A model generated the notes under the pieces. The model was given only the letters and a program-made list of their open reading frames with translations, did not search any database and was not told the origin of the DNA. A stretch of 64,000 bases of DNA from contig NC_087078.1 of assembly GCF_026151205.1 (NCBI RefSeq), positions 18,059,118-18,123,117 of the forward strand, written 5' to 3'. Shown here piece by piece: positions 1 to 64,000 of this stretch. The translations under genes and the position numbers were made by a program. Source of the stretch: Bolinopsis microptera (taxonomy: Eukaryota > Ctenophora > Tentaculata > Lobata > Bolinopsidae). Within the stretch, counting starts at the first letter, position 1; the number at the start of each line of letters is the position of its first letter.

Positions 1-23
1 GAGAGGGAGACTAGAGACTAAAA

Positions 24-958
24 TCAAGCCTGCTTGGACCATAGAAATAGTACACGTCTTTCTAATACTCTTGCTACCGCTTCATGCCTGGTGTTGTTAC
101 TTATCATCTGAAATCTCGCACTCCTGACCAGAATCCTGACAATAAAACCGCAGGTAACAGCCAGGGCAGCTACTGCCAGGAGTAAAACCAGAGGGTTTGA
201 AACATTCTCCCAGGTTTGATAAAACTCCGTGTACTCCCAATTGGTGCCCAGTTGAAGTGTGCAGCTCATGAAGATGTAGATGTTGGCAGTGTGCTCCCCG
301 TTCTCGTCATTAATCCTGGCGTTTGAGCAAAGAAATACTGATTTTCCATCCTCCCCTTTGTATTCCCTGTCTTGCATAGTGACTCGGGCAGCAAGGATAT
401 ACGGTAAGGTCAGTGTGAAGAAGGGGACAGCAGGACCAATCAAAAGGCTTAGTACCATCATGTAGGGTTTGAAATAGTAGGTGATTGGTCGACAGATGTG
501 TAGAGCTCTATCAAGACATATTAAAGTGACCAGGAGGAGTTGGGTCCAGACTACTAGGTCAAGCAACGGGTCAACTACGCCGAGGTTATAAAAACCGGAG
601 GCTAGATTAGTGTTGGTGGTCGAGAAACAGATTGCTGCCGGTATCCCAACCAGAATGATTTGAAGAAAGTCCACCGAGGTGAGAGCAGCACAAAGAACAT
701 TGGATAGCAGGTAGGGATTTCAGGTGTCATTATTTTCTTGAAGTTCTGGTAGTCGAGGACAGCGTAGAAAGAGCAGAAGTTTCCAAAAAGAGTGACGATG
801 ATAACCACCCACAGAACCCTTCCGAGTATCTGGAGATCACCCGAAGTTAGGGTCTTTAAAATTGATTCTCCGGAGTCAGTAGATATGTAGGAGGATGAAG
901 TTGTAGCATCACTATCGGTAGTAGCCACGGCAGGGTAACTGTAATTAATGTTCGTCAT
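24..958 (-). pseudogene. rhodopsin-like (class A) GPCR, frameshifted, incomplete
   Basis: Two overlapping minus-strand frames (602-1120 and 24-674) together spell a seven-helix receptor of the plasma membrane. The first holds an extracellular N-terminus with N-glycosylation sequons (NMT, NYS) and helix 1 with the conserved GN pair (LFGN), then the start of helix 2. The second continues helix 2 (TSVDFLQI, with the helix-2 Asp), helix 3 ending in CLDRALHICRP (the DRY-box position), helix 4, an extracellular loop and helix 5. The switch between frames lies near 675-690 and needs a one-base shift. ATG at 958 is the likely start because it begins the glycosylated segment; an upstream in-frame ATG exists at 1120. 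Reading stops after helix 5 at 24, so helices 6-7 lie outside, in a further exon, or are lost. The ligand is unknown. It is either a pseudogene or a real receptor with an assembly indel. Confidence 0.75.
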
Positions 959-1160
959 GTTCGGGAATAACACGTTCTTTATAGAACACACGATACGTAG
1001 AACTAGAGGAGTATGACCTGAAAGAAATATCATGATCGCGCAGTAGCCGGTATAATTGCGATCCGTAATCACGCATAAGTCGCCCACGTTACACAAGCTC
1101 ACAAGATAACGCGCATGCAACTATTCTTAACACCCCTTTATTCATGTTTCGTTGATCGTC
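959..1160. other. no gene recognised between GPCR and repeat
   Basis: This AT-rich stretch would hold the GPCR promoter. I see no convincing TATA box, ORF or repeat in it. The receptor frame stays open upstream of ATG 958 to 1120 but has no recognisable features there. Confidence 0.4.
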
Positions 1161-1272
1161 GTTGTTTTAAACTGCGGACGAAGCGCTCGTTTAGTTTTTT
1201 AATCAAAATCGCTGGCCACCGACCGAGTCGATTGAAAAAAGTTATTAAATAATATGTATTATTGCAATGGCT
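1161..1272 (+). repeat. left member of a direct-repeat pair flanking a LINE tail
   Basis: About 112 bp starting GTTGTTTTAAACTGCGGACG and ending ATTGCAATGGCT. It recurs with roughly 80 percent identity, by eye, at 2054-2168. The two copies lie about 0.9 kb apart in the same orientation around the LINE fragment, which suggests a divergent local duplication or long terminal repeats of a decayed element. Confidence 0.7.
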
Positions 1273-1319
1273 CGACCCCTGCAGCTTTGTACACATTCAG
1301 GAGCTTGAAATAACTTAAT

Positions 1320-1729
1320 TCACTTCAAAGATCCATGGTTTAGTAAACCGTTTACAGCATCTCCATTATTGGGATCGCCTGAAAACCCTGTCCCTCATGT
1401 CACTTCAGAGGCGCAGAGAACGTTACATTGTCATGCACATGTTGAAAATCCTACACGGTTTCACATCCAACGAACTTGAAGTACAGTTAACAGTAAACCC
1501 ACGATTGGGTACCCTGGCTAAGGTTCCAGCTGTCCGCGTCCGTACAAAAAGCTCAGCTGCTCATCAGACTCTATATGAAACATCATTTAGTGTAATGGGT
1601 CTCAGACTCTGGAACTGTATACCTTTGCACATACGTGCAGTCTCCAAGCATGATGGCTTCAAGCATCATATTATGACGGCGTTCATGCTTTCCTTGCCGG
1701 ATAAACGGCCAATCCGGTGCTTCACATAA
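1320..1729 (+). mobile_element. 3' end of a LINE reverse transcriptase (CR1/jockey-like)
   Basis: One frame is open from about 1320 to the stop at 1727-1729. It reads as the C-terminal thumb and tail of non-LTR retrotransposon reverse transcriptases: YWDRLKTLSLMSLQRRRERY, then LKILHGF, then a segment ending SFSVMGLRLWNCIPLHI. The pattern of W-x-R-L, a leucine-spaced helix, RRxR, KILHG and LWNxxP is diagnostic for the family. The palm domain and endonuclease are absent, as expected of a 5'-truncated copy. I see no clear poly-A or simple-repeat tail. It is non-functional on its own. Confidence 0.85.
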
Positions 1730-2053
1730 TTACCGCGAACTCCAATTCTATACTGGACTGGCGTAACGATCGAGAGGCATCTACTCTCTGGGTTGGTCAG
1801 CAACTCTGATGGCCTGTCGAGTTTCGACGAAGCAGATCAAAGGTAAGGTACTACACGTCATATACTTAAGGGATGCCATTATAAGGGGGTATACCGTATA
1901 ACTATATTGTCACCATTCTTATTCTACATAAACGGTTCATCATTTAACACCACTTTCATGTATCGTTTATAATTATAAGTATATGTATCGTTTATAATTA
2001 TAATTGTATGTATGCATCGTTTATAATTAATAATTGTATCCATTATAATTGAC

Positions 2054-2168
2054 GTTGTTTTAAATTGCGGACGAATCGCTCGTTTAGTTTGTTATGAAAA
2101 TCACCAGCCACCAACCGACTGAATTGGAAAACAGTTATTTAACAATTCTATGTATTATTGCAATGGCT
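2054..2168 (+). repeat. right member of the direct-repeat pair
   Basis: Homologous to 1161-1272 with scattered substitutions and small indels. The piece between the two (1730-2053) is AT-rich, has three near copies of TATGTATCGTTTATAATTAT (about 1957-2030), and holds no gene I can support. Confidence 0.7.
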
Positions 2169-2214
2169 TAATTATTAACTCTCTGATTCTGAACTTATGT
2201 GACGTTCTCGTTTC

Positions 2215-2349
2215 GGCAGTATCGAGATAGCCCGACCACTGTCCACGAACACCTGTCTACCAGATCATATTACTGCATAATAACAGTATGAATGGTTGTC
2301 CGCGGACAGTTATCCGCGGACAGTTTGGTCGGGCTATCTCGATACTGCC
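2215..2349. mobile_element. 135-bp MITE with 24-bp terminal inverted repeats and 8-bp TSD
   Basis: The left end starts GGCAGTATCGAGATAGCCCG. The right end is its exact reverse complement over 24 bases, and pairing resumes after a 2-base gap. CTCGTTTC occurs immediately outside both ends (2207-2214 and 2350-2357), a perfect 8-bp TSD. The interior (about 75 bp) encodes nothing. An 8-bp TSD fits the hAT, P and KDZ/Zisupton superfamilies; no transposase is present to choose among them. Confidence 0.93.
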
Positions 2350-2357
2350 CTCGTTTC

Positions 2358-4427
2358 AGCCACTTATTGGAACTTAGTTACATTTATTACAAATGATTTC
2401 ATTAATTAAAGACGTGTCAATTATTCAGTCCGATGACGAATGGGGATTTCTAAAATCAAAGTCCCTTACGGTTAACGGTTTATCTCTCTTAATAAATGGA
2501 GCGGTAAAACACGCAGGGAGTTTCGCGTGTATACATTGCCCATTCACACAGGTCTAATAAGCCTATAGGGACATCCGGATTCCGGGTGTATACACGTGAC
2601 ACTAGTTAATGAGGCAGTAGAGGCTTCTGAGGGCTAATTTGATCTATAATGAGGCCCCCTTCCTAGAAGAAAAGGTCACGTTCTATTGTCACGTGGTGGT
2701 CACCTGCAGTGCTTCCGTACTCCATATAAGATCTAATTAGGCCGGCTTCCTTGCTCAGTTAACTTCTTGTAGACTCCCTTTCTAACCGTCAATTTCCTTG
2801 CTGATTTGTTGAACTTTTAGTGTGCAACTTATACAATTGTTATGCAATATATGCATACAACCTCCTGGGGTCCACTAGATTTATTTCACGTGCTATCCCT
2901 TTAAAACGTTAGTGGACTCCCAATTCTATTCTCACATCTTACATTTATGCCATTTTATGCAATTATACCCCCCTTTCCGTCTGGCATTAATTGAAATTCG
3001 ACCCCGACTCACTTTATGTATCTGGTAACACACGTACACACGTACACTTGAATAATGTGATCATACATGTTCTTGTGCTTTGCTCTCTTTTGTATCTGCT
3101 CAGTTTGTTGCGTTAATACAGGCTGCTCTGCAGCTCCTGGTATCAACTCATTCCTAGTCAAGTGCTATTGTTTCTTTATTTGTTCTTTATCTGCGAGCAG
3201 TTTAATTCTTTTCTCTCTGTTTCCATTGTTTGCTTCCCCGATCTCATATTTTTAGAAACACTGGTACTCTGTAGCTCCTCTGTGACTGTGACCGGTGTAG
3301 TCCTTGTGACCGTTAGTGTCAAGTCTGGAAACTTGGGCACTCGTTTCCTTTTCCACTGTGGTCTGTTTGTTTGTTTGTTTGTTTGTTTATAGAACCCGTC
3401 CCCAATCTCGTATCAGAAAATGACTAAACTCAGGTCTGAGTGTGAACACGGGTGGTACCTGCAAGTGTGTCCATTAAGCATTTAGAGTTCTGTAAAAGTT
3501 AAAACTGCAGTTACAATTGTGCTAGAGTATTTTATTATATACGCTACGATTGATATCAGGTCTAAATCCCTATGGCCTATACGCTTCCAAAATTTTTAAT
3601 CTCCAACTTTCTGCACAATGTACTGGAATGTTTTGGAAAAAAGAAAAGAAAAAGAAAGAGATATATAAATAAAATCAACGATTTAATGTTAGGAAGGTAA
3701 AATTAATTCCTTGGTTTCTTAAGTCAGCTTTAAAGTCGGAAAATCAAAGTATGTAGGTTCGATACCAAACCGATTATTGAGCGACGATAACTAAATATTC
3801 CTTTAGCATTTATTTATTTATCTATAAACACTTAAAAATAACAGCCAAATGAGAGCTCATTTGCCATTGGGTATATTGTAGCCGATTGTTGGCTATTCTT
3901 TTACTATACTTATTCCTCTTCGTCTTGGGATGCCCGACGTTGGTTCGACAGAATTAGGGTTGAGACACGAGTTTAGGAAAACACGTTATTTGTTGAAGAT
4001 AATCAAACAACTAAAAATGCTTATTCCCAGAGAACTAATGACTATACTACACGGAACTAAGCCTGAACTAATCGACTAAGCCAATTATCCGATTAGGGAT
4101 CAGGACTTACCGTGAATTAAGCATGTATGCGTAGATTCCTAAGATTACTATAACTAGTCTAAATCAATGGGCAGCTGGTTAGACGGTCCACTGAACGGCT
4201 ACAATTATATCGGTTGAACTATAAATTTAATTTGTAAAATTACAGCTTCTTACGGATCTTTGTTGTATAGGATATATATATACTATAGGTCGTAGGAAAG
4301 CTGGTTCGAATTATCATTGCTGTCCGGTGAATCCTTTGCCGTCACTTTTGTTACTCCGACAATCGACTTTGGGTAGAGGCTATCGACTGAGACCATCATA
4401 AACATTTCGCTTCCATTGTGGTCTTGT
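2358..4427. other. about 2 kb without a supportable gene
   Basis: Short frames at 3067-3392 are low-complexity Phe/Ser/Leu translations that I do not credit. A (GTTT)n run sits at about 3365-3387. The segment 3868-4006 (starting TGTAGCCGATTGTTGGC) is clearly related to 31,847-32,015. It probably belongs to the same decayed mobile element, but I could not define its ends. Confidence 0.5.
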
Positions 4428-4536
4428 GTAATAATAATTATTTATGATTATATGCGGTGATTATTATAACATCTCTATTATGAATCCTTATCATGTACAG
4501 AATTGAAGTATCAAATATCAATCGTTGATCACATTA

Positions 4537-4718
4537 TTATTTTATTTTCTGTACACTTTTACCACTCCCTGCTGGTCCGTCCATCCACTTTTGGTGAGAA
4601 TTACCATTAATTTGTTTGTTATGTACGCTGTTTGTCAGTGATAATATTTGTTTGGTCTGTGGTGCTGGATTAATATGATTCTGACTAGTAAATTGAATAG
4701 GTACTGAACTTTATTATA
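4537..4718 (-). pseudogene. P-loop (Walker A) exon remnant, type a, U1
   Basis: A minus-strand frame of about 60 codons is open between stops and ends just after KWMDGPAGSGKSVQKIK. GPAGSGKS is a perfect Walker A motif (GxxxxGKS), which binds the phosphates of ATP or GTP. The same motif is kept in U2 (about 15,716-15,740) and U3 (about 27,034-27,058) despite flanking substitutions. No Walker B or sensor residues are visible in the same frame, and no convincing splice donor follows. It is best read as an exon of an NTPase (helicase, packaging ATPase or STAND type not distinguishable) in a decayed gene. Confidence 0.5.
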
Positions 4719-4799
4719 TTAAATCTTACTGAATCCCATTTAAATCTATTCGAAAATTACTCAATCTTAACTGTGCAGGGCTATAAATTAAATTATTTC

Positions 4800-4935
4800 T
4801 TAATTTGTGCACAGCTTTTTCCAGATCCTGCTGGACCGTTTATCCACACGTTAGTTAAGGAAGAATCCAAACTCTTTGAAATGTTTTCTTCACAATAGAA
4901 GAGTATACCGTTTTTGCAGCAAAATTAGCAATGCT
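4800..4935 (-). pseudogene. P-loop (Walker A) exon remnant, type b, U1
   Basis: A second, different frame carries VWINGPAGSGKSCAQIK, preceded by an acidic, Ser-rich stretch (CEENISKSLDSS). It is repeated in U2 at about 15,965-16,090. In U3 (about 27,295-27,345) the bases encoding the P-loop are deleted while the flanks remain. The motif is convincing; the identity of the enzyme is not. Three P-loop exons within 1.6 kb of one unit suggest tandem duplication of an NTPase gene before the whole unit was duplicated. Confidence 0.5.
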
Positions 4936-5064
4936 CTTGCTGTTGTTAAAACTCTTCGTATCTGAGGTATACCTTGGTATACCTAACTACTGGTATTGGT
5001 AACTACGAGAAGTATAAATTTTTGAAAACTTACCAATTTAAAGTAATTGTGTATAAGATTATCG

Positions 5065-5427
5065 GGCAATTCGGTAATGTAGCTTGGTTAAGGCACGGTT
5101 AAAGCACAGTTAAGGCACGGCTAAAGCACAGTTAAGCCACGGTTAAGGCACAAGGGTTACATGAGGCACGGTTGAGGCACGGTCACTTAAGGTACGGTTA
5201 ACGCACGGTTAGGGAAATATAACCTATAAACCTGGAGGGGGATATTTAAAACATATAAGTGATACGAAAGATTGTATTAGCAGGAGCTTTCAAAATACTT
5301 CTGTAAATCGTTTTCAACTAAGGATGATGTTGTGAAGGGTGATTATAACCTATAAACATACAAGTGGTTAACTAAGGCACGGTTAAGGTACGGTTAGCTA
5401 CGTGCATAGATACATTACCGAATTGCC
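5065..5427. mobile_element. 363-bp MITE with 11-bp internal repeats and 8-bp TSD (U1 copy)
   Basis: The ends are GGCAATTCGGTAATGTA and its reverse complement. GATTATCG flanks both sides (5057-5064 and 5428-5435), a perfect 8-bp TSD. The body is largely a degenerate array of GGTTAAGGCAC-like units, some in GGTAC form, at 5090-5215 and 5370-5395. The U2 copy at 16,239-16,464 has the same ends and TSD but only 226 bp, so the internal array has contracted or expanded since unit duplication. Confidence 0.9.
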
Positions 5428-5435
5428 GATTATCG

Positions 5436-5668
5436 TTCAAGCGCTGGCAATTGCGCTAGTTATCGCAAATTTATATTTTGCGCTGACCAGCGTTCAATGG
5501 CGCTAGCCAGCAACAACTAGCGCTAGATGGCGACAACTAGCGCCATCCAGCTCTAGTTGTCGCCAACCAGCGCTAGTTGTCGCCATCCAGCGCTAGTTGT
5601 CGCCATCCAGCGCTAGTTGTCGCCATCCGGCGCTAGTTGTCGCGTTTACACTATCGCAAAAGAACCCT
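5436..5668. repeat. AGCGCTAGTTGTCGC array, truncated relative of the 52-kb fold-back
   Basis: Tandem 15-20 bp units built from AGCGCTAGTTGTCGCCATCC and its reverse complement. The right edge (CGCGTTTACACTATCGCAAAAGAACC) matches the terminus of the large element at 52,087-53,814. No left terminus is visible, so this is a truncated family member. U2 has a shorter version at about 16,473-16,665. Confidence 0.8.
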
Positions 5669-6094
5669 TACTCCTACGTGTAAGTAGTTTGGGTTTCGTT
5701 CTATAATAACTATGTTATCCTCTCTTTCCACGTTTTTATGATAATCCGTGATTATTATTGTCGTGGCTCTATTGAAGGTAAGGTGTTACTTAGTAACAAC
5801 AACGCTGTTATTAGCACTATAAATACAGCAAAACAAACCAGTAACGCTCTGGTGTCAAGATCGTACTACAAATGAATAATTATTGTTTATTATAGTGATT
5901 AAACATGATTAAATAAATTAATTAAATTAATGTAATAATGTAATAATGTGTAACTGGGGTCCCTCTGGAGCTTGTCCTTTAGTGCTCCTAAGTAATTAAT
6001 AATTATTTATGATTATACGCGGTGATTATTAAATCTTTATTATGAATCCTTATGTACGTAATTGAACTATCAATCGTTGATCACATTAATATTT

Positions 6095-6426
6095 GGATTT
6101 CTGTACACTTTTCCCGCCCCTGCTGGTCCGTTCATCCATCTTTTTGATGGAACATTCTTCCTCTATACCGCTGTCAGTACAATAAATCCTTTCCAAAGAA
6201 TAGTTTTCCAGTATAATGATGCTGGGTCTCCTTCGTTTGCTTCCAAGGAAACGAAATAGCTGTCGTTAGTTTTGTGATCGCAATATTTGTTTGAATCCAG
6301 CGATTTACCATCACCTGTATGTATTTTCCACATGAAACATGTAAAAGAGCGTAACATGTATTTCTTTATAGAGCTGCACACGACACGTAAGTTGAAGTTA
6401 TAATATAAATTAACACAAGTAATCAC
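6095..6426 (-). pseudogene. conserved exon followed by P-loop remnant type c, U1
   Basis: The frame 6163-6426 (87 codons) contains CSSIKKYMLRS, MWKIHTGDGKSLDSNKYCDH and SYFVSLEANEGDPASLYWKT. The U2 counterpart differs by a few residues and by one six-base insertion that keeps frame, which favours coding. About 30 bases after its stop the minus strand reads KRWMNGPAGAGK, a third Walker A variant that lost one base relative to type a. The function is unknown. The plus strand is also open here (6062-6259), but the P-loop context favours minus. Confidence 0.45.
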
Positions 6427-6632
6427 GACCTTGATGATCTTCTTTCAAAGCCGAAGAGATCCGGATTCCGAAAGAATAGTTCCACACCATCGGAGGGTGT
6501 TAGCGAAGAAAAGACGGATAGCGAAACTGAAGAAGAGGAAGATAAAAAGATAAGACGTTCTTATCGTTCAAAGAAACCAGTCTTGCAACTAGAGATAAAG
6601 ATGAAGGGAAAGTCTCACGATGAGTAAAATAT
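6410..6632 (+). CDS. charged C-terminal exon candidate, unknown
   Basis: An open plus frame of about 74 codons has no good ATG. It begins near NHDLDDLLSKPKRS, passes through an acidic block (EEKTDSETEEEEDKK) and a basic block (RRSYRSKKP), and ends KGKSHDE before a stop. The acidic-then-basic pattern resembles a nuclear protein tail. The U2 copy (about 17,435-17,615) has an 11-base and a 1-base deletion that destroy the acidic block. It is probably an exon or remnant; I do not recognise the family. Confidence 0.35.
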
Positions 6633-6956
6633 GTACCAGGTATAAATTACACGGGCCACATGGTATAATGGAAAGAGCTCGTGAATTGTACACGGTTTGA
6701 TGTACAATAAGTAATATATAAACCGTGTGTGTAGTGCACAAGGTGTAGATAGCATAATACCCGGCAGTGGAGAGTAGAGCTCCAGAGATCATTAATTAGT
6801 ATAGACAAATCGATTATGAGAAATTGGGATTTCTAGTTTGATTGAAGACTAAGAAACAGAGTTAAGTAAAGTATAAAATTGATAAAAACTTGTGATACAA
6901 TTAGGGGAAACATTTAATATCAAGTAAAGTTCGTGTTCTTAGTCTAGGTGTAGGTA

Positions 6957-7908
6957 TTAACGGAGTTCGTTGACCGTAACGAGCTGTAGATCTTGGAGGA
7001 TCTTTTCGAGTTGACTTAGTCCTCCGAGGACCGAGTCAACGATGGACGGGGGTGCAAACATCGAGCGAGAGAGCAGCACCTGCAAACCGGCCTCCGTCCA
7101 CGACGAGTACACGGGACGGAGTTTCGCCACGAGAACGTGACGGATATTGCCGTGTTTTGACAAGCACCGGGTCCCGGACAAGATTGCACCGCCGCGCTGC
7201 GAGAGGGACAGTATCAGCTCTGCCAGGAACGGGAGCAGCGATTGTAGCACAAGGCGGTGAATCGTTTGTATCTTCGGGTTCGTCTGGAGCTCAGACCGAA
7301 ACAGACGAATCTGGGTCTGAGCCCCTCCGAAGTTAAACCCGGTGAACAGCAAGGACGGACTTGGGGTTGAAATAGCTCCCGGAACGGGACTGAAAGGGTA
7401 CGGATGAGGATCAAGCACTAAGGATATTGTCAGAACAGAAAAGGGTGAACAAGTATACGATGTTAATTGGATCAGTTCACATCTTACCTGACGGCGGAGG
7501 CGGCGGTCGGGGTCGAGCGGCCGCGACCGAATCTTCCTCGGGTTGAAGACGAGGACGGGGGAGAGGGTGAATTAATGGAAGATGAAGACGAAGAGGACGA
7601 GGAGCTGGACAGAGCAGCTGAGGGTAAACGGGGTTCGGGTGCTACGGTGTCAGCATTCGAAGCGGGTGTGGCTCCGGAGCTAGTTTCCTTTGGTTCAGGT
7701 GTGGGAGCTAAATCTCGGACTAGGCCGATCAGTGTTTCGGCGGGAATGTGCCTGAAAATTAAGAGATTACGTTATATACCCTAATACGATCGATAAAGTA
7801 GATTGGGAATAGCTAGTAACAGAAACATGAAAGGACGCAAAAGAGGAAGATCTACAAAGAGGAGGGTACTTACTTGGCGATCAGGGCGAGCAGGTCGGTT
7901 GATGACAT
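6957..7908 (-). CDS. gene X, U1 copy: three-exon gene, unknown function, intact
   Basis: Exon 1 is 7874-7908 (MSSTDLLALIAK), exon 2 is 7498-7751 and exon 3 is 6957-7389. The introns are 122 and 108 bp, with donors GTAAGT and GTAAGA and acceptors TTTTCAG and CTTTCAG. Splice phases match at both junctions, giving a protein of about 240 residues. It has an amphipathic N-terminal helix (LIAKHIPAETLIGLVRDL), a Pro/Ser-rich linker with a nine-Ser run, an RG-type basic patch (TRGRFGRGRS), then a compact helical domain (about 140 residues) containing FNFGGAQTQIRLFR, SQRGGAILSGTRC and KLRPVYSSWTEAGLQVLL. A TATA box lies upstream. The layout suggests a small nucleic-acid-binding or structural protein, but I recognise no family. 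Of four copies in the window only this one is unbroken. Confidence 0.75.
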
Positions 7909-7990
7909 AGCGGAAAGTAAAATGTGGTGTTGGGTTTGAAAAAGTTACTTTGAAAGATAGTTGGAAATAACTAATAGTTAACGGCGGAGG

Positions 7991-7997
7991 TTTTATA
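7991..7997 (-). promoter_or_regulatory. TATA box of gene X (U1)
   Basis: TATAAAA on the minus strand within GGTATAAAACCTCC, about 85 bases upstream of ATG 7908. The same box and flanks are kept at 18,763-18,769 (U2) and at 12,913-12,919 upstream of a gene X 5' fragment. This conservation supports a core promoter. Confidence 0.7.
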
Positions 7998-8248
7998 CCT
8001 GGACTAAACAGGAAGCAATGGCTCGTCGAAACCGCTATGGGTTCCGAAACTAGCAGACTCAACTTCAGGTGAACTACCGATAGTGCCTCCTGATAATCAC
8101 ATTAGACATACCCTCGGTGAGTAGAACACGAATATTTAGTGTCTTCCTGCCGCATAAATATTTATTCATTAAATAATTAGTGCCGGTCAACGGTAAAAAC
8201 ATACTTCTAGGGAAACACTTCCGGAGGAAACAAAGGTCGTACAATTAG

Positions 8249-8655
8249 TTAGTATAAATGTAATGGTCTAGGAGGGGAGTTAATTGAAGAGGAAAATGAG
8301 GAACTGGAGGTGGATAAAGACAGAACTGGTGCAGGTAAACGGGGTTCGGATTTAGCAAAGTCAGCAGACGAGGCGGAGTCCGGGGGTGTGGCTCCGGGGA
8401 TATTGCTGTTGGACTTCGGGGGTGTGTCCTTCAACTCGGAGGTAAGAGCAAAGTCTCGTACAAGATCTGTAAGCTTTTCAGCTGGAATGTGTCTGAAAAT
8501 TAAGAGATTAAGTTTATATACCCTGATACGATCAGTGAAGTGGCTATGTGAAAAGGTAGTGAAAGTAAAATGAAAGATACAAAAGCTGAAGATTTAGGAA
8601 GGAAAAAATATGGTACTTACTTAGCGATTAATGCAAGAATCTCGGACGACGACAT
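8249..8655 (-). pseudogene. gene X, truncated fourth copy (exon 1 and 5' part of exon 2)
   Basis: Exon 1 is at 8621-8655 (MSSSEILALIAK, donor GTAAGTACC). Exon 2 begins at about 8498 behind the same TTTTCAG acceptor and reads HIPAEKLTDLVRDF followed by a Pro/Ser linker. It stops matching near 8266, so the RG patch and exon 3 are missing. It lies upstream of the intact copy on the same strand and looks like the relic of a tandem array. It resembles the U3 copy more than U1 or U2. Confidence 0.7.
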
Positions 8656-9097
8656 GGTGGAGAACAGATGTAATGTGTGTTTACAAGTAGTCACTCGGAT
8701 TACAACGCTAAAATTGAATAATGCACTTTGTGATATTTAACCCATTAGGGACGATAGGGTCGTTTACGACCCACCTTTTCTAGAGGCTATAGAGGACAAA
8801 CCATAATACTAAACGCAACGAATCTTTCGCACATATGCTCAAAATTTATTGGGCTACATTATTAACTTTCCAGTCGAGACCCAATTAATTACTAACAACT
8901 AAATAATTAGGCTAATTAGTCGTCATAATTGGAAAATATTTCACTTTACTTCTTGCCTTGATTGGGACATTAAAACTTTATGTAGGCTTATTTTGTTGAG
9001 GACAAAATAGTTGCGGGCAACGATTTCCTTGAGACATATGAAAAGCCCGTGATAATCAGATGTTCACAAACAGAGCTAGACGCTGTTTACTAACTGC

Positions 9098-9689
9098 GGT
9101 CGCATACGACCCACTCGTCCGGGTCGCAAACGACCCATCACGGTTTTTCGGCTTTAACTTCTGAAACAAAGACGTTAGGATAAAATAAAAACTGTAGCAT
9201 AAGTTAAAAACATATGGTCGATACTGTGTAACTCTAACTTTTTAAAAATAAAGAATTTGGGTCATTAACGACCCACTCGGCTCACTTGCTTATTACTACA
9301 TATGTCCATGTAACTTCTTGAATTCAGCCTAAAGCATGACATCATAAGTTCAAAATCGCCTCTCAGCAAGTGATAATCATCATAAACTGCGAAAAATCGG
9401 TTAAATGGGTCATTAGCGACCCACTAGGACCACAAAATTGATTAATTAAATATAATGTTGTCAAACTTTTACAAATATTAGTATAAAAACATGTTATATC
9501 TTGGTCATTACTCCTGTACTTTGATTTAACTTTTAAAATCGATCAACTGGGTCAATAACGACCCACTCGGAAGTTGAACCACCTCATTAATTATTATCAG
9601 TATCATGCTGTTCCACCATCAACAAAGACACTCGTAGGTCTTAATTCCACGCAAACCACGGGTGGCTGACTACTAGCCCTTCTGAGATC
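9098..9689 (+). repeat. left arm of the piggyBac-like fold-back
   Basis: It pairs with 10,699-11,287 at high identity. It contains five GGGTC-NNNNNN-GACCC-type palindromes: about 9098, 9121, 9259, 9407 and 9549. The last four are 138, 148 and 142 bases apart. A sixth lies at 8757, just inside the left terminus. Confidence 0.9.
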
Positions 9690-10698
9690 CAGGGCCAACT
9701 GAAGGGCCGTCATCACTCATCAAAGAGCTGCGAGAATAACACTACTGCATATGCCTGGAGTTGCGTCCTGACTAATACTATGGTGCGTGGAAATCTGTAC
9801 CGAAAGGACCGTGGCCGTGCCGCAAAAGAAAAGGAATCGGCCCTCGTTCCTAACTTGCTAGGTATAGCCATGCTGTTGTTGTTGCTTATTAGATTCTGTT
9901 ACCTTTTTCGTCAATTTCGAATCTTGGTAAACGACCTGCTACAACCCACCGCTTGAGACCCAGGGTCCCACGGTGATCAGATCATGTCACTCAAGAAAAA
10001 TCCCCTGAACGAAGTATACGAGATATCATGTAACCTTGGGTAAATACTGAAAGACGAGTGGTCAAATTGCATATTCTAATCCAACATGCCAATCTGTTTT
10101 TTTTTTCATTCCTAGAAAGTACGAGAATAACTAAACAACTGCTGCATTCAGATGGCTACATCTACAGCTCTGTGAAGAAGTACAAGGAAAAAGCCCCCCC
10201 CCCCCCCCCCCCCCCCCATTTGGCTGGCGGTGCTGCAACCTGCAATCTCTCAGACAACTACCTCGTTGTGGGTAACAAACCCCGCAACAACGAGGCAGCT
10301 TTCAAAACGAAAACAAGTATTACGTAATCGGCCGAGAGGGAGGGGAGTTTCCAAATGATTACGCTTGTGTAATTTTGACATAATAGCTATGCGGTGGGGG
10401 GGGGGGGGGCGTAAAAATTGTCCAATAAGTGATTACGTAATATATGAACGGCCCCTAAGAAGTAAAGAAAGGGAGCTGCGAAGAGAGTAGATGCAGCCAT
10501 CTGAAATCTGAATCCAGCAGTTGTATAGTTCTTCTTGGACGTTATAGGAATCGGGAAAAGATAGGCATGTTGTTTGCTGTCTCACGGCATTACGGTCGTG
10601 TACTAACAGCTGATAAACTCACCTACCTATCAATCCAATTCTGCCCATTATTCGTCAGTCATCGGGTGACGTGATCTGCAGATTACCGTGAGACTCCA

Positions 10699-11287
10699 GA
10701 TCTCAGAAGGGCTAGTAGTCAGCCACCCGTGGTTTGCGTGGAATTAAGACCTACGAGTGTCTTTCTTGATGGTAGAACAACATGATACTGATAATTAATG
10801 TCGTGGTTCAACTTCCGAGTGGGTCGTTATTGACCCAGTTGATCGATTTAAAAATTTAAATCAACGTACAGGAGTAATGACCAAGATATAACATGTATTT
10901 ATACTAATATTTGTAAAAGTTTGACAACATTATATTTAATTAATCAATTTTGTGGTCTTAGTGGGTCGCTAATGACCCATTTAACCGATTTTTCGCAGTT
11001 TATGATGATTATCACTTGCTGAGAGGCGATTTTGAACTTATGATGTCATGCTTTAGGCTGAATTTAAGAAGTTACATGGACATATGTAGTAATAAGCAAG
11101 TGAGCCGAGTGGGTCGTTAATGACCCAAATTCTTTATTTTTAAAAAGTTAGAGTTACACAGTATCGACCATATGTTTTTAACTTATGCTACAGTTTTTAT
11201 TTTATCCTAACGTCTTTGTTTCAGAAGTTAAAGCCGAAAAACCGTGATGGGTCGTTTGCGACCCGGACGAGTGGGTCGTATGCGACC
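10699..11287 (-). repeat. right arm of the piggyBac-like fold-back
   Basis: Inverted copy of 9098-9689. Palindromes lie at about 10,821, 10,963, 11,111, 11,249 and 11,273, mirroring the left-arm spacing. Several have one half changed (GACGACC to TGACC) relative to the left arm, so the arms have diverged slightly. Confidence 0.9.
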
Positions 11288-11988
11288 ATAGCTGTATCTT
11301 TTAAAGTAAACGAGATACAGATTAGCTTTTTTGGATATCTCATTTTTGCTGTAAAGTGACCTAGTGTGTTAAACGGTATCAAAATCGGCAAACTTTAAAA
11401 CTCGTCGTCCCTAATGGGTTAAACTGTGCAGGGTTATAGATTAAATTATTTCTTTGTGCACAGCTTTTTAAATTTAAAACCCAATTTCTTTGTAAAGTAT
11501 TGTTTGCATTTTAACAGTAACGGGTCTTATATTGTTGTAGTTGTAAGCCACAATCTTAATTGTAAGAAAAATATCGGAAATATGAAATTATTATGCAGAT
11601 TAAAGAAAAGTGACGATTAAAAAATGATAAAACGACTTGACAAAACGAAATGTTTGAAAGAAAAAGAATAAAAAGAATGAAAAGAAGTGCATTATTTAAA
11701 CGTGATAAAAATAGGATATCACGAAGATTAGATATCATATTATGGTCGTTATTCCATCATTAAGGACTTCACTCTCGGATCCATATCCTCGGTTATTTGG
11801 TTGCCAAGTTTCCGTAAAACTAAATGCAACCAAGTTCTGTTTTCATCATATTTTTTGCAAGATTTTTGTATTACTATGTAATTAGCAGCAATGCAGAACT
11901 CCTGTCATTTATTTTGTACGGCATTTATATAGTATACACTGCCGTGTATTAGTTGTGCTCAACGGATAAAAATTATGTGACCCCATTA

Positions 11989-12390
11989 TTATTTTGTTTT
12001 CTGAAATCTCACCAAATTGGTATCAGCCGTTTTGGGGAGAATAAAACATGTTGGTGCGCCAATGGGACACCTCAATACTCTTGATACGAAAAGACTAACA
12101 TTCGTCATACGAACAAATGAGAACTTTGAGCTTGGATAATTAACATGACTGAGTTTATCAATTTTGCGAGCAAGCTTATTAAGGTCATCGAGGTTACCTA
12201 CAAAGTGCGGATCACTAAATAAGAGCTGATTATTCTGAGAAGCATAGTAATAGTGCAAAGATTGGTTTTCGTTATTTCTCAAAATAAATGCTAGAGAAAT
12301 CTTAAGTTTAAAGATTGTCTTTTGATCTTTAAAAATTGAGAGAAGATGCTCCTTGATTTCTTCGATTGAAAACAGGGCGATGAATTTCAA
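11989..12390 (-). pseudogene. 133-codon frame resembling a conserved large-element/virus-like protein
   Basis: The frame includes FSIEEIKEHLLSIF, a segment ending LHYYYASQNNQLLF, NLDDLNKLARKIDKL, SSKFSFVRMTNVSLFV and CPIGAPTCFILPK. The order (helical start, short acidic linker, then a strand leading to P-x-G-x-x-x-x-x-LPK) resembles, from memory of the family, proteins near or fused to type-B DNA polymerases in Polinton-like and other virus-like elements of invertebrates. There is no ATG in this frame. A second frame starting at ATG about 12,482 (MLQYERTI) runs into it with a one-base offset. The U3 copy (24,920-25,290) has lost the middle by deletions. I call it a decayed gene and put the family assignment at low confidence. 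Confidence 0.4.
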
Positions 12391-12786
12391 ACGAAAACCG
12401 AGCCGTGTTTAGGCGTTGTCTCTGTATCTCTTTCGTCGACTCCATCTATAGACCCAAGGATTGTTCTTTCATACTGTAGCATTTGACTTTGTCGTTGTCA
12501 TGAGTACAGAGTAGTACTGCAGTAGTATATTAAGGACGGTTGAACCAGCGTTTGATCAAAAATTGGGGGAAACGTTCATTAGAAAATAAAAATGTTATTA
12601 ACACTAGCACGATATAGCACAAAACCACTTACACTATTGAAATTAAAATATGTTTAATTACACTCAGCTCTGTGGTCGTCGTGGGATTTAATTGTTTCAC
12701 CTGATATACCTTGGTAACTTTAAGGCCGTGTTCTAGATGCGAACACAGGAGATAAGAGGAGTTATCTAGATATTTTTAGTACTAAA

Positions 12787-12821
12787 CAATTATACATCCA
12801 ATTATACATCTCCGATCTCGG
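12787..12821 (+). repeat. 35-bp direct repeat, left boundary of a U2-specific insertion
   Basis: CAATTATACATCC...GATCTCGG here and again at 14,266-14,300 with one mismatch. U3 has only one such site (about 25,570-25,617), so the 1.48 kb between the two copies is an insertion or duplication specific to U2. Confidence 0.8.
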
Positions 12822-14265
12822 CGACATGGTGGAGAACAGATGTAATGTGTGTTTGAAAGTAGTCACTCGGATAGAAAGTTGAATGGAAATGACTGATAGT
12901 TAGTGGCGGAGGTTTTATAACTTGACTAAACAGCTACTATTAGGTAGTGCGCCATCGACAGTGAGCCGCGCGTGCCGACTGTAGGATGGTTTTTTAGCGC
13001 TAATTTCGGCCAGCACAATTTTCTTCAAACAAATAGATATTAAGTATCCTTCCCGACCTCAGATTGCAACAAAAATTGGTAAGCTTACTCATAGACTTAC
13101 AAGGAAGGTGTCCGAAAAGTTTAAAGCATATCCAACCATTAGACATTATGTTACAGCTAAAAGCAGCGTATTTTGCCCCATTTTGATCACTATATCAACT
13201 CCGATATCCACCAAATTTTTCGGACAGTTGTGAAAGCCCTATTGGAAGGTCGTCGCCAATTTTCAGAATGATCTCATTCAAGGAACTGAAGATATATCTA
13301 AATAATACGACAAAAATCAACGAATTTGGTCAAATTTGGTCAAATTACGCGACTTTTACAGCTAATTTTGCTCCAAAAGCCGCGCACCATCAAATATGGC
13401 ACCTAGGCGGCACTCACTGATTTTTCCAAAAAGGTATAAAAAATTTTGTATTGTGAAAATTCTCACAGTCTCTAGAAAACAATGGTACAAAAATTTTAAA
13501 AATCCGAGCAAGTTTATTTTTATGGTGCACGGTGCACCATAAAAATAAACTTGCTCGGATTTTTAGATGGCAAGTACGTACGGTACAGGGCTTTAAGTAC
13601 GTACGGTACAGCTACTTTTAAAGGTACGTACCGTACAGGCACTGTAAGGTACAATTTTTTTCAAATTTTTAGAATCAACTTCAGTGAATTACTTGCAATT
13701 TCTGATTAGTATTATCATCACAATTTTTGAGATAGAAGTCGAAAATTAACACAGTGGTTAAAACAATAAAAGATTTAAGAGGAAAATTTGTGTACCGGAT
13801 CGCTCTTAACCGGTACTACACTACTACTACTTGTAATTATCGTTAAACTCAAAGCTTCATCCTTTTGTTGCAGTATACGAACACCAGCTTTTCAGCTAGC
13901 TCAGGTCGCAACCTTAATCTACGCTTGTCCATAATATACTCGCAATCTCTAAAATTGGTCTCACAAATTGACGAAAACACTGAATACTATTTGGGCCAAC
14001 TGTTTAAGCAGAAAAAGTTCTCCTCCAAAATATTTCCAGTATATTGACGGATTAATAAGCTTCATAGATTCTGATTCCGCATCAGTGTAGGGTTTTACCC
14101 CTTCTCTGTCGCACGTACCGTCTAGTTTTTGTTTCCATTGCTATCAACTGGATTCAACTTTTCAGCCTACTTTATTAAGTACGTACCGTACAGCTAATTT
14201 AAAGGTACGTACCGTACGAACTTACCATCTTAGGGTGCACCCCCTACTACTATTCTTTCCTCGAA
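12822..14265. other. U2-specific 1.44-kb insert
   Basis: It begins with a minus-strand gene X 5' fragment (ATG context and TATA box, 12,822-12,935). Next comes a 75-bp segment (about 12,950-13,025) homologous to an insertion in the 41-44 kb fold-back, then a 69-bp hairpin, then several copies of an AAGTACGTACGGTACAG motif (13,571, 13,593, about 13,622 and 14,178-14,217 in either orientation). One plus-strand frame (13,865-14,047), preceded by TTTGTTGCAG, could be a terminal exon but has no support from another copy. Confidence 0.5.
13497..13565. repeat. perfect 69-bp hairpin (34-bp arms, 1-base centre)
   Basis: The arms run from TAAAAATCCGAGCAAG to GTGCAC on each side of a single G at 13,531 and are perfectly complementary. 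Coding potential is nil. It could be the fused ends of two head-to-head element copies or an extruded-cruciform site. Confidence 0.9.
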
Positions 14266-14403
14266 CAATTATATATCCAATTATACATCTCCGATCTCGG
14301 AAATTCTATTTGGTGTCCGTTAAATGATCCGCCATGTAAAGTTCAATATATTTGTGTTTTTGAAGTTAGGGGTGAAAAGAAGGAAAAAGATAAAACTACT
14401 TAC

Positions 14404-15586
14404 GGTCATCGATTTTCCCTTGCTTGTGCTTGGTTTTGGGGCCGGTCGTTTCCTTTTTGTAGGGGTTTCCTCCACACCTTTCTTCAGCTCCCAAACTTTT
14501 AGGGTCATGCAACCATTTTTCTTGACCGCTATACCCACTAATTCCATTCCGTTCTGAAAATCGATATCATTCGATATAAAACATTCATTAATCTCTTCTA
14601 GAGTTGGTATGAATTTAAAATCTTCCAGATGATAATTAACATCAATTGAATAATAATAGAGTTTATCCTCCTAAAACCTACTTTTAATTACTAAAACAAA
14701 TACAAAACCAAGCTTTATAATCAAGTTTTTAAGATTCTTTAATTCTATATGATTTTTTAAAATTTTTGAATGCCTACCTTCATCATATCTTCGTCGTCTA
14801 CCGGGAAGTGAAATATAATTTGAGTCTCATTCCCACCTGTTAACGCAAAATTTTGGATCAGTTTAGATGCACTAGTCATCTTGGTTTTAAGCCTTCTATT
14901 TCCGCCGCAAGCAGTACAGGTTATTGTAAACTTGTTTACTCTGTAATAAATGGCATAAAATTGAATTTTTGTTTAACTGAATTTTTTGTTTAACTGATGT
15001 GTAGAAGGCTGTTCCCCAGTGAATGGTGCTCCCCACACGTCAGAAAGCTGATTACGATTGTCCTTTCATCAGCGGAGGCTAGGCCCGTGGTCTCTTCTAT
15101 GCAATTCTCTGCAAAGCAGTCGTGCACCTTTTTCCTATTCTTGTCCTTTCCTTGTTTCTCCTCTGATTCACTGTCACTGTCGAAATTTTGTTGACAGGGA
15201 AACGTGACGTATAACTATAACTTCAGTTTCATCCCCAACTCCACTCCATAGTTACTGGTATTAGTTTTCTTTGTACATATAAACGGGACCCGACCGGCAA
15301 CAACAACATTGACATCAGTTTGTCCTTCCATTTTAAACGGAAACATCAGTTTTATAACAAAACCTTCAAGATTACTCTTATGAAGTCAAAACCTCCCCCA
15401 ACACAGCTGAAGAGAGATGCACTTTCTTCTTTCCCCCAACACTGCTGACCAGTTCTCACAGTTGACGTAGAGGACGAAGAAGCAGGTCAACAAAACCTTC
15501 TCGGAAGAGTGGGCTACAGGCGTGGGAGATAACTCCCGGGATACAGATCGGTCCTCTCTATTATGATTCCATTTTCTCCTTCCCAC
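14404..15586 (-). pseudogene. gene Y, U2 copy: spliced beta-rich protein, broken
   Basis: Clear exons are 14,404-14,670 (starts EDKLYYYSIDVNYHL, ends with a basic KRKRPAPKPSTSKGK tail, donor GTAAGT) and 14,778-14,940 (a CTAC zinc-type pair, then KMTSASKLIQNFAL and PVDDEDMMK, donor GTAGGC). A block from 15,039 upward carries an acidic-basic stretch (FDSDSELEEKQGKDKNRKK), the hydrophobic FVIKLMFPFKMEGQ and, near 15,560, GRRKWNHNREDRS. Phases agree at both junctions. Breaks are an in-frame TAG shared with U3 (about 15,214) and a TGA where U3 has TGG (about 15,381). The long beta-type exons and basic tail suggest a nucleic-acid or capsid-associated role, but I do not recognise it. Confidence 0.5.
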
Positions 15587-15715
15587 ATACTCTACTTTAA
15601 TAATTCAGAAATAATAATTATGTATATATGCGGTGATTAATGCATCTCTATTATGAATCCTTATGTACAGAATTTAAGTATCAATCGTTGATCACGCTAT
15701 TATTTTATTTTCTGT

Positions 15716-15740
15716 ACACTTTTTCCTGACCCTGCTGGTC
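15716..15740 (-). pseudogene. Walker A remnant type a, U2
   Basis: It encodes DGPAGSGKSVQ in the same context as 4537-4718. Type b recurs at about 15,977-16,004 and type c at about 17,105-17,128. The motif residues are identical between units although neighbouring third positions differ. This suggests the copies were under coding constraint at some stage after duplication. Confidence 0.5.
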
Positions 15741-16238
15741 CGTCCATCCACTTTTGGTGAGAATTACCATGAATTTGTTTGTTATGTACGCTGTTTGTCA
15801 GTGATAATATTTTTTTGGTCTGTATTGCTGGATTAATATGATTCTGACTAGTAAATTGAATAGGTACTGAACTTTATTATATTAAATCTTACTGAATCCC
15901 ATTTAAATCTATTCGAAAATTACTCAATCTTAACTGTGCAGGGCTATAAATTAAATTATTTCTTAATTTGTGCACAGCTTTTTCCAGATCCTGCTGGACC
16001 GTTTATCCACACGTTAGTTAAGGAAGAATCCAAACTCTTTGAAATGTTTTCTTCACAATAGAAGAGTATACCGTTTATGCAACAAAATTAGCAATGCTCT
16101 TGCTGTTGTTAAAACTCTTCGTATCTGAGGTATACCTTGGTATACCTAAGTTAGGTCCTAACTACTGGTATTGGTAACTACGAGAAGTATAAATTTTTGA
16201 AAACTTACCAATTTAAGTAATTGTGTATAAGATTATCG

Positions 16239-16464
16239 GGCAATTCGGTAATGTAGCTTGGTTAAGGCACGGTTAAAGCACGGTTAAGGCACAAGGGTCA
16301 CATGAGGCACGGTTGAGGCACGGTTGAGGCACGGTCACTTAAGGTACGGTTAACGCACGGTTGGGGAAATATAACCTATAAACATACAAGTGGTTAACTA
16401 AGGTACGGTTAAGGCACGGTTAAGGTACGGTTAGCTACGTGCGTAGATACATTACCGAATTGCC
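16239..16464. mobile_element. 226-bp MITE, U2 copy of 5065-5427
   Basis: The GGCAATTCGG termini and GATTATCG TSD (16,231-16,238 and 16,465-16,472) are identical to the U1 copy. The internal GGTTAAGGCAC array is about 137 bp shorter. Confidence 0.9.
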
Positions 16465-17159
16465 GATTATCGTTCAAGCGCTGGCTTGCGCTAGTTATCG
16501 CAAATTCATATTTTGCGCTGACCAGCGTTCAATGGCGCTAGCCAGCGACAACTAGCGCTAGATGGCGACAACTAGCGCCATCCAGCGCTAGTTGTCGCCA
16601 ACCAGCGCTAGTTGTCGCCATCCAGCGCCATAGTTTATGCGTTTACACTATCGCAAAAGAACCCTTACTCCTACGTGTAAGTAGTTTGGGTTTCGTTTTA
16701 CAATAACTATGTTATCCTCTCTTTCCACGTTTTTATGATTATCCGTGATTATTATTGTCGTGGCTCTATTGAAGGTAAGGTGTTACTTAGTAACAACAAC
16801 GCTGTTATTAGCACTATAAATACAGCAAAACAAACCAGTAACGCTCTGGTGTCAAGATCGTACTACAAATGAATAATTATTGTTTATTATAGTGATTAAA
16901 CATGATTAAATAAATTGATTAAATTAATATAATAATGTAATAATATGTAACTGGGGTCCCTCTGGAGCTTGTCCTTTAGTGCTCCTAAATAATTAATAAT
17001 TATTTATGATTATACGCGGTAATTATTAAATCTTTATTATGAATCCTTATGTACGTAATTGAACTATCAATCGTTGATCACATTAATATTTGGATTTCTG
17101 TACACTTTTCCCGCCCCTGCTGGTCCGTTCATCCATCTTTTTGATGGAACATTCTTCTT

Positions 17160-17429
17160 CTATACCGCTGTCAGTACAATAAATCCTTTCCAAAGAATAG
17201 TTTTCCAGTATAATGATGCTGGGTCTCCTTCGTTTGCTTCCAAGGAAACGAAATAGCTGTCGTTAGTTTTGTAGATGTGATCGCAATATTTGTTTGAATC
17301 CAGCGATTTACCATCACCTGTATGTATTTTCCACATGAAACATGTACAAGAGCGTAACATGTATTTCTTTATAGAGCTGCACACGCCACATAAGTTGAAG
17401 TTATAATATAAATTAACAAAAGTAATCAC
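17160..17429 (-). pseudogene. conserved exon upstream of P-loop type c, U2
   Basis: The 89-codon counterpart of 6163-6426, with two extra residues (CDHIYKTNDSYF) from a six-base in-frame insertion. The remainder is nearly identical (HTGDGKSLDSNKYCDH, SLEANEGDPASLYWKT). It ends at the same stop before the P-loop remnant. Confidence 0.45.
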
Positions 17430-17913
17430 GACCTTGATGATCTTCTTTCAAAGCCGAAGAGGTCCGGATTCCGAAAGAATAGTTCCACACCATCGGAGGG
17501 TGTTAGCGAAGAAAAAAACTGAAGAAGAGGAAGATAAAAAGATAAGACGTTCTATCGTTCAAAGAAACCAGTCTTGCAACTAGAGATAAAGATGAAGGGA
17601 AAGTCTCACGATGAGTAAAAGATGTACCAGGTATAAATTACACGGGCCACATGGTATAAAGGAGAGAGCTCGTGAATTGTACACGGTTTGATGTACAATA
17701 AGTAAACCGGGTGTGTAGTGCACAAGGCAGTGGAGAGTAGAGGTCTAGTGACCAGTAATTAGTTAGACAATCAATTATGAGAAATTGGGATTTCTAGTTT
17801 GATTGAAGACTAAGAAACAGAGTTAAGTAAAGTATAAAATTGATAAAAACTTGTGATACAAATAGGGGAAACATTTAATATCAAGTAAAGTTCGTGTTCT
17901 TGTCTAGGTGTAG

Positions 17914-18680
17914 GTATTAACGGAGTTCGTTGACCGTAACGAGCTGTAGATCTTGGAGGATCTTTTCGAGTTGACGTAGTACTCCGAGGACCGAGTCAAC
18001 GATGGACGGGGGTGCAAACATCGAGCGAGAGAGCAGCACCTGCAAACCGGCCTCCGTCCACGACGAGTACACGGGACGTAGTTTCGCCACGAGAACGTGA
18101 CGAATGTTGCCGTGTTTTGACAAGCACCGGGTCCCGGACAAGATTGCACCGCCGCGCTGCGAGAGGGACAGTATCAGCTCTGCCAGGAACGGGAGCAGCG
18201 ATTGTAGCACAAGGCGGTGAATCGTCTGTATCTTCGGGTTCGTCTGGAGCTCATCTTACCTGACGGCGGAGGCGGCGGTCGGGGTCGAGCGGCCGCGACC
18301 GAATCTACCTCGGGTTGAAGACGAGGACGGGGGAGAGGGTGAATTGATCGAAGATGAAGACGAAGAGGACGAGGAGCTGGACAGAGCAGCTGAGGGTAAA
18401 CGGGGTTCGGGTGCTACGGTGTCAGCATTTGAAGCGGGTGTGGCTCCGGAGCTAGTTTCCTTTGGTTCAGGTGTGGGAGCTAAATCTCGGACTAGGCCGA
18501 TCAGTGTTTCGGCGGGAATGTGCCTGAAAATTAAGAGATTACGTTATATACCCTAATACGATCGGTAAAGTAGATTGGGAATAGCTAGTAACAGAAACAT
18601 GAAAGGATGCAAAAGAGGAAGATCTACAAAGAGGATAGTACTTACTTGGCGACCAGGGCGAGAAGGTCGGATGATGACAT
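17914..18680 (-). pseudogene. gene X, U2 copy, exon 3 truncated by deletion
   Basis: Exon 1 (18,646-18,680, MSSSDLLALVAK) and exon 2 (18,260-18,523) are well preserved, with their splice signals. A deletion of about 200 bp joins the exon 2 donor region directly to the middle of exon 3, at a CTCA microhomology. It removes the intron's 3' end, the acceptor and about 40 codons (the FNFGGAQ segment). The rest of exon 3 (17,917-18,210) remains open and near-identical to U1. The TATA box is at 18,763-18,769. The copy cannot make the normal protein. Confidence 0.75.
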
Positions 18681-18762
18681 AGCGGAAAGTAAAATGTGGT
18701 GTTGGGTTTGAAAAAGTTACTTTGAAAGATAGTTGGAAATAACTAATAGTTAACGGTGGAGG

Positions 18763-18769
18763 TTTTATA
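18763..18769 (-). promoter_or_regulatory. TATA box of gene X (U2)
   Basis: TATAAAA, in the same context and distance (about 85 bases) from ATG 18,680 as in U1. Confidence 0.6.
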
Positions 18770-19973
18770 CCTGGACTAAGCAGGAAGCCATTGCTTCCTC
18801 GAAACCGCTATGGGTTCCGAAACTAGCAGACTCAACTTCAGGTGAACTACCGATAGTGCCTCCTGATAATCACATTAAAAATACCCTCTGTGAGCAATGC
18901 ACGAATATTCAGCAGATAGACAAGAGCGTAACATGTAACTCAGTCAGACTTATAATATCATTCTGACTAGCAAATTGAATAATGCACTTTGTGATATTTC
19001 AACCTCTTTAAAAATTAGCAATTCATCTTAAAACTGTGCAAGGTTATAGATTAAATTATTTCTTAGTGCACAGCTTTTTAAATTTAAAACCCAATTTCTT
19101 TGTAAAGTATTGTTTGCATTTTAACAGTAACGGGTCTTATATTGTTGTAATTGTAAGCCACAATCTTAATTGTAAGAAAAATATCGGAAATATGAAATTA
19201 TTATGCAGATTAAAGAAAAGTGACGATTAAAAAATGATAAAACGACTTGACAAAACGAAATGTTTGAAAGAAAAAGAATGAAAGGAATGAAAAGAAGTGA
19301 ATTATTTAAACGTGATAAAAATAGGATATTACGAAGATTAGATATTATATTATGTAAACGCTAGCTTAGCTCTACCTACTTAACCTAGACGCTTACGGCT
19401 TCAAGCCTTCTGCTTTGACTAGAAGCCAAAACTACAAGGACTGTGTAATCAATTTAGGTTTGAATCAGGCTTGGAAGTGGGACAAATGAAACAAACGAAT
19501 AACTAGGGATCTAAAGGCGATTAGGAAATAATTGGACAATACCGATAATGTAAAATCAACCTCAATAGGATAATCCTTCTCAACGTATTCTACTTAAAGC
19601 TTACTTTGTAAACACATTCTAGTGAGTAAACCTTAACATAGAATATAACTCGGCTTGCGGCGCATCATAACTTACAAGACATTTAAGTACGGAAACGTAT
19701 GAGGTTATAAGCGAGGCAAAAGGCGTGGTGTGTAAGGTCTGGGTCGGTTGACCCCCAAACTGGGTAAACGAAAACTCCCGGACCTCTTCGGTCTCGATAT
19801 TTATAGCCTTTCTCTCGTAATCTCATTAAACGTCATACTTTCGTCGTTTCCATAAGTTAAACCCCCCTATAAGCCATTATACACCTTTAAAAGCTTTTAT
19901 TCACTTTTAAAGACTTTTAAAGACACTTAAAAACGGTTTCTGTAATTGTTGAGCAATTATGAACAATCAAAGA

Positions 19974-20142
19974 CTTGCCTGCTTAATTGCTACTGTAACT
20001 TTAATAACCAAACTGTAATATGTAAATGCTTTCTAATTAACTCGACAGATATGAGATATGGCTGACCGCGTTACATAGTCTGAAACTATTTTCATAATTA
20101 AAATATCTTGGCTCTAATTCCTTGTAAGTTCCTACACTTACA
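19974..20142 (+). repeat. 169-bp terminal direct repeat, left copy
   Basis: Identical to 24,406-24,574. Begins CTTGCCTGCTTAATTGC and ends CCTACACTTACA. Zero differences over 169 bases indicates very recent duplication. Confidence 0.95.
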
Positions 20143-20561
20143 TATTCGCCCGCTCACCAAAGATAGGCGAGTTCTATAAACCTACTAAAGATTTGTAACT
20201 CGGCGCGCGCGCTGCAACACTATATTTCAGCTGCGCCGCGCACCCGTCTTGGGCGTTTGATAATAATTTAAAAATTCATTTTTCACTCACACTTCTAAAA
20301 TTTTCTCAACATCTTTTAACTACAAAGTATTCATATAGGAGTTGCCCTGCTGCGCGGCTCCTTTCTTCGCTCTAATATGTTTTTAATCATTTTCTTTAAC
20401 TCATGTGCTTCAGATGATAAAATTCGAACAATAAGCTTTTAAATACAGATTCTCTAATACATATTCATTTTACTTTACACTCCAAATCTTCTTTTTAGAT
20501 TTTTTTGTATATATCTGTCCTTTTTTGATAAATGTTCTCTTTAGTACTCCGTCCTTTTTCC

Positions 20562-21222
20562 TTAACTGTCCTTTGCCGCTTTTTTGATTTTTTCAATGTC
20601 CAGGGATACATCCAGATTGAAACCGTCGCCTAAGGATTCCAGAAACTCTGCTCTGCTTACGTTTAAAGGTGCTCCTTTGTCTTTTCCAGCCGTTGTTTGT
20701 TTCCCCTTGCTTCCTTTTTCCAAGGCTTTTGGTGATGAGGTGATTTCTGGTTGGAACGTCATTGTAGTGTCATTTATCTCGACTTTTCTAGTTTTTCCTC
20801 TTGGTGTATCTTTTGGTTTCTCAGATTCATTTTGTACACCGCTCGTGGATGGCTTTTCTATTGATGTAACATCATAGATTCTTTTCAGCTTGTCGTAAAT
20901 AGTGTTTTCTTCCATTTCCACTGTTTCATACTCGGCACCCTCTCTCTTCCTTCAACGGTTGAGTGTTCTGTTTGTGTTGAGTCAACCGGGGACGTGGCTT
21001 TCAGTGGAGGGTCGGTGCACTTTGGACTCTACAGAGGTTGCGGACCGAACTGTTCCACTTTGATTGGGCTCGCTGTTAATATGACCTCCCAGTTACCAAA
21101 CATGACAGTAATTGAACTTACCTGTCGTTCCCATTTTGAATGCGATAAACCCTTCTGCAACAGTCACTCCAAATCTCCCCCCAGTGTTTATGTTTTCCAA
21201 ACTTTCCTGCCCCTACTTGGTT
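20562..21222 (-). CDS. cassette ORF A: Lys/Glu-rich protein, probably spliced, frame slip
   Basis: The C-terminal frame 20,562-20,921 (119 codons, open to about 20,965) reads EENTIYDKLKRIYDVTS, a Ser/Thr/Lys-rich disordered linker (PKALEKGSKGKQTT) and a final helix (SRAEFLESLGDGF, LDIEKIKKAAKDS). It lacks an ATG. Upstream on the same strand is an exon-like block, about 21,120-21,218 (NTGGRFGVTVAEGFIAFKMG), followed by donor GTAAGT. Between them another open frame (KATSPVDSTQTEHSTVEG) meets the main frame with a one-base slip in a GA run near 20,960. The pattern resembles a phosphoprotein-like or gag-like disordered protein, but I recognise no family. Confidence 0.45.
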
Positions 21223-22231
21223 TGGTTTTAGTTTTGTAGCCGTCCCAATTTTCCTTCTTAATTGTTTGAATTTTGTTGAAAGTATTAAAACTCTCCCCTT
21301 TTGTTTTCTTTTACCGATGCATTTTGTTATTCATTTTTATTTCTTGTTTGTTTGTAAAGTATTATTGTTGGTTTATTATGTTTCATGCGGAATTCAATTA
21401 CTGGTCCCTTTACAAACAGGGTGAGTTCTTAAAAATATTTTGCTTTGGTTTCAAGTTCGCCCGCGATTTTCATTTTCCGCTGTATAGAAACTACTACTTT
21501 TCATATTTGCGCGCGCCCTCCCATTCACGTGCGCGCGCGCGCTGTTTCTTTTTGCTCTTCTTCTTTACCATTTCTTCCAGCTGCTAATTTTTTTTCGTTT
21601 TGAATGAAATACATTTAATTTTTAGTGAACCAAAAATCTTTCAGGGTACTGTCCTCCCTCATTTCGGAACTTCCCCCACTGGTGACCAGAGCTGTTTAAC
21701 TTTGATATTTTGGTAAGATTTGATAAGATTTCATTTTTTGAACATTTTTAGGTAACTGAGCTCCCTCGTGGTAACTTCTCTCCCAGCTCTTAAAGCCTCG
21801 CTAGACATTATTCGCTTTTAGCTTATTCTAAACTTATCTACTGTAACAAATTGGTTTGTTTTATAATAGTCTATTTCGCACAGTTTGCCCAGTTAATTCC
21901 GGCTCGTTTAATATTGCTGGCTGTCCTCCAGAACGTTGTATCGAGTCCTAATTGATGTAAATTTGTGTAATATAATTTGCTGCATATTTTTCTTTTTCTT
22001 CGACTATGAAAAAGACAAATTTTTGCAAAACGTTCAAGTATACAATCAGTTTCATCGTTCTAAATACATTTACTAAAAATCCTTTTTTCAAGCTTTTAAG
22101 ATAATAAACTCCCAAACTATTTTTAATATCTCTATGCACAACTACAGTTTTTACCAAAGTTTAATATATTAGTTGTTTCGAACTCCCTTTTTTAAAGTTT
22201 ATGTAACGTCCATAAAATTTGTCTGTCCCTT

Positions 22232-22711
22232 TCATAGTCCATCAAACGAAGATAAGGGGTTCCACCCCCCTAACATGAAATGGGTCGCTTCACAAAGTGC
22301 TCGGTGATCAGTTGCAGCCACTATTGCGGCCTGTAGAGTCCGGTCGCTGTCCTTGTCTACGACTTGCTTTACTTGCAACTTCCTACATAACTTTGTGATG
22401 TTATGTAAAACCTCGACAAGGCTGCGGAGGTGCCTTAGTTCTGTTCCGTGCGAGGCTAGCGGCTCTCTCAGATCCGGCGGTCCCCATTTTTGGAAGAAAC
22501 CCACGTCCACCATGGCTTCAGTGGCTCGTATTAGTCTCTCAATCATCTTTATTGTCCACTTTGCCTCCTCTCTATGTTCCTCGCACACTGGGATTCGCAG
22601 ACATTCCAGGATTCTCCCTCTCGCTTCCTCGGTGAATACACCCGCCTCGCTGCATTGGTAGTAACATGATGGAAGGACAGCGATCGTTTGGCAGTCACAG
22701 TCGGGATTCAT
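22232..22711 (-). CDS. cassette ORF B: 159-residue helical protein, unknown
   Basis: ATG at 22,711 opens with MNPDCDCQTIAVLPSCYYQC, a Cys-rich start. Four or five amphipathic helices follow (VFTEEARGRILECL, EEAKWTIKMIERLIRATEAM, TELRHLRSLVEVLHNITKLC, RTLQAAIVAATDHRALCEA). It is intact and has ordinary codon composition for the region. No membrane segment is evident. Its position between ORFs A and C on the same strand suggests one transcription unit. I do not recognise it; a gag-like or matrix-like role is only a guess from size and helicity. Confidence 0.55.
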   Translation of the reverse strand: MNPDCDCQTIAVLPSCYYQCSEAGVFTEEARGRILECLRIPVCEEHREEAKWTIKMIERLIRATEAMVDVGFFQKWGPPDLREPLASHGTELRHLRSLVEVLHNITKLCRKLQVKQVVDKDSDRTLQAAIVAATDHRALCEATHFMLGGWNPLSSFDGL

Positions 22712-23126
22712 GATTTATCTTGCCTTTCTTGAAGACAATTTGATTAGCATAATTACTCATGACATTCTATTTTTTATTCTAGCGTCCTCATCAAGCTTAA
22801 GTTAAGTAATGCTTAAATTTTCAATCCGAAATTTTTGTAAGGTATTTGACATTTGTCCTTGTTCATACTCAGAGTTTGGAAATCGTTTTCGCAAAATATT
22901 CTCAAATTTGAATGATTTACATGAACATTCTAATAGACTCTAAAATTCCAATAAACTCTAAAACTCTAATTTCCATTCTAATTAAAACGTGTTACTAAAG
23001 TTTGGCCAAAACTGAAAGTCAACTGTGGCATTGCTTACTCATATTTTTGAAAAATCTTCCTTTATAAATTTTTTAACTCCTCTAGAAGTTTTTTACTTTC
23101 CACTTAACATTGAAGGTGCTTCCCAA

Positions 23127-23549
23127 TCACGATCTCCCGCTGTTTCCTGCTGTGGTTTCTCCTCTGCCTGGATGAGACTCTTCCAGCTCTGCAAGTATCA
23201 TGGCTTGGGAGGCTCTGAAAGAGCTAGTTGCTATGTGCCTGGCGTACTGTTGCGCATGTTCTTTTCCGTCCGGTGAGCCTGCCTTTTCCAAGTCGTACTT
23301 AATAGCTACTTCCAAAAAATTGGCTGCTATCTTATTATATTGTTTAATGTTCCTTTTTATTACTTCGTTGAGTTTTTTGATGTGGCTCTCCTTCCTGCCC
23401 AGTTTTATTTCTTGTTGGGCGTTCTGGTGTTTGAGTAACTTTATCTCATCTTTCGGGCTCCACCCCCGGTTCTCCTCTTCGCGACTTCTTCTGTGGTATG
23501 GACTTCTCTGTCGTGGTCTTGTGGGTCTGTTCGTTCCTGCTCGAGGCAT
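23127..23549 (-). CDS. cassette ORF C: 140-residue basic then coiled-coil protein, unknown
   Basis: ATG at 23,549 gives MPRAGTNRPTRPRQRSPYHR, a strongly basic, Arg/Pro-rich N-terminus fit for nucleic-acid binding. A predicted coiled coil follows (EIKLLKHQNAQQEIKLGRK, HIKKLNEVIKRNIKQYNK), then a helical region (AQQYARHIATSSFRASQAM) and a short Gly-rich tail. Just upstream the strand reads TATCTTTAG, a possible splice acceptor for a 5' leader intron. The frame is unbroken. The basic-plus-coiled-coil layout resembles small nucleocapsid-type proteins, but no family is assigned. Confidence 0.55.
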   Translation of the reverse strand: MPRAGTNRPTRPRQRSPYHRRSREEENRGWSPKDEIKLLKHQNAQQEIKLGRKESHIKKLNEVIKRNIKQYNKIAANFLEVAIKYDLEKAGSPDGKEHAQQYARHIATSSFRASQAMILAELEESHPGRGETTAGNSGRS

Positions 23550-23680
23550 TTTAGCTAAAGATAAAACAAGTTACATGTTTGTAGATTTTTTTTTTGTTTT
23601 TTCTGCTATCCTGATTTGTGTTTCAAATTTCTATATTTTTGGTTGCGTCGAAATTAACCTCTTATATTTCAGCTTTAACC

Positions 23681-24143
23681 ATGTCAAACAACCACTTATT
23701 CTCCGATTTAAATTTTGTTACTGCGTTTCAGTCCCCTTCGCCCACTAGGTCCCGTTTTTCCTGACCCCCAGACTGTTGCCGTTCCCTCCTCCTTGTCCTA
23801 CCGATCCTTAAGCACCCAAACTTCTCCTAAGCACCCCTCCAGCCAACATGGAAGTTCCTCCTCCTCCCTCGCTGCTCCTAACAATTCCCGCAAACCCTAT
23901 GCCAGGCAGTTTACCATCGCCGACGTTCCCCAAAGATTTCGTCCCGAGACCTCCGTAGGGAGGCTGTTTTTCCGCCTGGTTGACCAACACTGTCAAGGAA
24001 TAATAACTGACGAAATTTGCGTGTTAGTCCTGAATGAACTCGGAGTAACTTTGGTCACTTCCGAACACCTGAGGTTCATCCGGGATCGAATTTGTCGTCG
24101 CTTGAAATTGCTCCGAAGGCGTGCGCGTCAACATAATCCCTGA
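23681..24143 (+). CDS. cassette ORF D: Ser/Pro-rich then basic protein, one frame slip
   Basis: ATG 23,681 (MSNNHLFSDLNFVTAFQSPS) is preceded by TATTTCAG and runs 26 codons before a stop. The +1 frame then continues to 24,143 through a Ser/Pro/Gln-rich stretch and a folded segment (PETSVGRLFFRLVDQHCQG, DEICVLVLNELGVTLV) to a very basic C-terminus (ICRRLKLLRRRARQ). The slip falls at a run of five T near 23,755, so it may be a sequencing indel, a real break or frameshifting. It is divergently oriented to ORF C, with only 131 bases between start codons, which would act as a shared promoter region. Confidence 0.5.
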
Positions 24144-24405
24144 TGCTCTTTCCTTGAATACCTTTTAGCGTACGTTTTTAAAGTAATTATTATATTAAAT
24201 CGCACAGTGCCTTGCCTTTTTACCTTGCCTAATAACCTTTTCCTCCATTAGCTTGGCCCGTGCTTTGTTACTTACCTACCTCATTCTTTTATCTTTGCTT
24301 GTGTATTTTACGCCTATTTTTTATGCCCTGTCTATCTTACCTACTAAGTTTATTTGATATACCTTATATTTTCTCCCTTTCAGGTCCTCCGCTTTTGGTC
24401 GAAAG

Positions 24406-24574
24406 CTTGCCTGCTTAATTGCTACTGTAACTTTAATAACCAAACTGTAATATGTAAATGCTTTCTAATTAACTCGACAGATATGAGATATGGCTGACCG
24501 CGTTACATAGTCTGAAACTATTTTCATAATTAAAATATCTTGGCTCTAATTCCTTGTAAGTTCCTACACTTACA
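24406..24574 (+). repeat. 169-bp terminal direct repeat, right copy
   Basis: Identical to 19,974-20,142. Its CA end abuts the ATTA TSD. Confidence 0.95.
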
Positions 24575-24919
24575 ATTATGGTCGTTATTCCATTATTATG
24601 TGGTTGTTCTGTCATTATGATCTAATGATAAATATCAATCCACCACAAAGTGACTATTTAAGCTATATGTGTATCCGAAAGCCTTGCTTTTTAGTTTGTA
24701 TATTTCTTCCCAGGACTTCGCCAAGTTTCCATAAAACTGAATGCAATCTCGCTGCTGTTTTCATCATATTTTTTTGCAAGATTTTTGTATTACTTTGTAA
24801 TTAGCAACACTGCAGATTGCAGAACTTCTGGCATTTGTTTTGTGCGGCATTATAGAATACACTGCCGTGTATTAGTTGTGCTCAACGGATATACATTATG
24901 TGACCCCATTATTATTTTG

Positions 24920-25290
24920 TTTTCTGAAATCTCACCAAATTGGTATCAGCCGTTTCGGGGAAAATAAAACATGTTGGACACCTCAATACTCTTGATACGA
25001 AAAAAATTACATTTTTATACATTGATTATACGAAAAAATGAAAACTTTGAGCTTGGATAATTAACATGGCTCAAGAGATTCAGTGCGGATCACTAAATAG
25101 GAGCTGATTATTCTGAGAAGCATAGTCTTTTCATCTTTAAAAATTGAGAGAAGATGCTCCTTGATTTCTTCGATTGAAAACAGGATGAGGAATTTAAAAC
25201 GAAAACCAAGCCGTGTTTAGGCGTTGTCTCTGTATATCTTTCTTCGACTCCATCTATAGACCCAAAGATTGTTCTTTCATACTGTAGCAT
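24920..25290 (-). pseudogene. 133-codon frame, U3 copy, deleted
   Basis: Homologous to 11,989-12,482 but with several deletions. One removes the codons around CPIGAP and another the NLDDLNKLARK segment. The upstream frame (MLQYERTIFGSIDGVEERYTE) stays open to 25,290. Confidence 0.6.
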
Positions 25291-25720
25291 TTGACTTTGT
25301 CGTTGTCATGAGTACAGAGTAGTACTGCAGTAGTATATTGAACCAGCGTTTGATCAAAAATTGGGGGAAATAAAAATGTTATTAACACTAGCACGATATA
25401 TCACAAAACCACTTACATTATTGAAATTAAAATATTTTTAATTACACTCAGCTCTGTGGTCGTAGTGGGATTTAATTGTTTCACCTGATATACCTTGGTA
25501 ACTTTAAGGCCGTGTTCTAGATGCGAACACAGGAGATAAGAGGAGTTATCAAGATATTTTTAGTACTAAACAATTATACATCCAATTATACATCCAATTA
25601 TACATCTCCGATCTCGGAAATTCTATTTGGTGTCCGTTAAATGATCCGCCATGTAAAGTTCAATATATTTGTGTTTTTGAAGTTAGGGGTGAAAAGAAGG
25701 AAAAAGATAAAACTACTTAC

Positions 25721-26903
25721 GGTCATCGATTTTCCCTTGCTTGTGCTTGGTTTGGGGCCGGTCTTTTCCTTTTTGTAGGGGTTACCTCCACACCTTTCTT
25801 CAGCTCCCAAACTTTTAGGGTCATGTAACCATTTTTCTTGACCGCTATACCCTCTAATTCCATTCTGTTCTGAAAATCGATATCATTCGATATAAAACAT
25901 TCATCAATCTCTTCTAGAGTTGATATGAATTTAGAATCTTTCAGATGATAATTAACATCAATTGAATAATAATAGAGTTTATCCTCCTAAAACTTTCTTT
26001 TAATCACTAAAACAAATACAAAACCAAGCTTTATAATCAAGTTTTTAAGATTCTTTAAATTTATATGATTTTTTAAAATTTTTGAATGCCTACCTTAATC
26101 ATATCTTCGTCGTCTACCGGGAAGTGAAATATAATTTGAGTCTCACTCCCACCTGTTAACGCAAAATTTTGGATCAGTTTAGATGCACTAGTCATCTTGG
26201 TTTTAAGCCTTCTATTTCCGCCGCAAGCAGGTTATTGTAAACTTGTTTACTGTAATAAATGGCATAAAATTGAATTTTTGTTTAACTGAATTTTTTGTTT
26301 AACTGATGTGTAGAAGGCTGTTCCCCAGTGAATGGTGCTCCCCGCCCGCACGTCAGAAAGCTGATTACGATTGTCCTTTCATCAGCGGAGGCTAGGCCCG
26401 TGGTCTCTTCTATGCAATTCTCTGCAAAGCAGTCGTGCACCTTTTTCCTATTCTTGTCCTTTCCTTGTTTCTCCTCTAATTCACTGTCACTGTCGAAATT
26501 TTGTTGACAGGGAAACGTGACGTATAACTATAACTTCAGTTTCATCCCCAACTCCACTCAATGCAAATTGTTCCATAGTTACTGGTATTAGTTTTCTTTG
26601 TACATATAAACGGGACTCGACCGGCAACAACAACATTTGTCCTTCCATTTTAAACTGAAACATCAGTTTTATAACAAAACCTTCAAGATTACGCTTATGA
26701 AGCCAAAACCTCCCCCAACACAGCTGAAGAGAGATGCACTTTCTTCTTTCCCCCAACACTGCTGACCAGTTCTCACAGTTGACGTAGAGGACGAAGAAGC
26801 AGGTCAACAAAACCTTCTCGGAAGAGTGGGCTACAGGCGTGGGAGATAACTCCCGGGATACAGATCGGTCCTCTCTATTATGATTCCATTTTTTCCTTCC
26901 CAC
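25721..26903 (-). pseudogene. gene Y, U3 copy, multiply frameshifted
   Basis: It parallels 14,404-15,586. The exon at 25,721-25,986 has a one-base deletion in a T run. The CxxC exon has a 5-base deletion (about 26,228), and the upstream block a 10-base deletion (about 26,637). The in-frame TAG shared with U2 is present. On the other hand, the codon that is TGA in U2 is TGG here, so 26,487-26,903 stays open for 138 codons from MGRKKWNHNREDRS. The two copies decayed independently after duplication. Confidence 0.55.
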
Positions 26904-27919
26904 ATACTCTACTTTAATAATTCAGAAATAATAATTATGTATATATGCGGTGATTAATGCATCTCTATTATGAATCCTTATGTACAGAATTGAAGTATCA
27001 ATCGTTGATCACGTTATTATTTTATTTTCTGTACACTTTTTCCTGACCCTGCTGGTCCGTCCATCCACTTTTGGTGAGAATTACCATGAATTTGTTTGTT
27101 ATGTACGCTGTTTGTCAGTGATAATATTTTTTTGGTCTGTATTGCTGGATTATTATGATTCTGACTAGTAAATTGGATAGGTACTGAACTTTATTATATT
27201 AAATTGTACTGAATCCTATTTAAATCTATTCGAAAATTAGCAACTCATCCTAAATGTGCCGGATTATAAATTAAATTATTTCTTAATTTGTGCACAGCTT
27301 TTTCCAGACGTTGGTTAATGAAGAATGCAAACTCTTTGAAAGGTTTTTTACAGAATAGAAGAGTATAACGTTTTTGTAGCAAAATAAGCAATGCTCTTGC
27401 TGTTGTTAAAACTATTCGTATCTGAGGTATACCTTGAAGGTATATTGGTAACTACATTTTTTAAACTTACCAATTAACATTGTGTTGGGCTGGTAACCTC
27501 ATATACGATGTAGCATTATAATGGGTCCTGGGAGTAATCTCCGATAACACACTAGCTCTTGCTGTTGTTAATTTACTTGCGCACTCTGAAGGTACCAGTC
27601 ACTTAATAGTTAATATGAAAAATATCATAAACAAAACAACTTAGTCACCAATTAAGATTGTCTGTGGAAAGAAATAATGAATTATGAAATTATAATGCAA
27701 ATAAAAGAAAAGTGATGACAGTAAATAAACCCATCAATAAAAGATACAATTACGTTCATACTTTTACTATGATTTGTAGTTTGATTAAAGACTAAGAAAC
27801 AGAGTTAGTTAAAGTTAAAAATTTATTAAATCTTGTAATAAAAAGAAGAAAAAAACAATTGTGTTATAAACAATAATCAGGTGATTCGAGTTCTGTGGTA
27901 TCTCGGGTTATGGGATCAC

Positions 27920-28745
27920 CGGAGATCTTCGACTGTAACGTACTACAGATCTCGGAGGATCTGTTCAAATAACCGAAGTCCTCCGAGGACGGAGTCGAAT
28001 ATGGTCGGAGGTGCAAATAACGAACGAGAAAGCAGCACCTGCAGGCCGGCCTCCGTCCATGACGAGTAAACCGGACGAAGTTTCGCCACAAGTACGTGGC
28101 GAATATTATTGTGTTTGGTCGAACACCGAGTCCCAGACAGGATGGCGCCACCACGCTGCGATAAGGACAGGGTCGTCTCGGCAAAAAATGGTAGCAGTGA
28201 CTGAATCACCAAACGGTGAATCAATTGGATTTTCGAGTTCGTCTGGATCTCAGACCGGAACAAACGAATCTGGGTCTGAGCCCCTCCGAAATTAAACCCG
28301 AAGAACAGGGGCGGACTCTGGGATGGAGGAGCTCCCGGCACGGAACTGAAAGGGTACGGATGAGGATCAAGTACTAAGGATATTGTCAGAACAGGAAAAG
28401 GTGAACAAGTATACGATTATATATAATTATTTATTATTTGGATCAGTTCACATCTTACCTGACGGAGGAGGTGGCGGCTGTCGAGGTCGAACGGTTGCGA
28501 CCGAATTTTCCTCGCATTGAAGGCGAGAACGAAGGAAAAGGTGAGTTAATTGAGGAGGAAGATGAGGAACTGGAGTTGGATAAAGACAGAACTGGTGCAG
28601 GTAGACGGGGTTCGGATTCAGCAAAGTCAGCAGTCGAGGCGGAGTCCGGGGGTGTGGCTCCGGGGCTATTGCTGTTGGACTTCGGGGTGTGTCCTTCAAC
28701 TCGGGGGTAAGATCAAAGTCTCGTAAAAGATCTATAGGAATGTGT
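27920..28745 (-). pseudogene. gene X, U3 copy, lacking exon 1
   Basis: Exon 3 (about 27,943-28,345) is open and well conserved (FNFGGAQTQIRLFR, QRGGAILSGTRC, KLRPVYSSWTEAGLQV), but a CAG to TAG change ends it 13 codons early. Exon 2 (28,459-28,745) keeps both splice signals and HIPIDLLRDF but has a one-base deletion in a G run (about 28,684). Exon 1 and the promoter are gone; similarity stops at about 28,838. Substitutions in exon 3 are mostly conservative, consistent with past selection. Confidence 0.75.
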
Positions 28746-28882
28746 CTGAAAATTAAGAGATTAAGTTTATATACCCTGATACGATCAGTGAAGTGGCTAA
28801 TTGAAAAGGTAGTGAAAGAAAAATGAAAGATACAAAACACTGTTTAAATAACCGCACTCAATTACAACGCTAAACTCCCAGA

Positions 28883-29155
28883 ATGCATTTCTATTCGTCT
28901 GCTAACAGTGAAAATATTTGGCAAACCTCGGATTGGCCTGTACAAATTGAACGACTAATTTGTTCCATGAAAGCTGCTCGGATATTTAACTTTCGGGATA
29001 GTTCCACTGTCTTCAGGTCTACTACCAGATGCAGCACTTTAATCGCATTTGAAATGCCTGCCGTTGGCACAGTTATCACGGTTACATATTATGGAACTTG
29101 CACTAACGGTAGTCTGATCAATACATGTAGCCATTACCAAACGGCTACAAACTGA
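28883..29155 (+). CDS. 90-codon ORF, unknown
   Basis: MHFYSSANSENIWQTSDWP, then ERLICSMKAARIF and TLIAFEMPAVGTVITVTYYG, ending in a Thr/Ser-rich tail. It lies just past the end of U3. It could be an exon fragment, but there is no second copy or splice support, and chance cannot be excluded. Confidence 0.25.
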   Translation: MHFYSSANSENIWQTSDWPVQIERLICSMKAARIFNFRDSSTVFRSTTRCSTLIAFEMPAVGTVITVTYYGTCTNGSLINTCSHYQTATN

Positions 29156-29159
29156 CCCG

Positions 29160-31620
29160 GGGTTCATTGTAATTTTGCATGGCTGAAATGTAAAGCTTGA
29201 TTTAAATATATAATAATAAGTTGAATTTTCAAATTTAAAAAAATTAATTAAGAATTATAATTCTCTCTGCGTAATCTCATCCAGATCTTCCGTTTCGGAT
29301 GTAATGATTATTGTGCATCTTATCTAACCATCTATCTCTCTATATATTTCTCTATCTATCTCTCTATCTTTTTTCCGAACAGGATTTGCACGAGGTTTTT
29401 CATTAAAGTTGATTATGACCAACTCAAGAAATCTCAAAAAATATATATATACTTAAAACGTCTAGTTTGTTTGCTTTTTTATTTTGATAAACTCACTAAC
29501 TCAAAATCGCCTGACTTGTAATTGTAACTATGCTTCTCTGTATCCACAGTGTAGATATAGATATTAGTAGTTGATCGTTAATCGTCCTCTGTTTGATTTA
29601 TATGTGCCGATTTTACGTACGGAAACTCCTCGTCGTTTTCTGCCATGCAAATGATCACACCATCCTTTGTCAACGAGTTATTTTCTACGGCGTCTGTATA
29701 ACTCATGGTCTTTAGTTTTGATATGCTTTCGGAGGTCGTTGCGCACTCTCTTCCGAAAACTTGTATAAATCCTCTTTTCATATGGTGCCGGGTTGAATGC
29801 CATTGTTCCGAGATGTAGCTGTGTACTACATCTGTGCTCTTGCTGTTGTTAAAACTATTCGTATCTGAGGTATACCTTGAAGGTATTGGTAACTACATTT
29901 TTTAAAACTTAACAATTAACACTGTGTTGGGATGGTAACCTCATATACGATGTAGCATTATAATGGGTCCTGGGAGTAATCTCACCTCTGATAACACCCT
30001 AGCTCTTGCTGTTGTTAATTTACTTGCGCACTCTGAAGGTACCAGTCACTTAATAGTTAATATAAAAATATCATAAACAAAACAACTTAGTCACCAATTA
30101 AAGATTGTCTGTGGAAAGAAATAATGAAATATGAAATTATAATGCAGATAAAAGAAAAATGATGACAGTAAATAAACCCATCAATAAAAGATACAATTAT
30201 GTTCATACTTTTACTTCATGCTTTTATTATATTAAAATATGTACCCTGTAGCAAAATGATTTTTGGATTTATTGCCAGTTTTCCAAAATACATTTATGAC
30301 AATTTCCATGAATCCTTTCCCTTCTGTATAGGATTTGCACGTTGTTCTCTATTGAAGTAGATTATGAACAACTCAAGAAGTTTTTCAACTAACACAGTTG
30401 CGACATTCTAGAATATTCCATCAGTTGTCTTTAAAACGACAAAGGCATGGTAATCCACAGGGAAATATTGTCGCTGAAATAAAAGTTTTTCTTTTCATCT
30501 TCTAGCGGGAATACTGCCCCATCAGAATATATTCCGGTCTTAAGTATGAATCAAGTTTGGACTATCATAAGTATCGACCAAGGGAACTGACTGAAATGGC
30601 TGAAATGTAACGCTTCATTTATATATATATAATTATAATAATTAGTCGAATTTTCAAATTATAAAAAATTCATTACGAATTAAAATTTTCTCTGCGTAAT
30701 CTCATCCAGATCTTCCGTTTCGGATGTAAGGATTATTGTGCATCTTATCTCACCATCTATCTCTCTATATATTTCTCTATCTATCTCTCTATCTTTTCTC
30801 CGAATGCAGGATTTGCACGTGGTTTAAAAAAAATTAAAGTTGATTTGCACGTGGTTTAAAAAAATTAAAGTTGATTATGACCAACTCAAGAAATCTTCCC
30901 AACTAATACATACACTCTCTTTGTGTTTTGCAACAGTACAAAATATTCGATTGGCTGTCTTTAAAACGACAAAGGCATGGTAATCCACAGGGAAATATTG
31001 CCGCTGAAATAAAAGATTTTCTTTCCATCTTCTAGCGGGAATACTGTCCCATCAGAATATCCGGTCTTAAGTATGAATAAAGTTTGGACTATTATAAGTA
31101 TCAACCAAGGGAACTGACTGAAATGTAACGTTTCATTTATATATATATAATTATAATATTTAGTTGAATTTTCAAATTGTAAAAAGATTAATTACGAATT
31201 AAAATTTTCTCTGCGTAATCTCATCCAGATCTTCCGTTTCGGATGTAATGATTTTTGTGCATCTTATCTCACCATCTATCTCTCTATATTATATCTCTCG
31301 ATCTATCTCTCGATCTTTTCTCCGAACAGGATTTGCAAAAGGTTTTTTATTAAAGTTGATTATGACCAACTCAAGAAGTCTCAAGAAATAAATAATATAT
31401 ACTTTAAACGTCTAGTTTGTTTGCTTTTTTATTTTGATAAACTCACTAACTCAAAATCGCCTGACTTGTAATTGTAACTATGCTTCTCTGTATCCACAGT
31501 GTAGATATAGACATTAGTAGTCAATCGTTAATCGTCCTCTGTTTAATCCCTGTAGAGATATCACAGGTTTGGATAATATCCATATATATCTATCTTATGG
31601 ATATTAGTAGTACCAGGAGT
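29160..31620. repeat. tandem array of a diverged repeat with TCTATC runs
   Basis: At least three copies (about 29,200-29,560, 30,290-30,820 and 30,840-31,560) of a unit containing CTGCGTAATCTCATCCAG, a (TCTATC)n microsatellite, AGGATTTGCACG, GATTATGACCAACTCAAGAA and GACAAAGGCATGGTAATCC. Further copies lie at 35,080-35,820 and 40,980-41,345. No frame is conserved between copies, so this is non-coding repeat. Confidence 0.75.
29578..29781 (-). CDS. 67-codon acidic-tailed ORF inside the repeat, doubtful
   Basis: MKRGFIQVFGRECATTSESI, then SKLKTMSYTDAVENN, ending SAHINQTEDD. Only the last few codons recur in other copies of the repeat (about 31,545 and 35,800). It may be a gene fragment trapped in the array. 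I see no domain. Confidence 0.25.
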   Translation of the reverse strand: MKRGFIQVFGRECATTSESISKLKTMSYTDAVENNSLTKDGVIICMAENDEEFPYVKSAHINQTEDD

Positions 31621-31852
31621 GGTAAATGGTCCTAATAGTAATTGTAGTTTTCGGGTAGGACTTTCTTCACAGGACTAGCAGCTGAGAGTAATCCTGTTCC
31701 ACAGTAAGAAGTTTCGTTGTGTTCGGGTAGAGCTTAAACAAAGTGAAACTATTCGAATTTGGGTAGAAGGTATGTGTATTAGAACAACAACTATATAAGG
31801 AACGATGGTAGGTTTGGTTAAGTCTTTATTATTGTTGAAGAGGCTGTAGCCG

Positions 31853-31914
31853 ATTGTTGGCTACTCTTTTGCTACTGCTTCTTAAGAAGAAGTAGCAAAA
31901 GAGTAGCCAACAAT
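31853..31914. repeat. 62-bp palindrome (31-bp arms, one mismatch)
   Basis: The arms read ATTGTTGGCTACTCTTTTGC outward and back, meeting at CTTCTTAAGAAG. The related site at 3868-3905 lacks the palindromic half, so the inversion arose in this copy. Confidence 0.95.
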
Positions 31915-32567
31915 TCTTCGTCTTGGGATGCCCGATGATGGTTCAGCAGAATTAGGGTTGAGACACGAGTTTAGGAAAACACCTTATTTGTTGAAGATTA
32001 TCAAACAACTAAATAACGAAACATACGGATAACGGTATAATGGGAAGCGATATCCAATGGTTGCTCTAAAACGAGCGAGCTCAGTGTCCGCTCAAAACCG
32101 GGCGGTCCACACTGATTGAGTCGTCATGTTCCGCTCTTTTATACTGCCCTCCGACTTCCTGGAGCACTATCAACTCCACGACAACGACTCTCTTAATTCT
32201 ATCAAAACAAAGTGGATTAACTCTCCGTGACAATCACTTATTCTACGCACGTCTCGTGTTCACTGTCACACGTTCTCGGGTGTCACGTGACCACCAGGGG
32301 TTTTATAGGTTGTATCACATGTCCATCATGGGACTGCTACGTGTGACCCATAAGGTGAGTTTCGAGTTCCCGATCGGTAGGGACCATTGACGTAGGATTT
32401 AAACACAAGGAAACGATTATATTTATCATCGTTTCCGCTAGGACCATGATTGTGGAATACATATTTTATTATATAGTTTTTCACAATCACAATTACATAT
32501 ACACTCTATGTAAGTATGTATACATAGCATCTCAAGTGTCGATGTATGGCATTTCTTCCTTACTGTA

Positions 32568-32678
32568 ATGGAGCTTAAAATTGGTAATTTCAACATAAGG
32601 GATGATCCTCAAAAGAGCAAATTGGCTGAAAATGTTAATGTACATAAAAAGCCTCACCTCGAGAGCGAACCCTTATAA
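32568..32678 (+). pseudogene. MELKIGNF exon/ORF fragment, S1
   Basis: ATG 32,568 gives MELKIGNFNIRDDPQKSKLA, ending after PHLESEP. The S2 copy from 36,411 has a longer frame. Downstream, 32,760-33,090 and 36,660-37,010 share broken frames (DDAPWNP, DIVAVVEAARHRNK, PRPQTLL) that look like relics of one protein. Confidence 0.4.
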
Positions 32679-33605
32679 GTACACAGTAGTGGCAAAAGAG
32701 GAGCTGCAGACGTTTCTCAACCACTAGAAACTGGAGGTCCCGCTTACAGTTTAAGCATAGTCGTGATGATGCCCCTTGGAATCCAAATGTCCATTGGGGG
32801 AATTAGAAGTTCCTCCACGATGATATTGTTGCAGTTGTTGAAGCAGCAAGACATCGAAACAAATAAAGCCTTTATAAGAATCGGGATGATGGCCCGGGAA
32901 ACAGCCAGTCTCACAGTGCAGCAAACTTTTATTAGCCGATCCCCCGAATTACCGGCCTATCGAGGAAAATCCACTGGTAACCACGGGAAAGCGCAATGCA
33001 CCGGATGACGGCTCCATACAAGCGTCGTGCATGAAATCTGTGACAGTCCCCCAGGCCTCAGACATTGTTGGAAAACAATGCGTCCGACTATACCGGTCAT
33101 GGTAACTCCGCCACTATCGGAGTTTCATAATTTGCGAATAACAGTAGTATATATAATGGTACTTATACCCCACCTGAAAACGGCCCACCTGATTTTGTGT
33201 ATAATTACATATGCTAACCCTAATTAGTGGTGATTTTTGCTAATCCTAATTGTTAATTGTATCCACTAACCCTATCCAAATCTAAAAATGGAGGGGTTTT
33301 GTTTTTACCTGGATTTTTTGTAGTGGTAGGTCGTTTAACTATCTGGAAAATTTTCAAATTGACATACGAGGTAATTTAACAAATTAAAATCACTGTGTAA
33401 TGCAGCAATGACATGTGAAGATTTTTGAATTTACACGGTGGTGCATGCTTGTCAAAACATGTAGATTTAAGGTTAGAAATACATCTACATCTTAGATCGT
33501 GATTTTGCCTGCGTGGCCCCTGAACCCTGGTGATTAATCAATATTACCTTAAATATGAGAAATCGAGGGTTCGGTTACGGTTAGATGTACACACAAATTA
33601 TATGT

Positions 33606-33926
33606 TCAAAAGTATAAACTGTAGAAATATATTGATTTCTTTAAAAATAGACTCACTCTTTTTCGGTGTTTTGCTGAGGTTGAGTGTTGTACTGTAACTG
33701 CTGATGAGATGATGCTTAACCCAACAACATTTGTGTATGACTTACCATTTACAATCTTTTCAAGAGTTTTCATGTTTATCTTACTATTGACCTGTTTGAT
33801 ATTAAAAGTTGCGATCGTAGCGATACCGTTGCTGGAAGTACAAGAGTTCTGTATTTGGACTGAAATAATATCCACAGTTTCTTGATATTTTGGATTCTCA
33901 GCCTTCAGAGAGTTTTGTATAATCAT
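33606..33926 (-). CDS. 106-codon ORF, unknown (S1); S2 copy frameshifted
   Basis: The frame includes SLKAENPKYQETVDIISVQI and NSCTSSNGIATIATFN, then a Lys-rich helical part (NSKINMKTLEKIVNGKSY). The S2 copy (37,196-37,290) keeps AENPKYQETVDIISV but then has an insertion of about 10 bp that shifts frame. It lies downstream of, and on the same strand as, the small membrane-protein gene at 34,416 and could be its next exon. No family is recognised. Confidence 0.35.
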   Translation of the reverse strand: MIIQNSLKAENPKYQETVDIISVQIQNSCTSSNGIATIATFNIKQVNSKINMKTLEKIVNGKSYTNVVGLSIISSAVTVQHSTSAKHRKRVSLFLKKSIYFYSLYF

Positions 33927-34415
33927 TACCTATTGTTTTTTAGAGCTTCTAGAAAAGCGTGTAACCTGTTTGATGTGTATTGCATGAAAATAAACTGTAG
34001 AGCGTGTGGTATCAGGTAAAGAACGGTTAGGTAGATTATTATTAGATTAAACACTGTTTATGTTTCGATGTCCAGTTGAGAAAAGTACCCATTATGGGGA
34101 CGTTAACATATTTTTTCAGAATTGCGAAGAGAGGTTCGTAATTATGAAAATATGAAATTATAAAGAAGATTAAAGAAAAGTGATGATAAAAATGATAAAA
34201 GATATGACAAACTATGAAAATATGATTTCTGAAGAGAGGTTCGTAATTATAAAAGTATGAAATAATAAGGAAGATTAAAGAAAATTGACGATAAAAAATG
34301 ATAAAAAGACATGACAAAATGGAATTTTGGAAAGAAAAAAAGAAGAAAAAAAGTCGGTAAAACCCACTTCTTTTAGAAATATACAAGAATGGTACTTGCT
34401 AGTTTTATATAGTAA

Positions 34416-34709
34416 TTAATAATAAACAGCTCGACTTGTTCCTCTATTACGTATTCCAGATCCTCCATTGGTAGTGTATGCCGGTAATTCGTCCTGTTGT
34501 TGTTCGAGTTGACGATATGACATCTCATTTGTAGTTTTTGGTGAAGTTTCGTCAGATCGTCTGAGCTTTATAATTTCTTTTTTAGTTGCATTAGTGTCTT
34601 CCCGTGAATTTAGCACGCATAGTGCAATGATGGTGAAACACCACAGTGCTAGGGAAAGGAATGACGCGATCTGTATAAATTTAATAACGTACATTTTTTT
34701 AAAAGACAT
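34416..34709 (-). CDS. small single-pass membrane protein, S1 paralogue
   Basis: ATG 34,709 (MSFKKMYVIK) or the internal ATG 34,694. Residues about 8-32 form one hydrophobic helix (IQIASFLSLALWCFTIIAL). A short polar tail of about 60 residues follows, with KKEIIKLRR, SPKTTNEMSYRQLEQQQDE and an end at NRGTSRAVYY. The helix near the N-terminus, with positive charge before it, suggests a signal anchor and a type II or short type I topology. The S2 paralogue at 37,628-37,906 differs at about ten residues with no frame break in the shared region, which argues for a selected coding sequence. The role is unknown. Confidence 0.6.
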   Translation of the reverse strand: MSFKKMYVIKFIQIASFLSLALWCFTIIALCVLNSREDTNATKKEIIKLRRSDETSPKTTNEMSYRQLEQQQDELPAYTTNGGSGIRNRGTSRAVYY

Positions 34710-36410
34710 ATTTAACACGCCAATTTCCTTCGTTTGTTAGGTTTGCAGCAAAATGAGTAATAAGAAATACTATAAAATTGGACAACTGTTGCATCTAGCC
34801 AGATTCCTTAATCAGTTCATATGTAATCATTTCAACTCTTGACTCTGCTAAACCTTAGTTTATAACACAACATCAATATCATTGTAGATATGATCACAGT
34901 CTGGTGAGGTTACATCAATAGTGTGGTCGATGTAAGTATCATCTTCAGAGGTTACTTGGATTCCAACATCCAACATTGTGCCAATTGGCGTTACAATTAC
35001 TTAAGTGGACACAATTTAATCATCAACCATCAGGCTCAATTATTGCAGTTTAAGTGCAGAGAGGTCAGTTTATCTCTTTATCTTTTCTCCGAATGTAGGA
35101 TTTGCACGTGGTTTAAAAAAAATTAAAGTGTATTATGACCAACTCAAGAAATCTTCCCATTTATCAGCACACGTCTCCGACTCCTCTGTGTCTCCATTTA
35201 TCAGCACTCGTCTCCGACCATTATGTGTCTTCATTTATCAGCACTCGTCTCCGACCTATCTGTGTCTCCATTTATTCATCTCTCTATCTATCTCTCTATC
35301 TTTTCTCCGAATGCAGGATTTGCACGTGGTTTTAAAAGAAATTAAAGTTGATTATGACCAACTTAAGGAATCTTTCCAACTAATACATACACTCTCTTTG
35401 TGTTTTGCAACAGTACAAAATATTCGATTGGCTGTCTTTAAAACGACAAAGGCATGGTAATCCACAGGGAAATATTGTCGCTGAAATAAAAGATTTTTTT
35501 TCCATCTTCTAGCGGGAATGTAAGGATTTTTGTGCATCTTATCTCACCATCTATCTCTCTATATATTTCTCTACCTATCCCTCTATCTTTTCTCCGAACA
35601 AGATTTGCACGAGGTTTTTCATTAAAGTTGATTATGACCAACTCAAGAAGTCTCAAGAAATAAATATATATACTTTAAACGTCTAGTTTGTTTGCTTTTT
35701 TATTTTGATAAACTCACTAACTCAAAATCGCCTGACTTGTAATTGTAACTATGCTTCTCTGTATCCACAGTGTAGATATAGACATTAGTAGTTAATCGTT
35801 AATCGTCCTCTGTTTGATCCCAGTAGAGATATCACAGGTTTGGATAATATCCATACATATCTATCTTATAGATATTAGTAGTACCAGAGTGGTAAATGGT
35901 CGTAGTAGTAATTGTAGTTTTCGGGTAGGACTTTCTTCACAGGACTAGCAGGAGAGTAATAGTGTTCTACGGTAAGAAGTTTCGTTGTGTTCAGGTAGAG
36001 CTTAAACAAAGTGAAACGATTCGAATTTGGGTAGAAGCTATGTGTATTAGAACAACAACTATATAAGGAACGATGGTAGGTTTGGTTAAGTCTTTATTAT
36101 TGTTGAAGAGGCGTTCATGAAGTGGGGAATTATGGGTGTGCCCAGGGGTTTTATAGGTTGTATCACGTGTCCATCATGGGACTGCTACGTGTGACCCATA
36201 AGTTTCGAGTTCCCGACCGGTAGGGACCATTGACGTAGGATTTGTAGACAAGAGAACAATTATATTCATCATCGTTTCCGCTAGGACCATGAATGTGGAA
36301 TACATATTTTATTATATAGTTTTTCGCAATCACAATTACATATACACTCTATGTAAGTGTGTATACATAACATCTCAAGTGTCGATGTATGGCATTTCTT
36401 CCTTCCCATA

Positions 36411-36584
36411 ATGGAGCTGAAAATTGGTAATTTCAACATAAGGGATGATCCTCAAAAGAGCAAATTGACTGAAAATGTTAACGAATATAAAAAACCTCAC
36501 TTCGAGAGCGAACCCTTAGCACACAGTAGTGGCAAAATTGGGGGAAATTCCTCCACGATGATAGTGTTGCAGTTGTTGAAGTAG
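36411..36584 (+). pseudogene. MELKIGNF exon/ORF fragment, S2
   Basis: MELKIGNFNIRDDPQKSKLT, then ENVNEYKKPHFESEPLAHSS. It stays open where S1 has a stop, then joins an unrelated-looking frame after a deletion relative to S1. Confidence 0.4.
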
Positions 36585-37627
36585 CACGACATCGAAACAA
36601 ATAAAGCCTTTATAAAAATCGGGATAGAAACTGGAGGTCCTGCTTACAGTTTAAGCATAGTCGGGGTGATGTCCCTCGGAATCCAAATGTCCATTGGGAG
36701 AAGTTCCTCCCCGATGAGAGTGTTGCAGTTGTTGAAGAAGCACGACATCGAAACAGCCTTTATAAAAATCGGGATGATGGCCCGGGAAACAGCCAATCTC
36801 CCAGTTCAGCAAACTTTTATTTGCCGATCCCCCGAATTACCCTGTCCCTAGCGAGGAACATCCACTGGTGACCACGAGAAAGCGCAATGCACCGGATGAC
36901 GGCTCCATACAAGCGTCGTGCATGAAACCTGTGACCGTCCCCCGCTATAGCAGGCCTCAGACATTGTTGCAAAACGATGCGTCCGACTATACCGGCCACG
37001 GTATACTCCATTTTACATTTCCACTGGCGGTTACTCCACCACTATCGGAGTTTTAACTTATTTAAAATCTGCCTTTCTTTGATTTTAACGAATAATATAT
37101 AATTTGATATTCAACCATTTCCGTAGTTTTAATAAATACTTTAAGTTTAACACACAGCGTTTCATTTAAAAGTTGCAATAGTAGCGGTACCGTTGCTAGA
37201 GGTACAAAGGTTCTGTATTTGTTTTTGGAAGAACTGAAATAATATCCACAGTTTCTTGATATTTAGGATTCTCAGCTTCTAGCGCAGCGTGTAACCTGTT
37301 TGATGTGTATTGCATACAAATAAATTGGAGAGCGTGTCTCTTCGGTATCAGATTTAGAACGGTTAGGTAGACGATGATTAAACACTGTTTATAGTTCGAT
37401 GTCCAGTTGAGAAAAGCCGAAAGCGTCCATTTGTTGAATATCTGATGGGCATTGTAGCCATTATGATATGGGGACGTTAACATTTTTTCATGATAACGAA
37501 TAGAGGTTCGTAATTATGAAAATATGAAATTGTAAAGAAGATTAAAGAAAAGTGACGATAAAAAAATGATAAAAAGACATGAAAAAACGGAACATACAAG
37601 AATGGTACTAGTTTTATATAATAGTAG

Positions 37628-37906
37628 TTAATAATAAACAGCTCGACTTGTTCCTCTATTAAGTATTCCAGATCCTCCATTGGAAGTGTGTGCCGGTAAT
37701 TCGTTCTGTTGTTGTTCGGATTTACGATATGACATCTCATTCGTAGTTTTTGGAGAAGTTTCGTTAGATCGTCTGAGCTTTAGAATTTCTTTTTTAGTTG
37801 CAGTAGTGTCTTCCCGTGAATTTAGCACGGATAGTGCAATGATGGTGAAACACCACAGTGCAATAGAAAGGAATGATGCGATCTGTATAAATTTAATAAC
37901 GTACAT
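37628..37906 (-). CDS. small single-pass membrane protein, S2 paralogue
   Basis: It starts at ATG 37,906 (MYVIKFIQIASFLSIALWC). The upstream MSF start of S1 is followed here by a frame-shifted stop, so the internal Met must be used. The body and the NRGTSRAVYY end match S1 closely. Several differences are conservative (L/I, D/N, Y/H). Function unknown. Confidence 0.6.
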   Translation of the reverse strand: MYVIKFIQIASFLSIALWCFTIIALSVLNSREDTTATKKEILKLRRSNETSPKTTNEMSYRKSEQQQNELPAHTSNGGSGILNRGTSRAVYY

Positions 37907-38246
37907 TTTTAGAAAGACATATTTAACACGCCAATTTCCTTTCGCTTGTTAGGTTTGCAGCAAAATGAGTAATAAGAAATACTATAAAATTGGACAACTG
38001 TTGCATGTAGCCAGATTCCTTAATCAGTTCATATGTAATCATTTCAACTCTTGACTCTGCTAAACCTTAGTTTATAACACAACATCAATATCATTGTAGA
38101 TATGATCACAGTCTGGTGAGGTTACATCAATAGTGTGGTAGATGTAAGTATCATCTTCAGAGGTTACTTGGATACCAACATCGTCATTGTGCCGATTGGC
38201 GCAATAATTACTTAAGTGGAAAAAATTAAATCACCAACCAAGAGGC

Positions 38247-38520
38247 TCAAGAACCATAAAAATAGGATTTCTGTGCCCTGAAGAGAGGTTCGTAATTATG
38301 AAGATATGAAATTATAAAGAAGATTAAAGAAAAGTGATGATAAAAAATGATAAAAAATACTTGACAAATCATGAAAATAGGATTTCTGTGCCCTGAATAG
38401 AGGTTCGTTATTCGAAAGTATGCAATTATAAAGAAGATTAAAGAAGAATGACGATAAAAAAAGATAAAAGGACGTGACAAAACGGAATTTTGGAAAGAAA
38501 AAGAAGAAAATTGTAAGTTG
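38247..38520 (-). repeat. interspersed ATGAAATTATAAAGAAGATTAA repeat, tandem pair
   Basis: A core of about 100 bp (ATGAAATTATAAAG, AGATTAAAGAAAAGTGA, ATGATAAAA, GACAAAACGGAATTTT, AAAGAAAAAGAA on the plus strand). Copies lie near 11,580, 19,190, 27,690, 30,130, 34,150, 34,255, 37,525, 38,305, 38,420, 50,895 and 51,225. Frames through it give a repetitive Phe/Ile/Tyr translation and are not genes. It is a short interspersed element of unknown class. Confidence 0.75.
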
Positions 38521-38639
38521 GTAAATTTTAAGTAACTATTCGTGTTTATCGCAGCACCACGTTTTTCGGATCTGTTGCCGTGGTAGGTGTGACGTGATCC
38601 GTCTCTAACTGATTTCAATCTATATTATATCATCTGCAT

Positions 38640-39460
38640 CAAGCGAATGGAGGGATAAATAATATGACAATATGGCAGTAAACATTTGTAGATAGCAAAA
38701 TTAATGCTCAGTTGGAGATTCTACACCATGTACAATTCGTTTTATATTAAGATAACTTAATGCTACTCTCTGACTTTTCTGCATATAAATTGTATGCTTT
38801 TTAGAGACAAGCATGTTCTATATAATGTTCTCGAGTGATGTAGAAGCCATAGTAACAACGTAATCAATGTGACGTAAACATCGACGAATGCACTCATTTA
38901 TTTTCTTTGGTCAAGGGAAACTCGTTAGGTAAGGTATTAGACATGCGAGAACTAAAACAAAAGGGACCCTGCTTTAGCAGCAGCTTATTCTTCCGTTGGC
39001 GGGTTAAGGATCTTCATGTTTTCTTGCTGAAATTATAGCTAGAGGAGAATTATTTATCATGATCACAAATTATTTTAATTCATTCCATTTAATAGAAATA
39101 ATAATAATGAGCATTTACCTTATTGCATTTATTTTACACGGTCAGTAGTTGAAGTTCTCAAAACTTGGCATTCGACGGCAATTAAAAAACTCTCCACAAT
39201 AGCTTGCAAGCATATTCTTGGTTGTCAACTTAACAACCACACACCGTTACACAATTCTCACAATAAAAGCGCCAAGTTCCGCTTGTCTTGGCTGTTAGCT
39301 ACGCAACCAAGGACAAAGCAAATATTCATGAACATGATCTCATCAAATTATTCCAAATTAATGCCAGCAGCATGATATAGCTTACCGTCATTGTTCCCTT
39401 TTATGATATAAACTTCAAACAAAGCAATTTTAACATTGCTAATAGGTCAACCTCCATTAA
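38640..39460. other. about 0.8 kb without a gene
   Basis: Only one recognisable item: 38,960-39,110 is a direct relative of 44,688-44,830 (CTTATTCTTCCGTTGG...CATTTAATAGAAAT). Nothing else is supported. Confidence 0.5.
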
Positions 39461-39479
39461 AATCAATTTGTATCAATTA

Positions 39480-39660
39480 TTATCGTCGATAGATACATGG
39501 GGGGCATCCCCGGCTGTGTGGCAGGAACACCCCAGGGGTCTCAACATACGTACCCATATAAGTTCCCTCTCGAGAGACATGTCCAAGTCCCAGTCCCATG
39601 TGAGCGCCCAGGCTTGGACAGCGGTCAGCAGGTCCACCGTGTTTCATATCATATCCGGAT
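39480..39660 (-). pseudogene. gene D exon-2 relic
   Basis: The minus strand reads VDLLTAVQAWALTWDWDLDM and RMLRPLGCSCHTAG, matching exon 2 of the intact copy just upstream. It has lost the acceptor and the GN start. It is probably the remains of a tandem duplicate. Confidence 0.6.
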
Positions 39661-39751
39661 CGAGTAAAGTGTTCTCTAGCATTTTTGTCCGACGTCTTTG
39701 CATGACTGATCAATGTACCATATAAACGGAAATCTATGATAAGTACGTGGG

Positions 39752-40367
39752 TTATTGGACACATCCTTGCATGACAAGAGGGTACAACAAAAATGTACAG
39801 CTGATAAGATCCTTCAGCTGATAAGATCCTTCACTAATGTATAATATGTCCGTGTGACAGGAACACCCCAGGGGCCTCAAAATCCGTAGCCGAACCAGCT
39901 CCCTCTCGACACAGACGTCGACGTCCCAATCCCCTGTGTGGGCCCACGTTTGGATGGCGGTCAAGACGTCCACCATGTTACCCCTTAAAATAGACATGCG
40001 ATAACAACTCATACTAAGATAAGATGAATGGAACGACTAAGGAAAATCAGAATATAACAAAACAAAGAACTAATAAACATACCATGGGCAACCAGCGGAG
40101 GCCCCGGCCATAATAGTCTCAATTTCAGGATCTTCGTCCTCTACCAGATCCACATCTTCCCCTTCTAAATCAAAATGATCTGTGACCATATTTAAATGAC
40201 AAAACAAAGGACGAATAAACGTACCACGGGCACCCAAGGGAGGCCCCGGCCAATATCGTCCTCAATTGACGGACCAGACTCTGGGCCGCCTCAGCTTCGG
40301 ATTCTACCTCTATTTCAATGTCTGGCTCTTCTTCTGATCCTTTTAGGACCCAGTGGTCGGTTACCAT
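39752..40367 (-). CDS. gene D, main copy: two alternative first exons and one second exon
   Basis: First exon a is 40,226-40,367 (MVTDHWVLKGSEEEPDIEIE...GCPW, donor GTACGT). First exon b is 40,083-40,189 (MVTDHFDLEGEDVDL...GCPW, donor GTATGT). Exon 2 is 39,752-39,983 (acceptor TTTTAAG; GNMVDVLTAIQTW, then GDWDVDVCVERELVRLRI and LRPLGCSCHT, then a hydrophobic end). Both first exons end in the same phase and could join the same exon 2, giving about 105-125 residues. The N-terminus is very acidic and the middle Trp/Arg-rich with a CSC pair. Exon 1b lacks about 15 codons (EAAQNLAQQLRT) that the 48-kb copy keeps. The family is unknown to me; five or more copies lie in this window. Confidence 0.55.
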
Positions 40368-40979
40368 GATGTAAATTGAAAAAGAAAGAAATAGTAAATA
40401 ATTCAGTGCAAGTCTCGAATCATCGGAAGAACTAATGTCACGTGGCCTAAAATCGATCACACATCAAGGAAGTGCATAACCACGAAGAGAGTGGACACAT
40501 AACTTAGACTTCAGTTTCCTTTTGCGACAATCGGCCGTCGAATGGATCTGCCAATAGAACTTGTACTGCAAATATGGGACCCTATTAAAACGTGTGCAAG
40601 GAGGATTCGGACTCTCGAAGATTATATTAAAGTATTAATAGTGAGGTCTTAGAACATTGACCTCAGGGTTTGATACTTTGTACTTTGTTCTATGGTCATT
40701 CATTTCCATCTGATGGTTATCATTTACATAAGCTACTTTAACTATTATATGTCTGATGATATATGTGCATTATAAAACATCTGTATTCTATGCTTATGAA
40801 AATCTGGGTAAAGTTGTCTTGGCACCTTTGCGTCTTTCCCAGATTTTTGAATGCTCTCTTTATTATTCCCTAGTTATTGCTACTGTATCCAGATTACTGT
40901 TCTGGAACAGTGCACATATCCGTAAGCCCCCGTTTGGTCAGAGCTCTAATTAAGATCATATTTTCACCCGACCCATAAA

Positions 40980-41345
40980 AGATTAACACTACAATTATAA
41001 ATTAAGAATTACAATTTTCTCTGCAGAATCTTATTCAGATCTTCCGTTTCGGTTGTAATGATTTTTGTGCATCTTATCTCTATATCTATCTCTCTATATA
41101 TCTTTCTATATATCTCTCTATCTTTTTCTCCGAAACAGGATTTGCACGAGGTTTTTTATTAAAGTTGATTATGACCAACTTAAGAAATCTTCCCAACTAA
41201 TACAAACACTCTCTTTGTGTTTTGCAACAGTCCAAAATATTCGATTGGCTGTCTTCAAAATGACAAAGACATGATAGTCCACAGGGAAAAATTGCCGCTG
41301 AAACAATGTAGCATGGAATAATATGAATTTTTATCTTTGAAAATA
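40980..41345. repeat. further copy of the 29-31 kb type repeat
   Basis: Contains the CTCTGCAGAATCTTATTCAG start, the TCTATC run, AGGATTTGCACGAGG and CAGGGAAAAATTGCCGCTG. It ends just before the fold-back at 41,376, which interrupted it or inserted beside it. Confidence 0.75.
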
Positions 41346-41375
41346 GGAGATTTGTAGAGGTCATACATATTCGCT

Positions 41376-44352
41376 GGCACTATCCGTCGCGGAGTCGAGT
41401 CCGCGGCGGAGCCGCCGGACTTCGAGCGGACTCCGAACGGACTCCGGCGGAGCCGCCGGACTCCGAGCGGACTCCGGCGGTGCTCCGCCAAAATGTATTT
41501 ACAGTGGACTCGAGTACATTTTGGCGGACTCCGAGCGGAGCCGAGCGGACTCCGAGCGGACTTTAAAGTCCGCCGCGGACTCCGAGCGGCTCCGCGGCGG
41601 CTCGGCGGAGTGTCCGCCACGGACTAAGCCACTAGGCGGACTCCGGTCCGCCGCGGACTCCGGCGGAGTGCTTGGCGGACTCCGCCGGACCTCTCCGCCA
41701 GACTTGAATCCGGCGGAGTCCGGCGGAGCTTGGCGGAGTCCGCCAGCTCGGCGGACTCCGCTCGGAGTCCGCCGGACTCCAACAGAGTCCACTGACTTCC
41801 GACCTCCGTCTTCCGACCCTCGGCTAAATTTGTCACGTGACATACAACATAGCATTTTGCAATATTGTGGTCAGATGAAAAGGTCGCTAGTGATAAACCT
41901 TAACCATTACCCTCACAATGTCAATAGTGTACAACTCTAGTCCTAACTTTGACCCTATAATGTATAAACGTTGACCCTAACCCTCCACCAAACCGTCCGC
42001 AGCGAAATATCAATGTCATTGACTGGTCACGTGACCAAAACAATTTTTGTCATATTATCTCATATGGGGAAGCGTTTTTAGTTTTACCCTACACGTTGCA
42101 TGTGGCGTCATTCGGCCGGATCCCAGCAAGCAAAAATACGTCGACCATCACAGGACGACGCCAGCCAGCACTCTCTACGCTCTTCGATCGAAACATAAGT
42201 GTTTACGTAAGTTGACCAAATTTCAACAAAATTGTTATATGGGAAGTATAATAACTTTTCGATTGTTTCCAAAGTAATGTGCTGGCCGAAATAAGAGCTA
42301 AAAACCATTCAATGGTCAGCGCGCGCGTCTTATTGTCGATGGCGCACTGCCTACTTCGAGCTCCGATCGTCCTGTGACGAAGTAAGGACGAAGCCTGAGG
42401 TCCTCAGGTAACATCGACCACCGATTGAAAATTCAAAGATTTTTTGACATAAAGGTCAAATGTAAAACTTAAATCTTGATGCTGATTGATTGACGACGTC
42501 AATTTTTGAGCACAGCGCGAGCGCATGCGGAAAAGGACCGCGTAGCTAGTCAAGATGTTGATAAATATTTGGCTTGTGGCGCGATGTGTTGCTCTAACTA
42601 TAGCCCTCTCGCTTGCAGTAGCGCGCGACCGCCGGAAATGACTTGTGGAACAAGCGCGCCCGCAGCGGCGCGAAAGCACCTGGTTAGCTAAATGAACGCG
42701 ATGTGCCTTGCATTGTAGGATGAAATCCTACTAGCTGACGCCACTCGCAGCTGTGATGTTCGCTGTACGTCAGCGATCGAAATTTATACGCGTATCACCC
42801 GTTAAGATGTGCCACCCGACGCGCCACGCAATTTTTCTCGTTGCTCGTCGCACGTCGACGCCCTCATTAAATTTTTGGAGAAAATCGCTCGCCAAAATTT
42901 GTTGGACCTTGACCATTGTTAATGATCTGGCCCGGGGCGCGCTACTTCGTAGCACTTGCCATCGGGCAGAAAGCGGCGCGCGCTACTTCGAAGAAATTTA
43001 GACGAGTAACATCCGTCAAGTTGGACCAGGACGATGTCCTAGCCTGGCAGCTCATTGCGCGGCGCGTCGCAACGAGCTTCGTTGTTCGTCGACGTGCGAC
43101 GAGCAACGAAAAAAATTGTGTGGCGCGTCGAGTGGCACATCTTAACGGGGGATACGCGTATAAATTTCGATCGCTGACGTACAGCGAGCAGCACAGCTGC
43201 GAATGGCGTCAGCTAGTAGGATTTCATCCTACAAGGCACATCGCGTTTACCTAGCTAACCAGGTCATTTCCGCCTCCGGCGGTCGCGCGCTACTGCAAGC
43301 GAAAGGGCTATAGTTAGAGCAACACATCGCGCCACAAGCCAAATATTTATCAACATCTTGACTAGCTACGCGGTCCTTTTCCGCATGCGCTCGCGCTGTG
43401 CTCAAAAATTGACGTCGTCAATCAATCAGCATCAAGATTTAAGTTTTACATTTGACCTTTATGTCAAAAAATCTTTGAATTTTCAATCGGTGGTCGATGT
43501 TACCTGAGGACCTCAGGCTTCGTCCTTACTTCGTCACAGGACGATCGGAGCTCGAAGAGCGTAGAGAGTGCTGGCTGGCGTCGTCCTGTGATGGTCGACG
43601 TATTTTTGCTTGCTGGGATCCGGCCGAATGACGCCACATGCAACGTGTAGGGTAAAACTAAAAACGCTTCCCCATATGAGATAATATGACAAAAATTGTT
43701 TTGGTCACGTGACCAGTCAATGACATTGATATTTCGCTGCGGACGGTTTGGTGGAGGGTTAGGGTCAACGTTTATACATTATAGGGTCAAAGTTAGGACT
43801 AGAGTTGTACACTATTGACATTGTGAGGGTAATGGTTAAGGTTTATCACTAGCGACCTTTTCATCTGACCACAATATTGCAAAATGCTATGTTGTATGTC
43901 ACGTGACAAATTTAGCCGAGGGTCGGAAGACGGAGGTCGGAAGTCAGTGGACTCTGTTGGAGTCCGGCGGACTCCGAGCGGAGTCCGCCGAGCTGGCGGA
44001 CTCCGCCAAGCTCCGCCGGACTCCGCCGGATTCAAGTCTGGCGGAGAGGTCCGGCGGAGTCCGCCAAGCACTCCGCCGGAGTCCGCGGCGGACCGGAGTC
44101 CGCCTAGTGGCTTAGTCCGCGGCGGACACTCCGCCGAGCCGCCGCGGAGCCGCTCGGAGTCCGCGGCGGACTTTAAAGTCCGCTCGGAGTCCGCTCGGCT
44201 CCGCTCGGAGTCCGCCAAAATGTACTCGAGTCCACTGTAAATACATTTTGGCGGAGCACCGCCGGAGTCCGGCGGCTCCGCCGGAGTCCGCTCGGAGTCC
44301 GCCCGGAGTCCGGCGGCTCCGCCGCGGACTCGACTCCGCGACGGATAGTGCC
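41376..44352. mobile_element. 2977-bp fold-back transposon with TCCGCC arrays and 8-bp TSD
   Basis: It begins GGCACTATCCGTCGCGGAGT and ends with the reverse complement. TATTCGCT flanks both sides (41,368-41,375 and 44,353-44,360). The arms (about 41,376-42,863 and about 43,095-44,352) are near-perfect inverted copies around a 230-base loop. The outer 450 bases of each arm are dense CGGAGTCCGCC-like repeats in a GC-rich island. The inner part is unique sequence. Opposite-strand frames in the arms (for example 41,521-41,940 and 43,799-44,218) are identical mirror translations of the simple repeat, not genes. No transposase is present. Confidence 0.93.
42188..42353. mobile_element. 166-bp insertion in only one arm of the fold-back
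   Basis: The left arm has this segment where the right arm is continuous. CTTCGA flanks it on both sides (42,182-42,187 and 42,354-42,359), a likely 6-bp TSD. Its last about 80 bases (GCTGGCCGAAATAAGAGC...GCGCACTGCC) are homologous, in inverse orientation, to 12,950-13,025. It is therefore a separate small mobile element. Confidence 0.75.
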
Positions 44353-44360
44353 TATTCGCT

Positions 44361-45092
44361 AATGTGTGTCCAAAAATGGATTTTTTTTAATGAAGTAGGG
44401 GCAAGTAAAAAGAAAATGGTAGGACGTCTCCGGTTCTATAAAACAACGTGGGCATAGTGTTGAGATGTTTCGGTCTATTTTAGACTTGATAATGATATTA
44501 GCAGGTGACATCTAGATTAACTACAAATCACTGGCACAATGGAGTTAATTCCCGGTTGCCAGGCACGTACAAATTGTACACTGTGGTCTAGGTTACAAGG
44601 GCCTACATTAACGTCTTTATTATTGCTCTTTTGATCAGTTCGAGGGTGTGACAAAATCGTGCAAGAAATATAAACGTCTCTATTGCCCTGCTTCAGCAGC
44701 ATCTTATTCTTCCGTTGGTGGGTTAAGGATCTCGATGTTTTCTAGCTGAAATTATAGCTAGAGGAGAATTATTTATTTCAAATTATTTTAATTCATTCCA
44801 TTTAATAGAAATGATATAAGCATTTAAATATTATTCAATGAATAGTGTTAATGAGTATATTGAACATGAATATACCATAAACATATATTGCATTCTGGGA
44901 ATCCATAAAGTTGAAAGATTTAAAAGTAAATCTTTTTATTTTTGAGTTAAAATATTTAAAGGTAAATCATTTTATTTTTGGGTCGGAGAGAAGCTGTGAG
45001 TTGGAATCTTTGTCGATAAAGGTGAAGGTTGAGTCTTCAATACAACTGTGCACAAGTAAATATATATATTATATATACATATATACATATAT
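44361..45092. other. 0.7 kb spacer without a gene
   Basis: It holds the 44,688-44,830 repeat (relative of 38,960-39,110), two near-identical AAGTAAATCTTTTTATTTTTG-like segments and a (TA)n run up to 45,092. No gene is supported. Confidence 0.5.
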
Positions 45093-48000
45093 GGACACGT
45101 TCATTGAAGTTTGAGGATATTGGTAAATATTAGTGACCTTACTGAATGGCACGATGATGTAAAATGTGTCACACTATGAAACTATATAAACCCTCTAACC
45201 CTAAGATAATCGTTTCATCCTCTAGATAAACTTTGTCGCATAACGATATCTTTATCAGACGATAAGATATCGCTTAAATGCGGCCGGCAGTGAGTTGTAA
45301 ACTTTGTCACACTATAAAAACGTGACGGAGTTTATATGGACCCCTTGTTGCCGTGTTTGACCAAATTTTCGAATTTCCAATTCATAGAATAGCTGTATAT
45401 GACTATTATCTACATATTTAGCGACTTTTTTCCTTAAATGGTAGCACCATGTAAACTCCGTCACCCATTTAAGAAATTTATATGAGGGATGTTTATGACA
45501 TCCTGACAAGAAATGCCGAATAGTCTAGCATTATTTTGTGAGCTGAATGTGTTTGGAATTGTTCACATATTTCATTGTTATAGGCAAATACAAATACAGA
45601 AGGCAGAAATAGGTAAATTTAGTCACATAAATTTGTATGATATCTCAACATGTGTGAAATTGAGTAAATATTAGTATACCAACTTAAACACCCTATATTA
45701 CGTACTATGAATCAATTAACAATATTTCAACCATACGCCGGTCATATAAATTATTATATGGCAGTGATATGTTAACATTGGATAAATTTCAACACCTGAA
45801 CAGGGTAAAAATTTGTAAATTTCGTCACAAAAAAAATATTACAACTTTATTTGATCCGTGTTGGCAAAATAACTAATTTATCGACATAGTGATGGTGATA
45901 AAGTGACATTATATACTAATTGAGGTATGATTCTTCAAAATAGGGGCAAGAAATGTAAATTTCGTCACATCAGCCATTGCATTAGTTAGATAGATTTTCT
46001 TTCATATCAACTGCCCTTATTATAGTTGGAATGGATTTATACAGGAAATATAGAAACCCATGCACATTTTTCATCACATTGAAATTATACTGTTGGGGCA
46101 GGAAAAGTAAATTTCGTCACATTTCGGTAAATTAGTGATATTAAACTCAGCATTGTTCAACTCGAGTTCTGATTTGCTGAAAAATAACCTACCAATAATT
46201 CCTGGAAGAATATTGAATTCTAATCGGGGTATGGTTCTTCAAAATAGGGTCAAGAAATGTAAATTTCGTCACATACGTCATTGTAAAATTTAGATACATT
46301 TTCTTTCACATCAACAGTCCTAATTATAGTTTGAAATGAATAATTCAGAGATGAAGGAATATAGAAACCCATGCCCATTTTTCATCACATTGAAATTATA
46401 CTTTTGGGGCAGAAAAAGTGAATTTCGTCACATTTCGGTAACTTAGTATAATTAAACTCAGAATTGTCAAACTTGAGTTCTGATGATCTGCTGAATAATA
46501 ACCTACTAATAATTCATGGAAGAATATTGAATTCTAATCGGGGTATGGTTCTTCAAAATAGGGTCAAGAAATGTAAATTTTGTCACATACGTCATTAATG
46601 TAAAATTTAGATACACTTTCTTTCACATCAACAGTCCTAATTATAGTTTGAAATGATTAATTCAGAGATAAGGAAATATAGAAACCCATGCCCATTTTTC
46701 ATCACATTGAAATTATACTGTTGGGGCAGGAAAAGTAAATTTCGTCACATCTCGGTAACTTAGTAAAATTAAACTCAGAATTGTTAAACTTGAGTTCTGA
46801 TTTGCTGAATAATAACCTACTAATAATTCCTGGAAGAATATTGAATTCTAATCGAGGCATGTTTCTTCAAAATAGGGTCAAGAAATGTAAATTTCGTCAC
46901 ATCAGCCATTGCATTAGTTAGATAGATTTTTTTTTTCATATCAACTGCCCTTATTATTATTGTGACAATTTTTACATCAACTGCCCTTAACTTGAATCAG
47001 CTCTATCCGTGCATCGTCTTATATACAGTTTTCCCGCCTTCCAAACCAAAATCAGATATAAATGATTTCGGCAATTCACCCAGAATTTTAAATTCCATAT
47101 AATGTGACAGAATTTACATCATTTCCCAATAAGTGCATGTATTTGCTAACTTTTCAAAACAACATATTTTAGGGCTATGATTGGTAGAAGAACCATCAAA
47201 TAATGAGTTGAAAGGGTTTTTGAGGACACCTCACAGTAGAAAAGAGGTATCGTATTCAGAGTGTGACAAAGTTTACGAAATATTGCCTTAAAACCGTTCG
47301 ATCCCCTGCCCTTTAGCCAAATGTTGTATCATAATTGTAAATTGTTAGAAAGACCTAATCTACTATATTTTAAACCAAAAATGCTAATTGGGCAGCTATG
47401 GTTAACACAGTCACAAAAATGTGACATTTTTTACATTATAGTGCCTAAAAAACAATAAATTGTATTTCTGAGCCGTGTATATGGAAGTATGGGTCACGTG
47501 GCTAATGTCCAGAACTTCTGAACACGCTATATTTTTTGGTTTTACCAATATCCTTAAACTTCAACATGAACGTGTCCATTTACGATTTCGTATCATTTTG
47601 TGACGATGTTTACATCAACTGCCCTATACTTCAATCAACTGTATCCGTTGTATCGTCCTCATATATAGAGTTTTCTCGCTTCCAAACCAAAATCAGTATA
47701 AATGATTTCGGAAATTCACCCCAGAATTTCAAATTTCCATAATGTGACAGAATTTACATCATTTCCCAATAGCCAAGTGCATGTATTTGTTAACTTTTCA
47801 AAACAACATATTTTATGGCTATGATTGGCAGAAGAACTATCAAATAATGAGTTGAAAGGGTTTGAGGACACCTCACAGTAGAAAAGAGGTCTCGTATTCT
47901 GAGTGTGACAAAGTTTACGAAATGTTGCCTTAAAGCCGTTCGATCACTGCCCTTAGGCTACATTGTATTCATAATTGTTAGATTGACTAATCTACTATAT

Positions 48001-48246
48001 TTTAGACCAAAAATGTAATTGGGCAGCTATGGTAAACAATGTCACAAAAATGTGACATTCTTTACATAATAGTGCCTAAAAGCAAACATTTTATTTTTGA
48101 GCAGTGCATATGGGAGTATGGGTAACGTGGCTAATGTTCAGAACTTATGAACACGCTAGATTAATATATGTTAAAAATTAAACCACTATCGTCAAAAACG
48201 CTGTTTTAGAAATTTACCAATTTCTCAAACTTCAATGAACGTGTCC
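45093..48246. mobile_element. 3154-bp element with a 155-bp-periodic GTAAATTTCGTCACA array
   Basis: A 23-bp perfect terminal inverted repeat (GGACACGTTCATTGAAG...) bounds it. The flanks ACATATAT and ATATATAT would be an 8-bp TSD with one mismatch. Inside, the 16-bp motif GTAAATTTCGTCACAT occurs about ten times on the plus strand from 45,297 to 46,902. Then eight reverse-complement copies (TGTGACAAAGTTTAC type) run from 46,961 to 48,065. Steps are mostly 140-165 bases. The left half is built of about 305-bp tandem units (near 45,925, 46,230, 46,545 and 46,855). The right half is two units of about 640 bp (46,960-47,590 and 47,600-48,246). No coding frame is present. Confidence 0.9.
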
Positions 48247-48483
48247 ATATATATAATAAATAGTTGTTGCTTGGTTTCCCAAAGAGAGTGATCGACTGCA
48301 GTTAAGCAGGAACATTATAATTCGAACAATTGAATATACAATATACATGTATATTATTATATATATACTTGGATAAATACTATAAAACAAATATAATTTA
48401 AAATAGAATGCAATACCTGCAGGTATATCGGCAGGTATGGCGTCTAGTTTCTTTGTTGTGTTACTATGACAGTAGAAAATAAT

Positions 48484-48612
48484 AGCCATAATAGTCCTCA
48501 ACTGTTGGGCGAGGTTCTGAGCCGCCTCAGCTACAGTCTCAATTTCAGGATCTTCGTCCTCTACCAGATCCACATCTTCCCCTTCTAAATCAAAATGATC
48601 TGTGACCATATT
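48484..48612 (-). pseudogene. gene D first-exon copy (b type), 48 kb
   Basis: MVTDHFDLEGEDVDLVEDED, then ETVAEAAQNLAQQLRTIMA, after which the usual GASxGCPW end is replaced by unrelated sequence leading to a possible CAG|GTATTG donor (about 48,412). It retains the EAAQ segment deleted from exon 1b at 40.1 kb. Confidence 0.5.
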
Positions 48613-48651
48613 TAAATGACAAAACAAAGGGCGAATAAACGTACCACGGGC

Positions 48652-48787
48652 ACCCATGGGAGGCCCCGGCCAAGATCATCACCAATTGACGGACTTAACT
48701 CTGGGCCGCCTCAGCTTCGGATTCTACCTCTATTTCAATGTCTGGCTCTTCTTCTGATCCTTCTAGGTCCCAGTGGTCGATTACCAT
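48652..48787 (-). pseudogene. gene D first-exon copy (a type) with nonsense codon
   Basis: MVIDHWDLEGSEEEPDIEIE, then a TAA replacing the Leu codon after EAEAAQS, then the conserved GCPW end and GTACGT donor. It lies directly upstream of the b-type copy, the same a-then-b order as at 40 kb. Confidence 0.6.
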
Positions 48788-49015
48788 GATGTGAATTGAA
48801 ATTTTCCTTTTGCGACAATCGGCTGTAAAATATAGTTGTAAAGATTAAGTTAAATGGATTTTTAAACTATCAACGTAAAACAAAAATAGTCTACTTAAGG
48901 ACGTGTCTTTTCCCGTTAAATTAAATAAACCTATCAAATAAATAAAAACATCGTTGTAAAGATTAAGTTACATTTAAAAAACTAAATTATATATATCAGA
49001 CGAGATGGTCTACTT

Positions 49016-49172
49016 TCAAGATGGTAAACTTACTGAGTGTTTCCAACTTGATGACTGTCTTCTTATCTGTTTGAACATGTTCAGCAGACTTGCAGCGGGA
49101 CCTCCAGATCCCAGTCCTAAGTCCGGGCCCACGCCCACACTGTCTCCAACATGATCACCGCGTTCCCCCTTT
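49016..49172 (-). pseudogene. gene D exon-2 copy with nonsense codons
   Basis: GNAVIMLETVWAWART followed by TAG and DWDLE, and another stop soon after. The acceptor-like AAAG precedes GGGAACGCG. It is upstream of the 48-kb first exons, so it belongs to a different, deleted copy. Confidence 0.55.
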
Positions 49173-49705
49173 AAAAAGACATACAATAACGATTCATACA
49201 AAGATAAGATTGATTAAGCTACTATGAAGGATCATCTCAAGAGCTATGCCTTGATTAATATAGAGCTTCACAGGCTTAAACTTTGAGCTGTTTGCCTGTT
49301 GTAGGCTCATATAACGTATCGATATCATTACCAGGTAAGAGAACATTATCTGAAAAAAGATGCGTCTTGAATTCATGCCATAAAAAATTAGGCTATTTTT
49401 AAGGAAAATTTGATTTATATATTAACTAACTCTTGTGTTTAAAGCTAGAGCATCGTTCAATACTTCTGTAAGTTTTATTCCACATCTCTTCTTATTTAAT
49501 AAAAGCGTCAATTTAACTTCCCATTTTAACACTTTTCTTTCAAATTTTGTTTAAAGCTAGAAAATATACCTTGTATTCTGCGTGCCTTGAAAATAATTTT
49601 CTGCAGAACTTAAATGTGGGTTTTATGACATAAAAACCATAAATTTTAGTGGAGCGTGGCTTGATAAAGCTTATCCATTAATGAGACTTTAAAGTGAAAT
49701 ACTTA

Positions 49706-50000
49706 AAGGTAAAGTGTTTCTATAATCACATTATATGCTTCTTTAACTCGCAAATTAAGGTTAGGCAAATACTGATCTACTTTTAATTGTATTTCTGGTA
49801 CAGTCAAATCATTAAGTTTTGAACGAAACTTTTCTAGAAAGACCGAGTCCTCTGATAAATTGAAACAGTACTTATTTACTTTTCGAAATTCAAGGAGATC
49901 TTTTGGACGTATATAATATATGTATCATCAAATCAAATATTATTTCCTCGGGTAGATCAAAAAAATTTGTGCAGTTTGCAGCTGGATGAGTCACTGAATG
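49706..50000 (-). pseudogene. F-box protein relic, 1-base frame break
   Basis: FFDLPEEIIFDLMIHI begins an F-box (the Skp1-binding motif of SCF ubiquitin ligases). The frame then slips by one base near 49,925, and the other frame continues PKDLLEFRKVNKYCFNL and LEKFRSKLNDLTVPEIQL to a stop at about 49,706. Read together this is a normal F-box followed by a helical extension. Confidence 0.55.
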
Positions 50001-50061
50001 ACACTTCGTTGTCGACCCTGTAGAATTAATATACGATTGGCAACATTTTTGGGACAATTTT

Positions 50062-50523
50062 TTAGTTATGATCATTTCGCATTATGAGATTTTGATTGAT
50101 AAGATCAATATTAATTTCTAACATTCTATAATAAGGATGTACTTTTTTGATATATAAATTCATATTACCTGGCAACTTAATTTTGTCTTCAATAGTACAG
50201 AACTCATTAAAACTGTTTAACGCAAGATAAGCCTCATTGTTCAATCTGTCGACAAAAGGGTCTATACTAACACTTAATCTAGTTAAATATTGTGCCCTAT
50301 TTATCTTTCTAGTTGAAATTTTTTCAACAGCTTCGTCCCATGCGACTTTAACTTCTGAAAGCGGTAAAATATCTATCAGAATTAATAAATTTACATATCT
50401 GAATAAATATCCTAAAGTGTTTAGAATTGGTGTGGTGAGCAGTTGTGTATGCACATGTTTTGCAATGTAGTACCTCTCAAATTCTTCGTCTTTGTTAGAG
50501 GTCTGGGTCGATGTATTGATCAC
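50062..50523 (-). CDS. 153-residue helical protein, unknown, upstream of an F-box relic
   Basis: MINTSTQTSNKDEEFERYYI, then helices (HVHTQLLTTPILNTLGYLF, LSEVKVAWDEAVEKISTRK, LTRLSVSIDPFVDRLNNEAY, ALNSFNEFCTIEDKIKL) and a basic-neutral end. It is intact, on the same strand as the F-box relic 60 bases downstream. The two may once have been separate genes or exons. It could be an adaptor-type partner; no family is recognised. Confidence 0.5.
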   Translation of the reverse strand: MINTSTQTSNKDEEFERYYIAKHVHTQLLTTPILNTLGYLFRYVNLLILIDILPLSEVKVAWDEAVEKISTRKINRAQYLTRLSVSIDPFVDRLNNEAYLALNSFNEFCTIEDKIKLPGNMNLYIKKVHPYYRMLEINIDLINQNLIMRNDHN

Positions 50524-51149
50524 CTTTAATTAACGGCTCTGATTTTGCTATATTATGCTCATTTTTTAAATAAAGCTAACATACCTAGAAATGCAAATAC
50601 TCTAAAAATGTTAGTTATTATGCCATCTAGATGATATTCTGTTCAAATGAGGAGACCGAGAAAACCGAGTACTAATAATCCTGCCAACTGGTCATAATCA
50701 CTTTATTTAATTCATCAAGTCGCTTATCTAAAAAATCCCAAATTATATCAGATGGGTCTAGTTTATTGGATTCATTAATATTCAACTTTCAGGGGAGCTC
50801 GATAAGATTATCCGTAAATATTTGCCCTAAAGCCCTAAGTCTTCAACTTTTTTACTGTGGAACTTTTTTATTACAATACAGGGAAATAATTAAAAATGAA
50901 ATTACCAATGCAGATAAAGAAAAGTGATGATAAAAAAATGATAAAATGACGTGACAAAACGAAATTTTTGTAAAGAAAAGAATGAAAGAAATGAAAAGAA
51001 TTGGGATATTAAAACATGATAAAAATTGGATACTACGATGATTAGCTATTTTATTATTTTATAAAATATGTATTCAATTACCTGATAGAGTAATTAGTCT
51101 CGAGGGGACATGGTTGCGGATATTTTAGAGCTGGTTGGCTGTCAATGAA

Positions 51150-51157
51150 CAGATTTC
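51150..51157 (+). other. paralogous empty insertion site for the 52-kb element
   Basis: TGTCAATGAACAGATTTCTTCC here is uninterrupted. The same sequence at 52,070-52,086 and 53,815-53,826 is split by the element, with CAGATTTC duplicated. Confidence 0.85.
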
Positions 51158-51333
51158 TTCCTACTGTCTCCGGGGTATAAAATAACTTAGTCACCAGTTA
51201 AAATTGTTTGTGAAAAAAAATGAAAACATGAAATTATAATGCAGAAAAAAGAAAAGTGATGAAAAAAATGATAAAATGACGTGACAAAACGAAATTTTGT
51301 AAAGAAAAGAAATGAAAGAAATGAAAAGAATTA

Positions 51334-51801
51334 TTAAAAAGAAATATTAAAAACGTGATAACAATTGGTTACTACGATGATTAGCTGTGAACGGACAGCT
51401 AGTGTGGAAGTTGGCATTCGATGTCGCACTGGCTCAAACTCCTCACGCTCCGAGTCTGACGATGAATATGCGAATTCTGGAATCGGATCTAGGTCTTCAG
51501 GGGTTTCTTCTGAGTCTTCACTTTCCTCACCGACCGTCGAAGACAGCTCCTCTTGCTCCTCATCCTCTTCATTTATCATCTCCGGACGATGATCTGGGTG
51601 TCCACGTTGTTTTCTCTTCATGACTTCCCGTGTGAACGCCACTGAATCACTTGCTCGTGACAGATTTGTCTCGTCGTGGAACCCTGTATCCCCGAGGTTT
51701 CCTCTGTCTCCATCCGCACTGTCCATTGTCCAGTTCTCGATGTCTCGTTCCTTCCGAACGAACGGCGAACCTCTCGCGGAGGAAGTGCTCAATCGTAGCA
51801 T
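51334..51801 (-). CDS. acidic, disordered protein of about 155 residues, unknown
   Basis: It starts at ATG 51,801 (MLRLSTSSARGSPFVRKERD); the frame is open upstream to 51,861. A mixed-charge stretch (TREVMKRKQRGHPDHRPEM) is followed by a long acidic run (NEEDEEQEELSSTVGEESED, then EDLDPIPEFAYSSSDSERE) and RHRMPTSTL. The end runs into the interspersed repeat, so the last about 20 codons may be spurious or replace a splice donor. The composition suggests a nuclear disordered protein, chromatin or transcription related at most. The opposite strand is also open for 75-90 codons, which weakens the call slightly. Confidence 0.45.
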   Translation of the reverse strand: MLRLSTSSARGSPFVRKERDIENWTMDSADGDRGNLGDTGFHDETNLSRASDSVAFTREVMKRKQRGHPDHRPEMINEEDEEQEELSSTVGEESEDSEETPEDLDPIPEFAYSSSDSEREEFEPVRHRMPTSTLAVRSQLIIVVTNCYHVFNISF

Positions 51802-52086
51802 ACTTTTTATTGGATATCGTTTTCCGTTAATAATCAATATGTACACATATCTCAATATCATTACTACTTACACTTCAACTCAATATCAGTATTAAATTCC
51901 CTACGAGAATATAACGATAACACTACTTTCAAAACTTTTTGTCTTGATACGGTTCAACCTTTTCTAATCTATCTATGACCGACAGCTGTTCGAAATTGTG
52001 GCTCCAATTTATCAGTGGTTCTGCCTTAATGGTTAGGCTTTCCGGCTCGTGTACTATCTTTATGTTCTTGTCAATGAACAGATTTC

Positions 52087-53814
52087 GGTTCTTTTGCGAT
52101 AGTCAAAACGCGACAACTAGCGCTGGATGGCGACAACTAGCGCTATCCAGCGCTAGTTGTCGCCATCCAGCGCTAGTTGTCGCTATCCAGCGCTGGATAA
52201 CGCTGGCCAGCGCAAAATATATATGTTCGATAATTGTCGCTATCCAGCGCTAGTTGTCGCCATCCAGCGCTAGTTGTCGCCATCCAGCGCTAGTTGTCGC
52301 CATCCAGCGCTAGTTGTCGCTGGCTATGCGACACTGTCGCACGCGATAGTTTGCGATGGCCAGCGCAAACTGGCCATCGCAGAAAACAGTTCGATAACTA
52401 GCGCTGGATAGCGACAACTAGCGCTGGATAGCGACAACTAGCGCTGGCCAGCGCTGGCCAGCGCTAAGCGATAGCCAGCGCTGGCCAGCGCTGGCCATCG
52501 ATATCCAGCGCAAATTTTTGCGCTATTACTCGTCAGTAGCGCTGGCCCAGCGCTGGCCAGCGCTAGACAGCGCTAGTTGTCGCTATCCAGCGCTAGTTGT
52601 CGCTATCCAGCGCTAGCCAGCGCTAGTTGTCGCTATCCAGCGCAAGTTGTCGCTATCCAGCGCTAGCCAGCGTTAGCCAGCGGTAGCCAGCGCTAGCCAG
52701 CGCAATATAATATGTATCAAAATCATATACTTGCGATATTACTTGGATGATGATTAATCACTTTACACTCGACTGTCACGTGACTTTTTTTAACCCATTC
52801 TCTGACTCTGATCTAGCTGGTTCTGAACGACTTTTCGAAACCCTACCCTCTAATCTGATCCCAACCCTAACCCTAACCCAATTCTTAACAAAAACATAAG
52901 CTGAAACCCTAACAATAACGAGAAATTAGACTAACTTCCTTATACGGTCATATCACGTGATCGATACATGTACAGTTTTTCGCCAATATCTCGTCAGGAG
53001 AGCATTTTAACCCTATGTCATGGGCCCATGGGGGTTGATTCGGAATTAGCGTCCGAAAATACATCGATGAAGTTGGTTACAACTTACAACCATCGGGGGC
53101 CCTTTTAGAACAATCTCGAAGATCGACTGTAGAGTGATTTAGCACCGCACGATATTAGTATTATTGTCAGCCAGCACAATTCAATATAGTTGCGATATTA
53201 CTCGTCAGCTAGCGCTGGCCAGCGCTGGCTAGCGCTGGCTAGCGCTGGCTAGCGCTGGTTAGCGCTGGTTAGCGCTGGCTAGCGCTGGTTAGCGCTGGGT
53301 TTGCGACAACTAGCGCTGGTTAGCGCTGGTTAGCGCTGGTTAGCGCTGGATAGCGACAACTAGCGCTGGCCCAGCGCTAGTGACGAGTAATAGCGCAAAA
53401 ATTTTGCGCTGGATATCGATTGCCAGCGCTGGCCAGCGCAGGCTATCGCTTAGCGCTGGCCCAGCGCTGGCCAGCGCTAGTTGTCGCTATCCAGCGCTAG
53501 TTGTCGCTATCCAGCGCTAGTTATCGAACTGTTTTCTGCGATGGCCAGTTGCGCTGGCCATCGCAAACTATCGCGTGCGACAGGTGTCGCATAGCCAGCG
53601 ACAACTAGGCGCTGGATGGCGACAAACTAGCGCTGGATGGCGACAACTAGCGCTGGATAGCGACAATTATCGAACATATATATTTTGCGCTGGCCAGCGT
53701 TTATCCAGGCGCTGGATAGCGACAACTAGCGCTGGATGGCGACAACTAGCGCTGGATAGCGCTAGTTGTCGCCATCCAGCGCTAGTTGTCGCGTTTTGAC
53801 TATCGCAAAGAACC
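52087..53814. mobile_element. 1728-bp fold-back transposon built of AGCGCTAGTTGTCGC units
   Basis: It begins GGTTCTTTTGCGATAGTC and ends with the reverse complement (GACTATCGCAAAGAACC). CAGATTTC flanks both ends (52,079-52,086 and 53,815-53,822). Arms 52,087-52,705 and 53,170-53,814 are arrays of 15-16 bp units alternating AGCGCTGG(AT/CC) and GCGACAACT or their complements. The 460-base centre is unique, AT-rich and contains a short TAACCC run (about 52,860-52,880). No coding frame is present. Truncated relatives sit at 5436-5668 and 16,473-16,665. Confidence 0.95.
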
Positions 53815-53822
53815 CAGATTTC

Positions 53823-55300
53823 TTCCCACTGTCTTTCCCCTTAGGCTTACGTATGTAAAACATTATAAATACACAACATAAGATAATATCAAAATATATT
53901 TTTTTTCTTTGTAATATTTTTGCAATCTTTATTTTTATAACTTTAAACGATTGACGTAGAATGTTGATTGGATAACCGTTAAAAAAACATTTTTAGCCTA
54001 TTTTACGCATTGTCTCTGTGAATTATAAATTTAAAGTCTATGAAAGCCATAAGTTCACAGGGAAGATAAGTATAACTGTGAAGTTTATGAAGATTTGACA
54101 GATCAATGTGTATTTCGAAAATAATTGTTAGTTCTTTAAGTAAGTGGAACTTCTTCTTTTTTGGAAATGTCTTACAAATAAAGCCATGTGTAAAAATCTT
54201 TTAAAGAATAGTTTCATGCGGTAATAACAGTTATTAAAGCCTGTATTATGAAATATTTTGGAGAGAGTTGCTGCAACCTAGAACCTGTGATATGAGGGCT
54301 ATGTTATTTTGTGTTATCTGCAATGGTGAGTTCGTTTTATAGTTTTATCAAGCGGAGAAAGGTCGGAGAACCGTACGTTTTTCCGTGTAGCATCAAATTC
54401 AGCGTAATGGTTTGCGACATCTGGTTGTTACTCTTTACCCATTTATGTTGGGAAATGGCAGAAATTGATCCATTTCCTAATTCGTTCACTTCCATTTGAG
54501 ATCATGAACTGTTGCTTCAAGTTCAAGGAGTGTGGATCTCCTATAGTCGAAGAGTTACCCTCTGCATAGCCATAAAGGTTCCCGGGGAGCTAATTCGGCA
54601 CGGGACAAGAAATGGAAGTCTATTCTGCTAGACATGAATTAATTTTTATTAAAGTTTCACACAAATATCTTTTTTGTTGTTGTTGTAGTATAATAATTTA
54701 AATTACACTACATTTAATGAGATATTCTCGCAATACTATAAGGTCATACATTTATATAAAATATTGTAACTGCGAGTAAGTGAGTTGATCGTCTCTGGTA
54801 GTTAGTACTTCAAAGGTAGGACTTCAATTTGCATTGTGTAATTTTAATTGATTGTGGACTCGGAAATGAAACTAGGGGACTTTAGGAAACAATGTTAAAA
54901 CGAAAACTATAAGTGTTGGTTAACTATTCAGAGATAACTTTTACGATTCGAACAAAAGACAGTTTTCTGAGGGTTAAAGGGCGGTTTTATAGTCCCATTA
55001 ATTGTTGGTACTCCTTGAATAGTAAATAATTTTCATGTAACATTTCACCACTTACACACATTTTTGTATGTATATAATATTATATAGTTATAATAATAAT
55101 ATTATACTATATTATTATATAGTATAATAATTTAACTTATACTACTTTTAACGGAATATTTTCACACCTATAATATGTAAACATTTATATGACATTATGC
55201 TGTACATGAATTACTTTAAATACTGTTTACTTCAGACATACATTTTTTATTAGCTATTTACAGAAATAATAACAACTGTCTTCCTTTTCAAAAAATATTA
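53823..55300. other. 1.5 kb without a convincing gene
   Basis: A 62-codon plus frame at 54,311-54,499 has no supporting context. (TA)-rich tracts occur at 55,070-55,140. Short similarity between 54,700-54,780 and 55,125-55,200 (ATATTTTCACAC, TATAATA) suggests an old local duplication. Confidence 0.4.
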
Positions 55301-55309
55301 ACATTTAAA

Positions 55310-55990
55310 ATATCACTCTTATTATTCAATCTTATATACTTCAATTATGTTGGAACCCCTCTCCTGTCGATGCAGTTTTAAAAATTTTTGAAATGTGTTC
55401 CGAAACATCTAACATGGTAACAATTTCTGATAGGAAGAAAATCAAAATCATAAACTTGTACATAATTTATGAACCTCATGAGAATATTGTGTACTAAATT
55501 TAATTGCGGAAGTGTGGCCTTCTTCCTTTTTGGGGCTGTCCTATGCATTATCGCGTCCTTCTAAAATGAGTATATAAAATTGTCTATGGTGATCCCGTAG
55601 ATATCGAACCAAATTTAGTATTAAAGCTGTTTTTCTGTAGTTTACCCTCGTGAATGGTCCTGATTCGATTTTGAGGTTTTAGGTAATTTACCAATATGTA
55701 ACTACCGTCTATTTGGCTTACATCTCGGGCAGTCACTATGGATTTATGAATGTTTTTGAGTTTTTCCATTTAAGGTACGTGAATCTGTCTTTCTGAGTTT
55801 CGTTGGTTATGATGAAAGGTTGTTGCCGAGCCATTTACCATTATGGTATTTTAGCCACTGTTTGAGGAAGGTTGTGGTGATCAGGGATCGTAGAACCGGA
55901 CTATTACTGGTTGAAATGGTGAGTACGTCTATAAAAGGCAGGAAGCAGTAGAACCGGACTATTACTGGTTGAAATGGTGAGTACGTCTAT
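55310..55990 (-). pseudogene. degraded paralogue of the F-box gene at 56.1-56.9 kb
   Basis: It follows the neighbouring gene segment by segment: WLKYHNG-type end of the F-box, NIHKSIVTARD, DGSYILVNYLK, and the Cys/His-poor C-terminus ending near 55,310. Multiple frame changes leave only 61 open codons (55,584-55,769). A 65-base piece (about 55,890-56,010, GTAGAACCGGACTATTACTGG) is tandemly repeated in it. Confidence 0.7.
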
Positions 55991-56145
55991 AAAAGGCAGG
56001 AAGCAGAAAATGTTCACTGATACTAGTACAATATTAAACATTTATGTAACAAATTATGCTGTACATGAATCATTTTAGACAATGATGATTACAGACATAT
56101 ATTTTCTTCTTTTTTTTAAACCGAATTATCAACAACTTTCTTTCT

Positions 56146-56841
56146 TTAAAAAATTATAATAATAACATTTAAAATATCACTGTTACTACACTGTTTATGT
56201 ACTTCAATTACTTTGGAACCCCTCTCCTGTTGGCGTAATAGTTTTAAAAATTTTGAAATATGTTCCGCGATATTTAAAATTGTGACCAGTTCTGATAGTA
56301 GGAAGTCAACGTCATAAAGCTGCACGTAATGTATGAACTTCATTAATATTTTGTGTACTAGAGTTAATTGAGGAAGTGTGGCATTTTTCCTCTTTGGGAT
56401 CGTTTTATGCAATATTGCATCTTCTAATATGAGTAGATACAAATTTGTATGGTGGTCTCGTAGATATTTAACTAAGTTTACTATTATAGCAGCTTTTATA
56501 TTATTTACTGTTATGAACGGTTCTGATGGGATTTTTAGTGTTAAATACTTTATGAGTATGAAGCTACCGTCTATTGATCTGCATGATTCTTTGGCGGTCT
56601 CTATGGATTTGTGGATGTTGATTAGTTTGTTTATCAAGGGGATATGAATCTGTCTGCAAGGGTTCCGCTGGTTGTAATGAAAGAATATGGAGGAGCCATT
56701 ATGGTAATTTAACCATCTTTTGAGGAAATTGGTGCTTATGAGGTATCGAAGGACTGGGCTGTTACTGTTCGATATGGTCATTACATCTGTAAACGGCAGG
56801 AAACAGAATATCTGCAGCACAAGTTCCATTGGAAGATCCAT
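56146..56841 (-). CDS. F-box protein, intact
   Basis: The reading frame is 248 codons from ATG 56,892. ATG 56,841 (MDLPMELVLQIFCFLPFTDV) is an equally good start because the F-box begins there. The F-box (residues about 2-45 from that Met: LPMELVLQIFCFLP, then LRYLISTNFLKRWL) would bind Skp1 and place the protein in an SCF ubiquitin ligase. The remainder (about 190 residues) is helical without LRR, WD40 or kelch repeats: NKLINIHKSIETAKESCRS, IKAAIIVNLVKYLRDH, TLVHKILMKFIHYVQLYDVD, and HISKFLKLLRQQERGSK at the end. The substrate is unknown. A decayed tandem paralogue follows on the same strand. Confidence 0.75.
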   Translation of the reverse strand: MDLPMELVLQIFCFLPFTDVMTISNSNSPVLRYLISTNFLKRWLNYHNGSSIFFHYNQRNPCRQIHIPLINKLINIHKSIETAKESCRSIDGSFILIKYLTLKIPSEPFITVNNIKAAIIVNLVKYLRDHHTNLYLLILEDAILHKTIPKRKNATLPQLTLVHKILMKFIHYVQLYDVDFLLSELVTILNIAEHISKFLKLLRQQERGSKVIEVHKQCSNSDILNVIIIIF

Positions 56842-57026
56842 CAGAGTATAAGTGTCTCTCAAAAGGAAATTACAAACCAACTTATGTGTCAATTGCTTCG
56901 TAGTACTGCACTTCCTTAATTTGTGGCCGATTATAGGCCACGTGACATCAGTTGCTTCGATGATCTGGGACTTGCACTGAAGTATTTACTATTTATTTAA
57001 TTTTGTTCTGTTAAAACTACACTAAA

Positions 57027-57422
57027 ATGGTTGCTGATCAATTGGAATTTGAAATGGTGGACGAGGTGGAAGCAGAACCGGAGGCTGGCCTGACCGGCGC
57101 TCAACAGCTCGCCCTTGCTATGGTCGCGATCGTGAATGAAGCTCCATCTGGTTGCCCTTGGTATGTTCATTCTTTATTCTGTCTTGTAACAGATTAAAAA
57201 ACTCAATTAATCTTATTTTGTATGGGTTGTTATCGCATGTCTATTTTAATTAGGGGTAATGCAGTAAACCATGTTGGAGGCATTGTTGACGTGGGCTCGG
57301 ACCTGGGACTGGGATCTTGAGCTGTCGCTAGAAAATGAGCTGGTCCGGGTCCGCGTCCTGCGACCCCTCGGATGCTCATGCCATATTGTCGGACACGATC
57401 TTCCATGCATGTATTGTCGATA
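57027..57422 (+). pseudogene. gene D, plus-strand copy, 1-base frame slip
   Basis: Exon 1 is 57,027-57,160 (MVADQLEFEMVDEVEAEPEA...GCPW, donor GTATGT). The acceptor TTTAATTAG is at 57,253. Exon 2 reads GNAV, then needs a one-base shift to continue LEALLTWARTWDWDLELSLE, VRVRVLRPLGCSCHIVG and a stop at about 57,420. It shares its downstream region (58,360-58,560) with the minus-strand copy at 39.7 kb, so a whole block was duplicated and inverted. It may be functional if the slip is an assembly error. Confidence 0.55.
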
Positions 57423-57855
57423 ACACAGGTGATTAGTTTAATATGCTTTTCCTAAATGTTGTCCACTTTGTATTGTCAACTGGGGTGATCACTTTTATGC
57501 TGAACGCTGTATTTCACACGTTAGTTTAATCAAAAGAAAATGTATCGCGCCAATTTTTCGAAGTTAAGCATTAGTAGTAGAGGTGTTCCAATGTGTCATA
57601 TAATCGTCGAAATAATTCTACATTAAATTCTACATAATACATACTTGTAAAATATCAACTTAATATATTTGTAACTTATTTCTAGTTTGGCAATTAATAT
57701 TTTGTTAATAACTTAAAAATGGGGCAATGCTATGTTTGTTTACAAGTTCTAGTCTGATCAATTCTGATAGGTCTAAAGTTCTCAACTTTTTTTCAATGGT
57801 CGTTACATACCTATACATACACTTGTTTATTCTACCCGTCAACCAGGGTGATGGT

Positions 57856-58119
57856 TTAAATTGAAATACGGCTGACATATATCTTGCCCTTGCTCTCTTT
57901 CAAACTTTTGTTCGACAAATCTAATAAATTTTTAGTAAGCCCTTGTATTATGACGTAACAAGCTTTAATAGATAAAATATCATTATACATTTGATTTATT
58001 GAATAAACAGCAATAGCGGGTATCAGAGGTTTAAAACAATCGTTCTTTCGACTGTAAAATATTCGACCGTCGTGGGAAACGTTGGAGTCACTTAGAATAA
58101 AAACTTCTGAGATTTGCAT
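57856..58119 (-). CDS. 87-codon ORF, unknown
   Basis: ATG 58,119 gives MQISEVFILSDSNVSHDGRI, then FYSRKNDCFKPLIPAIAVYS, a helix (MYNDILSIKACYVIIQGLTK) and a Lys-rich end. It is plausible as a small gene or first exon, with no copy elsewhere in the window and no motif. Confidence 0.35.
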   Translation of the reverse strand: MQISEVFILSDSNVSHDGRIFYSRKNDCFKPLIPAIAVYSINQMYNDILSIKACYVIIQGLTKNLLDLSNKSLKESKGKIYVSRISI

Positions 58120-58239
58120 TGTTGGTAGTCTGTGATTGTCTAGAGCAGAAATATTTCCACAGAGTTCCGCTCGAGAAACCTCACGCTGGAAGCACGTGAG
58201 ATAAACTTCTGCATAAATGTCCGTTTCTGAATATGTTGT

Positions 58240-58570
58240 GACCAGTGTTTTCAGGTCGGAGCGATCTTGCCTATGAATACACTTGTTGGTTGACTCCTTT
58301 GTTTTATCTCTGTACCATTGTATCGATTGACAATCACTGTCTAATAGACACTGTTCGAGACAGCTTATTCATATTTTACATCAGTGAAGGATCTTTTCAG
58401 CTGTACATTTTGTTGTACCCTCTTGCCATGCAAGGATGTGTCCAGTTCCCCACGTACTTACTATAAATTTCCGTTGATATGGTACATTGATCAGTCATGC
58501 AAAGACTTTTGGATGCGTCCGTATTTAGCAAAGGGTTTTGGAGTCGAACAAAAATGCTAGAGAACACTTT
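58240..58570 (+). repeat. duplicated block shared (inverted) with 39,660-39,860
   Basis: TATTTTACATCAGTGAAGG, CTTGCCATGCAAGGATGTGTCC and TGGTACATTGATCAGTCATG recur on the minus strand at 39.7-39.85 kb, downstream of gene D in both places. The 73-codon plus frame here is a by-product. Confidence 0.7.
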
Positions 58571-58778
58571 ACTTTATCCGGATATGATATAATTTTTGTG
58601 AGAAAAAACTATACCTTGTTTTTCTAATACAAAATCATGCGATTCTGACTTGTCTATGGCGGCCGTCGTGACTGTAGCTGTAACTGATATGAATACAAAT
58701 TGGGTGATCATTCCTCAGGCTGGGTAGGTTGTCTGGAGTACCTGACTCTGAAATGTACTTGTGGTAACCTTGGCACTG

Positions 58779-59210
58779 TTATACATGAGTGTAATTTAAT
58801 GTGTACGTGCACAATAAATACATTACTGAGCACCTTATGAACCATGTGAGTAACAAATCAAATATGTGCCCGGAAGATAACGATTTAAGTCCCGCAAACG
58901 CCAGCCCGTAAAGTGTGTCGTGGTTTGCTGACTTTGAGTCGGAGTATCGCTCTTGTAAATCAGTCAACTCATTTGTGAGATTCGTGACAGCTGCTTCTGA
59001 TTGTGTTGTATGCGACACGTCCTCATTGCTTGTCACCCAAGTTAACGGTATGGTGAACAATTCGTCTGTGAAGTTCGTAACAAACAAGGAAAGGAATACT
59101 GCTAAATGTTCATGCGTATAACCAGGGAGGTATTTATATAGCAGCCAGGAAACCCCGGCTTCTATGTTGTGTAATGCTCCATCTGCAGGAGAGAGGTACC
59201 CATTCATCAA
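58779..59210 (-). pseudogene. 143-codon ORF 3' of a gypsy integrase tail
   Basis: It has a Tyr/Leu-rich start (HNIEAGVSWLLYKYLP), a hydrophobic stretch (HLAVFLSLFVTNF), a Thr/Glu-rich segment (NLTNELTDLQERYSDSK) and a hydrophobic end (IFDLLLTWFIRCSVMYLL). Lying immediately downstream of a retrotransposon pol tail on the same strand, it may be part of the element's last ORF, possibly an envelope-like or accessory remnant. The family is not established. Confidence 0.35.
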
Positions 59211-59219
59211 CTCTTCGTT

Positions 59220-59830
59220 TCCATTGGCAACCCTACTTGCACAGCTTCATGACCCTGATTGCGGCTGGAGTTTCCGGCTTGAAGTCTTAATGGACGATTA
59301 TTGCGAGGCACGCTGGGAACTACCTGATCTCCAGTAACCGCAGTGCCTGCCTGACTCTGATAACCATTATGCCTGACATCAGCCGATGGTAATCCGAGTT
59401 GTTGTCCTTAGAACTCCTCGTCTTCCTGGTCATCATCACACCTCAATGATGTGGTGGGACGGCTATCATCGATTGGTGACGGTTGTTCCTTGGGTCGTGA
59501 ATCAGAACTGACTTCAGGAGGATGAGGTGACAATCCAGCTTTTTGGAGGGCCTCATTAATCTCAACAGAGTATCTCGTTTGAAGTGTTAACTTTAGTTGA
59601 TCTGTGACCTTTCGTACTCTATCGTGATGGACTTTGGTGACCTTCCCCGGCTTGAGATCAGCTTACGTGAGATTGTATTATGAATGTTTCGCAATATTAA
59701 TAGATGGTCCTCGAAAATATGATCGGAATTTTGAGTACGGCTTGTCTCCCACCCGGAGTTGTGGGAAGTGCACGAATACAATATCCTGTAGATCGTACTT
59801 AACAACGTTTGTTCCATGACCATCATAGGA
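59220..59830 (-). mobile_element. Ty3/gypsy retrotransposon pol tail, broken
   Basis: Read on the minus strand, about 59,830-59,670 gives DIVFVHFPQLRVGDKP and YFRGPSINIAKHS, and 59,650-59,410 gives KPGKVTKVHHDRVRKVTDQL with an acidic end (DDQEDEEF). The order 'V-x-V-x-x-P ... GD ... GP ... V-HHDR' is the C-terminal, chromodomain-adjacent region of gypsy integrases. Two stops interrupt it near 59,665-59,680. A further open frame (59,225-59,400: GLPSADVRHNGYQSQ, NSSRNQGHEAVQVGL) follows. No protease, RT or LTR is in view. Confidence 0.65.
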
Positions 59831-60229
59831 TAGGAATGATAGATAGGGATGATAGAACAGATCTAGAGTCTGAGAATATATTTATAAGAAGCCGCGGGGA
59901 ATGGTGATTCAGCATAAGTATAATGTGAATACTTCCTAGTTTAACTTTAATGGATAATAGACACTTCGTTCAAAAAGAGACAATTAATTGGAGAAGAATA
60001 CCCAATCTGATACAGTGATTAGTATTGCTGAACACAGTACTTAACGGGTGATACTCGTAAAATATTTGAGTCCAAGTCGGCGCGCGTCTTGGTATGTTAT
60101 AAACCTACAACACATACCTACATTGGGTACCTTGGGTTCGTTTCGGGCTAGCACGCCTGCAGGCCAAGACATCATGCGTCTCCACCACCGGTGTCTCCGT
60201 CCAAAGTACAGTGATTAGTAATAGTATTG

Positions 60230-61400
60230 CTGATCACAGTAGCTTCTGGTCGTGGTGCGAATTGGCGGAGCTAAACAGTGCTGGATATCAAATTACGGTG
60301 TGGTTGCGGGAGTAGCTACAGCTGTATAGGCTTATAGGGATGACAACGAGAAACACTGATACAGTCGCAGTTTACAGCCAGCATCAGTCGGCGGTTCTTA
60401 GCAGTGGCTCTTGGCCGGTCCCTTGGGTTTCTAAACTCCCAAGACTTTCATGGTATCAGGTATGTTTTATAAATTGCCATGTGCAGCTTCCGTTATATCA
60501 TCAATCCTTGATTGTCATTCTGCACTATGCAGCTGCAGGAGCTTTATTTTTTATCATAACAAGGCTTAAGAAACCTTCAATTAATCTTATACATGATTTA
60601 TTTGAATTTCATGTTGTCTAATTATTCTAGAATTCACCAGAAATAATTTTTTGTGACCATTACCTTCTATCCAGGTCTAGGCAGACACGAACCACCGTGG
60701 TTAACTTAAAGTGCAGCCGAATCAACTTAAATATGTTGGACCTTTATTGTTTTCTCGAGGTAAAGTCCTTTACATCTTAAAAGTCATTCTTAATTTTAAT
60801 CGAAAATAAAATTATAGCTGAAACAGGGAAATCTCAAAAGAAAAAAAATTGATCCTGCGTTTTCATTAAACTTCCTCTTTTAAGATATTAATGTTATAAT
60901 ATAACTTCTTGATCAGTAATGTCGAATATTTCCAGAATAAAATCGAACTCGCCTAAGCTATAGATGCATTTCCATGGCAGTTCAATAAACTGCGCCAGAT
61001 TGTCACTGACGTCCCAGTTCGTAGTTCCGCTAGCCTATAGCCTGGATGTCTGCTTCATTATGACAGGTAACCAGTATTAACTTACCTATTAAACATATAG
61101 AGAGGTTTAGAAGTAGGCATCTTCACGGCCATCACGCAATCTGCGGACCACCTCCTATTAACATGAATTAACATAACAGCTGCACGACGGCATAGAGTAG
61201 TAGTTTTCTTTGATTATACGGTTATTATTAGTATATTTATGATTCTGTAAATTGTACCTGAAGTATACTGTTTTCAGAGTAACGTCAACTTGGAAACCAC
61301 ACGTCAATTCGCCTTCAGACTCTTCTCAACACCTTCGAATCCCAACACTTCAATTCAAGAGGATTCCTGAATCTCTGAATCTTCAAGTGGTCAAATTATA
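60230..61400 (+). other. candidate 5' untranslated exons of the Gln/His-rich gene
   Basis: Segments bounded by consensus splice signals, with no long frame. One ends at TGGTATCAG|GTATGT (about 60,461). 60,675-60,759 lies between CTATCCAG and GTAAAG, and 60,936-61,066 between TTTCCAG and GTAACC. One starts at 61,278 after TGTTTTCAG. Their order and strand fit a spliced leader of the gene whose coding exon starts at 62,318. Splice signals alone are weak evidence. Confidence 0.3.
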
Positions 61401-62317
61401 AAACCACGGACTAATATTATTAATGAATTGAAAATTAGCTTTGCTGAAAATGACAAAGCCTGTTGCAAACAAGCATGGTTCAAAATGTTAATTTCCATTT
61501 TGTAAATTCTAAATTTTAATTATTACGTTTTCGCAGGGTTTTAGGATTTATCGAGCTCATGGTTTCTTTATTAACTTTGTTCTTATATAGTTGTTTTATT
61601 TGTGTTAACCCATCGAAATTGAAAGTCTGAAACTAAATTCTTGGTACAATGATGACCGAAATAAGAATTGAAATAAAATTATGAATTTAATAAAATCAAA
61701 CGTTCTTTAAAATTATCTAAGTTTTTAGATGCTAAAAGTTAATAGTGTGCTCAGGACTCGGCCTCAACATGATCAATGATCAGAGTTATGATAATTTCCC
61801 GGTTTTACTGTACTTTATACTTAAGTATTGTGATTAGTATTAACACTGAAAAGCGATTTATATTATATTGACTTGACAAAGAAACGCACTGAATTCTGAA
61901 ACCTATAACTATAAGTATAAAGTCTGTGAAATTTAAAGTTTCGACTCCTATCATGCTGTATTTATATTTTTCAAAATATAGATCCTTATTCCAAACATGT
62001 AAGCCAACTAGCTACAATTTCCTTATTCTAGGGCTAATACATAATTGGTGTTAACTTTCATCATTTTTCTTTGTAAACTATTTTTGTCGTGACCTGATTT
62101 GTCGAAGATGCACTTGCAATGGTTTTATGTGTCGGCATGGTGTTCTTTTGATATACATATGTGCCGGAATTCCGTTTCGTAGTACTTTGTATACTATTGA
62201 TCCTAAATAATATAGTTTTTATGAAATTATTTCATGACGCTTTTTCGCCAAGCAATGTATATGAAGTAAATATTTTGAAAATCTATGCGTATTGAATTTC
62301 ATATGATCCCTCTGTAG
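61401..62317. other. probable intron, no gene seen
   Basis: AT-rich sequence without an ORF or repeat that I recognise. It ends in ATGATCCCTCTGTAG, the acceptor of the following exon. Confidence 0.4.
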
Positions 62318-64000
62318 GCAGCTTGGGTCCATGCAAGTAAGCTGAATATGAATGGGGTATACGGACATAATGTGACTGCTGCTTCACACCCTAACAACAT
62401 CACAGCCAGGAATATGACTTCCAACCATAACCAGACCAATACCCATCAAAAAACTGGAGCTGACCAGAAAGTGGTCCACCAACAAGTTGGTTACACTGCA
62501 CTTAACCAACAATTTGTCCCTCAGTATCAAGGCCACACATCTCATTTTAATTCTCAACTTCAACATTCAAATCACAATTCCAATCATAGATCCTTAAGTT
62601 ACCATCCAGGCCAATTAGGTGTCACGAGTTCTATAGTTGATAAACGTCAACTTAAAGTTCAAGCAGGCAATCAAGCACCTCTGAATGTTCAAAGGACCCA
62701 AAACAACGACCTAAAAGTGGGTATCCAAGGTCATGTAATTCGTCAGACTACTCAACTCGCTACTGCAAAACCCTATCAGTATGACATAAAGAAACAACCG
62801 GCACACGTCCAATCAACAAACCATACAAATGTTAAAGGAATTTACTTTCCTAAGAAAGTTGCAGTTACAGCAAGACAACAACTTAGTCATTTGAGTCCAA
62901 AATCTGGTCACAAAGTTCAAAAAGTTAGCCTCCTAACTCAAACAAAACATGTTCAGTCTAACCTTATCAAAATGTCTCATGAATCGAGTGCCTCGCAACA
63001 ACACTCGCAACAACACTCGCAACAACACTCGCAACAACACTCGCAACAACACTCGCAACAACACTCGCAACAACACTCGCAACAACACTCGCAACAACAC
63101 TCGCAACAACACTCGCAACAACCTAGCACCTTTAAACCAAACCACTCAAGAAATGCTGATTCTCACAAATTAGCGGCTAATCCTCCCCGTCAGAATGTTC
63201 AGCACCCTGGTTATCATTGGAATGACTGCCAGACCAACACTTTCACTTCTCTACAGCATCCTAATTCATCTAAATCCGATGGTCAAGTTGTTGTCAGAGA
63301 ACAGGCTGAAGACTTTGGAGTGGTATCTGATGCCACACGTAAGCATGATCCCAACACTTGTAGTAGGTGTATTCTCCGCGGAAGAGCCGGAGGAGCATCT
63401 TTAGAGATTCCTGTGCAACAGAATCCCGCTGATCGAGCAGATGATGTTGACGCTAAAAATAAATATGCAGGACACAAATATGATGAAAAAGCAACTGTTG
63501 CTGACAATGGCAGCTGTAATTGTTTACCAAGTAAATGCAATTGTAAAACTAAAAGAGGATCTGTTAGGGTCAGGAACTGCAGCTGCATTTCATCTTCAAA
63601 ATGTCGCCACACAGCCATCAAGACGGAGGACCTGAGTGGTAGAGTTGAAATCAATGGAACAAGTTCATGTTCCTGTGATCCCACCCAAGCGTGCAGGTGC
63701 GGCAAACGAGTGATCTGCTCTAGTCATCCAGGATATGCCTGCTCATGTACTAATGGATTGGATATAGCTGCCACCTCTTCTGAAGTGATTGCTGTTCCTA
63801 ATCGGAGTCGATCACGGAGCAGCTGCTTGTGCGCGCCCAATTCTTGCACGTGCACAAAGGTCACCATGAGAGTCCGTACCTGTAGCTGTTTATCCCTCTC
63901 CAAATGCCAACACACTATCAATATCCGTACTGTCAGCCCACTTGAGCAGCCTTGTGTTTGCCAGGAAGATTGCAGGTGTCAGCCCTGTACTGGTCTGTCG
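62318..64000 (+). CDS. Gln/His-rich protein with SQQH repeats and Cys-rich modules, 3' end outside
   Basis: One frame is open from the acceptor at 62,317 to the window edge. The first Met is at 62,348 (MNGVYGHNVTAASHP), giving at least 551 residues. Residues 1-215 are Asn/Gln/His/Ser-rich and disordered. Residues 216-258 are eleven SQQ(H/P) units from an exact 12-bp tandem repeat (62,993-63,124). Residues 338-551 are Cys-rich. Two modules about 103 residues apart (starting near 390 and 493) each contain CxC-x4/5-CxC, then VR-x-CSC-x4-KCxHT, and then CxC-x2/3-CRC. The CxC density suggests metal (Cu or Zn) thiolate binding, as in metallothionein-like or CXC-type proteins. I do not recognise the exact family. 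The Q-rich plus Cys-cluster layout would suit a metal-responsive transcription factor, which is inference. Confidence 0.75.

What the first reader, a model, noticed from the sequence alone, without database searches (positions are those of the whole stretch)
45093..48246. A 16-bp motif repeated about every 155 bp, flipping orientation at the element's centre
GTAAATTTCGTCACAT starts at 45,297, 45,451, 45,613, 45,815, 45,955, 46,107, 46,259, 46,418, 46,573, 46,735 and 46,887. After 46,902 the motif appears only as its reverse complement (46,961, 47,103, 47,262, 47,420, 47,599, 47,743, 47,904, 48,051). The sequence between motifs diverges more than the motif itself, so the motif is the conserved element. 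The spacing is near one nucleosome repeat. It could be an array of transposase or host-protein binding sites that defines a very long inverted-repeat transposon, with TIRs bounding the whole. I know of no named family with this design.
Basis: partly seen in the sequence, partly recalled or inferred. Interest (0 to 1): 0.85.

Follow-up and report, generated by a model that had tools for sequence, protein, structure and literature searches.

The report
Transposon arms built from binding-site arrays
A mobile DNA element, copied hundreds of times in what looks like a comb-jelly genome, is built mostly from repeats of one sequence that a protein probably docks on, and in the sister copies read so far nearly every such site carries the same one-letter change, as if the docking protein had changed its preference.

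Summary
45093-48246 is a non-autonomous DNA transposon: short terminal inverted repeats (TIRs, GGACACG...), a 4-bp target duplication, no ORF over 78 aa. Both arms carry inward-pointing copies of one site, meeting at the centre. The site is longer than reported: GG, 9 bp, GTAAA, 4 bp, GTCACA (26 bp). It recurs with unrelated flanks, and the arms match each other only at the TIR and at the sites. The genome (probably Bolinopsis microptera) holds 653 exact 16-mers and 974 TIR ends at <=2 mismatches (two families together); reversed-pattern controls gave 0. Of 20 further stretches picked, 19 show the flip. Main new result: a sister family B (73-80% identical, nearly the same TIR). In its element L060 the third base of GTAAA is T instead of A at 14 of 14 site classes, while GTCACA changed at 1 of 108 positions and spacers at 21%. 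Unrelated flanks make copying between sites an unlikely cause. I infer that each family's sites bind a cognate protein, most likely its transposase, whose specificity diverged. Closest precedent: Galileo, with transposase sites about 70 bp from its end and in internal repeats. No transposase was found; the superfamily is open.

The parts
45089..45092 (.). left target-site duplication ATAT
   Evidence: 4-bp direct duplication in 18 of 20 elements with both flanks (18 family A, 2 family B); ATAT in 12 of the 18
45093..45128 (+). left TIR, GGACACGTTCATTGAAGTTTGAGGATATTGGTAAAT
   Evidence: (I1); 974 genome matches to its first 24 bases at <=2 mismatches (families A and B together), control 0
45148..45173 (+). 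site 67 (first site, GGCAN7GTAAAN4GTCACA)
45226..45240 (+). site 134 (degenerate core)
45286..45311 (+). site 205
45321..45335 (-). outward-facing partner of site 205 (inverted pair)
45451..45465 (+). site 359
45602..45627 (+). site 521
45815..45829 (+). site 723
45916..46957 (+). left array: dimeric tandem repeat (period 314, 3.3 copies, 87%) with site cores at 45955, 46107, 46259, 46418, 46573, 46735, 46887
46903..46960 (.). centre, where site orientation flips
46952..47533 (-). inner copy of the right end, inward sites at 46961, 47103, 47262, 47420 (minus) and outward partner 47401 (plus)
47541..47582 (-). internal degenerate TIR copy
   Evidence: (I11, D14)
47591..48162 (-). outer copy of the right end, inward sites at 47599, 47743, 47904, 48051 (minus) and outward partner 48032 (plus)
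48212..48246 (-). right TIR
48247..48250 (.). right target-site duplication ATAT

Best explanation
The element is a non-autonomous cut-and-paste-type DNA transposon (4-bp duplication, preferred target T-ATAT-A, TIR GGACACG...) whose arms consist mainly of spaced copies of a 26-bp site, GG-N9-GTAAA-N4-GTCACA, most of them oriented relative to the nearer end. SHOWN: TIRs, duplication, dispersed young copies, site arrays on both arms with unrelated flanks, variable array length (31 motif hits between 1243 and 5950 in one copy, LC5), and a sister element in which the third base of GTAAA is T instead of A at 14 of 14 site classes while GTCACA and most of the TIR stay. INFERRED: each family's sites are bound by the DNA-binding domain of its own transposase, or of an accessory protein of its autonomous partner. 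Multiple sites load protein onto each arm and raise end recognition and synapsis, orientation tells the complex which way the end lies, and the conserved outer TIR is where cutting happens. Array growth by unequal exchange gives the copy-number variation. The two families diverged in site specificity while sharing ends, so they should be recognised separately.
For: Dispersal: 653 exact 16-mers, 1006 tripartite sites, 974 TIR ends at <=2 mismatches, both families, control 0 in each; 40 of 40 scored left ends (of 1176 candidates) 98-100% identical; among the first 100 exact family A TIRs listed, 36 neighbouring pairs within 15 kb face inward, 2 outward, 0 the same way. Site classes: 15 classes with 3 or more members share the core, and most have G at -11 and -10; 207 of 210 flank comparisons show no similarity above z 5, 2 of the other 3 are one overlapping pair and 1 a palindromic neighbour. 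Family B: L060 against L027, 79.3% identical; spacer substitutions 345/1677, GTCACA positions 1/108, position +2 17/18 (Fisher 4e-11). On 14 distinct classes, window against L060, A to T at 14 of 14; the highest parallel change at any other of 95 offsets is 7 (adjacent base), then 4. Spacer A/T transversion rate 0.073. GTTTA form of the tripartite motif: 199 genome hits, control 0. Galileo: binding sites outside its ~40-bp conserved terminus, further sites in internal repeats (PMC3688188, passages).
Against: No transposase found. 17 of 20 elements read have no ORF over 101 aa; the other three (L013, LC8, L018) have 565, 550 and 250 aa ORFs in inserts, the first two reverse transcriptases, the third without a Pfam match. 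43 THAP hits in the genome: on C1, none of 4 within 89 kb of a listed exact family B TIR; of 11 on C1, C3 and the listed part of C4, none within 191 kb of a listed exact family A TIR. The TIR holds no full site. Only 2 complete and 1 partial family B elements were read; in the other two, T at +2 is 7 of 8 and 5 of 6 sites, and the window itself has 2 of 24 sites without A. Positions 0 and +1 are not clearly conserved between families (3/18, 5/18). L017b against the window showed no lower substitution at informative positions (15/84 against 94/493, p 0.88), and L010 against the window only a trend (1/78 against 20/316, p 0.09; 5/88 against 83/747, p 0.14). Host-protein binding is not excluded.
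Confidence: 0.66

Rival explanations
1. The sites are bound by host DNA-binding proteins (an architectural, silencing or regulatory C2H2 zinc-finger type), and the transposon spreads or exploits those sites.
For: In Mnemiopsis, C2H2 proteins CTEP1/2 bind loop anchors, and over 90% of promoter regions in loops carry a DNA-transposon insertion (PMC12221973, passages). A 26-bp split site would suit a multi-finger protein (inference).
Against: The CTEP motif is described as GC-rich; this one is AT-rich. Two versions of the site coexist in one genome, nearly fixed within each family in the copies read; one host protein would not drive that. Escape from a host repressor would scramble sites rather than put the same base everywhere (inference).
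Confidence: 0.17
2. Ordinary satellite-like tandem repeats inside a TIR element; motif conservation is incidental homogenisation.
For: The left array is a true tandem repeat, array length varies widely, and the right arm is a segmental duplication. Tetris shows that transposon arrays can become satellites (PMC4079207, part of section 16).
Against: Sites outside the arrays have unrelated flanks; 111-bp and ~152-bp units keep the same site; GTCACA changed at 1/108 against 20.6% in spacers, and a parallel single-base change on both arms.
Confidence: 0.07
3. Iteron-like sites for replication or segregation of an extrachromosomal form (circles, peel-and-paste), rather than for end synapsis.
For: Dense directional arrays with inverted site pairs resemble iterons (recalled). 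Three family B left ends in tandem 2.39 kb apart at C1:12307988-12315280 could come from multimers.
Against: TIRs with a 4-bp duplication point to transposase integration; orientation follows the ends; no replication protein was seen in the ORFs scanned.
Confidence: 0.06

Closest known systems
Galileo (P superfamily, Drosophila)
   Same: [quoted passage not shown] Here the first site core is at 67-81 bp and the TIR is about 36 bp.
   Different: Galileo arms are long TIRs; here the arms are unrelated except for TIR and sites. Galileo-G has three mapped sites per TIR, here more than 20 in the element. The P superfamily makes 7-8 bp duplications, here 4. Galileo-G THAP bound the D. ananassae TIR significantly and one D. 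mojavensis TIR only slightly, so family separation there is partial. A one-base change at all sites between families is not in the passages I read.
Tetris / Foldback elements
   Same: Non-autonomous, internal tandem repeats of variable number, possible satellite source (PMC4079207, section 10 and part 1 of section 16).
   Different: Duplications 8-10 bp; long TIRs; binding sites suggested there but not shown.
Kolobok superfamily and Xenopus T2-MITEs (Xmix/Xstir)
   Same: RR...YY termini, 4-bp duplication, THAP-bearing transposases, a MITE with an amplified internal segment; one XKol TIR AGGACATGTCAACC resembles GGACACGTTCATTG (PMC9587614 Background section; PMC6004289 passages).
   Different: Kolobok is described as TTAA-specific; here TTAA is 1 of 18. 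The KolobokP lineage has 3-5 bp duplications (PMC9587614 passages) but also long terminal direct repeats, not seen here. No Kolobok-like transposase found.
Subterminal repeats of En/Spm and other transposons (recalled)
   Same: Short protein-binding motifs repeated near both ends, in direct and inverted order.
   Different: Those lie in a few hundred bp; here the sites fill the whole element and an arm can grow to several kb (LC5).

Membership tests
TIR DNA transposon, non-autonomous | terminal inverted repeats on complete copies | tested here: met
TIR DNA transposon, non-autonomous | target-site duplication of fixed length | tested here: met
   4 bp in 18 of 20; T at -5 in 20 of 20, A at +5 in 18 of 20
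Foldback-like elements | long TIRs that are sequence copies of each other | tested here: not met
   the window's arms align only at the TIR (32-45 nt), a degenerate inner TIR and the sites
Foldback-like elements | internal tandem repeats of variable copy number in the arms | tested here: met
Kolobok | TTAA-specific duplication | tested here: not met
   TTAA 1 of 18, ATAT 12 of 18; a KolobokP lineage with 3-5 bp duplications is reported
Kolobok | RR...YY termini | tested here: met
   GG...CC
Kolobok | DDE/THAP transposase in an autonomous copy | tested here: inconclusive
   43 THAP hits genome-wide; the 4 on C1 lie at least 89 kb from a listed family B TIR, and the 11 on C1, C3 and part of C4 at least 191 kb from a listed exact family A TIR; TIR listings cover only part of the genome
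P / Galileo | 7-8 bp duplication | tested here: not met
   4 bp; value for P
Tc1/mariner, piggyBac | TA or TTAA duplication only | tested here: not met
   duplications ATAT, ATAA, ATAC, AAAT, GTAT, TTAA, TTAT; values
Sola | 4-bp duplication (recalled) and Sola transposase | tested here: inconclusive
   length fits; no transposase; Sola duplication length not found in the passages seen
Helentron with satellite arrays | no TIR and no target duplication (recalled) | tested here: not met

The most novel reading that the evidence does not exclude
Two sister transposon families in one genome kept almost the same ends but became separate recognition systems by changing the same base of the binding site at every one of 14 or more unrelated sites, while the number of sites grew into multi-kilobase loading arrays. 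This would be a natural record of a DNA-binding specificity switch and of transposon 'speciation'.
Probability: 0.45. Interest if true: 0.82.

Novelty: new variant of a known kind. Interest (0 to 1): 0.62.

Why it matters
Foldback-like transposons with internal repeats have long been known, but why they carry them has been tested in few cases. Here the sites, their layout and two natural versions can be read from sequence, so the role of the arrays, and how a protein and dozens of its sites change together, become directly testable. It also adds a large, young transposon pair to what appears to be a ctenophore genome; one paper on a ctenophore reports that promoters in chromatin loops carry many DNA-transposon insertions (PMC12221973, passages).

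Tried and rejected
Autonomous copy: long copies were inspected as far as letters allowed. L013, L023, L019 and L054 carry ORFs matching the reverse-transcriptase family; L024 carries a long ORF with only a sub-threshold zf-RVT match; L057 aligns at 87% over 2194 bp with the reverse-transcriptase region of L013. LC8 also holds a nested inverted-repeat element; LC5 owes its length to array growth and inserts; L018 has an unassigned 250-aa ORF in an insert; L058 gave short ORFs with no family above cut-off. THAP domains: 43 hits, none near listed TIR ends where lists allow the comparison. LINE insertions as motif-targeted: rejected, junctions lie at varied places. Motif in the TIR: only the partial string GTAAATTTC in right TIRs (seen by eye). 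Virus origin: TIR pattern has 0 matches in viral contigs (the tool says records of the window's own genome may be left out). Within-family motif/spacer comparison favours the motif but is biased, because sites were picked by motif and two probes (site67, R182) also caught each other's class; it is not relied on. Papers: Sola duplication length not found in the listing and passages seen. Print searches for this element: ctenophore MITE/tandem repeat, coevolved subterminal repeats, foldback/subterminal, MITE with internal tandem repeats; none listed it by title or abstract start, and most subscription papers are not held.

Full report
WHERE IT IS. The window lies at G000:C7:18059118-18123117 in a 264.65-Mb genome of 232 contigs. 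C1 is 26,206,493 bases. Table 1 of PMC11797021 (passage) lists Bolinopsis microptera at 265 Mb, largest chromosome 26.2 Mb, 13 chromosomes; it gives 346 scaffolds, against 232 here. I take the genome as that ctenophore (inference, about 0.9). No sequence-based species test was done.

THE ELEMENT. The unit is 3154 bp, 45093-48246, starting GGACACGTTCATTGAAG and ending in its reverse complement. Its longest stop-to-stop ORF is 78 aa. I picked 20 stretches of 8-9 kb among the 16-mer clusters listed on C1 and C2 (not all listed clusters were taken). Of these, 19 show '>' sites followed by '<' sites; L010 shows only '>' within its 8 kb; a few stray sites of the other direction occur. Fifteen of the 20 had both TIRs inside the stretch and were used, with the window and two further copies (LC8, LC5): 18 family A elements. 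The five dropped (L010, L017, L019, L023, L024) lacked one recognisable end in the stretch. The 4-bp flanks are identical in 18 of 20 elements (18 A, 2 B), ATAT in 12, with T before and A after in 20 and 18 of 20; L011 and L028 have no clean duplication. Family A is young: 40 of 40 scored left ends are 98-100% identical, out of 1176 candidates, and 40 of 40 scored right ends 96-100%, out of 916. Among the first 100 exact family A TIRs listed (C1 to part of C4), 36 neighbouring pairs face each other within 15 kb, median 3142.5 bp.

THE SITE. Taking every match to GTAAAN4GTCACA with up to one mismatch per half in 18 elements gave 422 sites in 21 flank classes, 15 of them with at least 3 members. 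Over those 15 classes G stands at -11 in 11 and at -10 in 12, although these positions were not used to pick sites. Two of the 15 (2877< and 2912<) overlap each other; 2877< is probably not a true site and is left out below. Flanks of different classes are unrelated: 3 of 210 comparisons exceed z 5, two from the overlapping pair and one from palindromic neighbours. The strict pattern GGCAN7GTAAAN4GTCACA has 7 matches in the window, all in the element (0.00 expected), and 1006 in the genome, reversed control 0. Array lengths vary: LC5 has 31 motif hits between 1243 and 5950, and some right arms are 111-bp units keeping the same site (L015, L026, L027).

THE SWITCH. A left end at L017:7547, 75% like the window's, showed GTTTA/GTTTG where family A has GTAAA. 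In that comparison informative positions were not less changed than spacers (15/84 against 94/493 substitutions, p 0.88), partly because the change is concerted; a closer relative, L010, keeps GTAAA and gave only a trend (p 0.09 and 0.14). Two complete relatives were then fetched: L060 (2158 bp) and L059 (1075 bp). L060 aligns end to end with family A (best of 10 A elements compared: L027, 79.3%), lacking 4 of its array sites. Spacers differ at 345/1677; the six GTCACA positions at 1/108; position +2 of GTAAA at 17/18; but positions 0 and +1 at 3/18 and 5/18, so the GT is not clearly constrained. Anchoring on GTCACA without gaps, 14 distinct site classes paired between window and L060 read A to T at 14 of 14; no other offset of 95 has more than 7 equal changes (the neighbouring base) or 4 beyond that. 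Counting sites rather than classes, T stands at +2 in 18 of 18 in L060, 7 of 8 in L059 and 5 of 6 in L017b, and A in 22 of 24 in the window; one match each in L060, L059 and the window was set aside as not corresponding to a site. Genome-wide, the GTTTA form has 199 hits and control 0, and the family B TIR GGACACGTTCATTTGAGTTTGAGG has 529 exact hits, control 0. All GTNNA forms total 1498 with control 6. The TIR differs from family A by 2 of 24 bases. Unrelated flanks make copying between sites an unlikely cause, so selection by a shared binding protein is the simplest reading. An A.T to T.A swap mainly moves the thymine methyl group in the major groove, so a major-groove contact probably changed (inference).

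MECHANISM. Galileo is the closest worked-out case: its THAP domain footprints at +63 to +80, outside the ~40 bp conserved between families, and binds further sites in the internal repeats; it cross-bound the D. ananassae TIR and only slightly a D. mojavensis TIR (PMC3688188, passages). Here the first site core lies 67-81 bp from the left end, just inside the conserved TIR, and the site type differs by family. I therefore favour binding by the cognate transposase or its partner protein, oriented loading along each arm and synapsis of the ends. Steps shown: anatomy, dispersal, constraint on GTCACA, switch. Steps inferred: protein identity, loading, synapsis. GGGCA in several sites recalls the THAP1 consensus (recalled), and Kolobok transposases carry THAP domains (PMC6004289, passages). 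Against that, the TTAA rule fails here (although KolobokP has 3-5 bp duplications), and THAP hits lie far from listed TIR ends: nearest 89 kb for family B on C1, 191 kb for family A on C1, C3 and part of C4. Superfamily is left open.

VERDICT. The element is real and its arms are arrays of a conserved site. It is a new variant of the Galileo/Foldback-like logic, not a new kind. The unusual features are arms that match in sites but not in sequence, the number of sites, and the coordinated single-base difference between sister families.

Noticed in passing
window 41376-42187 and 44352-43552: Another inverted-arm repeat (812 bp, 98%) with GC-rich CGGACTCCGAG-type arrays and the same ORF on both strands: a second foldback-like element 0.7 kb from this one.
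   Followed up: no
window 52076-52697 and 53825-53208: Inverted arms (639 bp, 89%) made of AGCGCTAGCC-type 10/20-bp arrays; related arrays at 5500-5643 and 16535-16628.
   Followed up: no
window 4430-8139 and 15610-18912; 14266-16139 and 25583-27436: Kilobase repeats at 90-96% identity about 11 kb apart in the same orientation, suggesting segmental tandem duplication or a large repeat unit.
   Followed up: no
L053/L054 (G000:C8:8214900-8225700): A family A copy interrupted by a 7.5-kb nested insert with 1543-bp inverted arms (97%) and a reverse-transcriptase ORF.
   Followed up: partly
G000:C1:12307988-12315280: Three family B left TIRs in the same direction 2.39 kb apart, then one right-facing TIR: a head-to-tail multimer.
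   Followed up: no
L010:4713-6278: A 521-aa ORF with at least 11 C2H2 zinc fingers starts about 430 bp beyond a diverged family A left arm; whether it lies inside an element is unknown because no right end was in the stretch.
   Followed up: partly
L018:1641-2393: A 250-aa ORF without a Pfam match in a 1.1-kb insert of a family A copy; part of the same peptide recurs just outside the element at 5433-5714, so it is a dispersed sequence.
   Followed up: partly
G000 C1:16946869, C1:24398622, C9:11280744: Three THAP-domain ORFs of 796 aa with equal scores, perhaps recent copies of a THAP transposase; the one flank asked for could not be fetched.
   Followed up: no
L017:1632-2552: Intronless GPCR-like ORF (306 aa); its six closest relatives, at 77-83% identity, are in ENA-derived contigs without names, some over 100 kb.
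   Followed up: no
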